Positions 1 to 64,000 of a stretch of DNA of 64,000 nt are shown here, one piece after another (the first letter of the stretch is position 1; every line of letters begins with the position of its first letter). Both the position numbers and the translations under genes were made by a program. The DNA is from Saxidomus purpurata (taxonomy: Eukaryota > Mollusca > Bivalvia > Venerida > Veneridae), in NCBI GenBank assembly GCA_022818135.1, contig JAFMSR010000010.1, positions 28,335,291 through 28,399,290 on the forward strand, in the 5' to 3' direction. Below the pieces are notes generated by a model that searched no databases, was not told where the DNA came from, and worked only from the letters and a program-made list of their open reading frames with translations.

Positions 1-180
1 GGCACCCTTTTAACGAGCAAAAAGGGGCAAATACGACCTTGACCTACAAAATTTGGTGTCGTAACAACCCTTTTGGCATAAGCAATGCAATTTGAAAATT
101 AGATGAAGAAATCTTAAGAAATGGCGAAGTTATAGCCAACGTTTAGTTTTCATGACAAAATCTAAGTACAAAATTTGAAA
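1..180 (-). repeat. Dispersed repeat fragment, reverse orientation
   Basis: Read on the minus strand this resembles the repeat at about 15490-16050: phrases for a slow 'taactttgccatttcttaag' stretch, a 'cttcatctaat' stretch and a 'caaggtcatatttg'-type stretch occur in both. It is an intergenic repeat copy cut by the window edge. No coding potential was seen. Confidence 0.55.
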
Positions 181-1310
181 AACATGACATGTCACTAATT
201 TTAATATTTGAAAAAGCAATGCTTTTATTGTCATTCGTTACTCTTCAACATAAGTGCTGGTCGAGTTTTATCAAGTTTTAAAACGTGAAAGCATGTGCAA
301 ATGTCAGTAATGACATAATTATGATTATCGGAAAAACAGAAAAACATTTAATTGTCTTTTGATTTAATGTTTCCGGCCATTACAATACACGCAGTCATGT
401 CAGAATCTGCTGCTCATTAGTCCGTGTTTCAGTTATAGAAATTCGTCAAGGTCTATCATTGTTTATCGATTAATGCCTTTGATAACGAGCGAGACGGCCA
501 CCTGCTGGTTGATAGGTAGTGACTAATTAGCTCCACCTTCTTTCGCATATTAACCAACATACAACAATCAATTTTTGACTGACATTGTTATCCTGAAGAC
601 TTGTAACAACGCCCACATAATGTTATCCAATAGAGGACGTCAGATTTTGATTGACACAGAGAAATTGAACTTACTCGTGACGTATGATGAAAATTCTCGC
701 GGGTCAGTTGACGCACAAGACATTTTTATTGCAGGTCATATACGAGTATTTCTCGAATTTCACGGGTCAAGGCCCGAGGTTTTGGGTCAATCAAATATCC
801 TGACACCAAAATGGCTCGAAATGAGGACATGCATGCAATGAATCTAACATTTTAAATTGGTCTGTATGACTTCACGGCAAAGTAGAAACCGCATTGATCT
901 CTTATCAGAAGAAAATATTGCGTGATTCAGGGTTGTTTTAGCAAACACGACCTCTCCTACAAATGTATATTGGAGCTTCAATCATCTGATCATACTAGAT
1001 CTAGTCTTTGTTCGAGAATTTGAAGCTGTATGGATCTTTTAAACTTACAAAATTTTCCACAGATAACACTAAGATTGCCACTCGAAAGTTACCCGAGTAA
1101 ACTGAGCAGTTGTATTTAAAATTTCTTGTATTTTTTACATTTTATTTTTTTAAAAACACACATTTTGTTGTTGTTGTTGCAAGATACTCTTCAATGCTGA
1201 AAACATTTGGATTCGATTTTTGTTTGTTACAGATTATTTGATTGGCTATCATAAAATCTTCGTCCAATGAGTAACCATGTCGCGGCAATCACTTCGGTTA
1301 ACTGGAGAAG
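181..1310. other. Upstream flank of PEX16, no gene recognised
   Basis: No convincing exon is visible in this AT-rich stretch. An 88-codon open frame at 575-841 lacks splice-site context and any recognisable motif, so it is not called. The 5' UTR and promoter of PEX16 should lie in the last few hundred bases, but no TATA box or other promoter motif could be assigned with confidence. Confidence 0.4.
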
Positions 1311-4300
1311 ATGGCAGCCGCCACTACACAGGGGAAAATCGACTTATTTCTTCAAGGAATAAAAGAGCACTACTCAAAGATAATTAGAAATAACCCGGAT
1401 ACAGTGGCACAAATAGAATCGTCTGTCAGAATTTTGTCATTTCTTGTTGCAGGTATATCAAGTTTTTCTTACAATCAGATAATTCCTACCTACTTTCGTT
1501 TTCAATCAAGTTCAAATTCTAGGTTGTGGTCTTTGGAGGCAGACTACGGTTTTCTTGGCTTTTCACACAACACTCGACTCCGCAACTTTCAAAACCACAA
1601 CCCAAACACTGTAATCACATACCTGAAACAAATGTATCCCTGTTTCTCGTATTCTCGGGGTTTCTCATATTCTCGTTTTTTACTTTGGCAGTGATCATGT
1701 GTGACATAACCATGCCTCCGGTTTAGGAGTTCCGGAGTTCATTAGCAAAACCCTAAGAGGAAGGCGAGTACGGAAAAGGGTTGTGTATATTGCTTTAATA
1801 TATGCATGATAATGTATTGTAAACTTAAATATTTTACCACGATTCGTGAATAAACGATCTGTTGTAGTACACAATTTCATAGGCGCCATTTTGGCTATAA
1901 TTTAAAATGTTGCTAATATCAGAACTATCTTGTCATGTTGTATATTCTTGCACATATTCGTGTTCTGTTTACAAAGAACGTTAATTAAACAATGTAAGAT
2001 AAATATAAAGAAGAATATTGAATTCTAATTAAATACAATTTTACTTAACTTTTATCGATATTTTACACAACATGTCAATTTGAATGCCAACAAAGAGATT
2101 CCATATTACAATATATTACCAATATTTCCGAAAGACCGGTTTATTCACTATTAAAGGTGATATTTAGTTTATCATGCTATTTAATGCACATACATATACC
2201 TTAAAACTTCCGTAACTCAAGCCTTTCTCTTAGGTTTTGCTACGATAGGAACTTCTAACCCTAGACTGGGGGGCAATGACCATGTTACCACTGACATTTA
2301 ACTTTAAAGGTGTCAAATTGGCAACTATTCGTCACCATTTACAGAGATATGATACAAAACTGGCACAAAAAAGTTTCAAGCGATTTGACGAAACTTAATA
2401 AACCATTTTTTTTCGAAATTGCTGAAATTTCCTTATTTTGGTGGGGTTTAAAAGGGCAAATTGTTTTATTCTGCTACTATCATTATTACTTGGACTTATT
2501 TGTAACGTATTATCATATACTTGGCATTTATAGGTTTTTCTTTTCAATTTGGCAACGAACATAAATCCCTGAGAATACGAGAAACTTTCTTTCATTTCTG
2601 AGTATGAGGGTGCCTCAGATGCTGTAGCAAAATTTACATAGGAGAAATATCTTGCAATTTATGATGACACTAACTGAAAGATGAGTATTTTTTCTATCAA
2701 ATATCATGTTTACAATGTTGCTAAAATGTGAACTTTTTTATAGGTAACAAATTTACATGCTTAGCCCCCTGAGAATACGAGAAAACAGGATAGTACATTT
2801 TTAGCATGATCATGTGTGACTCAATAAAAAATGCCAGTAATTTCAGTCCGAAACCAAAACCGTCATCCACCAGCTCAGCATTCTGTGTTTTCAAATATCG
2901 CGAAATCTGACGACAAAATAACACATTTTGCCAATGTTTACACTACCACTGAAAATTCTTCTAACTGATGGAACCAACTGCTACACTGTTTCCGACTCTT
3001 GAAACACTGTAAATCAAGAAAACAAGCTCCATGCTACAAAGATTCCATACCGTTTTATCAAAATTTCAAATCTCGAAGGGTCCCTGTCAAAATGAAACTT
3101 GCATTCCCAGCTAATTCTAGACAGACATGCTTTCGTAATTGGCAGCCATTACGACGTTATGTCACTACTGCGAGGTCAATGTCACTGGTTTCACTTTCAT
3201 CAAATCACTAAATCTCAATACTTGACAATGAAAATGCATATATAGCATGTATTAATATTATCAACCAAGACCATGCACTTGGATCTGCATTTTACCTCTA
3301 ATTTGTAATTTTAACCCTGGCCAATTCGTCACAGCATGAAACCGTATACTGCCTCCTTATAAATCAGAAAAAGTTTACCGGTTTAATGACTTGCATGTTT
3401 TATATGAACTTTAGTATAAATGCAATAAAACTATCAAAAATAACTTGTGTTTTGCTGTTCTTTGTGTCCAAGACTGGACTTCAAAATATGTGACAAACAG
3501 TGCAATTTCAGTCCCACGACAGTCATTCAGCATTTGCAAGCAGACACAATTCGTCACTAACAGCCTGAAACCGTATACTGCCTCCTTTTTATGCTTTTTC
3601 CTCCTTAAAATAACATTTTACTCATTTGTGAATAAGTCACTTGAACAAAGAATCTGCATTAGAGTTTGAAATTGGATGTTAAGAGCTTTAAACATTCATA
3701 TCAGTTATTTACATCACAGACCAATTTGCATGCAACTTCCAAAATACAAAGTTAAAATAACAAACAATAATTTACCAATAATGCTCAATGATTTCCAGAC
3801 ATAAGGCAGACAGGGTGGCAGGTACGTGTTTAAAACATTTTTATCATAAGGGTGTTTTCTTCAGATGCAGAAAATCTGCACAAACTCAGTGGTTTCTTTT
3901 GCAAGCTACTGGTATGAGAGCTGCGAATTTATGCATGTCTATTCTCGGCTTCGCCGTGATGTCATACTGACCAGTTAACCAATCGGATTATTAGGTCGCG
4001 TTCATTTCTTCATTCGGTAAAAGGTGAAAACTCGGTCTTTACTGTTGACTCATATGCAAGTTTAAATTTATTTTAAACGAAACAAATAGCTTTTGACAAC
4101 ATAGAATTATTATAAAAGCAATCTGATCATTTCAAGGTAATGAAAGATCATCGTCTTCTTTCATTTCTAATCTTGGTTATTTATTAATCAAAGTTAAAGA
4201 TGCATAGAGACCAGCGATGACAGCCGAGGAATCACCTTTGCCGAATGTAAATAATTTATCAGTACCCGGATCTGCGAAGCTGAGAATAGGTTATTATTTT

Positions 4301-7300
4301 CATATTCTCATTTTATATACATGTAAAACATGGATCTGCATGCAGTAAAGCTTCGATAATTCAAAGTTGCAAGGCCCAAGCATTTACCTATAATAATTTC
4401 ATAGTATATGTCTTGTTCATAAAGTGCATTAATTTTCAACTGGTTACGGCCAGAAGTGTCATTGTTAACTTTAGTTTAGATATGCACCAGTTTTATTACC
4501 GACTAGGGCTGTGTATTGTCAGACTGCTGGCTAGACGACACTTATCACAATACGGAAAGGCAATACACGAATCAGTTTGCGAAACACCTTCACTTTCTTA
4601 AATTTTAATCACAGCTATCCATTGATATCAGTCACATCATTAATAACATTACCAGTGAGCAACCAGACATAATGCAAGTGCGCCACATACAAGAGAACCA
4701 TTCCTCTACTGTAGTTTTGACAAAATACAGCAGAGCTGAGAATTACTGTAGCAGTAATTGTGTCTCCCCCATAAAATATAGGGCAGATATATATATTGTT
4801 TTTGCCATGTATGTCTGTCTGTCGCTCTGTCACTTACCTTAAGTGGTAGGAGGTGTGGTCTAAAACAATAGAAATGTATTGTCTTCATTCCGTCTTTTGT
4901 CCCTTATGTGGTCATTCTTTTGTTACTTAAGTGTTCACTCTATTGTTCAAGAACAATGGAAATACATGTACCACCTTACACCACCTACACAGGGGTGTCT
5001 GTCTGCCTTGTCTGGCAAAATCGTGTCTGCACCATATCTCCTAAACCCCTCGAAGGATTTTCATGAAACTTGGTCAGATATTCACCTTTACTAGACAATT
5101 TGCAGAATCCATGAACTAACCGTGCCAGCTCAAGGTCAGGGTCACAGCTCAAGGTCAAAGGTTTGAGCCTTGCATTTCAGTCCACTCCGTATCTCCTAAA
5201 CCCCATGAAGGATTTTCAATAAACTTGGGTCAGATGTTCACCTGAACTATGCGATTTGCAGAACCTGTGAACCAACCGCACTGGCTCAAGGTCAAGGTCA
5301 CAGAGGTCAAAGGTCATATGACTATATTTCGTGTCTGCTCCATATCTTTTGAACCCCTTGTAGGATTTAAGAATAACTCAACACGAATGTTCACCATAGT
5401 GACCTGATGTGCAGAGCGCATGTAACAACCACTTTTGTTCAAGATCAAGGTCACTGTTACTAAAAATAGACAAATGGTTTAAGCTCAATAACTCCAGTTA
5501 GGAGTGGCCAATTGCAATGAAACTTGGTGTGTATGTAGCTTGCATGGAGATGAAGCTTGGGGTTGCCTCGGGGGTAACAAGGGTCAAGGTTACTGTTACT
5601 AAAAATAGATTGGGGGGGTTAAAATGTTTTAAGCAAAAAAAAAAATTTTTTTTAAGGTCAAGGTCACTGTTACTAATTATAAAGATTTTGTTTTAAAAGT
5701 GTTTTAAGCAAAAAAATATTTTAAGTTCAAGGTCACTGTTACTAAAAATAGATAAAAAATAATATTTTTTTGGTTTTTAAAGTCTTTTAAGCAAAAATAT
5801 AAAAAATTAAGGTCAAGGCCACTGTTACTAAAAATAGAATTTTGTTATTTTAATATCCTGTTTCAGTATGATTATTGACAAACTGCCTTGGGGGAGACAT
5901 GTGTTTTTGTGACAAAAACAACCATCTAGTTTATTATGTTTAACTGGCAATATTTACTTGACCACAGCTACATACAAATGTATAGGCATGTTACTGTATA
6001 TATTCAGCATACATGTATATGAAAATTATGTTACATAAAATTGTTGTAGTTTCATTCTTATTTTGACAAGGATATTTAAACATTTCAGGTCGCTTTGAAA
6101 ATGGTGAACTTATTTCAGAGTTAATATATTCAGCTTCAAACCTTCTGATTTTCCTAAATGATAGTGTCTTCAAAGCTGCTTCGAAGTATATACCCAAAGT
6201 TTTGGTAAGCTCTAGTTATTTTTCTTTGTTCTATGTGACAGAAGGATTTGATCTATTAATTTGACTTGTTACAATAAGTTTCATATACAGTATAGTATTA
6301 GATGACTCAGAAAACACCTAGTTTAGAACATTTAAATCAAAAGTAGTATCTAGCATTCACATAATTTATAGTGTTGCATACAGTCCAGTTTGATAACTCC
6401 TAGCTGAATTCTATAATTAATTAAATCAAAATATAGCTCTTGTTTAACTTGCACTTATTGGATTGAATTTAGACTTCAAAACATGGTTCAGACTTCAGAG
6501 GTGCGTATATCTGAATTCAAGTTAGATAGCTCTGAAGTGAAAATGATGCAAATCATGGCTCTTAATTGACCTAGAAAACACTGGTTGTACCTCGTATATA
6601 CCTCGCCCGAGGGTGGTGGACCTAATAAGCACATATATATATTTATACAAAAGACGGTTAAAATATTATATCCAAGATACTTTTTTTTCCACCTTTAATT
6701 ACATGGATTTCATAAAATTTTGCCTGCAATTACTACTATGCTCATAGTGTTATCATTGCATTGGTCTGGTTTTAAACTTTAACACAGTCTTCAGTAGTCT
6801 CTGAAGTCAAGTTAGGTAACTCTCAAAATTATGCTTTTTCGATAGGAATGATTCTAATTCTGCTGTTGAAAAGTCATCAGACAGCTCTTGTTTCTGTATA
6901 GTGATAAGCGGATACAGATTGAAGAACATGTACGATCAATAAATTGACTTTCATTATCAGCATAACCGATTAATTACCATGACATCAGTTTTACCAGTAC
7001 ATTCTGAACATGTTTGCACAGATAACATATATAATTAATGTATTCTCACAGATTTAAGGGGTCTATTTTTCTCACGAGCTTTTTACATTTATGTGCAGGA
7101 AGTAGCTAGAGAAAGAATCAAGACATGGCTGACAGTTTTAGAATACTCGGAGGTTTTTCTGGAGATGGCAGCAAGGAAGAAGTGGGGGGCCAAAGGAGCA
7201 TGGATTGTCATCACCGTCATACAAATTACCAAGTATTTAACCTTACTGTATACTATTTCTGTAATACCGGTACCTTGTGCTGAGGTAAACCTGAACTTGC

Positions 7301-10300
7301 AATGTAATTGTTATCATATAATTTACAATTATAGACTAATTTTGAAGTGCTTTGTGGACCTATTAAAAGTGATATTGACCAAGGACGAAGTCCAAGGTCA
7401 ATATCATTTTTGACAGGTCCGGAAAACTATATATTGACCGAAACATTATTCTAAAATTATTATATCGTATACCTCATAAAAAGAAGTGTAAATTACTCGA
7501 AAATATTACAGAAAATGGCGTCTTGAAATCCGTGCAGGTCTACACATCATTTTCCAGGTCTACACATACTTTAGCAGACCCGGCACGTGAGCGCTATCGG
7601 CCAATCAAAATTAAGTATTTGTGACAGGTATATGTTATAATGATTGTCTGAAGTACAATTACAGTTGAGAAATTCAAATTAAGGTATAATTAAATATGTT
7701 TGTTTGAAGCCAGTAGTTTTTAATTCAATGTCTAGTTAAAATGCATTACTCTTTCCAGAACTGTGCTACGGTTGTATGTATTGCTGAAGCTAGATGGGGG
7801 TATTGGATCCACACCGCCCATACAGCCTGTAGACAGAGAAGTACTGAAATCATCTTTAGAAGAGGAACATGATGTAAATTATTTTTGTTTTGTTTTTTAT
7901 ATAGAAGCATTTTGCGGTTTTGTTTTCTGTCCCGAAACTTCCCTTAACAGTACATAATGTTATTGTAGAAACAAACAATACAAATATATTCACTAAACTT
8001 GTTACATTGGATTGATTACATGTTTACATGTGCACACATTACATGTATACAACACATTACATGTATACATGTGCACACATTGAACATGTATATGTGCACA
8101 CATTTTGCATGCAGCTTTCAAATTTTATGTTATTTGAAGAATAAGTAGAGGTAAATATATTTTCTTATACCACAAAGAATAGACAGAGAAATCATTTCCT
8201 TAAAGGAAAAACAAATTTTACCTGAACTAATTTTCTGTTATGGTACTCTTGTTCATTCCCACATGTACTTACAGTCGCTTGAAGATGCGATGGACGAGGA
8301 AACAGCTTACAGTGCTCCGGAGAAAACCTTCACACTGAAGAGTTCTGGACGAGAGATGCGTACACTGCAAGCATGTAAGTAATATATGCATACAATAAAA
8401 GCTGTCTTTTCAGGCTCACTTTGGGACCACATGATCATGCTTGTTAAAAGCAGGTTGACAGTTAAACCAGGTTTTAAATTTTATGTTATTGGGACCAAGG
8501 AAGTGTTACATTTAGATAGTTTTCCATTAAAACAAGGAGGCAGGGGAGACTGGTCTTACTGTATATGTATTGAATTCTTTGTACTACTGAATAACTAAAT
8601 ATATCATATATTATTTCTACGGTAGATCACATAGTGCTTTGTAAATAACTGATACAACATTATTAAAATAATTCAGTCTTGTAATGTACTGGAGCTGTAT
8701 TTGATATCTCATAAATTTGGTATCCTACAGATGGATCTATAATGTGATATATTTCAGCTGAACGCAATGGAATAAGAACATGGGGTGTTCCAGTGTCTGG
8801 TACCCAGTCACCACAGAACAATTTACTTTCCAATAAAAGAAAACTACTTAACCAGTCACCAACAAAGCTTAGCAAACAGAAAAAATGGGCAGAGGGCCTA
8901 CATGTAGCCAGACCAGTTGCACATTGTATCCTTATATCCCTATAAATAGATTGTGTCATCATTATGACCTGGAATATTGTAAGCAAGTTAGTTTTTAGAC
9001 TTCAAGCACAAATGAGTATTCCCTGAAGATACAGTGATCACCAACAACCCCTTTTAATTATATTCATCAGTACAGCTGATATTTTTTTAATAATTATCCA
9101 TATTTCAAATACAATGTATGTGCAAAATTTTGTTAAAGACTTTATATCAAAAATGCCTAGAAGGTTTTCATTTAAATGTACATCTCATCGAGACATCAAT
9201 AGCCTGTACCGCCTCGATAGCCTAGTGGTTAGAGCGTCCGCTTCGTGTGCGGGAGGTTGTGTGTTCGATCCCCGGCCGCGTCATACCAAAGACGAGAAAA
9301 ACATGGTACTGACAGCTCCCTTGCTTGGCACTCAGCATTAAAAAGGGTAGTGTCAGGAAGATAAAGTGAAGCTTCCTGCTTCTGGGAAAGGGTAAGTACT
9401 TGTTACTGGGTACCCTGTTTGTCGCATAATAGCTTTGTGGCTAATGTTGTGTGTGATGCAATGTTAAATAAGGCTTCTTTATCTTTACAACTTGCATTAC
9501 CCATATTCCTATGACTCTTTATGTGAGGAAGTTGGCAGTTTCTTGAGGTTAGGAGGCTTATACTGGTTCTTCCCAGAAACAATAGCTAGGTAAACTGCCC
9601 ACCTGTGAAAATAACTGAAATATGGTTGGAACAGACATTAAACCCTGAGAAATGAAAGAAGGGTATATTCATACTTAGGCGTCAAAGGTCATCCATTCAA
9701 TGTTCCTTTTAGATGTTGAGTTTTGAAACACATAAATCTATGTTTGATCTTAACTAGTCCACAGTGATCAGTATGTACATGTCAGGTCAGGAGTCTTGGA
9801 AGCCATGGCTGCTTGCATGTGGAATGGATTTATGCAGGTTTGTGCATATTAGCTTTGTCAGGAGTGGGTTGAGAGTGGTCAATAATTATAATAATCATGA
9901 CTTATTTATGGTGAATAGCTTACATGTATTTGGTGCTAAGACCAATTTTCAATATGGTCCACATGAACAATATAATATACATAATATATAAATAATATGA
10001 ACAAATTATTAAACATTATAAACACAAATTAAGAAAGAAAAGGATAAGTAACATTTACAAACACAAATTGAAAATAGTTAAAATTATACAAAGACAGTCG
10101 TGGTCAAGCTATAATAATCAGTAATGTTAACTATTTACAAGGGGAATGGAGATGAACAGTTATTTCTTGACAGTTGATACTATTAGTGGTGAGAGTATTG
10201 CCACGCAAGATAACACTTTTTAAATGTTTAAAGTGTATCTGATGAACGCACATTTGGGTCAGTTCAAGAAAATAAAGTTTTAGGTGTCTGATAGCATTAA

Positions 10301-13300
10301 TAAGCTGCAGTAGAAAAACCAATCAGTAAAATGGCAGATGGATAATTTGATAAATGGCAGATGGATGATCTGATAATTGGCAGATGGATGATTTGATGAT
10401 AATTCATACTGGGGGAAGCATTTGTTTTTGGGGACTATGTATCTGTCTGTTAACATATTGAATCATTTTGAAATAACAGGCAAACTGTTAAATATATTGT
10501 TATGATATGCAGAGAATATCGTTCTGCTTAAACTTGGTTCAGTGTCAAGGTCACAATTTGTGTCCACTTGGTATCTTTTCAATGGCTTGCATGATTTTCA
10601 AATGTACACCCTATCAAGATGTGAAAGAGTGCATGTTTCATCCATCTTGGTTCAAAGACAAAATCACACGTAGAAATTGAAGGTCATAGGGCTGTCTTTT
10701 GTCTTCACTCTGTATCATTTAGACTCCTTTGAGGATTTTAAAAGAACTTTGCTTAAATGTTTATGGTTGTGACATGATAGAGTGGCTGTTTTGGTAAGCT
10801 ATGTCCAAGGTCAAGGTCACACCTAGGGATGAAAGGTCAAGTGGCTGTATTTCATGCAAACTCTATATATCTTTTAACATGGTAAAAAGGTCCACACTAT
10901 TTAAAGGATGTGCAAAAGGTATGTTTCAACCAGCTGAGGTCAGGGTCATTCTTAGAGGTCACTGGCACGGGTGAGACACATATGCTTTTGTCTTAAAAGC
11001 AGTCTTCTGGTTCACTCAATATTTAAATGATATTTCTCAGTTTGAATTAAAATTACAGGGTTTTAAAGTTTGCACTTTTACCTCATTTTGGTAGATCCAT
11101 TTTATTGTTTGAAAATTGTGCATGCCAAAATATTGATGACAATTTTTTTTTTCCAGTATGTATCTGATGGGAGAAAGCAAAGATTTGAATCCAAAGGAGA
11201 AAGCAGAATTGAAGAGACGGAATTTGATGTTAATGTACTATCTGATGAGATCACCTTTCTATGATCAATACACAAAGTTAGTATACTGTTCTTCAATGTA
11301 CCATAAACTTATCATTGTATGAGTTTAATTGTGTCAAGATTTATGCTTTTATTAGCTCACCTGACTATTAGGTCCACTGTCCGTCCAGCATCCGGCCATT
11401 GTCGGTCCAGCTCTTCCTTCAAACGACATATTCTCTAAATTGCTCGACCCATGTTGATGAAACTTGGCAGTAGTGTTCCTTGCATGAAGCTCTACCAGAC
11501 TTGTTCAAATATTCCAATCCAAACAGAACTCTGGTTGCCATGACAGCAAATATGAAAACTTTAAAAGTCTTCTTATCCAAAATTTAAAGGCCCGGTCTGG
11601 CAGAGCTTAGATATATTTGGTGTGTGGCACAGTCCAGTGGACTTCTATCTAAACTGTTCAAATTATGTCCATAGAGTCAAGATTCATCCTGCACAAGGGG
11701 CACAAGTTTTACATAAAAGTATATAGTAAAGTTCGAAAAATCTTGTCAGGAACTGTAAGACATACAGCTAAGCTAAGATATTTGGTATAGAGCATTATGT
11801 GGTGAACCTATATCAAGTTTGTTCAAAGCACGTCCCTGGGGTTATAATTGGTCCTGCCCCAGAGGTCACTTGTTTTATATAGTCTATAAGGAAGAATTTA
11901 AAAACCTTCTTGTTTAATACTATCAGGCCTAGAGTTGAGATGTTTGTACATAACATCATGTAATGGTTCTCTACAAAGGGTATTCAGTTATACTCCTTTG
12001 GTCAAAATCGGCCCCAACCCAGGGTTCATTGTTTGTGTGTAAACATGTATAAGGAAATACTTTTAAACATTCTTGTCCAAAACCAATAGGCCTAGGCTTA
12101 GTTAGTTGTCGTGTAGCATAGCCTGGTTGTCTTTTACCAAACTGTTCCAAGTTATGCCCCTGGGGAAAAATATGGTCACAACCCGGGGATGATTATTTTA
12201 CATACACTTCTATAGAATACTTGGAAATCTTTTTCTCTATATTTGCAAGGTATTGAGCTTAGATATTTGGTATGTAGCATTGCTAGGGTCTCATGACTGT
12301 TCTAATTATGACCGCAGCTGAGCAATATAGGGCCAGCTTGGCCCTCTTGTTAACAAACAGTTTTAGTGAAAAGTGTATAATGTATATTAAATCAGTAAGT
12401 ACAATGTATTTTTAGATACTCTAATTTTACATGTTCCACAAAAAATATTTATCTTTATTCACAATGCCTTTATTAGTGCAGGGTATAAATACAGGTGATA
12501 GAGACTACTTGTTTCTTGTCTTGATAGTATATTTCTATCACTATACACTAAAAGTATATTATGTGTCGGGCCACAGTCCTGTATACAAGAATTTACCATG
12601 ACAAACTTCAAAATACTTTTTTCGCCTGATTAACAGACTAAATCAAACTTAATATGTAAGCATTCTTGTATTAACGTGTACAGTAAAGCCTGCCTTATCC
12701 ACCATCTTGTTGTAACAGAAAACGGCCTTATCCACCACCTTGTTGTAACAGAAAACTGCCTTATCCACCACCTTGTTGTAACAGAAAACTGCCTTATCCA
12801 CCATCTTGTTGTAACAGAAACGGCCTTATCCACCATCTTGTTGTAACAGAAACGGCCTTATCCCCATCTTGTTGTAACAGAAAACGGCCTTATCCACCAT
12901 CTTGTTGTAACAGAAAACGGCCTTATCCACCATCTTGTTGTAACAGAAAACGGCCTTATCCACCATCTTGTTGTAACAGAAAACCGCCTTATCCACCACC
13001 TTGTTGTAACAGAAAACGGCCTTATCCACCACCTTGTTGTAACAGAAAACGGCCTTATCCACCACCTTGTTGTAACAGAAAACTGCCTTATCCAGCAGGC
13101 AACATCCCTTGGTCTCACTGACATAAAATGTGTAATGGAAAGCCTGGTGTATCCTACAATCTGCTTTAACTGGCATGATCATTTGATCCCATAGACAGGT
13201 TTTGCTATAATTTCTTTATGCTTCGCTGTTTCAGGATGAGGTTAATGGCAGTGTTGAGGTTTATAGCCCAATATGTACCATTGTCTGGTTTCATAATCAG

Positions 13301-13755
13301 TAAGTATATTCTCAAAGCTATGTGCAATTATTTCTTCAATTCATAAAAGCATTTGCTGTGATAAAAATATGGATAACATAGCATTACGAGGGTTAACAGC
13401 AAAACCATCGTAACTTATATGAAACAAAGAATGACTCACTACAGTTTTACAGTCAACTTCGATTAGTTGCCTTACATTATAATGGTGAAACAATCCGCTT
13501 TATTTCATGATAGAATGTTGGCGAGACTAGTTCAAGACCACATGACTGTTTTGTGATGTCCTTGGCCTTGATTGTTTTAGATTATTTTTATACTTCTATT
13601 GTCTAACACAGAATGTGAAAAATAGATTGCTTCTCAACATTCTGACTTTAGAAAAAAATGCCTTAATAACTTGACTCATTCTTGATTTTTCAGGACCTAT
13701 CCTGGAATATTTACCAACCTGGCAGAGAATGTATTTTTATGTGTGGGCATCGTAA
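1311..13755 (+). CDS. PEX16: Peroxisomal membrane protein PEX16 (peroxin-16), ten exons
   Basis: PEX16 is an integral peroxisomal membrane protein that acts early in peroxisome formation, recruiting PEX3 and membrane proteins. Coding exons: 1311-1452, 6089-6204, 7099-7232, 7759-7873, 8275-8374, 8758-8925, 9765-9837, 11157-11276, 13235-13299, 13694-13755. All introns are GT-AG and all phases agree, giving 1095 nt or 364 aa plus a TAA stop (human PEX16 is 336 aa). Recognisable family segments in order: ELIYSASNLLIFLND (exon 2), TWLTVLEYSEVFLEMAA (exon 3), STPPIQPVDRE (exon 4), ARPVAHLISMYMSG then SWKPWLLACGMDLC (exons 6-7), MYYLMRSPFYDQY (exon 8), and the C-terminal RPILEYLPTWQRMYFY (exon 10). 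The start is the ATG opening MAAATTQGKID, with no better upstream ATG. Exons 5-6 code a variable hydrophilic linker. Introns carry a SINE, a hairpin and a 33-bp minisatellite. Family assignment is strong; exact exon edges are read by eye. Confidence 0.95.
3939..4289. mobile_element. Candidate MITE, short terminal inverted repeats
   Basis: The ends are ctattctcggcttcgc at 3939-3954 and its near reverse complement gcgaagctgagaatag at 4274-4289 (one mismatch). The roughly 350-bp interior has no ORF. Size and ends fit a small non-autonomous DNA transposon, but no target-site duplication was established. Confidence 0.35.
5000..5830. repeat. Dispersed repeat rich in CAAGGTCA
   Basis: Sub-blocks repeat phrases such as 'aaggtcaaggtcac', 'tgttactaaaaatag' and 'ctaaaccccttgaaggattt'. 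Related copies lie at about 10540-10960, 29230-29340 and 33330-33370. It is an interspersed family inside PEX16 intron 1 and is non-coding. Confidence 0.6.
7356..7420. repeat. Near-perfect 31-bp-arm hairpin in PEX16 intron 3
   Basis: The left arm 7356-7386 and right arm 7390-7420 are reverse complements at about 26 of 31 positions around a 3-base loop; the core is tgatattgacc against ggtcaatatca. It is most likely a folded MITE remnant. It lies between PEX16 exons 3 and 4 and is not coding. Confidence 0.6.
8023..8110. repeat. Short tandem repeats of acatgtatacatgtgcacac
   Basis: Several imperfect copies of words such as acatgtatac and atgtgcacacatt are strung together in PEX16 intron 4. This is low-complexity DNA. 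Confidence 0.6.
9211..9490 (+). mobile_element. tRNA-derived SINE
   Basis: A tRNA-like head is present: A-box-like tagcctagtgg at about 9218-9228, a CCGC/GCGG anticodon-type stem, and B-box-like gttcgatcccc near 9261. A non-tRNA body follows and ends in a pyrimidine-rich 'cttctttatcttt' tail near 9487. The T-stem does not pair properly, so this is a SINE promoter rather than a functional tRNA. It sits in PEX16 intron 6. Confidence 0.7.
10330..10400. repeat. Short tandem repeat, about three units
   Basis: Three imperfect copies of 'atggcagatggatgatttgat' occur in PEX16 intron 7. Confidence 0.6.
11360..12350. repeat. Dispersed repeat block in PEX16 intron 8
   Basis: Degenerate sub-repeats of the type 'gatatttggtatgtagcat' and 'aagttatgcccctgggg' recur at roughly 150-200 bp spacing. 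This is an interspersed non-coding family with no ORF. Confidence 0.5.
12691..13096. repeat. 33-bp minisatellite, about 12 units, in PEX16 intron 8
   Basis: The unit is built on ccttatccaccatcttgttg followed by taacagaaaac. Units differ mainly as cca[t/c]ctt and aa[c/t]/aac[g/t], and two units carry small deletions. The 33-bp period is a multiple of three, so several frames stay open on the minus strand; these are artefacts of the repeat, not genes. The array ends about 140 bp before PEX16 exon 9. Confidence 0.9.
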
Positions 13756-14817
13756 AATACTCGCACAGTTGTTTTGCAAGCAGCAGTTTGACTGACAAGG
13801 AGTAATGCTAAATAACAAAATGTAGCGGTTGACCCTTGTAATGTGAAACATTCTGTGATATATGTGTCCTAACTGGACTAACAGCTGACTGTATCATCTG
13901 TATCCAAAATGTACATGTACATACACATGTTATTGAATGTCCAGACAAGGCGGGAGCTTGTTTTTTTAATATTATGTAAATTTCTTTATCTTATGGATTT
14001 ATAAAAATGGTTATCTAATGTATATGATAGTATTGTCATTTGATACAGCACAGCACAGCACAGCAATATGAAAACAGTATAACAGAAGCTATATAAAGCT
14101 TTTGACTGACTGAAATAACTTTCTCCGAGTCTTTGCTGAAGTTAACAAGACTGGAGAGGTCAGTCAAGTTATTTCAACACCAATCGACATTGAACTCCAT
14201 CTCTATCTATCATAAATTAATACATGTGGACAAAGTTTGAATGGAATCTTCCGATGCTGCTTGAAGGAGCAAATGAATGGCAGAATCCTTCATGTATTGT
14301 TAGCTTGTATGATGAGGACATGTACAAGTGACTTTGTAAATGTGATAAACATACTGATGTAACTAGAGTTGAAGTTTTGCCTTATGAAAAAGGGAAAAAA
14401 GGTGCCATTTGATTTACAGTAGATATTTGATGATATCGTTTGAAATATGATGTACCGGTACATGTTATCAGTTACATTTTCATCACTCTCGTGTATATAG
14501 TAATGATAGGCGAGGGGCCTATCCTGCTATTGTTCCTGCTTTATGTGAAAAAGTTTTACAGCGCATAACTCAAAAAGCATTTGTAGTCTGTTATCAACAA
14601 ATCTATGACATGTTTCTTTAGGGTAAGGAATCATGTTTAAATTCAATACAATGACCATATTTTGAAATGGCAATTTTTTTAATGTAGAATCATGAATGAG
14701 GCTCTATTGCTATCTTATAATGGTATTGTTAATTCTTCTTGTTAAGACACTGTTAGGGGAAAGTGTTTGATAATGTTATGTGAATGTATTAAATACTGTG
14801 TGATATAATTTGTTACA
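13756..14817. other. PEX16 3' flank, probable 3' UTR
   Basis: AT-rich non-coding sequence follows the PEX16 stop. No canonical AATAAA was found close by, so the cleavage site could not be placed. No other feature is visible. Confidence 0.4.
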
Positions 14818-15172
14818 ATTTAGATATTGCTGTCCTGTTTAATCATGTTTACCTAATTTGGATATTGCCAACCTGTTTAATCATGTCTACCTAATTTGGA
14901 TATTGCTATCCTGTTTAAAAATCATGTTAACCTAATTTGGATATTGCCAACCTGTTTAATCATGTTTACCTAATTTGGTATTGCTATCCTGTTTATCATG
15001 TTTACCTAATGTGGATTGCTATCCTGTTTAATCATGTTTACCTAATGTGGATATTGCTATCCTGTTTATCATTTTCCTAATTTTTGCTATCCTGTTAATC
15101 ATGTACCTAATGCCCGTGTTTACCTAATTTGGATATTGTTATCCTGTTTAATCATGTTTACCAAATCATATT
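14818..15172. repeat. ~39-bp tandem repeat, about nine degenerate units
   Basis: The unit resembles 'cctgtttaatcatgtttacc' followed by 'taatttggatattgctat'. Later units have shrunk by internal deletions. It lies downstream of PEX16. Confidence 0.85.
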
Positions 15173-15489
15173 CCACAATAATACACGTTTACACTGTTGC
15201 GCATCAAATGTGCATACCGTTGTACCGTAAACTGACACTTCTTGCATGTGGACCAATACCCTACATGACCAATACACCACGATACAACGTCGAATGGAAG
15301 GCGCTTTACGTTTTAGTGTTATTACATTAAACCCTATTTATAATCCTTCCAGTAACATGATAAAATGTAGCTATTTATGACAGAGATGGGTAGTTGGTTT
15401 TATGGATTGATGGTTTGTGGCGGAGGGATGTGAAAATTATAGGGAAGGTTAGTGGGGGATGTGGAGGAAGGACATGAAGGGACTATTTT

Positions 15490-16050
15490 TGTGTCGCCCT
15501 TTCAGAGAAAAGGCGATACATAGGGATCGCTTTGTCCGTCCGTCGGTCCATCCATCACACAAACTTAACGTTGGCATAATTTGCCATTTCTTAAGATTTC
15601 TTCATCTAATTTAAATTTTGCTTATACATAAGGGTATATGCCGCCAAATTTTGTTTGTCAAGGTCATATTTGACAGAGTTATGCCCCTGTTTATACTTAG
15701 ATTTTTGCTATAACTTTTTCATTTTTAAGATTTATCAAATCTAAAATTTGTATTGTTTATGTCAATTATGATGAAATTTAGTATGTCAAGGTCATATTTG
15801 ACAGAGTTATACCCCTTTTTGTACTTGATTTTGTCCCGTCAAAACTTAATCTTGGCTATAACTTTGCCATTTCTTAAGTTTCTTCATCAAACTTTCAAAT
15901 TGTATTGCTTATGACATAAGCGTCATGATGCCGCAAATTTTGTTGGTCAAGGTCATATTTGACAGAGTTATGCCCCTTTTTTGTACAATTTTGTAAGATT
16001 ATTGGTTTTCTGACTTAAGGCATAACTGTTCTACTGAACACCCATCTAGT
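15490..16050 (+). repeat. Dispersed repeat with CAAGGTCA sub-repeats
   Basis: Three internal sub-repeats share 'caaggtcatatttgacagag' followed by 'ttatgcccc'. The block begins 'gtcgccctttcagagaaaag' and contains a run of gtccgtccgtcggtcc. The window-start repeat (1-180) is a reverse-oriented relative. Confidence 0.6.
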
Positions 16051-17640
16051 TTATTGTTCAGATCAGCATACACAAAAATCTTTTTGAATTTGCCATCATA
16101 TTTTCATTTTACTACTTTTAAGCTTGTTCTACATGTATATCTGAGTTTGTAATTTGATGCATGTTGTAAATGTAAAATTTAAGTGTGTACATTCTTATGT
16201 GTAATTTGTGAGTGTTTAAATCCAAATGTAATACATAAATATTAATTTGTTGTTAATCGTGTGTTTTAATTTGGGAGTTAACAAATGATAACATACATGC
16301 AATTTCTAGCAAAGAATCAACAAAATTATGAAAGAACAGTATATTGCAGAGGTCCTTTTTGTCACTTTTTAGATTTTTAACCCCCCCTTTGTGTAATATA
16401 AAACCCCTCAAAGACATGATAGTTATTTGTAAGAAAAACATTCTTAACAGTGATTTTAAACCCAAAAGTATATATTGCATGAATTTTTTTCAATTATATA
16501 AAAGAGTGACTTTAGTGAAGAAATGACAAAAAATTTGGAAGAAAGGTATATGTCAACTTGTTTTAGAACATATAGAACACAGTTATATCATTATTCTATC
16601 AATAAATTCCTTACTATTTAAAGTGGTACTGGGACTTTCAGGGCCTGAAAACTTCTCTTTATATCAGCATCAGTCATCACAACCATATTCATTATTTCAC
16701 AGTACATATACTATTGTTTCAAACATGCAACAATGCTCAAGAAATCCTGCATCTTTCATTCTAGATGTAAAATTGTGAATTTTATTTTATCATTACACTT
16801 CTGATAAATTGATAATTATGAGTTAAATAGAAACTATATATGAAAAAAATTTATTTCTTTTGTGACATTGACATTTACATGTTCATAGTTGTCATTAATT
16901 TACCACACAAACCATTGCTGTCAGTGATGTGGGTTAAATGAGATGTAGTAAATAAATGAGGTAATATTGTTTGAGAGTTTGTAGTGTTTTCCTGATGCAA
17001 CTGTTTCTGAAGTCACAAGACTGTTAACCTAAATTTGAAATATTTCATAGAAATTCTTTCACATGTTCCTTGCTTAAGCAGCTTACGTTTTAAACTGTCA
17101 AGTTATTTGTCCATGGTACAAAGATCATTTTCTATAAAAGTATTGCGGATACAGAAGGCTCTGGATGAAATATTATTACATGTACAACATCTGTTTTCAA
17201 CAGTTCACTATTCTGAGACAAGAATTATCTTTTAATGTGATTAAAGTACCCCCTTAAATCCATATTATCACAAAAATGGCTTCTTCCTGAACATTGTAAT
17301 GTTTATGTTTAAACTTGCTTTATCAAAGTTTGGAATATTGGTTCTGTGCGTCGTCTTGATGTTGTGAACATTTGAACCAAGTTCCATGGAGAAACGGAAA
17401 AGATAACTGACGAACTGGCTACTACAATGCATATATGTAAGGCATCCAAATATCGGTTACATGTATGATTTTTTACCAAATGTTCTGTAGCATCCATGCA
17501 CTGACCCCGTTTAAGAAAGAAAATTGTTCTGAAATGAAAGAAAGAAAAATCTTAAAACGGCTTCTCGTGAACGAATAGCAAGTGTCTGCAAACTTTCTCT
17601 GTATCATTCTTGCATTGACCCTTTTAAAAAATAGAGATGC
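16051..17640. other. Gene-poor AT-rich DNA
   Basis: No exon, tRNA or repeat could be supported here. The open frames are short and lack splice or family signals. Confidence 0.4.
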
Positions 17641-17965
17641 TCCAGATCAACGGCAAGTTATATAGTTGTGTATGTAATCGTGAAAAATCCGCTCCTAGTA
17701 GAATTCGAACTCGGACTTCTAGTACGTGAAGCGGACAGTCTACCACGTCGCCAATGACAACGTTATACACGTGTAGTATTATACCTTTACTACATACACC
17801 CCCTCTGTACTCGAACATCGAATTTTAGAGTTTGTCAGTGGGACGTTCTAAGGAACCTATCATTAATAAACACGTGGGTTATTCACGTTGACTGAATTTT
17901 TTTTCGCCCAGAGCAGGATTCGAACTCGGGACTTGTAGCGCGGACACTACCACGTCGCCATAAAA
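17640..17965 (-). mobile_element. Two tRNA-like SINE heads, minus strand
   Basis: On the minus strand, 17690-17755 and 17905-17962 each read an A-box-like tggcgacgtggtag and a B-box-like gagttcgaa[t]tc, separated by an anticodon-arm-like gtccgc stretch. Two heads about 210 bp apart in one orientation suggest two SINE insertions or a dimeric SINE. Pairing is too poor for functional tRNAs. Confidence 0.6.
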
Positions 17966-18947
17966 ACAAGCTCAACGATAAGGAAGTACAGGTGCCGTAA
18001 TACAGCTCTAATATAGATACAATGTACACTGTTACTAAGCGTAGAATGTTATTTAAAAGGCCTGCTTCTCATATCAGAATCAACTGTCGCAATCTTGACA
18101 TTCTTGCATCGACCCCTTAAAACAGGAACTGGTTCCGGTTCACCACATAAATGGGGCACTGTTACTAGAAGAGATCCTTTTCTCAGGAACCAACGGCAGG
18201 AATGTCACAAAACGCACTCTGCAGCATCTTTGCATTGGTCCCTTAAAAGCGGTACTGGTTCTGATCTGGCATTTGTGAATGGTCTGATGCTCAGACTTGA
18301 CCAAACCGTTTCCAGTCACTATTTTTGGATCTTTACATGGTTGACAAGATTGATCAAGGAGGCAAATAAAAGCAAAAGCCTTATGGTTGAATAACTGTAC
18401 CAGTCCACTAATATTATTAATCTGCATCATCGGCTTTATCTCGGCACCTTTCACTAACATACACTTGGGGATATGTCATAGGTGAGCGTATCAGTTAAGT
18501 CTAAAAACTTCTTGTCCACAAAATGTAGCCCAGTGCCAATAGGGGCCCGTGTAAAACATTGTTTGAAAACAGTCTGCGTGTTATATGGCCATTCATTTGT
18601 TCATTTGATGATGTTAGACATCTGCAATGCAAAACTTGGACTTTGGGAAATTATTTTTATGAACAAGTGATTTTAGACTTAGCTGATACGCTTATCTTCG
18701 ACAGATCCCCACGTGTCTGTTTGTTTACTTGCCATATTAGCTCACGTAATCACATCGAAGGAAAGCAGTGGACAATTGGGACCTTATTCATAATTTTCAT
18801 CTCACATTATAAAAGTAACTAAAACTCATGCATATATCCATCTAGAAGTTTGAGAAACTTGTCTATTAAGATTGGGTTACATTTCGACCAAACTGCTTCG
18901 GGAAACAGCATTGTTCATAGATGCCTCATTAATGACAACATACGGTT

Positions 18948-19248
18948 AACCTGTCTACGTTATGATTTCAAATAAGATTGTTGTAGATAAAAAAAGTTCA
19001 GAGTAGTCAAGATTTTGTAAGATACTAGTCCATTTTTAGTATGGTACATCTGTTTGCAGTTCGATTCTTTGACGAGTACTGCTAATTCCTCTTAGCCAAC
19101 CTGTCTACGTTATGATTTCAAATAAGATATGTTGTAGATAAAAAAAGTTCAGAGTAGTCAAGATTTTGTAAGATACTAGTCCATTTTTAGTATGGTACAT
19201 CTGTTTGCAGTTCGATTCTTTGACGAGTACTGCTAATTCCTCTTAGCC
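18948..19248. repeat. 150-bp direct tandem duplication
   Basis: 18948-19097 is repeated almost perfectly at 19098-19248. The only difference noticed is one extra base (aataagattgttg against aataagatatgttg). This looks like a recent local duplication in non-coding DNA. Confidence 0.85.
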
Positions 19249-20186
19249 AACCGCTGTATACATATCCTTTTCCAACAAAAAACAACAGAAACTTGACACG
19301 AACTTGTAACTCAACAGTTTCGCTAATGATTTAAGAACGCTCCACAGTTCTCTCATTTCCAATAAATATCATAAAAACTTGACACGAAATTGTTTGACAT
19401 GAAGGCTTAATGGATGCAGAGCTAGATAAATTATTGACATTTTATACAAAATATTAATATTTAATGTCATGGTTTTCTTTGTTTTAAAACGACTTGTCCT
19501 TCAGAAACGTTTAAATATTTCTTTGTGTGAAAGTTCAGAGTTACACGTTACAGCTGCCAAGAGTTGTTTTATGCAGCCGACTTGCATACCGTATATGATA
19601 TACTTTGGGCTGAACATAATAAATTTACTCCTTTGTCCGCGCAAATTATATTTCACGTTGCCTTTCCGCTTTACTTTTTTCTCCTTGCTGAACGTTAGTT
19701 TACGTTTTGACGGAATGTTCACACTTGGCTGTCTGCTGAACCAGCCATTAGATTAACATCGTGTGTAATAAGACACAAGATTATATGACCTGACCAGGAA
19801 ACGCTGCATATTATTAGTTTGTCGTCAGCTAACTGGATTGGAACACTGTACACCGGAAAACTGGTGTTTTCAAATCAGTGTGGCGAAGGTTTAGCGTCAT
19901 TTTTTTAGTCATAACATATATTACAGGAAACTTTAGAGCTTTGAACGGCAAATAAACTGCTTCTAGTCGTTTTTTATTCGAACGACAGTGTATTCCTGTA
20001 ACGTCTAGCCGAACATCATGTTTTGAGAAAGTTGAAAAGTGAAGCAAGGGACCTAAAGAAAACCGGGAATTTTGCAAAAATGCTTGTCCAAGTGTATGAA
20101 AAATTCCATCCTATCATAACTGTCCCGCACTTTCTCTGTAATTCTCGTGAAATCGATAATTTAAAAGCTTTAATCAAAGTTGGCAC
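19249..20186. other. Gene-poor DNA up to the assembly gap
   Basis: No supported gene. An open frame of about 54 codons at 20023-20186 runs into the gap; it begins at TTG and has no recognised motif. Confidence 0.3.
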
Positions 20187-20686
20187 NNNNNNNNNNNNNN
20201 NNNNNNNNNNNNNNNNNNNNNNNNNNNNNNNNNNNNNNNNNNNNNNNNNNNNNNNNNNNNNNNNNNNNNNNNNNNNNNNNNNNNNNNNNNNNNNNNNNNN
20301 NNNNNNNNNNNNNNNNNNNNNNNNNNNNNNNNNNNNNNNNNNNNNNNNNNNNNNNNNNNNNNNNNNNNNNNNNNNNNNNNNNNNNNNNNNNNNNNNNNNN
20401 NNNNNNNNNNNNNNNNNNNNNNNNNNNNNNNNNNNNNNNNNNNNNNNNNNNNNNNNNNNNNNNNNNNNNNNNNNNNNNNNNNNNNNNNNNNNNNNNNNNN
20501 NNNNNNNNNNNNNNNNNNNNNNNNNNNNNNNNNNNNNNNNNNNNNNNNNNNNNNNNNNNNNNNNNNNNNNNNNNNNNNNNNNNNNNNNNNNNNNNNNNNN
20601 NNNNNNNNNNNNNNNNNNNNNNNNNNNNNNNNNNNNNNNNNNNNNNNNNNNNNNNNNNNNNNNNNNNNNNNNNNNNNNNNNNNNNN
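20187..20686. other. Assembly gap (500 Ns)
   Basis: Exactly 500 N characters, the usual placeholder for a gap of unknown size. It abuts the start of the 46-bp minisatellite, so the array probably caused the break and extends into it. Open frames crossing it are meaningless. Confidence 0.99.
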
Positions 20687-21101
20687 TTCTAAATCCAGCT
20701 GTAAATGGTTATGCAAATTACTGGCTATCCCTGTCTAAATCCAGCTATAAATGGTTATGTAAATTACTGGCGATCCCTTTCTAAATCCAGCTGTAAATTG
20801 TTATGTAAATTACTTGCTACCCCTGTCTAAATCCAGCTGTAAATGGTTATTCAAATTACTGGCTATCCCTGTCTAAATCCAGCTGTAAATGGTTATGTAA
20901 ATTACTTGCTATCCCTGTCTAAATTCAGCTGTAAATGGTTTTTCAAATTATTGGCTATCCCTGTCTAAATCCAGCTATAAATGGTTATGTAAATTACTTG
21001 CTATCCCTGTCTAAATCCAGCTGTGAATAGTTATGTAAATTACTTGCTATCCCTGTCTAAATCCAGCTGTAAATGGTTATGTAAATTACTTGCTATCCCT
21101 G
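20687..21101. repeat. 46-bp minisatellite, left part
   Basis: The unit starts 'tctaaatccagctgtaaatg' and ends 'cttgctatccctg'. Successive starts at 20688 and 20734 give the 46-bp period, about nine units. The array continues at 24176 after the inserted LTR element. Confidence 0.95.
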
Positions 21102-21316
21102 TGTTACATGTCAGTATTGGGGACATTAAGACATGAGACATGTAAATGTTCATCATTTTAATTTTGCCACAATTTTCCAGAAATCAATCATCGGCGCTCA
21201 TATAAAATCTCTTTTTCGTTACAATCAGTTTTTAATAGTTCCAAAATTTAACCGAACACTTTGCTTTCGCTCAATGAGTGCTACCAAGTGGGTCCCGGTA
21301 CCCACATTATACAACA
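21102..21316 (-). repeat. LTR (3' LTR of the minus-strand element)
   Basis: A 215-bp copy starting tgttacatg and ending tacaaca on the plus strand. It matches 23962-24175 almost base for base, indicating recent insertion. Confidence 0.92.
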
Positions 21317-22873
21317 TCCCGCCCCAAAAAGAAAATTTGATCCAAATTTTTGATGAGGGAACACTTATTGAGCAAAAAACAAAGTAGACAATACAGTTGT
21401 ACAAAAGGAATCACTGGATAATGAAGACTACAGTTAATCATAAATGAAAGTATACTAAACAATTTTTCCATAAAATGTAATGCATTCAGAAAATTAAGTT
21501 GCTCATGAATGAGGAATGTGTGTTTATAGACATATTGGCCAAAAGAAAGCATACACGCACAGACGCATAAACGTCCAAGGTGGGCCCTACCAAGGACAAC
21601 AGACACACAGGCAAACTGGCCAATATCTCAATAACTGCTCTTCCATCAATCATTACAGCAATTTTAAATGTTAAAAGACTGAAAATCTATTCTAGAGATC
21701 TATAGTGAAGATATAACTTGTAAGGGAAACAACTCTTACTTTTACACAACTTTACAATGATACAGAGTTACTCCTCTTGTTACTGACAACCACCAAATTC
21801 AACAAATGAATTTGCAAGAACGGTAAACATTTCAAACGGAACAAAATGTGTAGTCTAACACTAACAGATTACAGATCAAAGGCCTTTATACTTGTTCATG
21901 CTAGTACATCGCTTAACTTGTGTTTGCTAATAAAAGTCATGCCCTGTAACAGAAGTTCGTACAATCATAGACAATATGTTGACTGTGGTGATAGGCTATC
22001 ATTTATTGCCAAATAGTTTACCAGTGAATATGCAAATTCACAAATATAAAATTCGGACCAAGAAGAAGCTGTTACAATTCACACAGTCTTGAGCCATAAA
22101 CATCTGAAGTACTCGTAGGCAGACAAATATAGCATTTACATGGATGTGTGCGGATCAATATATAAAAGGTTCTAACAGTATATACGACATATTCATATTA
22201 GCAGTAAACATGAACATAGAAATAGGCAAAACTATTTGCAACTTTAAACTCAGCAGCTATATAAGAATTGCATCAAACATGAGCAATTCTAATTATACTC
22301 TATCAGTCCTTTAAGTAGTTTCAGCCAACTACTAAACCATATCCTACATCATACAGTTATGTGTGAAGTGATACAACTTTAGTACATTAAACATGTTATT
22401 TTCACAAAGCAATTGGTAATGAAAAGATCAAACAGTATTTACAACATGTGAACTGTCAAATAAGATGATAGCATAGCATTTAAGACTGAATATAAATGCA
22501 GAAAACCAATTTTGACTAATAGCATGAAAATTGTAAGGTATCTATTGTCTTAAAGCAGTGTTCTTTACCAAAAAAAAAAACAACAACAAAAAAACAACAT
22601 AACTTTGAATACTTATTGTAATAAGGCTAGCAGTAAAATCTTTACAAGAAAATGAAAAAAAAATACTGACAGCATTGATTATAACTGAATGAAATTGAAA
22701 ATGCTAATATAAGGTGAATGCAATACTGAGAACACTGGCAAACAATGTACATGTAAAATAATAAGCTTTAGAATCATTGCTGTATCATCAAAGATAATGG
22801 AAATAGAACTACATGTATGACATCATAAATGGCAATGTGAACTTATGACATCATCAATATTCGGCAAAATGAG
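21317..22873. other. Non-coding interior of the LTR element
   Basis: About 1.56 kb between Gag and the 3' LTR, AT-rich, with no pol-type open frame on either strand. In an autonomous element this is where pol would be. Confidence 0.7.
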
Positions 22874-23737
22874 CTAATGACATTTAGCACTAGGGTCGGG
22901 ACTTCCAGTTACGATCCAGTTACACTTGTTCTGAAAATGGCCAGAGCCATAACACTTGTAACATGTACGAGGCGGTCTCTGTGAATTATCACGTTTCCCA
23001 GAATTTGTAGGTTTCACACATGTTCCATCTGATTGTTGACGCACATGGAATACTGGAGTCGAATTGACATCTTGACGGTAGCCATGTGCTTCGCCAGTTT
23101 GACTAACATGTAGACACTCTCGGTAACTTGTAACTCGACTTGCACGAACAAAAAAGGCCAACTGTGTTGGGAGACCGTCCGTATATCGATTGATTAGTTC
23201 GCGGTCGGATTTTCCTAATTTGCGCCCTTTTTCTTGAAGATCTGAATGAAACTCCTCTAGTCTCTGAGTTGGTAGTAAATGTAATGAATTAAATGAAGCT
23301 TCTTCTGCGATTAAACCTGAAGTGTTCATACAATACTCTTGCAAGAAAGCAGAACGTAGCTGAGACCAATTCAGAGGAACCTCTTTAAAAGAGTCCAGCC
23401 ATGTTAGGGCTGGACCCTTCAGTGATAGTCTAAAGGCTGCAACGTATCTAGGGTTATTCGTCTCAATGTTCATCAACACCATGTGTGCTTCGAAATCCAT
23501 CATGAACCGATTGGCATCCTCGGATGCCAGCCCAGAGAATGTCTTCTTCATTGGCGTAAATGGTATGAAAACTGGCGCAGGCATGGATTGTGGAAACGGA
23601 GAACTAGTTGCCTGTGGATGTGCAAAGTCAAGAGACTGTGGGTGAAAACCGAAGAAAGTCAAATCTGGCGGACAAGGGGCTGTGGGCGGACTCAAAAATG
23701 GGTTAGTTGAATTTAAATTGATGTTGGGATTCGACAT
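22874..23737 (-). CDS. LTR-retrotransposon Gag-like protein with zinc knuckle
   Basis: A 287-aa open frame starts at a genuine ATG (MSNPNINLN). The N-terminus is Pro/Phe-rich, about residues 10-60. A retrotransposon Gag core follows at about residues 65-200, with FRLSLKGPALTWLDSF, the WSQLRSAFLQEY segment, and ERTDGLPTQ-like helical residues near RELINRYTDGLP. A CX2CX4HX4C zinc knuckle (CYKCYGSGHFQNKC) lies near residue 260, and the protein stops 15-20 residues later. Gag forms the capsid-like particle and the knuckle binds element RNA. The frame is uninterrupted, but no pol gene follows. It is flanked by the PBS side of the 5' LTR. It is not a host gene on present evidence. Confidence 0.9.
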   Translation of the reverse strand: MSNPNINLNSTNPFLSPPTAPCPPDLTFFGFHPQSLDFAHPQATSSPFPQSMPAPVFIPFTPMKKTFSGLASEDANRFMMDFEAHMVLMNIETNNPRYVAAFRLSLKGPALTWLDSFKEVPLNWSQLRSAFLQEYCMNTSGLIAEEASFNSLHLLPTQRLEEFHSDLQEKGRKLGKSDRELINRYTDGLPTQLAFFVRASRVTSYRECLHVSQTGEAHGYRQDVNSTPVFHVRQQSDGTCVKPTNSGKRDNSQRPPRTCYKCYGSGHFQNKCNWIVTGSPDPSAKCH

Positions 23738-23961
23738 CGTGACAGAGTGACACTAAGAAAAGTTCTGTTAAACACCAATATTTTGAGAAAGTCACAAGTC
23801 TGTTCATGAACACTTAAATTCCTGTGGACGAGAACAAAGAATGTCACATGGCCCAACACCGTCGGGCGAATTTCTGATGCTAATCGACGAATTTTAAGGT
23901 TCACGAGTCCAAATGTGAATTCCACAGTAAGAGTTCGTCTTCAGCTTTGGATTCTCCACCA

Positions 23962-24175
23962 TGTTACATGTCAGTATTGGGGAATTAAGACATGAGACAT
24001 GTAAATGTTCATCATTTTAATTTTGCCACAATTTTCCAGAAATCAATCATCGGCGCTCATATAAAATCTCTTTTTCGTTACAATCAGTTTTTAATAGTTC
24101 CAAAATTTAACCGAACACTTTGCTTTCGCTCAATGAGTGCTACCAAGTGGGTCCCGGTACCCACATTATACAACA
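23962..24175 (-). repeat. LTR (5' LTR of the minus-strand element)
   Basis: A 214-bp partner of the LTR at 21102-21316, followed on the minus strand by the primer-binding site. It is flanked by the cctg target duplication at 24176-24179. Confidence 0.92.
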
Positions 24176-24549
24176 CCTGTCTTAATCCAGCTGTAAATGG
24201 TTATGTAAATTACTTGCTATCCCTGTCTAAATCCAGCTGTAAATGGGTATTCAAATTACTAGCTATCCTTGTCTAAATCCAGCTATAAATGGTTATGTAA
24301 ATTACTTGCTTTTCCTGTCTAAATCCAGCTGTAAATGGTTCTGCAAATCACTGGCTATCCCTGTCTAAATCCAGCTATAAATGGCTATGTAAATTACTTG
24401 CTATCCCTGTCTAAATCGAGCTGGAAATAGTTATGTAAATTACTTGCTATCCCTGTCTAAATCCAGCTATAAATGGCTATGCAAATTACTGGCTATCCCT
24501 GTCTAAATCCAGCTATAAATGGTTATGTAAATTACTGGCTATCCCTGTC
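24176..24549. repeat. 46-bp minisatellite, right part
   Basis: Continuation of the array interrupted by the LTR element, about eight units of the same 46-bp period. It ends at 'tatccctgtctgacaag', shortly before the first recognised SULT-A exon. Confidence 0.93.
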
Positions 24550-24757
24550 TGACAAGTGATTGGTTCCATCATGAGCAACGTCACTCCACGAGACTGGGCC
24601 GTTCAGTTGAACAATATAAAACCGTATCGTATTTGAAAATTGGCGTTGGCGACATATGATTTCTGATATTTTGCTCTGGACACAACATTAACGTAATTAA
24701 CTTACACGCGGGTGCATGTCCCATTTATTTTTGATAGCCACTATTTTATGCTTTCAG

Positions 24758-27700
24758 CTCGCGCATTCTGAACATGTTACCAAGCAAGGACTTAAAATTT
24801 CATATTGATCATGTTCGAGACCTCGAGATACGAGATGATGATTTATACCTAGCAACCTTTCCAAAATGTGGTAAGTACTTAGGGAAACTGTCATAGTAGA
24901 AATTGAAGCTTTAGGGGAGGTTTGTTAACTGATGTAATTGAAGTCACAACCAAGTAGTAAGCAAATAAATCGTTCAGTTATTCTAAATGCAGGTATTACT
25001 GCGTTAAACACTGCAAATATTTAAACAAATAACATACGGTAGATGCTATTGAACACATCTATAACTGAAATCGTACAGTGTGCATACCTTTTGCACTCAA
25101 ATCAAATACACGAAGAACAAGTATTTTATATTTTAGCATTTGAATAAATTTAAATAAAATAGACACTTGAAAAGCGATCCCTTGCTGTGTTTGAAACACT
25201 GTGTATGATTTGAAGATATTGTATCCATTGTAATAACGCTTTCCAGACACTATTTGCACCGATAGCAATAAATAAAATTGAGTTAATTATCCAGTAGTTT
25301 GCTCTTATTCTAGAAATTCGCTATTTTTAAGGTACTCACTGGGTATGGGAAATATTGGTCATGCTGAGACGTGGGAACGCAGTATATGAAACCAAAACGA
25401 AGGAAGCAGTATTTCTGGACTTTCGTTCTGCTGAAGAAGTAGACAACGTACCATCTCCAAGAATTTTGAATTGTCATTATCCATGTAAACTAATACCTAA
25501 AGGAATCGTTGAGAAAGGAATAAAGATTGTGCACGTGATGAGAAACCCAAAAGATGCTTTTGTTTCGTTCTATCATCACTTTAAGCACTTTAATGCGGAG
25601 TTAGAGAAACAAAGCTTCGGAGATTACCTTCCACAAATGATTGGAGAGAACGGATTGTGTAAGTACATTTGATTTACGTATCTAGATATTAAGATAAATT
25701 CAGTATGCAGCAAAACGCAGTTTTTTGGGTTCTTACTAAGAACGACATAGAGGTCTTCGAAATGCTATTGTGTTAATGTTAAGAAAATTATACTATTTTT
25801 GTGATAAGAATGTATTACTTTGATGTGAATGTTGAAAGTTAAAGGATTTTCGGTAAAGTGAATAGCATTTCAAAGTAATTATACATTGTAACTGAGGTAC
25901 TAAGCTTGTCAAACTGTGTTCCTACAGATCTACAATGTTTGTACGTTCAGTGACTATAAATAATGGGCAACGCAATTGCCCACCCCACGGTTACTTTGGT
26001 TGCACTTCAGTTCTAAGCCGTAAAGTAAGTCGACACAAAGTATAAGTTTACATGTTAAACGAACTAAAGTCAGAACATGAGAGACTGTTTACATAGTCCA
26101 CCGAGTTTTATATTTAAATATAATTCAGGCGAGTCCGTGACAATGAATTATTTACCACTGCATATACTCATACTTGACGTGTATACTTTCAGATAATTTC
26201 TATCCCTGGTTTAAATATGTGAAAGAATGGGAGAGATTTTCAAAACAGCATCCGGAACAGATTCTGAATTTGTATTACGAAGACATAAAAGAGGTGCATT
26301 TCCATTTCTTTATTATGAATACTTTTAAAGACGCCCATTATATTTCATTCAGTAACGATTTGGTTATTTTGCAAACACACGGTCACATAGAAACAAGATT
26401 GTTAATCGAATAATCATTTCTTTATTTCTCTTACTAGTTTTAAGTCAAAGAGGTGATAAGTTTATGGTAACATTTTTATACCCTTATATTTACATATATT
26501 TATGCACGTTGCGGCAGATTTTATTTTTCATTTTATTTTCAAAAAAGGGTGCTCTTCAATGCATTTTTCAGACTACTTTTATGTATTCAATGTACCATAA
26601 TACAAAGGAATGAGTGGGTTTTCACCTTCTTATTTATGACACTGGCATAGAAGAAGGTTTGTAATTTGAAAAGGAGAGATTTTTTACCACTAAATGCTTT
26701 TTTGAGAACGCCATAAGCGCACGAAAACACAATTTTAACACTTGCGCACTGTTGGTCGGGTTAAAAAGTTTTCTGTGACACCGTTTCGTCGTACTTCTTC
26801 TTTTCACTACTATCTTACCTATAAAAATACAGTTTCTTGTTTCATGTATTTTCAAAAGGACCCAGTCAGAGAGATTAAGAAAATCAACAGTTTCCTGGGA
26901 ACAAACCGAAGTGATGAGTTGATAGAACAAATTTCAGTGGCGTGTGATTTTCAGAATCTTAAAAAAGCTGATGCAGAGGTAAAAGTTCAAGTGGAGTCCA
27001 TGAAAAAGGATGACAGACCATCAGTCATGTATAGAAAAGGTAACCGACATTCTTTGCTTGACTTTTCAAAGAAAATGGGAGCTATCCTACTCGCCTCGGA
27101 GTCGGCGTTGACGCAAGCCTTTGGTTAATTTTGCAGTACCACCACATAATCATTACAGATATTGCTTTGAAACTTACAAAACTTTTTTACCATCATAACC
27201 TCAAGCAACAGACACGAGTTCATAAATCCGTTAGGGTGTTTGTAAGAATTATGGCCCTTTTTCGACTTAGAAAAATATTGAATCTGGGTAGAATCCGCTT
27301 ACTGATTTAACCTTTTAAGATATTGCTGTGAAACTTGGAATGTTTGTTTGCATCATAGCCCCCATATGTAGGCAAGGGAAGGTAACTCTGCAAAGGAGTT
27401 TGTTTTAAATTAAGGCTCATTTTCGACTCAGAATCTTTTAAATTTTTCGCAACATTCTACTTTTTGACTTGCGTTGACTTAACCTTGTGAGATATTAGTT
27501 TGAAAGTTGAATGACATGTTTACCATCATGAATCCCACATTTAAGCAAGAGATGGTAACTCTGTCAAAGATTTCTTTTTAATTATGGCCCTAGCATTTCA
27601 GTTTTTCGTATTTGTCCACTTATTGACCTAACCTTCGAGAAACCCATCTGTAAGCAATAGTTTGTAGATAACTCGTATTTGGTTTATTGTACTTAGAAAA

Positions 27701-28449
27701 GTCTTGTGCGTATCTGGCACTGTCATGTACATACATCATTAAACACTGCAAGTTTTAATCTAAAACTTTGCTGTAGTGTTCAGGTATATCAAACAAGTAA
27801 GTTAGATAACCCTTGACTTAATACATGTATCTTGCTACATACGGCTATCTTTTAAACTTTGAAAAAACAGATTCTTGTTTTGCCTTTTACTGACAAAAGC
27901 TTTGTTTTATTGGCAAGCCTGAGAAAAATCGAGCGTGCTGTCCTACTGACAACTATTGTTACTCACCTTACATAGTTATCTGTCACTGCTTATTTTCAGC
28001 ATTCAACACATTTTTATAGAATGCCTCAATACCAAAACGACATGCGCTCAATGTCAGCATGTTTTGGCTTGATTATGTTTTTCTGATTTATGGCCCTTTG
28101 ATTGTTGTATATTATGAAATATAAGTCATCAGTTTTAAGCAAAGCATGTTAACAGTAGTGAATTTATAGAATTATGTGAATTCAATTGCCGCACTGCGCA
28201 TAGGCAGCTTCGAGCTTGAGTAAGTAATAGGAATTTCCCGTCATGTCCGGAGAGGATTTTCAGAGTAATCAGAAGGTAAGCAGAAGTTTAATTGACTCAC
28301 AATATATCTGTCTTATTTATAAATGCATCTTTTCAGGTCAGGTTGGAGACTGGAAGAACCATTTTACTGTACATCAGAATGAAAAGTTTGACCAATGGCT
28401 GGAAGAAAGTTTAATAGATACAGAACTCAGTTTCAGATACACTCTCTGA
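24758..28449 (+). CDS. Cytosolic sulfotransferase SULT-A (first exon not found)
   Basis: Cytosolic sulfotransferases move a sulfonate group from PAPS to small hydroxyl or amine substrates. Exons: 24758-24870, 25332-25658, 26193-26293, 26859-27039, 28337-28449, phases consistent, about 278 aa, ending FRYTL at TGA. Family motifs: PAPS 5'-phosphosulfate loop TFPKCGTHW, catalytic-His region LNCHYPCK, 3'-phosphate motif [31 protein letters not shown], then [19 protein letters not shown], which carries both the RKGxxGDWK PAPS site and the KxxxTVxxxE dimer motif. Exon sizes match SULT-B and SULT-E. By analogy the missing 74-nt first exon should end in phase 2; it was not seen between 13.8 and 24.7 kb and may lie in the assembly gap. 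The loop has Cys where the other copies have Ser. Substrate cannot be inferred. Confidence 0.88.
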
Positions 28450-30988
28450 ATACTGCAACACATTTTCACATAGACATATTATGTAATCTCCCGGTGTATT
28501 ACCTGGTGGAGGAAGACTAACAAACAATGCTGTTTCAGCGCGGATGATCTTATAAACAGAACCGTACCCTGGATATCCTATACCAAAAATACTGTCATTG
28601 TTCGTGCAATCTTTACACTTACTTTGTAGTTTGTTTTAAAGATCGATGAATATCAGGCGTCACGTTTATATGTTTACACTGTTGCAAGACATTCTAGCAC
28701 AATGTTATACTGTTGCTGTCATTGTAGATGCCACGTTCTACAGCCAGTCGTTCATAAACTATGATCAGAATGTTTGTCTTCATAATTTTATGTCATGTTT
28801 GAAATTGAGTTACAGAGGGTCAACAAATCAAACCCAAGAAATATAATAATTCTTAGCACTGTAGAGCTTACATTTTGTACCCAAACGTCATAAAAGTTTA
28901 TAAGCATTTGGCCTCAGTTTTGAAACTGGGTCAGACACAAGGATGGAAAACATTGGTGCCCTAGTAAAAGGTAAATTAACAAATATTCTACACATATTAT
29001 GATCTGTTCTCTGTTTAGCCAATGAGTGTCAGATAAGCTAGTTAATCAGTGCGATTGTCTTCATGACCTGAAGTTTGGAAAAATTAGAAAGTTAGTTAAA
29101 TGGGGATAAAACGGTCTTTAGATCAGATCATTTAGACACCATGTTCATGAGTCTATGTCCATTTATCCCATTGAGAGATTTGTACGGAGCCTCGACCAAA
29201 TGTTCAGCTTTTTGAGACAAAATGCAGAACATCTATTTCAACTCCACTGATCAAAGGTCATTGTTACAATTAAGGATCAAAGGTCATGAGCCTTATCTCC
29301 TAAACCCCTTGAAGGATTTGGAAAACTTTGCTCAAGATGCTCATAAAATAAGCATACTTGATTTCAAGTTAGTATATGTCAGAAATGTTAATAATAATAT
29401 CATATATACATATATACAGGAGCCACTCCTTTTGACAAGGCTACTTTTTGGGGGCATTCAGTCCTCTCTGTGATACTGCGACTCTGCCCTCAGACACGCG
29501 ATATTCAAGGACCAACGGCTTGTAAACATACCTTGATGTTCATGAACACATTCCCAGCCATTTTTTAATTAAATAGCTAGGGTTGTTGGGCCGTTATAAG
29601 TTCCCTCTTATTTTTCCAGTAAAAATGTTTACCTCAGAAACTAAGGATCGTGCAACCCTACAAAAAACTTGAGAGCGGAAGCCAGATATACCAGACCAGT
29701 TTGGCGATCTCTGATAGACCATAGTATACTGCATTCCAAAAGTGTATGCACACTCATCTAGACCACACCGGGATGACACTGGGTCTTTAAAGGTCCTTTC
29801 ACGGAGAAACAGGGTCGGTCTCTGAGCCTCGAGAGAGTTCACTCAAAACTACTGGTGGTCATTCATCTCGGTTTAGAGTAAGGAGGTGAGGAAGTAAATC
29901 TATTGGCATATTATATGCGTTAGTTTATTTTACGCCAACGTTGATAAAACGGCCCCTTATTTCAGCTTTTATAACGTCTTAGATGTTTTATTTTGCCTTA
30001 ATTAATGTCCTCATAATGGTAGCCAAGGAACTCATCCCAATCTCAAAGTTTACCCACAAAATGCTTGCTTTGTTAGGCCTATAGCCTAATATCATGTACA
30101 ATGTACAATCATGCAAAGAGATGGTGGATAAAATATGAAGAAACACACTTTTTTCACAATACTTATGGCATTGTATATTGACAATATGTGAGATACACGT
30201 TTTATTGCGTACCAGATGGGGATTTCTTGCATACCAGATCGGGATATCTGCCGTTGTTACGAGTACCTCATGGTAGAACCTTTGTCTTACACTTTAAAAT
30301 AGATATTTGAATACAAACTTACCGCAAACGTTACTCAGATGCTGTGATTGGGAAAGTGACGTCACATTGTTTATAACGTTACGTCACAAGTAATTCACGC
30401 GAGTCGTCTTACATTGGGGGTGTTAGATGAGATTTTCCAGCACTGGTAAAGTGGTAAAGGTCAAACACTGGCAGAGCCTCATTCCCACCAAAACAGTTAC
30501 CCTCAGTGACGGATATTTCGATCTGAACCTCGTGCTCATGTAAGAAACTAATTGTCGTGTCAATGTTTTTCACGTGTGCCAAACTATCTTTAAAATTGGC
30601 TTTGCACACATTACATTAACATAACAGTAGCAAAAAACGCGGGAAGGGAAAGATTGAGTAGAGGGGAGAAAACCATTTAGTAATATCCGACCTAAAGTAA
30701 ACCCCATTAAAAACATACACTTTATCGGAATATGTTATATCATTCGTTTACAGTTGATTACGGCTGTTATCTGTTGAGAACTGAATATCAGAGCAGAGGG
30801 TAGTAATCAGAACATAGTTAGGTACTTTATAAAGATATAAATTACCAGTTACCGTTTGGATTTGTTCGGTTCAAGGGTACTCCATATTTAATGTTATTAG
30901 GTAAATAGAACACGTACTAGCATACTCAACATTTAGATATTCAATAAACTGGATAACGGAATAGCAACCAGGGTCATATACCGACGTT
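28450..30988. other. Intergenic, SULT-A to SULT-B
   Basis: No gene seen. A CAAGGTCA-type repeat fragment lies near 29230-29340. At 30209-30500 is a repeat shared with 37735-38080 (common stretch 'gatgagattttccagcactg', and 'aaaacagttaccc'). Confidence 0.45.
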
Positions 30989-31711
30989 ATGTTTAGAATA
31001 ACGATAGAATTACCAGACGGCACTAAGTCGGAACTTATTCATGCAGATGGTCTTACTTTCATGTAAGTTTTCACATTATACAGATAAGTTTTTACGCCCC
31101 AAAAGTGAGCATATTAAATCGCACCCTCCAACAGTCTGTCACAAATCTCGTCCGTCCTGTCATTTATTACGTGTTTTGGTTGTTACTTTGTCATGCGTGA
31201 AGGGATTTTCAAATTATATGGCATTAATGTTCAACACACGAGGACGACGTATCGCGTGCATGACCCAAGTCCCTATTCACACTCAAATAATAAGCATGTC
31301 AAACTGATTTGTCGCGTACAAGATCAACGACCCTACCCCAAAAGTCAATATCACACGGAAAAAATTTAAATTTATTAATAAATTTTTTTTTGGGAGCCTT
31401 GGGGGGCCCCCTTTTATTTTTTTCTTTTGGGGTTTTTTTTCTTTTAAGTTATGACTTTCAACTTTTGACTTTTGACTTATGACTGCTACTTTCAGACTTT
31501 TTAAGAGGAATGGTACTGCATAAAAGCATAGCATAATGATTTGCTGTGAAAATATAAAATGGACGAACGGAAAAAAAAAGGGGATAACTGTATTAAGGTT
31601 TTAAAAGATGTTTGTACGTAGCACTGTAAACTTGTTTGCTGTAAATAAAGAACTAAGTTACTTTTGTCTTTGTCATTTATTTTAGTATCAATGAGCCGTG
31701 ACGGCGCGTCA

Positions 31712-31776
31712 GGGGGGGGGGGGGGGGGGGGGGGGGCGGGGGGGGGCCGGGGGGGGGGGGGGCCGGGGGGGGGGGC
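31712..31776. repeat. Long G-rich homopolymer tract
   Basis: Nearly uninterrupted G with a few C. It may form G-quadruplexes in life, but tracts like this are also common consensus errors. Gly-rich open frames across it are artefacts. Confidence 0.85.
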
Positions 31777-31820
31777 GACGCAACTCTCGGCTCGGGAGGC
31801 CTTGTGGGTGTCCTTTTTCT

Positions 31821-31821
<1 letters not shown>

Positions 31822-31854
<33 letters not shown>
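31822..31854. repeat. (TAA)n microsatellite
   Basis: About 10-11 uninterrupted taa units just downstream of the G-rich tract. Confidence 0.9.
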
Positions 31855-31855
<1 letters not shown>

Positions 31856-32237
31856 CTCTTTGTTTAAAAAAGCTAGCTCATTAAGCATAATGTACATAAA
31901 GCAACATATTTCTTATCTACCATGAGACCTTCTTTTAACAATGATAATATACAATTGAGAATTTTCTTTAAGGCGGGGTGTTGGAGGACTTGCCCCCAGG
32001 CGTCAAGCCAACTATGAAGGAACGTAAAAAAAAATTGATTTTTTTTGTTGCTATGGTAACATTTTTAAAAAATTACTTTTATGTTTTATGTATCTATATG
32101 TTAATATCACAAGGTATACCGAAGGAAATAAAAGTGCTGTAATATGTATAAGTATATTGTTATATTGTTGGGTCCTCAGTAGCAGGTTCCTAGTATTACC
32201 TGAACCTGCCGCTGGAGTCCTCAGTGAGGACCGTGTG

Positions 32238-32268
32238 TAGGGTTAGGGTTAGGGTTAGGATTAGGGTT
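32238..32268. repeat. Interstitial telomere-like repeat (TTAGGG)n
   Basis: About four to five TTAGGG units, one changed to TTAGGA. This is the metazoan telomere motif, here internal to the inverted-repeat element. Confidence 0.85.
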
Positions 32269-32274
32269 TCTTTT

Positions 32275-32405
32275 TTCATAAGTGATAAGTAATAAGTCAA
32301 AAGTCAAAAAGTGATAAGTAATAAGTCAAAAGTAATAACTCAAAAGTCAAAAAGTCAAAAGTAATAAGTCATAAATCATAAGTAATAAGTCAAAAGTCAA
32401 AACAA
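32275..32405. repeat. aagtcaaaagtcataagt repeat array
   Basis: Irregular tandem words of aagtcaaaag, aagtaataag and aagtgataag. Related words recur at 33185-33255, and in reverse complement at 31445-31490. Confidence 0.8.
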
Positions 32406-33973
32406 AAAGCGTGTTAAAACACGTTTTATTTTGTTACTATTGACACAAATGATGTAACTTTTATATATATGACCAGCGACGCGGGAAAATGGGCCTTCGG
32501 ACAAAATACTAGAAAACTAGCTTTCTTGCATATTTTGAACAAACAATATTTCAATATCAATATTGGAAAATTTCAGTTACCTGCGTCAAGTACATACAAA
32601 ACTACAACATTTTGAAAAAGTATACCTAAGGCGTCATTGTTCACTCTAAAAATGACGTCACATACCACACTTTGACGTCAAAATTCACTTCTATTTACAT
32701 GGGCAGTAAACTATTCCGGTAATCATTTCCTAACAGCATCATTTATTTTCGGTTGCAACATTATATACTCTTTCAATATATATCATATCTGGTGAACTAT
32801 TTTATGTCTTCTTTCCACGTTATGCCTTTTTTCATAGGGTATAGCCAAAATAAAAAAAAGAATCATTTCAAATCGCTGTTGCCATAGTAATGGTCTTGGA
32901 GGATTTTGAAACCAATAGTATGTTTTTGTTGAAAAAAAATGTGACTATCAGTTTTAAACATTGGTTTTGCATTTAAAGAGGGTGACAAAAATGTAAATTT
33001 TATGGGGTTTTTTATCAATTATTGTCGAATAATGTAACAAATGTCCGAAGGTACATTTTCGCGCGTCGACGGTCATATATAATTGATTTTATTAAAATCT
33101 TTTAAATAGAAATTGTATTTATTGAGTGTTGACGTGTTTATATTGTTTTAATAAAAACGCCAAAGAGGCAATACAGTAGTTCTAGTCATAAGTCAAAAGT
33201 ACGGCGTACAAAAGTCATAAGTCAAAAGTAAAAAAAACACCCGCAAGTCGAAACTCAAAAGTGGCCCTCCAAGGCTTCCATATGTATGCATTGCAACTCT
33301 GTCAAACATAGGATTTTAAAATTACATGGCCGCGTCTTTACCTTGAAGGTCAAGGTCACACTTAGACGCCAGACATTTTAGATTACTGCCTATATGCATA
33401 CTTTGTTATACATTAATTCAAGGGTTTAAACAAATTGGAACAAATGTCCAGCCCATGGAGATGAAGTATTTCCAAGCTCACCCGAGATGAAATCCCAGGG
33501 TCAGCCGATACTATAAACAATCTAAATCTAGAAGAAATCGAGATGTACCGGGTCCACACCTTGAAGGTCAATATCACAGAGTGTGAGACACTGCTTTGGG
33601 TGTATTCCTCACTTATGAGGGACAGCACTTATCAAAATTATCCTTCAATAAAAATTTATAATTTCCGTTACAAACAATAATATAAACTTGCTTCAGTGAC
33701 AGAAACAAATGTCGGAGCAGTATCAGTAAAAACACCTTTCTCGACAACTTTCCCCGGTAGCATCAAAACTCAGGTATGCAAAGCTTTTGAATGTATTCCT
33801 GTCATACAACACTATGTTGAAGACAACATTATTACTTTCAGCTTTATCCGTTTCTTGTAGGTCAGATGCCTTGAGTTTCATACCAAAACAAGATTTGAAG
33901 TTACACATAAGTAACGTTCGTAATCTGGAGATACGTGATGATGATATTTACCTTGCAACATATCCGAAAAGTG

Positions 33974-34830
33974 GTAACGTTTAAACTTGTTCATAATCCG
34001 AATAGCGGTAACGTATAACCTTGTTCACAATACTTTTCAACATATCCGGAAAGGTAGCGCATAGCCTTGTTCGCAATACCTTGCAACATGTAAGAAAAGT
34101 GGTAACGTTTTAACTTGTTCATTTTACCTTGCAACACATCCGGAAATGTAACGAAAACCATGTTCGTAACGCCTTGCAACATATCAGGAAAGTGATGAGC
34201 TGTAACCTAGTTAGTAATGTTTTGCATCATATCTGAAAAGTGGTAACATATAAGCTGTTCGTAATATTTTGCATCATATCTGGAAGCTGGGTCGCACTAA
34301 CTTGAGACAAATCCAAAATATGGTATCGCATTAGCATGTTCGTACTAACTTGAGACAAATCCAAAATGTGGTATCGCATTAGCATGTTTGCACTAGCTTA
34401 AGACATATCTAAAAAGTGGATACGTATAAGCTTGTCCGTAATACCTTGCAACAGACAACATGCAATATTTTGCGTATGCCTTGCAACATATACAAAATGT
34501 GGTAAGGTATAAAATTGTTCATAACACCTTGCAACCTCTCCGAAAATTGGAAACATATATGCTTGTTCGTAATACCTTGAATCATATCTAGAAATAGGTA
34601 ACATATATGCTTGAATCATATCCGAAAACTTGGTAACGCATAAGCTTGTTCATGATAACTTGTAACATATCCGAGGCTACTTAGCATCTTAGAAGTGTGT
34701 TCATCATAACATGCAACATATCAGAAAGGTTGCAACGCATACACAAACAAGCTTGTTCGTTATATCTTGCAACATATCAAGAAATTGGTAACATAAACAC
34801 AAACAAGCTTGTTGTCAATATCAGTATTTA
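33974..34830. repeat. Degenerate splice-junction-derived array, SULT-B intron 2
   Basis: Directly after SULT-B exon 2, diverged copies of 'ttgcaacatatccgaaaagtg' followed by 'gtaacgtttaaacttgttc' recur about 15 times at 40-70-bp spacing. The phrase is the end of exon 2 (coding ATYPKSG) plus its 5' splice site. The homogeneous version is in SULT-E intron 2. Confidence 0.85.
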
Positions 34831-36401
34831 GACTCACAGAAATTCTGTTAAAGTCTAAGAAGGAAAAGGCTTTTTGTTAAAATTCAACTAGAGGATATTT
34901 AATAATAAATACTGATGCTTATAAATGTAGCGGCATTCATCAATCAACAAATATAGGCATGTGTTAAAGACACCTTTTACGCTGTATGTGTCATTAAACA
35001 TGTCAACCTTTTTGTATTCACTTAATTTACATGGCCTACTTGTTTGTCTCCTAGCTAGCTGTGTTCTCCCGGCTTTTTACCGAACTAGCTGTGGTCTCCC
35101 GGCTTTTTACCGTTTCAGCCAAGGCCTAGCGATGCTCCGATTGTGTCGTATAATATAAATCAACACTGTTCACACTTCATAGGAAGAACTCTGTTTAGAC
35201 TTCAACTTTGATTTCCAATAAGTGGATCAGTGACTTTAGAAAATAGCAAAACTTGAGAGCATCCAATGTTGTACATTCTTAAGTTGTGTGGTGACACCAT
35301 TTCATCAGTATATTTGTAACTTTTTTATATGAAAGGTACTCACTGGGTATGGGAGATCCTAGTGATGTTAACACGCGGAAATGCAGAATATGAAACAAAA
35401 ACAAAGGAAGCTGCTTTTCTGGACTTTAAACCGCCTGACGTGGTGAATGATCTTCCGTCACCGCGGGTTCTGAACAGCCATTACCCGTGCAAATTATCAC
35501 GACTGGAATTTTCCAGAAACGAATAAAGATTGTCCATGTGCTGAGGAATCCAAAGGATGTATTCGTTTCATTTTATCACCACAATAAGAACTACGGCGGC
35601 TCCAATGCTACAACGAGTTTCCAGGAATTTCTACCAAGAATGACTGGGGAACTAGGTTTGTGTAAGTAAAGTAAATACATATACCGAACTGTAAACATTA
35701 CCTTGACAAAGTTAGCATCATTGAATATTTTGCGATGCTGAAGAAGCGGTTGTCAGTGGACAATGTCTCGCCCCATTTGATCACAGTTTTCCATTCAAAA
35801 ATCGGGTAGACTAAACTAAAGAGAGCATGTGTGAATGTATGTGCACATGCCTGTATGAGTGCGAGCGTTGTCGCTCTCAAATAAGGCATACGTTTGTTAT
35901 ACCGTACGCCTCGCGTCGAGCTACAATTTTTGTCTATTTCAAATTCATTTATTTCCCAAATATTTAAGATACGAGTGTTATGTAACTTGTTCTGACTAGC
36001 GAATTCTTACGTAGTGACTATTCGTGATGGTATTTTTCTTTTCTTCATATTCAGATCATTTTTATCCGTGGTTTCAATACGTGAAGGAATGGGAAAGATT
36101 TTCGAAGCAGCATCCAAAGCAAATACTAAATCTTTACTATGAAGATTTAAAAGAGGTAAGAATGGGTTGTATTCTGTTGTTGATTTTTTGTGTTGCTATC
36201 TGACTTTTTGAGAAAATGTTTCTTTCAAGTAGGTCGATGATGACGTAATAGGGCGTCAGTGATGGATATTTATATGATATCATAAGTCTAACAGTGGAGT
36301 GACAATCAGCTGAAAAGTGGCTTATTTAAGGAGTACGTGGTCACAAAAGTACAAGCAATGTTTTGTACTAAACTGTTTGCCGAGGTCTGTAGTATATGGA
36401 A

Positions 36402-36630
36402 CTGCCGGCATAATCTGCCAACGTATGGTGTGGACCTGTAAGTGTTGAAATTCAATTTGATGAACATTATAAACTAAATAACATTGATGCTATAACTTGA
36501 CATTATTAAATGAATTAAACAGCCACATCTGGCTATAAAATTTTTATTGAATGTGTAATTTATGGCGGCCATCTTGGGCGCCATCTTGGATTACCAGGTC
36601 CGCACCACGCGTTGGCAATTTATGCCAGCA
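36402..36630. mobile_element. MITE-like inverted repeat in SULT-B intron 4
   Basis: Left arm ggcataatctgccaacg continuing to tggacctg (36407-36438); right arm caggtccgcaccacgcgttg continuing to tatgcc (36595-36626). They are reverse complements with a few changes. The SULT-D copy of this intron keeps the left arm (about 45090-45120) but not the right. Confidence 0.55.
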
Positions 36631-37734
36631 CTTTCATGTACTACCGGCTTTTACGAACAATTTGGTTAAAAATTAGCTTGTTGTACTTTTGTTGCCACCC
36701 CTTTCCCCCAAAGCCACACATTAACGCCTTACTATAAACTCATAAAAGATAAAGAGTTTTTTTGTGAAAAGTGAGCATTCTTCTTTATTTCATTACATGT
36801 ACTTTGATTTGCAAACAGCGCTGAAATTAGGCTAATGTGATTACTGGACCCAGTCGTTCAAACTTTTATCGACGATTAACTTAACAGTCGGTTAACTCTA
36901 AGGGTTTTATTTCTACAGTTTGCACCTCTTCTTGACACAATTTTACATTCAACAGAGTGATGACTAAAAACTCGTGTTGCCCACCAAGAACTTTTTTCTT
37001 TCAATCAAAAGTTAATCGACGGTTTGTTTAAAGCCGCTTAAAGTTTCGAACGTCCAGATCCTGAATGTCAGAGCGGTCTTCCATTTTTTTAAAGTGTTGA
37101 CTTCAGAACATGTCAATGATTATTTTAAATCTGATTGCTTTCTACAGGATCCGGTCAGAGAGATTAAGAAAATCAACAAGTTCTTAGGTACAGAACGAAA
37201 CGATGCTCTCATCTCTGGGATTGCTGAAGCCTGCGAGTTTGAAAAGCTGAAAAGTGCAGATTCCAATATCAAAGTGCAAGATGATCTAGCCGACGACGAA
37301 TTTTCCCCAATATATAGAAAAGGTAAATCGCTTAGTGATTACCAAATGTCCTTTGTTTTTCTATAGAACCTTCGAAAGCAGTTAAATCAACAAGCATTTT
37401 TATACAATTTTTTGTAGTTGTTTCGAACGGTGCCGGCGATTAAAAGGTTTTAACTTACATTATGCAAAGATAGATGTGTGTATTCCACATCTGAAATTTA
37501 AATCACGTTAATTTATTGCATATATGCTTCGTTCGCCTATTAACCTCAGGGATGATCCATGCTCGAAATACAGGTATACTCCTGGGAAAGAAAAATAACG
37601 CCTGCGGTAATAATTTCTTCTTTTTTTTTACTTGGTTTATAAGGTCTGAACCGTGTGGCCCTGCGGGGGCGATTACTACCGATCCTATAAGAATCTTTTA
37701 CTGGTTACACGTGCAGATGGGAATATCTTGGTGA

Positions 37735-37792
37735 GGGTAACTGTTTTTGGCGGTATCGACACTCTGCCGTGTTACCGCCAAAACAGTTACCC
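37735..37792. repeat. 20-bp-stem hairpin in SULT-B intron 5
   Basis: Left arm 37735-37755 (gggtaactg...ggcggta) pairs with right arm 37773-37792 (taccgcca...cagttaccc), with one bulged T and a 17-nt loop. The right-arm phrase recurs at about 30490, so this is part of a dispersed element. Confidence 0.65.
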
Positions 37793-40056
37793 GAGAGCCG
37801 GATATTATTATCTGCAGGTGCAGCCAGTGATATATTATTTTTCTTGCATACCATTTTCTACTAAAAGTAGCAAAATAAATTAAGTTAATGACTTATATTT
37901 ACGCGCTATTTCATTGTAGTAATGTACGAATTTACACATTCATTCATAAAAGCAGTGCGTTCTGACGTAATTAAGTCGGCTTACACCTGGGGATGTAAGA
38001 TGAGATTTTCCAGCACTGGTAAAAACTGCAGATATCCCGATCTGGTGATATCCCGATCTGGTGTACAAAAATGCATTTCTCCCACGATGCATGCTGTCAG
38101 ATTTACTGTTTTAAAAGAATTGCTTTGGTAGGATGTGCCACCCTCTTAACTTCCAAAGGATTTTAATTGTGCGTGCCAAATGAAGGATAGAGCCGCGGCA
38201 AATTCTGCCTAGATAGCTTTCACATTGAAAGAGTGAATAGAGGTGAACAAGGTCTTTTTTGTTATAGTATGTTGTTTTTGTTTTTTACTAATGTTAAACA
38301 CTATTTTTGGTATATAAGATCGTAGATCTAAATTATCTGCTGACAATGCGTGTTAAATTAGCTTAATAGTTTGTATGGGTATATAATTAGTTATTTATTA
38401 GTATTTGGGTACCGGTAATTGTGGCTCTTTCTCCGATTTATAAATGACTAGTTTGATAATGGATGGCTAACTTGGCGTCTCTTCTAAATTCACAAACATT
38501 TTTGTAATTGTATTAGCAACCTATCTAAGATATCTTTTAATTTCAGGTCAAGTTGGAGACTGGAAAAATCATTTCACAGTCGCACAAAATGAAAAGCTTG
38601 ACAAATGGCTCGAAGAAAATTTAGTGGACACAGACCTAAAATTCAGATATAGTCTGTGAATACCTGATCAAACACCAGGGCATTACTTTTTGACCTACTC
38701 AAAAGTATCATAAAATGAACATTCATAGAAAAGGAAGAACAATTATACAGACATGATATTAAAACCGACAATAGATAAATCAACTTTTAGTATATGCAAT
38801 TCACGTACTACATGTATGTGTTTAAAATCGCAAGAGCACAATTATACATAGCTCTTACTTTACCAAGAAAAATGTCTTTCTTTGTTTGTACTAAGACAAT
38901 CCTTACTTTGCTTTTTAAATCGATAAGTACATGCTCGAAATATAGCGCAGTATTTCTAATGATGTAGCAAACAGTAAGAAGGCTTTCTCTGTGTGTTTAG
39001 ATTGTTTATAGACACGGCCGTATTGTTCCGACCGACCCTAGGATTTCTCATATGGTGAACTTGCCATGGCCCTAGTATGACTCCCATGCATACTGGTATC
39101 AACAAAATTTGAACATTTTGGGGAGTTTTATTTGACCTGACTGCAATACCCGGTCAATTTTGTCCAAATATAAGTATTGTTTAGCAAAATTGCGTAAAAT
39201 GCTAGTAGCCAAAAGAAAAGTGTGCGAGCTTGCAGACCAGACACGTGTTGCTATTGTACATTGGCTCTTGAACCATTTTGTCTGGTGTCTTCTTAGTTTA
39301 CTTGTAAAAAGACGGCCGAGTGATAAATGAATATTATGAAAATATACCAGTTGAAAAGTGCTTTCTGGCAACTCCTTTTCATGAAGAAAAACGACTTAAA
39401 CACGAAAGAAAAGGCAAATGTCAGCATTGTTTTAGAGTGAACATCATTATCTTATCAGTTTACTTGTCCATTCTTTTTCCTTGTAAAACTGCATCACGTG
39501 CACAGAAAACATGCTAATAACACCATCAGGATGGTATTCTGACATCGCGCAGTGATATTTCATTCTGTGGTCAATGTCTTAACCGCATCCTTAAATGTGG
39601 GTTTTTAGTCTAGTAAATGCACGATATGAACATCTAAAGTTGTATGCTTTATTGAAACGCTCGATATGTGAAGGATATGAGAAGGATATGTGAATAAAAT
39701 GAATGAATATGATTTCATATTCACAATATGATCATATAATAAGATCGCCTTACGTAATGATAATTAAGCGTTTTCGCCATAAATCATTATCACAAGTCTT
39801 GAAACCTTTGCTTCTGGTTAGTCTTGAATAATATCCCACAATGGCAGAATAATTAGCAAGAAGCAACTTTAAATGGTGGTATATGGTGGTTAACTAGTGA
39901 AAAATTCGCGCTGAAACTTATCTAAAGTAATTGTGGCCATTTCTCTGATTGGTAAATGACTGGTTGGATAATAGATTGCTAACTTGGCGTGTCTTCTAAA
40001 TGTACAAACTTTTTGGTTTGTATTTGCAACATATCTAAGATAGCCTTTAATTTCAG

Positions 40057-40106
40057 GTCAAGTTCGAGACTGGAAAAATTATTTCACAGTCGCACAAAAT
40101 GAAACA
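40057..40106 (+). pseudogene. Truncated last exon of a sulfotransferase
   Basis: A tttcag acceptor is followed by gtcaagttcgagactggaaa, matching the start of SULT exon 6 (QV.DWKNYFTVAQNE). It diverges after about 50 bp. Upstream DNA also matches SULT intron 5, so this is a duplicated scrap. It changes the conserved GDW to RDW (gttcgagac). Confidence 0.8.
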
Positions 40107-40751
40107 CAAGTCTTGAAAACCTTGCTTCTTGTCAGCCTTGAAAAGTATCACGTTATGGCAGAATAATTAGCAAGTAACAACCAAACATGGTGGTATGGTA
40201 GTTAACAAGTGAACATTTCGCGCATCATCAACAGAAAGATTCTCTTAAATACGGAAACGAATATACATGCATGCAACTTTTTGCTAGTTGCTAATTTCTT
40301 ATTATTCTGTCATTGTGCGATATATTATCTTTTCATGAAGCAATTTTTTTAGACTCGTGACAATAAAGCCTCAATAAAACGCCTAAATATATTTACTTTG
40401 CGCAATTTTACCATGAAGCGTCAATATGATGCATATTCAGTAATATTATTTAGTAATATTATTTGCATGTTTATTTCAAATATCGAGCGTCACAGAAAAG
40501 CACCAGTCTTCAGCTGTTGTACAGAATGCAAACTTCAGGATGCTGTTCTGACATCGAACAATGCTTTCTCAGACGTCAATGTCTGAACATTATTGCGTAA
40601 TGTCTTAACAGATTCCCGACATGTGCTTTTTTACCGTCGTAAATGCACAATATTAACGCCTGAAGTTTGATGTGTTTCTGAAATGCTAGATATAGTCAAA
40701 TATACATGCGAATAAAATTACTGAATATGCACAATATTTACGTCTTATGAT

Positions 40752-41096
40752 TTAAAGGTCCACTACTAAGCGAAAATGAAGTGACAGTTATTTCAATGGC
40801 AAGTACATTACCTTATGCAAGACACTAAATACTGAATACTGTCAGGTTAAAATTTACAGAAAGTGTTTGGAACACGAAGAAAAGTATGTGTATTATGTTG
40901 AAATCTCAGTGATTCGACAAAATGACTACCCAGGTCTTTTTAACTTTCTTCATAATGCATAGAAAAATAATTGTACATGTACTGTGGTTTATTTAGAATT
41001 TCTACATACCAACTTTCATTTTTTATTAAAAATAACTTATTTCTGTGTTTTTAAAGTATATTTGAATTTTCGCTTTCCTTAGTATTGGACCTTTAA
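40752..41096. mobile_element. MITE with TTAA ends
   Basis: The left end ttaaaggtccactactaag and right end cttagtattggacctttaa are inverted repeats, each finishing in TTAA. Length is about 345 bp with no ORF. TTAA is the piggyBac target duplication, so a piggyBac-type MITE is plausible (inference). A lone matching end (ttaaaggtccaatactaag) lies at 47667. Confidence 0.7.
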
Positions 41097-41796
41097 TAAC
41101 ATCGTCCATATGTAAAAATATTAAACTTTTCGCCAGGAATAATTGTCACAAGTCTTGAACACATTGTTTCATGGCAGAATAGTATCGCACCATAACAGAA
41201 TAAGTCACAACTAGCAAATGGTGGCGTATATGCGTTTCCGTGATCCGTGCTGACATGATGCTATAAACAGACATCTGTAAGTATAAGAGATATTTCTTAC
41301 AGTAAGGAGATATCTTTTTTGACACAAGGATATCTCTCAGCGTAAAAGAGATATCTCTATCAAAACAAACTACATGTATGTCTTTTTGAAATTACGGAGA
41401 TACCTGTCTCTTTTGACATAAATAGTAAAACGGCTTGTGATACAAACTGGTTATTCAGTCAACAGATAAAATATATGGAAAACCAGGTCGAGATGCATTT
41501 ACTTTAAAAGATTTTAGAACGTACAACTGATATGAAATGTTTGTTTATTATTTAAGAAAGAATTGAAATAAAGTGATACGACATACCAGGGGGTATTAAA
41601 TAGAACATTATTTGGTGTTTTATAAAGATATGAAGTACCAAGTCCGTATCCAGTTAGAATTATCAGTCAAATTTAAGTTAGATCTACTCTATATTTAGTA
41701 TCAGTTGGTAAACAGATATAACGACATTCAGACATTCGAGAAACTGGAGAACGAGAAAGGATTTGGAAAAAGCAACTAGGGTTGTATGCCTACGTC

Positions 41797-43204
41797 ATGT
41801 ATAGAATATCAATAGAATAACCCGATGGGAATAAGTCGGAACTTATTCATGCAGATGGCATTACGTACACGTAAGTTGTCAGATTATGTACATACAAGTT
41901 TCATTATTTTCTTTATACATGTACATTGTGCTTCTTAAAGTGCTATTTTCTAAGAATAAATAACTGTTACAAACAATGATGTATACACATGACTTCAGTA
42001 CCATAATAAATAATATTTTGCTTTTCAAAAACGAAAGTAGGTTTTCCAGTTATCAAATATCTTTTTCAGAAGTACCCCAGAAAGAGGCTGTAAATAGGTT
42101 GTACATGAATATGCATGCCTTTTATAATTATAGTTTAAAAAACCTTACTTCCAATGATGTGCAACGTATATCTCTGACTGTTATCAACATGCAGAAAAGC
42201 GAAAGTATGACAAAAAGACCACCCAGGTCAATCTAAAGAAGTAGTAAAAAACATTCACTCATTTTTCTGCAGAGGTATTTCAAACACTCGAAATATGGCT
42301 ATTGTAAAGTTTTAGAAGCCAGTTTCAAACTGTATTTCCCTGTTACAATTCCAGAAAATTCAATTTGGCCTTAGTAATGAAACTAAGCATTCGTACGAGG
42401 AATATAAACACTTCTTTTCAGTTAAAAAATCCTCTCTAAAAATAGACAAATAAGCAGGTTAAACGTACTGGCTAAATCAGAATCAGAAAGGGTGTTCGAA
42501 ATACGTTGCAACATATCCGAAAAGTGGTAACGCCTAAACTTATTTGTAATACATTGCAACATATCCGGAAAGTGGTAACGTTTAAGCTTGCCTTCTAGGG
42601 AGATTATAATGGTCAACATGTATCCAATAATGTTGTGTTGTTGACTCTCGTATTCATGTTATAGTACGAAAACATGTCCGATAAACATTCCTGTACATTC
42701 TTAAGGTGTGTGGGGATACCATTTCCTCATCAGTATGTTTGTAACTTTTTATACTAAAGGTACTCATTGGGTATGGGAGATCCTAGTGATGTTAACACGG
42801 GGAAATGCAGAATATGAAACAAAAACAAAGGAAGCTGCTTTTCTAGACTTTAGACCACCTGACGTGGTGAAAGACCTTCCATCACCGCGAGTATTGAACT
42901 GCCATTAAGTAGTTTCTTGAAACCGGTGCCTGTTTATTAGCTTATTCCATATTGCCACTCTCTCTTCCGAGGTAAATCTATCTGACGTGAGTCTTGAGTG
43001 CGATAATGAGTAAGTTGTAAGAACTTGTTTCGCAATCGAGATTAAAAAGATTAGTATAAATTATAGGACAAACAACTGGTTTTAATTTCAGGTCAAGTTG
43101 GAGACTGGAAAAATTATTTTACAGTCGCACAAAATGAGATGCTTGACAAATGGCTCGAAGAAAATTTAGTGGACACAGACCTTAAATTCAGATATAGACT
43201 GTGA
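41797..43204 (+). pseudogene. Sulfotransferase pseudogene SULT-C
   Basis: Surviving pieces: exon 1 41797-41870 with an in-frame TAA at 41818-41820 (SULT-E has TTA there); no exon 2; a 5' half of exon 3, 42760-42906; and a full last exon 43092-43204. Exon 3 breaks after LNCH and is joined to the tail of a tRNA-derived SINE (about 42930-43065) that in SULT-E lies in intron 5. One deletion therefore removed the rest of exon 3 plus exons 4 and 5. Two splice-junction repeat units remain at 42500-42590. Non-functional. Confidence 0.92.
42930..43065 (+). mobile_element. 3' tail of a tRNA-derived SINE
   Basis: It matches the tail of the SINE at 51768-52090 (shared 'taagaacttgtttcgcaatc' followed by gagattaaa). 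The tRNA-like head is missing because of the SULT-C deletion. Confidence 0.75.
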
Positions 43205-44101
43205 ATACCTGATGAAACATGACGAATCCTTGATCAAGACATTCATATTTCTATGGAACATATTCAATCACGTAAATATTTACATAAAATGTGCATTCAT
43301 AGAAAAGGAAGTACATACAAATATCATCTTAAAACCGACAGAGGGATAAAGCAACCTCCAGTTAACGCAATTCTGTGCTTGTTGTAATCTTTATAGGTTA
43401 GAGAAACCTTTCTACCACTACGCAAAGAAGTCTTAATCTGAATAGTTGACATTGTTGTCAGAATGAGAGATCATTGCACAATGTCAGAACAGCAGCACTG
43501 AAGTGCGCGTTATTACACCACGAACGATATTTAGGCCTGAAGACTGGAATTTTCTGCGACATAAACATGCGAATAATATTCACTGAATAATGCACAATAT
43601 TCACGCTTTATGATTCAATAATATTACCCAATGTAAAGATATTAAAACATTTTAATATTAGACTCACAGAAATTCTGTCTAAGAAGGAAAACGCTTTTTG
43701 TTAAAATTCAACTTCAAGTCGAAGGGGATATTTAATAATAAATACTGATGCTTATAAACGTAATGGTATTATCAAGAAACAAATATATAGGCATGTGTTA
43801 AAGACACCTTTTACGCTCATTAAAACACGTTCACCTTTTTGTATTCACTTGATTTACATGGCCTACTGGTTTGTCTCCCAGCTAGTTGTGTTTTCCGGCT
43901 TTCCACCGTTTAAGTCAAGGTCGAGCGATGCTCCGATTGTGTCGTATAATATAGATCAACACTGTTCACACATCATAGGAATAACTCTGTTTAGACTTCA
44001 ACTTAGAGTTCCAACAAGTGTATCAGTGACTTTCGAAAAATAGGAAAACATGAGAGCATGATACCATTTCATCAGTATGTTTATAACATTTTATACTAAA
44101 A

Positions 44102-45912
44102 GTACTCACTGGACATGGGAGATCCTAGTGATGTTAACATGGGGAAATGCAGAATATGGAACAAAAACAAAGGAAGCTGCTTTTCTAGACTTTAAACCAG
44201 CTGACGTGGTGAAAGATCTTCCGTCACCGCGGGTTCTGAACTGCCATTACCCGTGCAAGTTGTCACCGACTGGAATTTTCCAGAAACAAATAAAGATTGT
44301 CCATGTGCTGAGGAATACAAAGGATGTATTCGTTTCATTTTATCGCCACAATAAGAACTGCTACAACTACTTTCCAGGAATATCTACCAAGAATGACTGG
44401 GGAACTCGGTCTGTGTAAGTAAAATGGAAACATAACGAACTGATAACGTTACCCTGAGAAAGTTAGCATCATTGAATAATTTCCGGTGCTGAAGAAGCGG
44501 TTGCTAGTAGACAATGTCTCGCCCTATCTGATCACATTTTCCATTCCAAAATCGGGTAGACTAAACTAAAGAGAGCATGTGTGTGTGTATGTGTGCACGC
44601 CTGTATGAGTGCGAGCGTTGTTGCTCTCAAATAAGGCATACGTTTGTTATACCGTACGCCTCGCGCCGAGCTACAATTTTGTCCATCTTAATTTTTTTTT
44701 TTTCAAATATGTAAGATACGAGTGTAACGTAACTTGTTCTGACCAGCGAATTTTTACGTAGTGACTATTCGTGATGGTTTTTTTCTTCACATTCACATCA
44801 TTTTTATCCGTGGTATCAATACCTAAAGGAATGGGAGAGATTTTCAAAGCAGCATCCAAAGCAAATACTAAATCTTTACTATGTTTGAAAGAGGTAAGAA
44901 TGGGTTGTATTCTGCAGTTGGTTTTTGTTGTTGTTTTGCTCTCTCTTTCTTTTTAAGAAAATGTTTCTTTCAAGTATGTCAGTGCTAACGTCATAGGGTG
45001 TCCGTGATGGATATTTAATGTAATATCATAAGTCTAACAGCGGAGTGACAATCAGCTGAAAAGTGGCTTATCTTATCTGGAACTGTCGGCATAAGCTGCC
45101 AACGCTAGGTGTGGACCTGTCAGTGTTGTAATTCAATTCTATGTACATTATGAACTGAATAAAATTAATTCAATAACTTGACATTATGTTAATAAATGAA
45201 ACAGTCACATCCGGCCATAACTTTTCATTGAATGTGTAGTTTCATGTACTACAGGCTTTCGCGAACAAATTGGTTAATACTATAGCTTGTTGTACTTGTG
45301 TTGCCACCCCTTCCCCCCAAAACCACATTTTGTCGCCCTATTATAAAGTCATAAAAGACAAGTGTTTTTTCTATGAAAAGTGAGCACTCTTCGTTATTTT
45401 ATTACTTTTATTTGCAAAAAGCGCTGAAATTAGGCGAATGTGATTACTGGACCAAGTCGGTCCAAACTTTTATCGACGATTAACCAAACAGTCGGTTAAA
45501 CTTTAAGGGTTTTATTTCTACAGTTGGAACCTTTTCTTTAATTAATTTGACATTCAACAGAGTGATGACTAAATACTCGTGTTGTCCACCAAGAATTTGT
45601 TCTTACAATCAGAAGTTAATCAACGGTTGTTTAAAAGCCGCTTAAAGTTTCGAACGTCCAGATCCCAAATGTCAGAGCGGTCTTCCATTTTCTTTAATTG
45701 TTGACTTTAGAACATGTATTATTTGAAATCTGACTGCTTTATACAGGATCTGGTCAATCAACACGTTTTTAGGTACATCAAGAAACGATGCTCTAATCTT
45801 TGAGATGCTGAAGCCTGCGAGTTTGAAAAGCTGAAAAGTGCAGATTCTAATATCAAAGTGCACGATGATCTAGCAAAAGATGACGGCAAATTTTCCGCAA
45901 TATACAGAAAAG
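44102..45912 (+). pseudogene. Sulfotransferase pseudogene SULT-D
   Basis: Exon 3 at 44102-44414 follows a destroyed acceptor (AA instead of AG at 44100-44101) and has a 14-bp deletion near 44360. Exon 4 at 44797-44893 also has a lost acceptor (AC instead of AG at 44795-44796) and lacks 4 nt. Exon 5 at 45747-45912 has lost about 12-18 nt near its start and has further changes. Exons 1, 2 and 6 were not found. Flanking intron sequence (43650-44090 and 44420-46230) closely follows SULT-B introns, so SULT-D is a decayed duplicate of a SULT-B-like gene. Confidence 0.92.
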
Positions 45913-46232
45913 GTTATAATTGCTAAAGTGATTACCAAAATTTCCGTTTGTTTTTCTATTGAACCTTTGAAAGCAGTTAAATCAACAAGCATTTATATAT
46001 GTAGTTGTTTCGAACGGTTCCGGCGAGTCAGGAGTGTCGTTTTGCGGCGTAGATGATTCATGCTCGTCTTGGGCAAGAAAAATAACGCCGTATGTAAATG
46101 GGTAGCGTTTTTCTGTTTATAAGGTCTGAACCTTGTAATTCTACGGGGGCGACTTATGCCGACCATATCATTTCTCCCACGATGCTTGTTGTTAAATTTA
46201 CTGTCTTAAAGAATTTTTTGGTAGGAGGTGCA

Positions 46233-46975
46233 ATTCTGAAAAGTAGAAATGAGAAAGATATGTGCTAGATGGATTCCCCTTCTGTTGACAGATGAACAGA
46301 AAAAGGCACGCGTGCAATGCGCGAAAATGTTGCTTAAGCAGTTTCCAAATTACAATGCACGGTCTTTGGCAAATGTCGGCACTGGTGACGAGATATGGGT
46401 TCACTTTTTTGAGCCCAAACGAAAGGTTCAGAACAAAATATGGGCAACAAAGTCTGGCAAAAGACCATGCATTGCAAAGCGGACCATGAGTGTCAAGAAG
46501 GTAATGTATGCCATATTCTTCACAATCAGGGTCCTACCATTCAGGTTGCTGTACCTAAAGGCAAATATGTAAATGCGAAGTTTGACATGACTAAGTTCTT
46601 CGAAAACTGAAGAAATATTTCAAAAATCAAAGACCTGCAACTGGTTTGGCCAATGTCAGATTGCTACGTAACAATGCGTCATCGCACAAGGCGTCTATTG
46701 TACAAGACTTTCTGAAGCAGGAAAAGGTTGTTGTGCTCCCTCACCCTCCGTATTCGCCTGACCTTGCCCCGTGTGACTTCTTTTTGTTCCCAAGGCTCAA
46801 AAAATACTTTTCTGGTCGAAAATTTGTCCAGCGCAAACACCTCGGTTCTGCAATATTCCACTGTCTTCATAGTATACCTAGAAAAGACTATGAAAATGCC
46901 TTCAAGGATTGGATAAGAAGACTGAAACCTTGCATATCTGTTGGAAAAGAATACTTCGAGGGGACAAAATAAAAT
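46233..46975 (+). pseudogene. mariner-family transposase remnant
   Basis: The Tc1/mariner transposase C-terminal half is recognisable. ARWIPLLLTDEQKKARV (family WVPHxL region) is at about 46270; GDEIWVHFFEP holds the first catalytic Asp; LLRNNASSH stands where the second Asp is expected (Asp replaced by Asn); YSPDLAPCDFFLFPRLK holds the third. Two frameshifts lie between about 46520 and 46620. The N-terminal DNA-binding part is absent. It interrupts sequence collinear with SULT-B intron 5 (compare about 38130), so it inserted in the SULT-D copy. It cannot be active. Confidence 0.93.
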
Positions 46976-47388
46976 TTTCATTGAAATATATCAAGGATAC
47001 ATTTTTATGTGCCTAGATGCATTCGTATTTAAACATTCCTCGTACAAATTTGTTATTCAGTCACCAGATAAAGATATAGAAAACAAGGTCGAGATGCATT
47101 TACTTAAAACGATTTCAGAACGTACAACTGATATGAAATGAGTGTTTATCATTTAAGAAAGAATTGAAAGTTTTAAAGTGATACGACATACCAGAGGGTA
47201 TTAAATAAAACATTATTAGGTATTTATAAAGATATGAAGTACCAAGTCCGTATCCAGTTATCAGTAGAGATATTTACACGGTCCAAATTTAAGTTAGATC
47301 TACTCTATATTTAGTATCAGTTGGTAAATAAATATAACGACATTCAGACATTCGAGAAACTTGAGAACGAGAGTTGTATGCCTACGTC

Positions 47389-50300
47389 ATGCATAGAATA
47401 ACAATAGAATTACCCGATGGGAACAAGTCGGAACTTATTCATGCAGATGGTATTACGTACACGTAAGTTGTCAAATTATGTAGATAAAAGTTTCATTATT
47501 TTCTTTATACATTGTACTTTTAAAAGTGTCATTTACTATGAATAAATAACTATTACAAAAAATGATGTAAACACATGACTTCAGTGCCATAGGCAGACTA
47601 GAAGAGCATTAATATATAGCAAAATAACTGCATAATTTAAACAAATTTATGTTGTGTGCCGATGAATTAAAGGTCCAATACTAAGACCAGATCGAATTGT
47701 TTTCTTTTAAATCAGGAATTGTAGCGGGCGTCTTCTCAGAAGGAAAATATGACATACTGCATTGCTTGTGACCATGTTGAGTTTCACAAAAGAATTGCAT
47801 GTAATAGATTATATTTTGAATTTTCAAAAACGAAAGTAGGTTTTATAGTTTTCAAATATCTTTGTAATTTTCCAGATTACTCACAGCTAGAGCCTGTAAA
47901 TAGGTTCTATATTAATAAGCATGCCTATTTTAATTACATTTGAAATAATTACACCTCCAATGATATGCAACGTATATTTTTGACTGATTACAACATGCAA
48001 TAAAGCGAATGTAGGACAAAAAAAACACCCAGGTCAATCTAAGGAAATACAAAAACATTCTCTCGTTTTTCTGCAGCAGTATTTCAAACTGGGAAATACT
48101 CCTGGGCTATTGTAAAGTAAAGTTTTAGAAGCAAGTTTCAAACTGTATTTCCCTGTTACAATTCCAGAAAATTCAATTTGGTCTTAGTAATGGAACTTTT
48201 AAGTATTCTTACGACTTGTACAAGGAATATAAACACTTCTTTTCAGTTTGATAAAAATCACTCTCTCAAAAATAATCAAATAAGCAGGTTAAACGTACTG
48301 GCAAAATCAGAATAAAATTTTGAATCGTCATACCGGTCGCTGATCACATTCCCACCATCTTATTTATGGGCGAATATTATCAAACAATGCAGGTTTTGGG
48401 TGCTTTTCATACGAAAGATAATGTTGAAGACAGCAATTTAAATTTCAGCTTTGTCTGTGTTTATCTTGCAGATCGGGTACATTGAGTATGATACCAAAAC
48501 AAGATTTGAAGTTACACATAAATGACGTTCGTAATTTGAACATACGTGGGGATGACATTTACCTTGCAACATATCCGAAAAGTGGTAACGTATAAACTTG
48601 TTCGATTACGTCTTGCAACACATTTGGAAATGTAAACGTTAAAAGGTGCTCGTAAAACGTTGCAACATTATCCTTAAAGTGGTAACGCTGAGACTTATTT
48701 GTAATACATTGTAACATATCCGGAAAGTGGTAACGTTTAAGCTTGTTTTTAATACATGGAAACATATCCGGAAAGTGGTAACGTTCATGCTTGTTTGTAA
48801 TACATTGCAACATATCCGGAAAGTTGTGACGTTTTTTTTTTTTTTATTTTGTTTTTTTTTTGAGGCCCCGTTTGGGTAAACCCCGTTTATTGTCCCCGTC
48901 AGCGGTTAAATAGAGGTCGGGGATCCACCTCTGTTAACCTTACAATTTTTCAAAAAAGGCATAGTATAAATGTTACAGTATAAATGTTACAAAATTGTTA
49001 CATTTACATATAATTAAGAAGCATTAGAATAATAGTTTTGGTTATACCCTTAGCTATAAACTATTTCATTCATCTGAGGAGAATAAACAATTTAACAGGA
49101 CCATACTTGTAAGTTGTGACGTTTATGCTTGTTTGTAATACATTGTAACATATCCGGAAAGTTGTAACGTTTAAGCTTGTTTGTAATACATTGCAACATA
49201 TCCGGAAAGTGATAACGTTTATGCTTGTTTGTAATACATTGCAACATATCCGGAAAGCTGTAACGTTTAAGCTTGTTTGTAATACATTGCAACATATCCG
49301 GAAAGTGATAACGTTTATGCTTGTTTGTAATACATTGCAACATATCCGGAAAGTGATAACGTTCATGCTTGTTTGTAATACATTGCAACATATCCGGAAA
49401 GTGATAACGTTCAAGCTTGTTTGTAATACATTGCAACATATCCGGAAAGTGATAACGTTCAAGCTTGTTTGTAATACATTGCAACATATCCGGAAAGTGA
49501 TAACGTTTAAGCTTGTTTTTAATACATTGCAACATATCCGGAAAGTGGTAACGTTTATGCTTGTTGTAATACATTGCAACATATCCGGAAAGTGATAACG
49601 TTCAAGCTTGTTTGTAATACATTGCAACATATCCGGAAAGTTGTAACGTTTAAGCTTGTTTGTAAAACATTGCAACATATCCGGAAAGTGATAACGTTTA
49701 AGCTTGTTTGTAATACATTGCAACATATCCGGAAAGTGATAACGTTTATGCTTGTTTGTAATACATTGCAACATATCCGGAAAGTTGTAACGTTTAAGCT
49801 TGTTTGTAATACATTGCAACATATCCGGAAAGTGATAACGTTTAAGCTTGTTTGTAATACATTGCAACATATCCGGAAAGTGGTAACGTTTATGCTTGTT
49901 GTAATACATTGCAACATATCCGGAAAGTTGTAACGTTTAAGCTTGTTTGTAATACATTGCAACATATCCGGAAAGTGGTAACGTTTAAGCTTGTTTGTAA
50001 TACATTGCAACATATCCGGAAAGTGATAACGTTTAAGCTAGTTCGTAATACCTTGCCTTCTAGGGAGATTTTAATGGTCAACCTGTTTCCCATAAAGTTG
50101 TGTCTTAAGGTGTGTGGGGATACCATTTCCTCACCAGTATATTAAATTTTGTAACTTTTTATACTAAAGGTACTCACTGGGTATGGGAGATCCTAGTGAT
50201 GTTAACACGGGGAAATGCAGAATATGAAACAAAAACAAAGGAAGCAGCTTTTCTAGACTTTAAACCACCTGACGTGATGAATGATCTTCCGTCACCGCGG

Positions 50301-53300
50301 GTTCTGAACTGCCATTACCCGTGCAAGTTGTCACCGACTGGAATTTTCCAGAAACGAATAAAGATTGTCCATGTGCTGAGGAATCCAAAGGATGTATTCG
50401 TTTCATTTTATCACCATCATAAGAACTTCGGCGGCTCTCACGATACAAATAGTTTCCAGGAATACCTACCAAGAATGACTGGGGAACGCGGTCTATGTAA
50501 GTAAAATGAATGTATGTGTCCCCATCGATAACGTCCTTTTGAGGAAATTATCATCATCGAATATTTTCTGGTTGTCGGTGGACAATGTCTACCCGTTAAT
50601 TATTATTTCCATTTGATTACAGTTTCCCATTTGAAAAATGACGATCGGGTAGAAAACTATAGTGTGCTTTGATGTATGTGCGTTCGTGCGTGCATGCGTA
50701 TTGTGCATGGTGCTCTACAACGAGGCCTATTTTTGTTATACCTTCTCCTGCCGAGCTACAAACTTTGTCTCTTTTAAATTTCAATTTTTTCCAAATATTT
50801 AAGATACTAGTTGTAGGTTGTTCTGACCGACGAATTCATATATACGTATATAGTATTCACGTGCGATATTTCTTTTTTCTTCATATTCAGATCATTTTTA
50901 TCCGTGGTATCAATATGTGAAGGAATGGGAGAGATTTTCAAAGCAGCATCCAGAGCAAATACTAAATCTTTATTATGAAGATTTAAAAGAGGTAAGAATG
51001 GGTTGTATCATGTTGTTTGTTATGTTTTTTGCGCTCTTCATTAAGCTATAGTCCTACTTCTTCCCATATGAAATGCCAGGATACCAAACCGTTTATGTCT
51101 GTAAAGGTTGACTTTAGAACATCTGGCTGGTTTTTTTTACAGGATCCGGTCAGAGAGATTAAGAAGATCAACAAGTTCTTAGGCACAGAAAGAAGCGATG
51201 ATCTTATGATGGAGATAGCTGAAGCCTGTGAGTTTGAAAAGTTGAAAAATGCAGATTCTAATATCAAAGTGCAAGAGGATCTTACAAAAGTCGACGACAA
51301 ACCATCCCCAATGTATAGAAAAGGTAAATCGGTTAGTATGGAAACGCATTTACGCCACCATCTGCTAGTTGCTACTTGCTAGTTGTTCTGGTATATGCCA
51401 TGAAGCAATCGTTTTAGACTCGTGACAAAAATTATTTTCTTTAACGCTGGGTATTCAAAATAAACATGCGAATGAAATTCCTGAATATGCAAAATATTAA
51501 CGATTATCAATAATTGTAATGATGACAAAGCGTTTTCGACATAAGTTTGTCATAAGTATTTAAAACATTGCATCATGTCAGCTGATAGAATAATTAGCAA
51601 ATGGTGGCGTATCTTTGTGATTACCAAAATGTCCGTTTGGTTTTCTATAGAACTTTCAAAAGCAATCAAATCAAAAAGCATTTGTATATGTAATTATTTC
51701 GGAACAGCTCCGACTTCAAGGTGTTTAACCACGTTTATTTATTGCATATATGTTTCTTTCGCCTGTTAATCTCAGTGGCCTAGTGGTTCCAGTGCTACTG
51801 TGCCGCTTTGCTGCATCGACCCCTAGACTAGCTACATGTTTATCCTTGCAGAGCCGACTTGGTGCAGTGGCAGCGCGTTCGTCTCGGGTCCGGAAGGTCC
51901 CGGGTTCGAGTCCCAACACTGACCAAGTAGTGTTAGTGTCCTTAGGCAAGACACATGTTGTTCTACATTATCTCTCTCTCTCCCTCTTCAAGGTAAATCC
52001 CATCTGGAGTGAGTCTCAAAAAGCGATTAACGTATGCTGTAAGAACTTGTTTCGCAATCGAGATTAAATGAATTAGTAAAAATCATCTTTAGGCAGGACA
52101 AACAAAAATGTGCATATGTCCATCCGATTGTAAATGAGTACATGTACCAGTAATTGTGGCTCTTTCTCCGATTGATACATAACTGGTTGGATAATGAATG
52201 GATAACTTGGCGCCTCGTCTAAATCCACCGACCAAAAAGGGTTAAGCAAAATGCAGTAAGCAACACGATATTAGCAAAAAGCAATGCAATCAGCAATTAC
52301 CGGCCAAAAAGCATTTAGCAAAACGCAGCAAAAAGCAATCAGCAAAGGCAGTTTGCAAAAAGTAATTAGCAAAAAGCATTTTGCAAAAAGTAATTAGCAA
52401 AAAGCTAATTACCAATTAGCAAAAAGCTAATTACCAATTAGCAAAACTTGGAATTACCAAGTAGCATACCAAAACTCATTTAGATATAAATATACCACGT
52501 TCATATATCAGCAACATATATATATGGAAGGCCGGTGGGTCATGCTAACTGCTAAATGCTTTTTGCTAATTGGAAGGCCGATGGGTCATGCTAATTGCTA
52601 AATGCTTTTGCTAATTGCTTTTTACTAAATGTTTTTTCGTTCGTGGATCATGTTAATTGCTAACTGCTTTTTGCTTACTGCTTTTAACTAAATGCGTTTT
52701 GTCGGTTATTGCTAATTGCCTGTTGCTGGTTGCTTTTTGCAAAATGCTTTTTGCTAGTTGCTTTTTGTTAATTGCTATTTGCTTCTTGCAACATTGATTT
52801 TTGCTAATTGCGTTTTGCAATTTGCTAATTGTTTTTGCTAATTGCTTTTTACTAAATGTTTTTGCTAATTGCTTTTTGCTAAATGCTAATTGCCTTTAGC
52901 TGATTTTTTTAATGCAAAATGCTTTTTGTTAAATGCTTTTGCTTATTGTGTTTTGCTTTTTGACCTTAAGAAAAGCATGACAATACAATATGTTTATTGT
53001 GCAAAAGGCATTTGGCAAATAGCAATTAGCATTTAGCAATCAAAATTTAGCAAAAAGCAGTTACCAATTAACATGATCCACCAGCCAAAAAGCATATAGC
53101 AAAAAGCAATTAGCAATTATCGGTAAAAAAACATTTAGCAAAAAGCAATTATAGGTAAAAAAGCATTTAACAAAAAGCAATTAGGTAAAAAAGCATTTAG
53201 CAAAAAGCAATTAACAATTAACAATATCCACCGATCAAAAAGCAATTAGCAAAAAGCAGTTACCAAAAAGCATTTAGCAAAACGCAGTTAGGAAAAAGGA

Positions 53301-53716
53301 ATCAGCAAAAGGTAGTTTGCAAAAAGCAATTAGCAATAAAGCATTTTGCAAAACGCAGTTAGGAAAAAACCCATATGCAAAAAGAAATTAAAGCAATTAC
53401 CGGCCAAAAAGCAGTTAGCAAAAAGCAATAAGCAAAAATCAGTTAACAATTTACATGATCCATCGGCCAACAAGCATTTAGCAAAAGGCAATTAGCAAAA
53501 AGTCGTTACCAAGTAGCGTGCCAAAAATCATTTAGCAACAAGCAATTAGTAAAAAGCATGACCCACCGGCCTTCCATATATCTAAGATTTCTTTTAATTT
53601 CAGGTCAAGTTGGAGACTGGAAAAATTATTTCACAGTCGCACAAAATGAAAAGCTTGACAAATGGCTCGAAGAAAATTTAGTGGACACAGACCTAAAATT
53701 CAGATATAGCTTGTGA
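47389..53716 (+). CDS. Cytosolic sulfotransferase SULT-E, complete, six exons
   Basis: PAPS-dependent sulfonation enzyme of the cytosol. Exons: 47389-47462 (MHRITIELPDGNKSELIHAD), 48472-48584, 50170-50496, 50891-50991, 51143-51323, 53604-53716; 909 nt, 302 aa plus TGA, all phases agreeing. Motifs in order: PAPS loop ATYPKSGTHW, split by intron 2 after the first base of the Gly codon; [11 protein letters not shown] with the catalytic His; 3'-phosphate motif [56 protein letters not shown] with PAPS and KxxxTVxxxE dimer signatures; end FRYSL. Length is normal for the family (about 295). Intron 2 is filled by the 48-bp splice-junction minisatellite. Intron 5 carries a SINE and a 1.06-kb palindrome ending about 24 bp before the last exon. 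It is the only locus of the five with every exon found and no lesion. Confidence 0.95.
48585..48834. repeat. Splice-junction-derived repeat, proximal older units
   Basis: About five diverged units follow the true donor of SULT-E exon 2 (GTAACG at 48585). Each contains a version of caacatatccggaaagtggt. They grade into the clean array after the retroinsertion. Confidence 0.9.
48835..49110 (-). mobile_element. Poly(A) retroinsertion with 14-bp target duplication
   Basis: aagttgtgacgttt occurs at 48821-48834 and again at 49111-49124, bracketing 276 bp. The plus strand starts with a T-rich run, so on the minus strand the insert ends in an A-rich tail about 24 nt after AATAAA. This is the hallmark of LINE-machinery retroposition: a 5'-truncated LINE, a SINE or a retrocopied 3' UTR. 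No coding sequence was recognised. Confidence 0.9.
49111..50060. repeat. 48-bp minisatellite made from the SULT exon 2/intron 2 junction
   Basis: About 19 units of 48 bp (two or three are 47). The unit starts caacatatccggaaagtg, then [a/g]taacgtttaagcttg, then tttgtaatacattg. Its first part is the coding end of SULT exon 2 (ATYPKSG) and the middle is the 5' splice site. By eye about 11 units read gtgataacg, losing the GT, and about 8 keep GT. The period is a multiple of three, so long open frames on both strands are artefacts. The array lies wholly in SULT-E intron 2. Confidence 0.95.
51768..52090 (+). mobile_element. tRNA-derived SINE in SULT-E intron 5
   Basis: A-box-like tggtgcagtgg at about 51859 and B-box-like gggttcgagtcccaa at about 51902 are followed by a body with a ctctctctccctct run and 'taagaacttgtttcgcaatc'. 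A second A-box-like tggcctagtgg at 51776 hints at a composite head. The tail copy in SULT-C shows the SINE predates that deletion. Confidence 0.75.
52225..52490. repeat. gcaaaaagcaattagc repeat block
   Basis: Irregular tandem words of gcaaaaagcaattagc in SULT-E intron 5, just outside the left tip of the palindrome at 52521-53580. They have the same composition as its right arm. Confidence 0.85.
52521..53580. repeat. 1.06-kb palindrome with inverted tips
   Basis: Tips: tatatggaaggccggtgggt then catgct at 52521-52546, and agcatgacccaccggccttc then catata at 53555-53580, exact inverted copies over about 26 bp. The left arm is built of tgctttttgctaattgc words, the right arm of gcaaaaagcaattagca words, meeting near 52975. 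Internal markers are also mirrored (gtggatcatgttaattg near 52636; caattaacatgatccac near 53068). It forms a long imperfect hairpin and may be an inverted-repeat transposon. Confidence 0.8.
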
Positions 53717-55281
53717 ATACCTGATCAAACATGACGAATCCTTGATCAAGACTTCGTATTTCTATCAGTACTTTGATTTTACTAGTAAATGCACAATATT
53801 AAAGCCTGAAGTGTGATGCATTTTTGTAACGCAAGATATTGAATTAAAATTACTGAAAATGCACACCATTAACGCCTTATGATTAAATGATATAGCCCAA
53901 TGTAATGACGATTTCATAACGAGTACTGTTCAGTGAGCAATACACACATTGATTACATTTATTGAACACTACTGAGTGAGCATAAATCAGTTGGTACTAC
54001 TCATTGAGTATTTTCTGTGACAACTTTTTCCACTGAATAGTGTCTAGTGAGTACTACTAAGTGAGCATTTATCAGTGAACACTACTCACATTGGACAATG
54101 TTGAGTTACTACTACTGAGTTAAACATTGTTCAGTGTGCACCACTCATATTGAGCATCGCTAGTGAGCTCTACTCACTGTGAACATTGTTAAGTAAGAAC
54201 TATTTAGTGCATATTGTTCAGTTAATACTACTTATAGCAAGCATAGTTATCACAGTGAGTCTTTGAATGGAATTTAAAAGTTATAAAAACATGGTGGATC
54301 TACTAGTATTTTTGTTTACATATCTAATTTATGTTTTCTCACCAATTTTTGAAAATGTGAAATCATACTTCCTCAGAAACAATTCTCAAGCCCTGGGCAG
54401 CTGGTATTTCCCCTCACAGTAAATAATTTTAGGTCGAGACTCACCTAAACAAATAGAGTTTGGACAATTCCGTGACAACCAGAAACATTTTTTTAATCTG
54501 TTGTATCATTTACACTTGTTCTGAGATGAAGGTTAAGAATATTTCCGTGGCAAAGATTCAATTTCTGCGTTTTATCTAGATTTAAAGAGATATATTCAAG
54601 GCTCATTATTGTTCCCTCTCCTTAGTAAGCCGGATGTAAAATTTTATATTATTTATACATTAAAAGAGTATGATCGTACAAGCATATATAATTTCCATTC
54701 CATAGTATTAATTTATTCCCGATTCACATGACCACAAATGAAAGCAGAAATCAACAAACATTCGTACAGAAACAACAAGACTGACCAAAGCCGAAAAAGT
54801 GATATTGCGTACGATTATATAGTAAAGAAAGTTACCTAAAATGTAGTATATTAACTTGTGAAATATATTTTGTCTTAACCAGCTCCTTCGAATTTAAGTC
54901 AACAATTTGGAAGAACCGATAGGATTCTTTATTGTAATAAACTATTCATAAAGCAAGATCAATCAGTCATTCAGCAATTATGCAAAAACATTAAGGAATC
55001 ATACCAAACCTAATGCCTGTATAATGTACATGCAATATTGATTAGAAAAAGCAAATCTTTAACCTTGATAGTAGAAACAAGAACATTTGTATTGACTTAT
55101 CAAAATAAGAATTAATGATACTTCAACTGTTAAGACCGTACATACAACTTGATATACATTGTACCATAAATTATAGTAAGGGTGTTGCCAGATACCTTAC
55201 AGGACAATCATGTAGCAACTGTTGTGTTCCGCGCATTTCCGCCGAGGTATCGTTTAATGTTACTAGGTCTTTTCAGGGTAA
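53717..55281. other. Intergenic, SULT-E to the minus-strand gene
   Basis: No gene seen. 53925-54260 is a degenerate array of 'actgagtgagcat' and 'cagtgagtactactca' words. The rest is AT-rich unique-looking DNA. Confidence 0.5.
53925..54260. repeat. Degenerate tandem repeat (actcagtgagca words)
   Basis: Roughly 25-30-bp irregular units containing cagtgagyactactcac and gaacattgttcagtg-like words. Both orientations of actcactgagt occur. Confidence 0.65.
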
Positions 55282-58200
55282 CTATGTACCTTTCAAATTC
55301 TGGTTGAGTAGATGATAATGGCTCATTGTCGTGTGTATGGGAGAGCACGTGCTTCCCGTGTGTCCAAGAGCAGAAGCACGACCGCAGCTCACGATCACTG
55401 AAGCGGAGTTACAGCCGGACTTGTGAGCCGGAGAGGGCTGAGTCGTTACGGGATTGTAGTTTTTTACAGTGAAAGACGAACCAAAGAACTCTAATCTTTG
55501 GATACTGTCGCGATGAAATCCTGTACTCGAAGATTTTTTAGGTTTGTCATTCATCTTTGGTATTTGCTGCAAAATAACAGACAGATCTAGTTAAACAACA
55601 CTAAACGAAGCGTGGCTTTGGCGCTTTTACTCGGTTATTACTAGCCTAGCTCTATACCATATTAGAACATGTATGTGAAAAATGCACGAGAGCAAATATG
55701 TACATGTACTTGGATGGAAACTTACAATTGACAAAAAGAAAGAAAAGGACAGTTACAAGACCGGAAGTATCTTACTATAAAACAATCTTTTATATAGAAT
55801 CTTTATAAATGTTACCGCTTTTGCAGTGAAAAACTTAACAGTATGACTCTAACCTGTTGAGAAAATGCGGACCTACCATTGCGATCAGTGCTAAATCAGC
55901 CCGATCATCCACGCAGTCTGATCAATGTCTAAACTGTTCGCTCATCAGTCACGAATTTTCACTTTGAGCAACATTTTTTATTCTATTCTTTATCAATGAA
56001 TTATGGACATGTTGAATTTACACATTCAACTGTACAAGCCATTTAAGTAAGCTCAAATCGAGTGGTACAAGACTTATACATACATGGTTGTAGAGTGGCA
56101 ACAATTCAGAATCGGTATGTGCTTAGGCCAAAGGTATAAATGTTACTGATCACTGGACCGATCTTAACATTTTACGACTGATCGGAAACCATTTTCAGAA
56201 CAAAATGACGAAAAGTAATTAAAATACTGTTGTTCTAGTGTTTTAGTTTACAGAGCAAAACATGTTCAAAACAAAACAACAACATCTGCAGACCGACCGA
56301 CCGACCTAAAATATATATTTTTTGGCAAGGAGACCTGAAACTTGTTGGTGTTGTTGTAGGAGTTTAACCTTGGTCATTTTAACAGGCGGGGAGTTTAACA
56401 TACAACTGTTCCTGGGCAGAACCAGTACTAGACTCCGGTCCTCCGAAAGAAACTACCAACTTTCTTACATACAGGGACATGCTCGGTAGCAGGAAGCGAA
56501 CGTGACCGCAAAAAAAAACTATTTTTGTTTGACTTCACATTAATCAACTAATTACCAGGACATAAGCTGCTGATTTTTTCTGTTTCGGCGCTGGCGGAGG
56601 TCTCGTATCTAAAACCGGTGTTCTTTTAGACGCTTCTTTCTCACACGCAAACGGAGCTTTTGATTTTTCCAGACGACTTTGATTAGGATACCAGCGTTGG
56701 GTGCAACTTGTTGACGTCAGTGAACCGTTACAAAACGGGTTCTCACAGGAACACATGCGTGCTTCACGTGCTTCACGGGCTTCAAAGAGACGCTGGTACG
56801 TGTATTCTTCTCTGAAGGAAATGATGAAATATTGGTATTTATAGCACTTAATTACATCGTTATTCAATAACTGCCATTATCATACTTTAAACATAGAAGT
56901 GCGTCTATGGGGCATGGATGCCTCCACTTCGCCATCTTTGAACCAATAACACATAGTTATAGTGAAAACACTTGATAACTATTACATATTAAGCAATATT
57001 GTTCGTTGTTGCATATGCGCAAGATGCATGTTTAGCTTGATATGATATAGGGTAACCTCTTTTGAAATATTAATCTGCATAGCAAATCGAGTGTTCATGT
57101 ATGATTTAACTAATACAGAATGTATGAAGAAACGTTTTTTTCAGTGAAAAAATAGTACTTACCTATACTGTTCCATATAGTTTGAATTTCTCTTGAAATG
57201 TCTGAAGCGCCGTCCTATTTGAATTGGAGCCGAATTTCTATTACTGATGCTACCAGTTGAACTTGAAGATCGAGTTGCAGGTGAATCCACTTTATCAGTG
57301 TAACGTGACAATACTGATGATTCTCGTGATTGTCCTCGGCAATCATTGCGAATCATGTTTCCATGTAGACTATTGCGTGTCAGACGTATTACGGTGGTTG
57401 GGAATGTCTTCAGAGATGGGGACAGTGCGCGGTAACCAGCTGATTTCCCGTATCGTTTGCTTACATCTTGTCTGTCGTCTGTAACTGGTTTCTGGTACGC
57501 ATCATTGCATGCAGTATGGGGTATGTCACATATATCCCAACCATGTAGTTCCGACTGAAAAATACCTATTCTATAACTCTGGGCTCCAAACAGAACATTT
57601 TATTATATAAAATATGTCACTGTTGAAATACAGTTACAATGTACATGTAGTATTAACATGTATATGCAAACTCAGAGCTAAACCATTGACACTAAAGTAA
57701 ACGTATTGCGGTCAGAGCTAAACCATTGCCACTAAAGTAAACGTATTGCGGTCAGAGCTAAACCATTGACACTAAAGTAAACGTATTGCGGTCAGAGCTA
57801 AACCATTGCCACTAAAGTAAACGTATTGCGGTCAGAATTAATGAACAAACTGAACCCCGTGCAGTCTCAAATGCAGGTATTTTACATAAGACTATAATAA
57901 ATGCGTTACTTGGGTAGATAGATAGGGCTATAGAGATCTACAGAGGGCTTAAGAAATCGGACAGGGTAAGAGTTAAAAGAATCACGGGATTGTTATATAT
58001 AAGACAACATTTCTGAAGTTAGTTGTTCGAATTTAGTAAAATACTATCATTTAAAACTTTGAACAAAACAAGTAGGTATACTATACCATTAATCTTCGAG
58101 TCATAACAAATTAATTGCTAGTCTATATAAAATCATATTGATATCTTACCATATTGAGTGCCCCTTTCGTAATACTTTGTGATTTAATGCTTGTACTCGT

Positions 58201-59134
58201 GCTATACACGCACGAGTTACTTTTATCCACGTGCTCTTGAAAGTATCCATGATAGTCTGATTCCGTGTTTATGTCTTGGCTGTAACATGCAGGGCCGCCA
58301 TGGCCACCCCTAAATTAATAAACAAATTTAGAGTGTATCTTTACGATACTGTATACAGTTGTTTAAGAAACTATATAATACATGTATATACATCTTTCAT
58401 GGTTAATATTAACCCGAAGTTCGGGAGCTTATATGGAGACGTCAAGGCTAGGATTTATGCAAGAGATAATATATTATACGTTAGAGTCGTCGACTTGAAC
58501 ATCATTGAAATCTCTCATTAATTGATTGTTATGGGTTCGAGCCCTTCGACCTGCCGTGTCTCTGTATATGAGGACGTTGCCACTTTCTTACGGAGAATCG
58601 GGTTCTTGTGGACTGTAGCCATTCAAATATGACCAAATTGCGGTTGGAACGAGCGCTTAACCAATATACAATGTATTAACAACAACCGATAAGCAGCAAA
58701 TCTCTCATACAGCCGTTTATTCCAAAGATTAAACATCACGCGTAACTGGTATTACCTTTCTTCGTCTGTGCAGCTATGACCACTGATAAGCTTAAGGTTA
58801 CTAACTGCAGAAGTCTCGAACATTTTCTTGTAGATACAAGTTATATGGTACGGATCGATTTGGAAGATCATATCTCGAAAGCTGTCGATATTTTTGACAT
58901 CTGGGACATTGCACCATACGGAAAATTTAGTTTTTCCACGGAAACGTGAGTATTTATCCAAGATGTCCGTTCGTGTGTTTGTCGAGAAGTCTTTCTGAAC
59001 ATCACCCAGTGCAACTACATAATGCAAAAAGTAAATAGTAAAAGTAAAACCAGAAAAAAATCATATGACACCATGAAAGAAAGTACCCACTCACAACCAG
59101 AGCAACAGCTGACACAGAAGACTGGACCCTCCAT
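55282..59134 (-). CDS. Unrecognised six-exon gene, 463 aa
   Basis: Minus-strand coding exons in order: 59134-59095 (ATG, MEGPVFCVSCCSG), 59014-58756, 58309-58150, 57554-57163, 56811-56556, 55566-55282 (TAG). All introns are GT-AG and every phase joins, giving 1392 nt. Exon 2 codes a compact, probably folded segment (about residues 14-100: ALGDVQKDFSTNTRTDILDK, later WCNVPDVKN and DPYHITCIYKKMFE). The remainder is Ser/Thr/Arg-rich and looks disordered. Exon 5 has a basic-acidic AREAREAR stretch followed by Cys-rich MCSCENPFCNGS and a Pro-rich RPPPAPKQKK. No signal peptide or membrane segment is obvious. I do not recognise the family. Exon 1 is short and the least certain; exons 2-6 are well supported by phase continuity. 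A ciliary, spermatogenic or regulatory role cannot be decided. Confidence 0.7.
57671..57834. repeat. 40-bp tandem repeat, four units
   Basis: Near-identical units starting tcagagctaaaccattg[a/c]c, at 57712, 57752 and 57792 and an earlier copy at 57672. Units alternate A/C at one site (gac, gcc, gac, gcc), suggesting an 80-bp duplication of a pair. It lies in intron 3 of the minus-strand gene. Confidence 0.93.
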
Positions 59135-59705
59135 CTATTTATAGATGAGAAAGGGCAATAGACAAGGAAAATATTAGTTGAGTCTTGTGAATTCAAGACA
59201 AATCCATCAACGTTTTAGCAATTACAAAAGTGTATAACTGTGACCTTTTTTGCACCAACTTATAGGAAGTGCATTTCGCTCACTTTAGATTTTCTATTTA
59301 ACAAAAAAGGTTTTATTTGTATATTGTAACTATCAAGAATATGCAGAGAGGCGAAACCATCTTTATACTGCTCATTAAAAGAAAAAGGAATTCGGACAAG
59401 ACATAAAAAGGAAAAAAAATATAATTGATAAATTTGCAAACATAGCTGACATTATTTTACAGCCAGTAATACAAAGCTAAACTAGAAGTAACACAGGCAA
59501 TAATAATTAGATCGAAATGCAGGGAAAACATTTTAGGTGAGAAGCCGACAAGCTGCTTTTAACCTCGAGTATACGGACTATATAGACAAAAAAACACCAA
59601 TAAATGTATTGACGAGAAAATGCACTAGATAATCTGACCATTGTTGTAGTAAATATATATATTCGATGCTGTATATGGATTACTTTTCAAGTATAGCCGG
59701 TAGCC

Positions 59706-61498
59706 TATATACTGCAGATTTCATAATAGCGCGCCGTTTCAGTGTTTGTTGCGTATCGATTGAATACAGGTAATGAATGACTAAAGCGTCTGTAGGCGGA
59801 GCTACATTTACACATACGGAGAGCTATCAGATAAAGGTAGTGAGAAAAAAAATAAACGGTCATATTGTTTACGGCATTCAATAGTTTTTAGTGTGTGGTT
59901 GCGTACATCTTGCTTGTGTGCTAGAGTCCCATCAAAGAAGGGAATATACGCATACAACATGTACGTGTAAATCCGGTACAAGTGTCATTTCACTTACATA
60001 AATTTAGTGTAAATATAATTATGTCGCAGTAGAAGAATAAAAATATTGTAAAATACATTCTATTTCGCTCTTCTATAAAGGATCCGGTCGCAATACTTTA
60101 ATATTATGCATTATAAAATACGGCTATACTGATATCTTGTTACAACCGCGCATGCTTTGCACGTACTGTATTTGACTTACAAGAGTGCTAAAATCTTTCT
60201 GTCGATGCTCTGAAATCTGTAAAGCAAGAAATGTAACAACGCACATGTCACAAAAAATGTAGAGCGTTAACCTCTACCGGTAGTCCAACTATCTAGACAT
60301 AAGCTTGTTTCTTCATGATTTGTATTTTTAAACTTTTGGTGTTTATTTTTACATCTTTGTTAGCATGACTTTCCTCAATGAATATAAAAAGTAAAATATC
60401 ATAAAAGTGAAAACTAAAGAAAAAAGCGAGGTCTTTTTTCTAGGACTACAGTTGACCTATCGCCAGTACAAACGAAAGTTACTTTGTTTTATAAGTAGTT
60501 TCGTTCACTTAATTGGAACGATTACAGTACAATCGAGCCAAGTTTTGATGTTTTCAGTTCGTGTTCATTTCATCGACATACGATTTGACTTTTCGCAAGT
60601 TTGTACAGCGATACATTTACCTGAATCTTAGATGGTACACGGGAGTTTGCTATATATACTGTGCACAAATATTTACATGCAGAGCGCATGTATAATGTAT
60701 ATAATTTACCAGAAGTTTAAAGAGTGGTCACTCAAGATCTAGACATTCTTTTATAAATTTTACGAAAGGTGAATTTCTGTTTTCTCGTAAAATACAATCG
60801 GCGATGATGCAACAAAACAACAGTTATATATACATGTATCATACATTTCTAATCACGCTTTAGAAAAGGATTTCCCGTATGAAAAATATAAAGTAAAGAT
60901 GATTAAAGGGTGCTATATTCTCTGCAGGTTCAACAGTGATTCAAGAATAAAAAATGTCCTAAAACAGTTCATTCTAAACATCCTGCAAGAAAAAGTTCTT
61001 GGAATCATGTTTGTAAATAGTTTGTCGTATAAGTGAGACTCTTTACAACCGTGTCTTCTTAGCTCAGCAAACGTTTCAGATACTTAGCCCGAGTTAGCCG
61101 ACGGCACATTTTTCTCCATCAACATTTTATCATATATACTTTATTACAGAAAAAGTATAAAATCTTTGTTTCGTGTTGATAGTAGAACACGCAATACAGT
61201 TCGGTTTCGTTTGTAAAAATTGAATACAAGTTGTTTTATGAAATAAACTTTCGAGGTTTAAAATAAACCAATTTTATCCAAAAACAATACATAAGCACTA
61301 GATTCATAAAAAATCAAATAAGTCGCAGTTGTAGCTTGAAGATGTGTTAGCTTATACTGTCAGTATAGTAGTCAGTGTGTACGATAAAGGTATCGATTTG
61401 GGCGGAGCTAACTACAGAATGTGACATCGACGTCATTTACTACCTGTGTGTAAAGCAAACACTGAAACGGCACGGTATTATGAAATCTGCAGTATATG
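59706..61498. mobile_element. Region bounded by ~100-bp imperfect inverted repeats
   Basis: 59708-59810 and 61390-61498 are inverted: tatactgcagatttcataat, then the shared ccgtttcagtgtttg, acaggta and a ggcggagcta word. The interior (about 1.6 kb) has no ORF. It may be a non-autonomous DNA transposon or an old inverted duplication. Confidence 0.5.
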
Positions 61499-62524
61499 GT
61501 AGTGTTGAAGTTTGTGTCTAGAACTAACTACTCAGTAATAATCTCCGTTACTAAAAATAGCGTCGCCGTCAACTGTATTGAACGCGGCCATATGCCAAAT
61601 GTGTATTGATACATTATAGACATTATTTATTGCCGAAATAAACTTTAATAAATAAAGTTTCTTTTAAGTTTTGAAGGGGAAGTGAATACATAATCTCCGA
61701 TATACATGAACTATATAGTTGTGAGTTGTTGCTATAATCAAAGACCTAACTTTAATCAGGCCTTGTGAGATTTCCCGTCTTCCACCTTTCATTCACTGAT
61801 TATTCTCTTTCTATTTTAGCCTTTTCTCTCTTAAGTATTTTTTTAAACCAGCACACTTTACATTATAGATCTACAAGAGCATAATTTTAATTTAAAGTAC
61901 TTTATTTATTTTTTAAAAATGTTTACAGTCCCGGCCGACTATGGGATATCTCCCCTGGTGAACTCGCCAAGATCCCAGTAAGACTCCCATGCATATGCCT
62001 TCTCATAACCTGTTCTGTTACCTTTGTGTAGTTTTGATTGTTTGGTTATGTACTGCATATGTATGTCTCAAAAATAAATGATAAAAAAATATCCCTGCTT
62101 TGATATATATACGGAGGTACATATATACACTACAATAGTGTATACTTCCGTTGTAGAATAATCTACGTCCATGAGATCCACGTGTGAAAGTGACACTTCC
62201 CCAAAAAGTGTTGTATTAAAATGTGTAATAACACATTATTAAACATGCCTTATTAATTGTATAAATAAATTATCTTAGCTGAGCAACTGCTTGCTTGAAA
62301 TGCCAACACGCCAGTTCACGACTGCGATTACTCATTATTTTAAATTATATATTATGTTTGATGGCATGTTGTTTGATTAAAACAATAAATGCAGAATAGT
62401 GGAAAACCTTAAATTTGATAAAACAAAGACTTTTAAATATCGAATTAAAATTTCCTTTGTGTCAGACATTTGTTGTCGCCACTAAAATAATCAAAGGACT
62501 GAAAGTGCTGGAGGATCGATTGTC

Positions 62525-62605
62525 TCTGAACAACACAGTCTGCACACATACATGTGTAAATATCAGGACAACACAGACTGTACACATACATGTGTAATAT
62601 CAGGA
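62525..62605. repeat. Two-unit ~39-bp tandem repeat
   Basis: Two copies of 'acacatacatgtgtaa[a]tatcagga' preceded by caacacag[t/a]ctg. It is a simple local duplication. Confidence 0.8.
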
Positions 62606-64000
62606 CAACCTTTGCACAAGTATATAAAGTGATAAGCTGAAGACACAACTGTCCACAAATTTTGACCTTTTACCATTTATGTAAACTTTACTTTTGAGAT
62701 AGGAACCCACAGTGTTTCGGCCAACTATGAATTTTAAGGAGTCATTTATGACCCCCTGTGTCAGAATTCGGGGGTCATTTAGAAATTCCGAGGGTCATAT
62801 TCTTTATGGTAAAGAAATAAAAGGCATGACTATAATTATGTTAATGAAGTTTTATTCAGTTTACTTCTGTAAAATTGCATTTGATACATCACAAAATGGT
62901 GGGTAATCAAAGGATTGGCAATACAACATGTGTTTCTCTTGGGATGCTTTCCATTTTGTCACTGCATCTTAAAAGTCAACTTTGTCCACAAAAAGAATTT
63001 TTCTTAAGTGCGTTCAACCATACACATTAAACTTTGATATTATTTGGCACACTGAAACCCCTTTCAATAATGACAGTCTGATCGAAATTAGTACAAAATA
63101 ATCATTAAAATCACTCAGAAAGACGTTTTTGTTTCTTCTGTTAAGGTTCGTCGACCATCTCTTGTTATGCGTCTAAGATACCATGATGACGGTATCATAC
63201 GAACCAATACACACAAAAACGCAATGTTACAAAATGCAGATCGATCCGAAATCAGACGACAACGACGACGGAATAGGGTCAACATTAGACATATCCCATA
63301 CCGGAGGCGTATGTTGTAAACAATTTATCTAGCATTTCCAACCGTTTTGAGAGGTTTTGAAATGTTGTTTTTGTAGTAATCTGATCATACACATTTTAAT
63401 TGCGTCATAGAAGACGCTCTTTGCTATTTCGGTTGCGTTATTGACAAAATGAGTGCGTCAAAAACGCAGAAAACGCGCTCTCGCGGAAACACTATTAGTG
63501 TCTCCAGTCTGACTAGAAGACTGTTGTAATCGAAACCGCGTAGGAAAATAGTTCTATAACAGAACAGATACCTCATTGATTTTTAGTTACAAAATGCTAT
63601 TCTGAAATATTGTGATATTACTTAGATCTGTTACTTTATAATTTTTAAAACAGAAGACATTAATATTCGTAACAACTGAATATGTGGAACTACTTGTTTG
63701 TATGTAAAGAGTTCGGCCGTAAGGAAGCTATACTCTGTTAACATTGGATCTGATTGAATGGATCAATCGATCCAAAAAGAAACTCAGTAATCTGAAATTA
63801 CAAAATATTCTGTCTTGACATGCGTCCTTATATCAAGGTTATCATTTAACTTGGTCATAGAATATTATGGCCAAGTATTTAAAATGAATAAAATCTATCA
63901 TGCAGATCCACTCAAACTTTGATGTGTGCTATATGCCACGTTATGTAATTCAACCAAAGTGGTCGGTAAAGTTCTCATGTATAACGTGTTACCAATTAGT

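Follow-up and report, generated by a model that had tools for sequence, protein, structure and literature searches.

A minisatellite copied from the exon 2/intron 2 junction of a sulfotransferase gene in the clam Saxidomus purpurata

The second intron of a sulfotransferase (SULT) gene in the bivalve Saxidomus purpurata contains a minisatellite whose 48-bp unit resembles the end of the gene's own exon 2 together with the splice donor that follows it. The arrangement raises the questions of where the repeat came from, in which direction the resemblance arose, and whether the copies have any part in splicing. The locus was analysed within a stretch of 64,000 nucleotides (the window; contig JAFMSR010000010.1, positions 28,335,291 to 28,399,290), to which coordinates refer unless a contig or locus is named.

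Several cytosolic SULT genes lie clustered in the window, all on the plus strand. An outgroup paralog, gene 1 (exons 2-6, 24759-28446), has an intron 2 of about 460 bp that begins with the strong donor GTAAGT and lacks an array. It is followed by SULT-D (exon 1 at 30989; exons 2-6, 33862-38656), by pseudogene F (exon 1, at 41797, contains an in-frame stop; 42506-43201 comprises an array remnant, exon 6 and part of exon 3), by a broken copy (44104-45914) and by the host gene, SULT-E (47389-53716). Exon 1 of SULT-E (47389-47462, start codon to donor) was placed by tblastn with Mercenaria SULT N-termini and by the frame of the joined exons 1-6, and exon 2 (48472-48584), which ends in the PAPS-loop codons ATYPKSG, by tblastn and a frame check; intron 2 (48585-50169, 1585 bp), exon 3 (50170-50496) and exons 4, 5 and 6 (50891-50991, 51143-51323 and 53604-53716) follow. 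The gene is intact, in that its six exons join into a single frame of 302 codons in which the only stop is the terminal one. Exons 2-6 match the Pfam family PF00685 (Sulfotransfer_1; E 2.7e-60), and comparison with aryl sulfotransferase 1cjm (E 3.5e-48) identifies a SULT1-like protein with the PAPS-loop YPKSGT; the closest named relatives, among the best 120 of 289 matches, are proteins of Mercenaria (74% identity) and Ruditapes (69%). Relative to SULT-E, exon 3 of SULT-D (35336-35660) carries a 1-base frameshift, and SULT-D may therefore be a recent pseudogene, or the frameshift an assembly error.

Other repetitive sequence is present in the same region. Upstream of SULT-E, at 46240-46972, lie pieces of a transposase frame of mariner-like appearance, one part of which scores 26.3 bits against DDE_3 (cut-off 28.6). 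The last intron of SULT-E contains a long run (52245-53558) of degenerate 14-bp repeats (AGCAAAAAGCAATT and relatives, in either orientation), and a 46-bp minisatellite unit occurs both at 20688-21102 and at 24176-24550, about 3 kb apart; the best matches of these 46-bp units in the window are one another, so that no exon origin is seen for them.

Alignment of all units to the junction resolves the array in SULT-E into 24 units of about 48 bp behind a unit zero, which is the authentic exon 2/intron 2 junction itself (48560-48608; 25 exonic and 23 intronic bases, donor GTG|GTAACG). Exon 2 ends at 48584, and the donor GT occupies 48585-48586. The four units adjoining the exon (48609-48800) are diverged, the fifth (48801-49138) is split, and units 6-24 (49139-50048) form a homogeneous block of 19, within which the mean pairwise difference is 0.049, compared with 0.26 among units 1-4. 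The fifth unit is interrupted by a retroposon-like insert (48835-49124; 290 bp including one copy of its target-site duplication) that starts with poly-T and is flanked by the 14-bp duplication AAGTTGTGACGTTT at 48821-48834 and 49111-49124. Tandem Repeats Finder (TRF) reports the 48-bp period over 48560-48834 (5.7 copies, 74% matches) and 49119-50056 (19.6 copies, 94%), and a 28-base core pattern of the unit is found 26 times in the window when up to 3 mismatches are allowed, and not at all in 100 shuffles. The array was first noted in a sequence-only reading, and the present analysis confirms it with some corrections: the position given there as its start, 48571, falls within exon 2, intron 2 beginning only at 48585, and 276 bp of the stretch (48835-49110) belong to the insert rather than to the array. 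Related arrays are also found at 33.97-34.8 kb, where the copies are old, and at 42.5 kb, where two units are present.

Rfam gives no match at gathering score within the window, and three units fold no better than shuffled sequence (z -0.78). A minus-strand open frame of 288 amino acids that crosses the array was rejected as a gene, long open frames over the array being a consequence of the fact that the 48-bp unit has no stop in that frame.

The related arrays establish the direction of the resemblance. In SULT-D (33949-34792), unit zero is followed by 18 diverged units, some of them partial, and the consensus of these units and the reconstructed junction agree in 47 of 48 bases (25/25 exonic and 22/23 intronic). 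The younger sequence in SULT-E is less close: the consensus of the 19-unit block matches the junction at 42/48 positions, and the homogeneous unit matches the raw SULT-E junction at 39/48 without gaps. Furthermore, the SULT-D units (15 of the 18 were used) differ on average by 0.20 from the SULT-E junction and by 0.22 from that of SULT-D, compared with 0.31 among themselves, the pattern to be expected if each unit decayed on its own from a founder resembling the junction. The near-identity of the SULT-D consensus to the junction means that the junction founded the array, the junction coming first and the repeat after. The array was thus amplified from the exon 2/intron 2 junction, which supports the earlier claim that the unit copies this boundary and that the true junction serves as unit zero. 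The alternative, in which an unrelated satellite was inserted in the intron and came to resemble the exon by chance or by conversion, is extremely improbable: we found nothing in its favour, and against it stand the 47/48 agreement in SULT-D and the behaviour of the SULT-E unit elsewhere, since the best match to that unit in the window outside the three arrays reaches only 28/48, well short of the junction, and its genome matches, at least 12 in number, are confined to this SULT cluster and a near-identical copy of it. A better-matching satellite, or one dispersed away from SULT genes, was accordingly not found in these searches.

The paralogs bear on the age of the founding event. Gene 1 ends its exon 2 in related codons and shares the PAPS-loop intron, and has no array. 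Over the first 165 compared bases of exon 3, SULT-D and SULT-E differ at 4 of 25 fourfold sites, and gene 1 and SULT-E at 15 of 24. The 48-bp period is common to SULT-D, SULT-E and pseudogene F, which favours a single origin before SULT-D and SULT-E separated. In pseudogene F, exon 2 is lost, and two units remain (42506-42590), backed by the same sequence as lies behind the array of SULT-E; the sequences behind the SULT-D and SULT-E arrays are unlike each other, which leaves two independent amplifications with an equal period as a less likely course. One duplication before the split would be the simplest origin, a single founding event and its date being read from this comparison of paralogs.

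Copy number has also changed since then. Among the at least 12 matches to the unit in the genome (1.13 Gb, 4232 contigs), nine lie in the window, in the arrays of SULT-D, pseudogene F and SULT-E, and three on a second contig, C6, two of them in one array and one at a remnant like that of pseudogene F. These three belong to a 13.5-kb piece (C6:24948875-24962411), placed between runs of N on another scaffold, which is 95-98% identical to 40608-51028 of the window except for an extra segment of 4.3 kb; identity is 98% over 7.0 kb, and 95% and 97% on either side of the array. The array on C6 has six units; it has its last unit and the first half of its first unit in common with SULT-E, and the retroposon-like insert is missing from it. 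Copy number therefore stands at 24 in SULT-E, 6 in its near-identical copy, 2 in pseudogene F and 18, decayed, in SULT-D. The placement of the C6 piece on another scaffold between N runs makes it an allele or a recent duplicate: the first is the more probable, the piece then representing the other haplotype, likely on a misplaced contig, and the second is possible.

Whether the copies could be used in splicing was assessed from their donors, their reading frame and their potential acceptors. In SULT-E the exact donor 9-mer GTG|GTAACG is retained in 6 of the 24 units; the GT is lost in 11, the base preceding it in 6, and the donor is shifted in 1. The C6 copy has the exact donor in three of its six units. 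With an assumed U1 sequence, the best duplex predicted near the SULT-E donor reaches -6.4 kcal/mol at the authentic site; units with the exact donor give -5.0 to -5.3, and the remaining units scored give -1.6 to -2.4. The donor of gene 1 is predicted at -10.5 kcal/mol, so that the authentic donor of SULT-E is itself weak. In SULT-D, three units (unit 12 at -8.5, units 2 and 14 at -6.2 and -6.4) are predicted to pair better than the authentic donor (-5.3). As to the suggestion that the units supply decoy donors, six units retain the exact 9-mer, with predicted pairing close to that of the authentic site, and may conceivably be used; 11 have no GT and 7 are otherwise changed.

The further suggestion of 48-nt, frame-preserving mini-exons was rejected. 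Exon 2 read onward into the intron gives SGNV and then a stop, still inside unit zero, and a stop in the exon-2-like frame is present in 21 of the 23 unsplit units, the exceptions being those at 49527 and 49862. Between 48591 and 50056 there are 56 AG dinucleotides, and the three that are preceded by at least 9 pyrimidines in 12 bases, the criterion applied for a plausible acceptor, all lie in the insert; no unit contains one. Given the stop after SGNV and the lack of a pyrimidine-led AG in the units, neither frame-preserving mini-exons nor useful extensions of exon 2 are available.

Two accounts would nevertheless give the copies a part in the life of the gene. According to one, U1 sometimes picks a downstream unit, which would extend exon 2 by about n x 48 nt with a stop after SGNV, so that nonsense-mediated decay would lower SULT output and copy number would tune the effect. 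The weak authentic donor, the retention of the exact 9-mer in a quarter of the SULT-E units, the immediate stop in the extended exon and the difference of 24 versus 6 units between two near-identical copies all speak for such a switch; however, the donor is lost or changed in 18 of the 24 units, the reverse of what a maintained switch would need, and the related repeats of lancelets, discussed below, are said to leave regular splicing undisturbed (PMC3087553, PMC3902484). We regard this account as very improbable. According to the other, selection disarms the decoys, units with dead donors having been favoured while the array grew in an intact gene. When the 48 columns of the 19-unit block are ranked by variability, the first donor base leads with a minor count of 8, and the last exon base comes third with 5; ranks two and four (6 and 4) fall to columns deeper in the intronic part. 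The chance that both junction bases fall among the four columns with a minor count of at least 4 is 0.005, for a test chosen after the data had been seen. The frameshifted SULT-D, moreover, keeps the GT in 10 of its 15 usable units. Against this account, both dead-donor variants also occur in the six-unit copy, six exact donors persist in SULT-E, and the unit variants represent a few mutations spread by copying, which means that the counts are not independent. Disarming by selection thus seems unlikely, with somewhat more in its favour than the switch; the variability of the donor bases in SULT-E versus the retention of GT in SULT-D is a pointer to purging, a lead and not a result.

A survey of other SULT genes bears on how such arrays start. 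In a Pfam search of the genome, sulfotransferase matches were scored for 149 of 377 candidates, and 30 were cut out as loci. This revealed a second junction-derived array, on the acceptor side of another SULT gene (L026:1915-2121; contig C7:20495834-20496040), in which a 43-bp unit comprising an acceptor ending in TTGCAG and the start of exon 4 is present five times in tandem, the last being the real exon 4. The frame continues only from this last acceptor, the four earlier ones leading to stops, and the stretch has no other match in the genome. With the donor-side array of SULT-E, both types of boundary are represented.

It might be supposed that splice junctions themselves favour tandem duplication, co-transcriptional DNA damage being one conceivable route, and that such arrays arise preferentially there. 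In favour of this, a single genome has two independent cases among its SULT genes, at a donor and at an acceptor respectively, and lancelets have similar ones. Tandem arrays of other kinds abound in the SULT loci of this genome, with 35 in 42 loci (248,799 bases; merged TRF arrays), and among 282 approximate exon edges located by tblastn, only 2 of the 35 arrays span an edge, compared with 8.9 expected at random (sd 2.1), a count of 2 or fewer arising in 1 of 2000 placements. This is a depletion, although selection against exonic arrays also lowers the count, and nothing in it points to a junction-seeking mechanism; it is consistent with a genome in which minisatellites are abundant, are selected against within exons and have in a few cases begun at an edge without damage to it. 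The count omits the C6 copy, the overlapping locus L046 and loci without exon matches, and retains the overlapping pairs L015/L056, L016/L053 and L021/L047; the decayed SULT-D array, which TRF splits, is not scored as spanning, SULT-E enters as two arrays, and the tally of junction-derived arrays rests on SULT genes only. Self-matches of at least 37/40 were found for 12 of 188 exon edges versus 9 of 269 random 40-mers from the same loci, and because random 40-mers also self-match strongly, there is no clear excess at exon edges. We consider promotion by junctions very improbable.

Several further candidates came out of the survey. Near-perfect edge self-matches in L045 and L047 were rejected because they looked like whole-exon duplicates within the locus, and a 68-bp array (L016 and L053, several blocks) and a 42-bp array of 12 copies (L054:1115-1623) because they lie away from any exon found. 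Weaker edge self-matches are present in L050 (31/40) and L046 (30/40).

Compared with known systems, the closest parallel is the class of lancelet minisatellites termed 'mirages', which lie over exon-intron boundaries in Adh3 and globin genes (PMC3087553), with PGBD5 and troponin C added in PMC3902484. In these cases, as in SULT-E, the unit spans the boundary and the true boundary forms one end of the cluster (Adh3, the globins BflGb6 and BflGb9, troponin C, PGBD5), inner units are homogenised and end units distinct, and both donor-side and acceptor-side cases occur, as in the clam SULT genes. PMC3087553 gives unit lengths of 10-72 bp for Adh3 and 150-160 bp for globins, a range that includes the 48 and 43 bp of the clam; it describes mirages as apparently not interfering with regular splicing and splice signals as kept in many but not all repeats, as they are in SULT-E, reports somatic length instability for the Adh3 mirage, and proposes mirages as raw material for new introns. 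Mirage lengths differ between lancelet haplotypes, to which the 24 versus 6 units of SULT-E correspond if the second copy is an allele rather than a recent duplicate. SULT-E differs in that its host is a bivalve and not a cephalochordate, in having 24 units where BflGb6 has 3-6, and in the decayed array of its paralog, which points to an origin before the gene duplication. Internal tandem repeats of human segmental duplications are also minisatellites that differ from paralog to paralog, and some of them lie at exon-intron boundaries (PMC2812944); unlike these, which lengthen exons or are proposed to form new introns, the SULT-E copies lie wholly in an old intron and contain stops. Intron gain through tandem duplication of AG|GT segments (PMC4974935, PMC2891723) reportedly likewise starts from a tandemly duplicated segment with splice signals, but SULT-E has gained no intron, the PAPS-loop intron being shared with gene 1. 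The arrangement is thus unusual, as first supposed, but not unprecedented, given the lancelet mirages (PMC3087553). No mirage outside cephalochordates was found in the open-licence literature, among the matches listed.

Taken together, these observations are best explained by regarding the SULT-E array as a mirage-type minisatellite, quite likely one that arose by a chance tandem duplication, changed by unequal exchange and is removed with its intron. In the ancestor of SULT-D and SULT-E, a 48-bp segment made up of 25 bases from the end of exon 2 and 23 from the start of intron 2 would have been duplicated in tandem; as the copies came to lie on the intron side, the authentic junction would have been preserved as unit zero. 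Copy number would then have been altered by slippage and unequal exchange. The array would leave with intron 2, the first donor, which adjoins the body of the exon, being the one used, and the copies would be tolerated, most of them being poor donors or none at all. From these features we infer normal splicing and the absence of a function. Probably the array arose as a side effect of DNA copying that the gene tolerates and does no work of its own; functionally it is probably ordinary. New here are the clam host, the second case and the aged array, from which it is clear that the junction gave rise to the repeat. A broader reading, in which mirages recur at splice junctions of minisatellite-rich animals, on both sides, as slowly decaying fossils of junctions whose copies in live genes are purged of working donors as the array expands, is tentative and somewhat doubtful.

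A mollusc thus has a type of repeat that we found reported only from lancelets. One gene family provides two cases, on the donor side in one and on the acceptor side in the other, and one of the arrays looks old enough to be common to two paralogs. Arrays of one founder that are aged, young or almost lost can be used to test whether such copies ever become used, and the same set can test how a gene keeps to the right splice site among near-identical ones.
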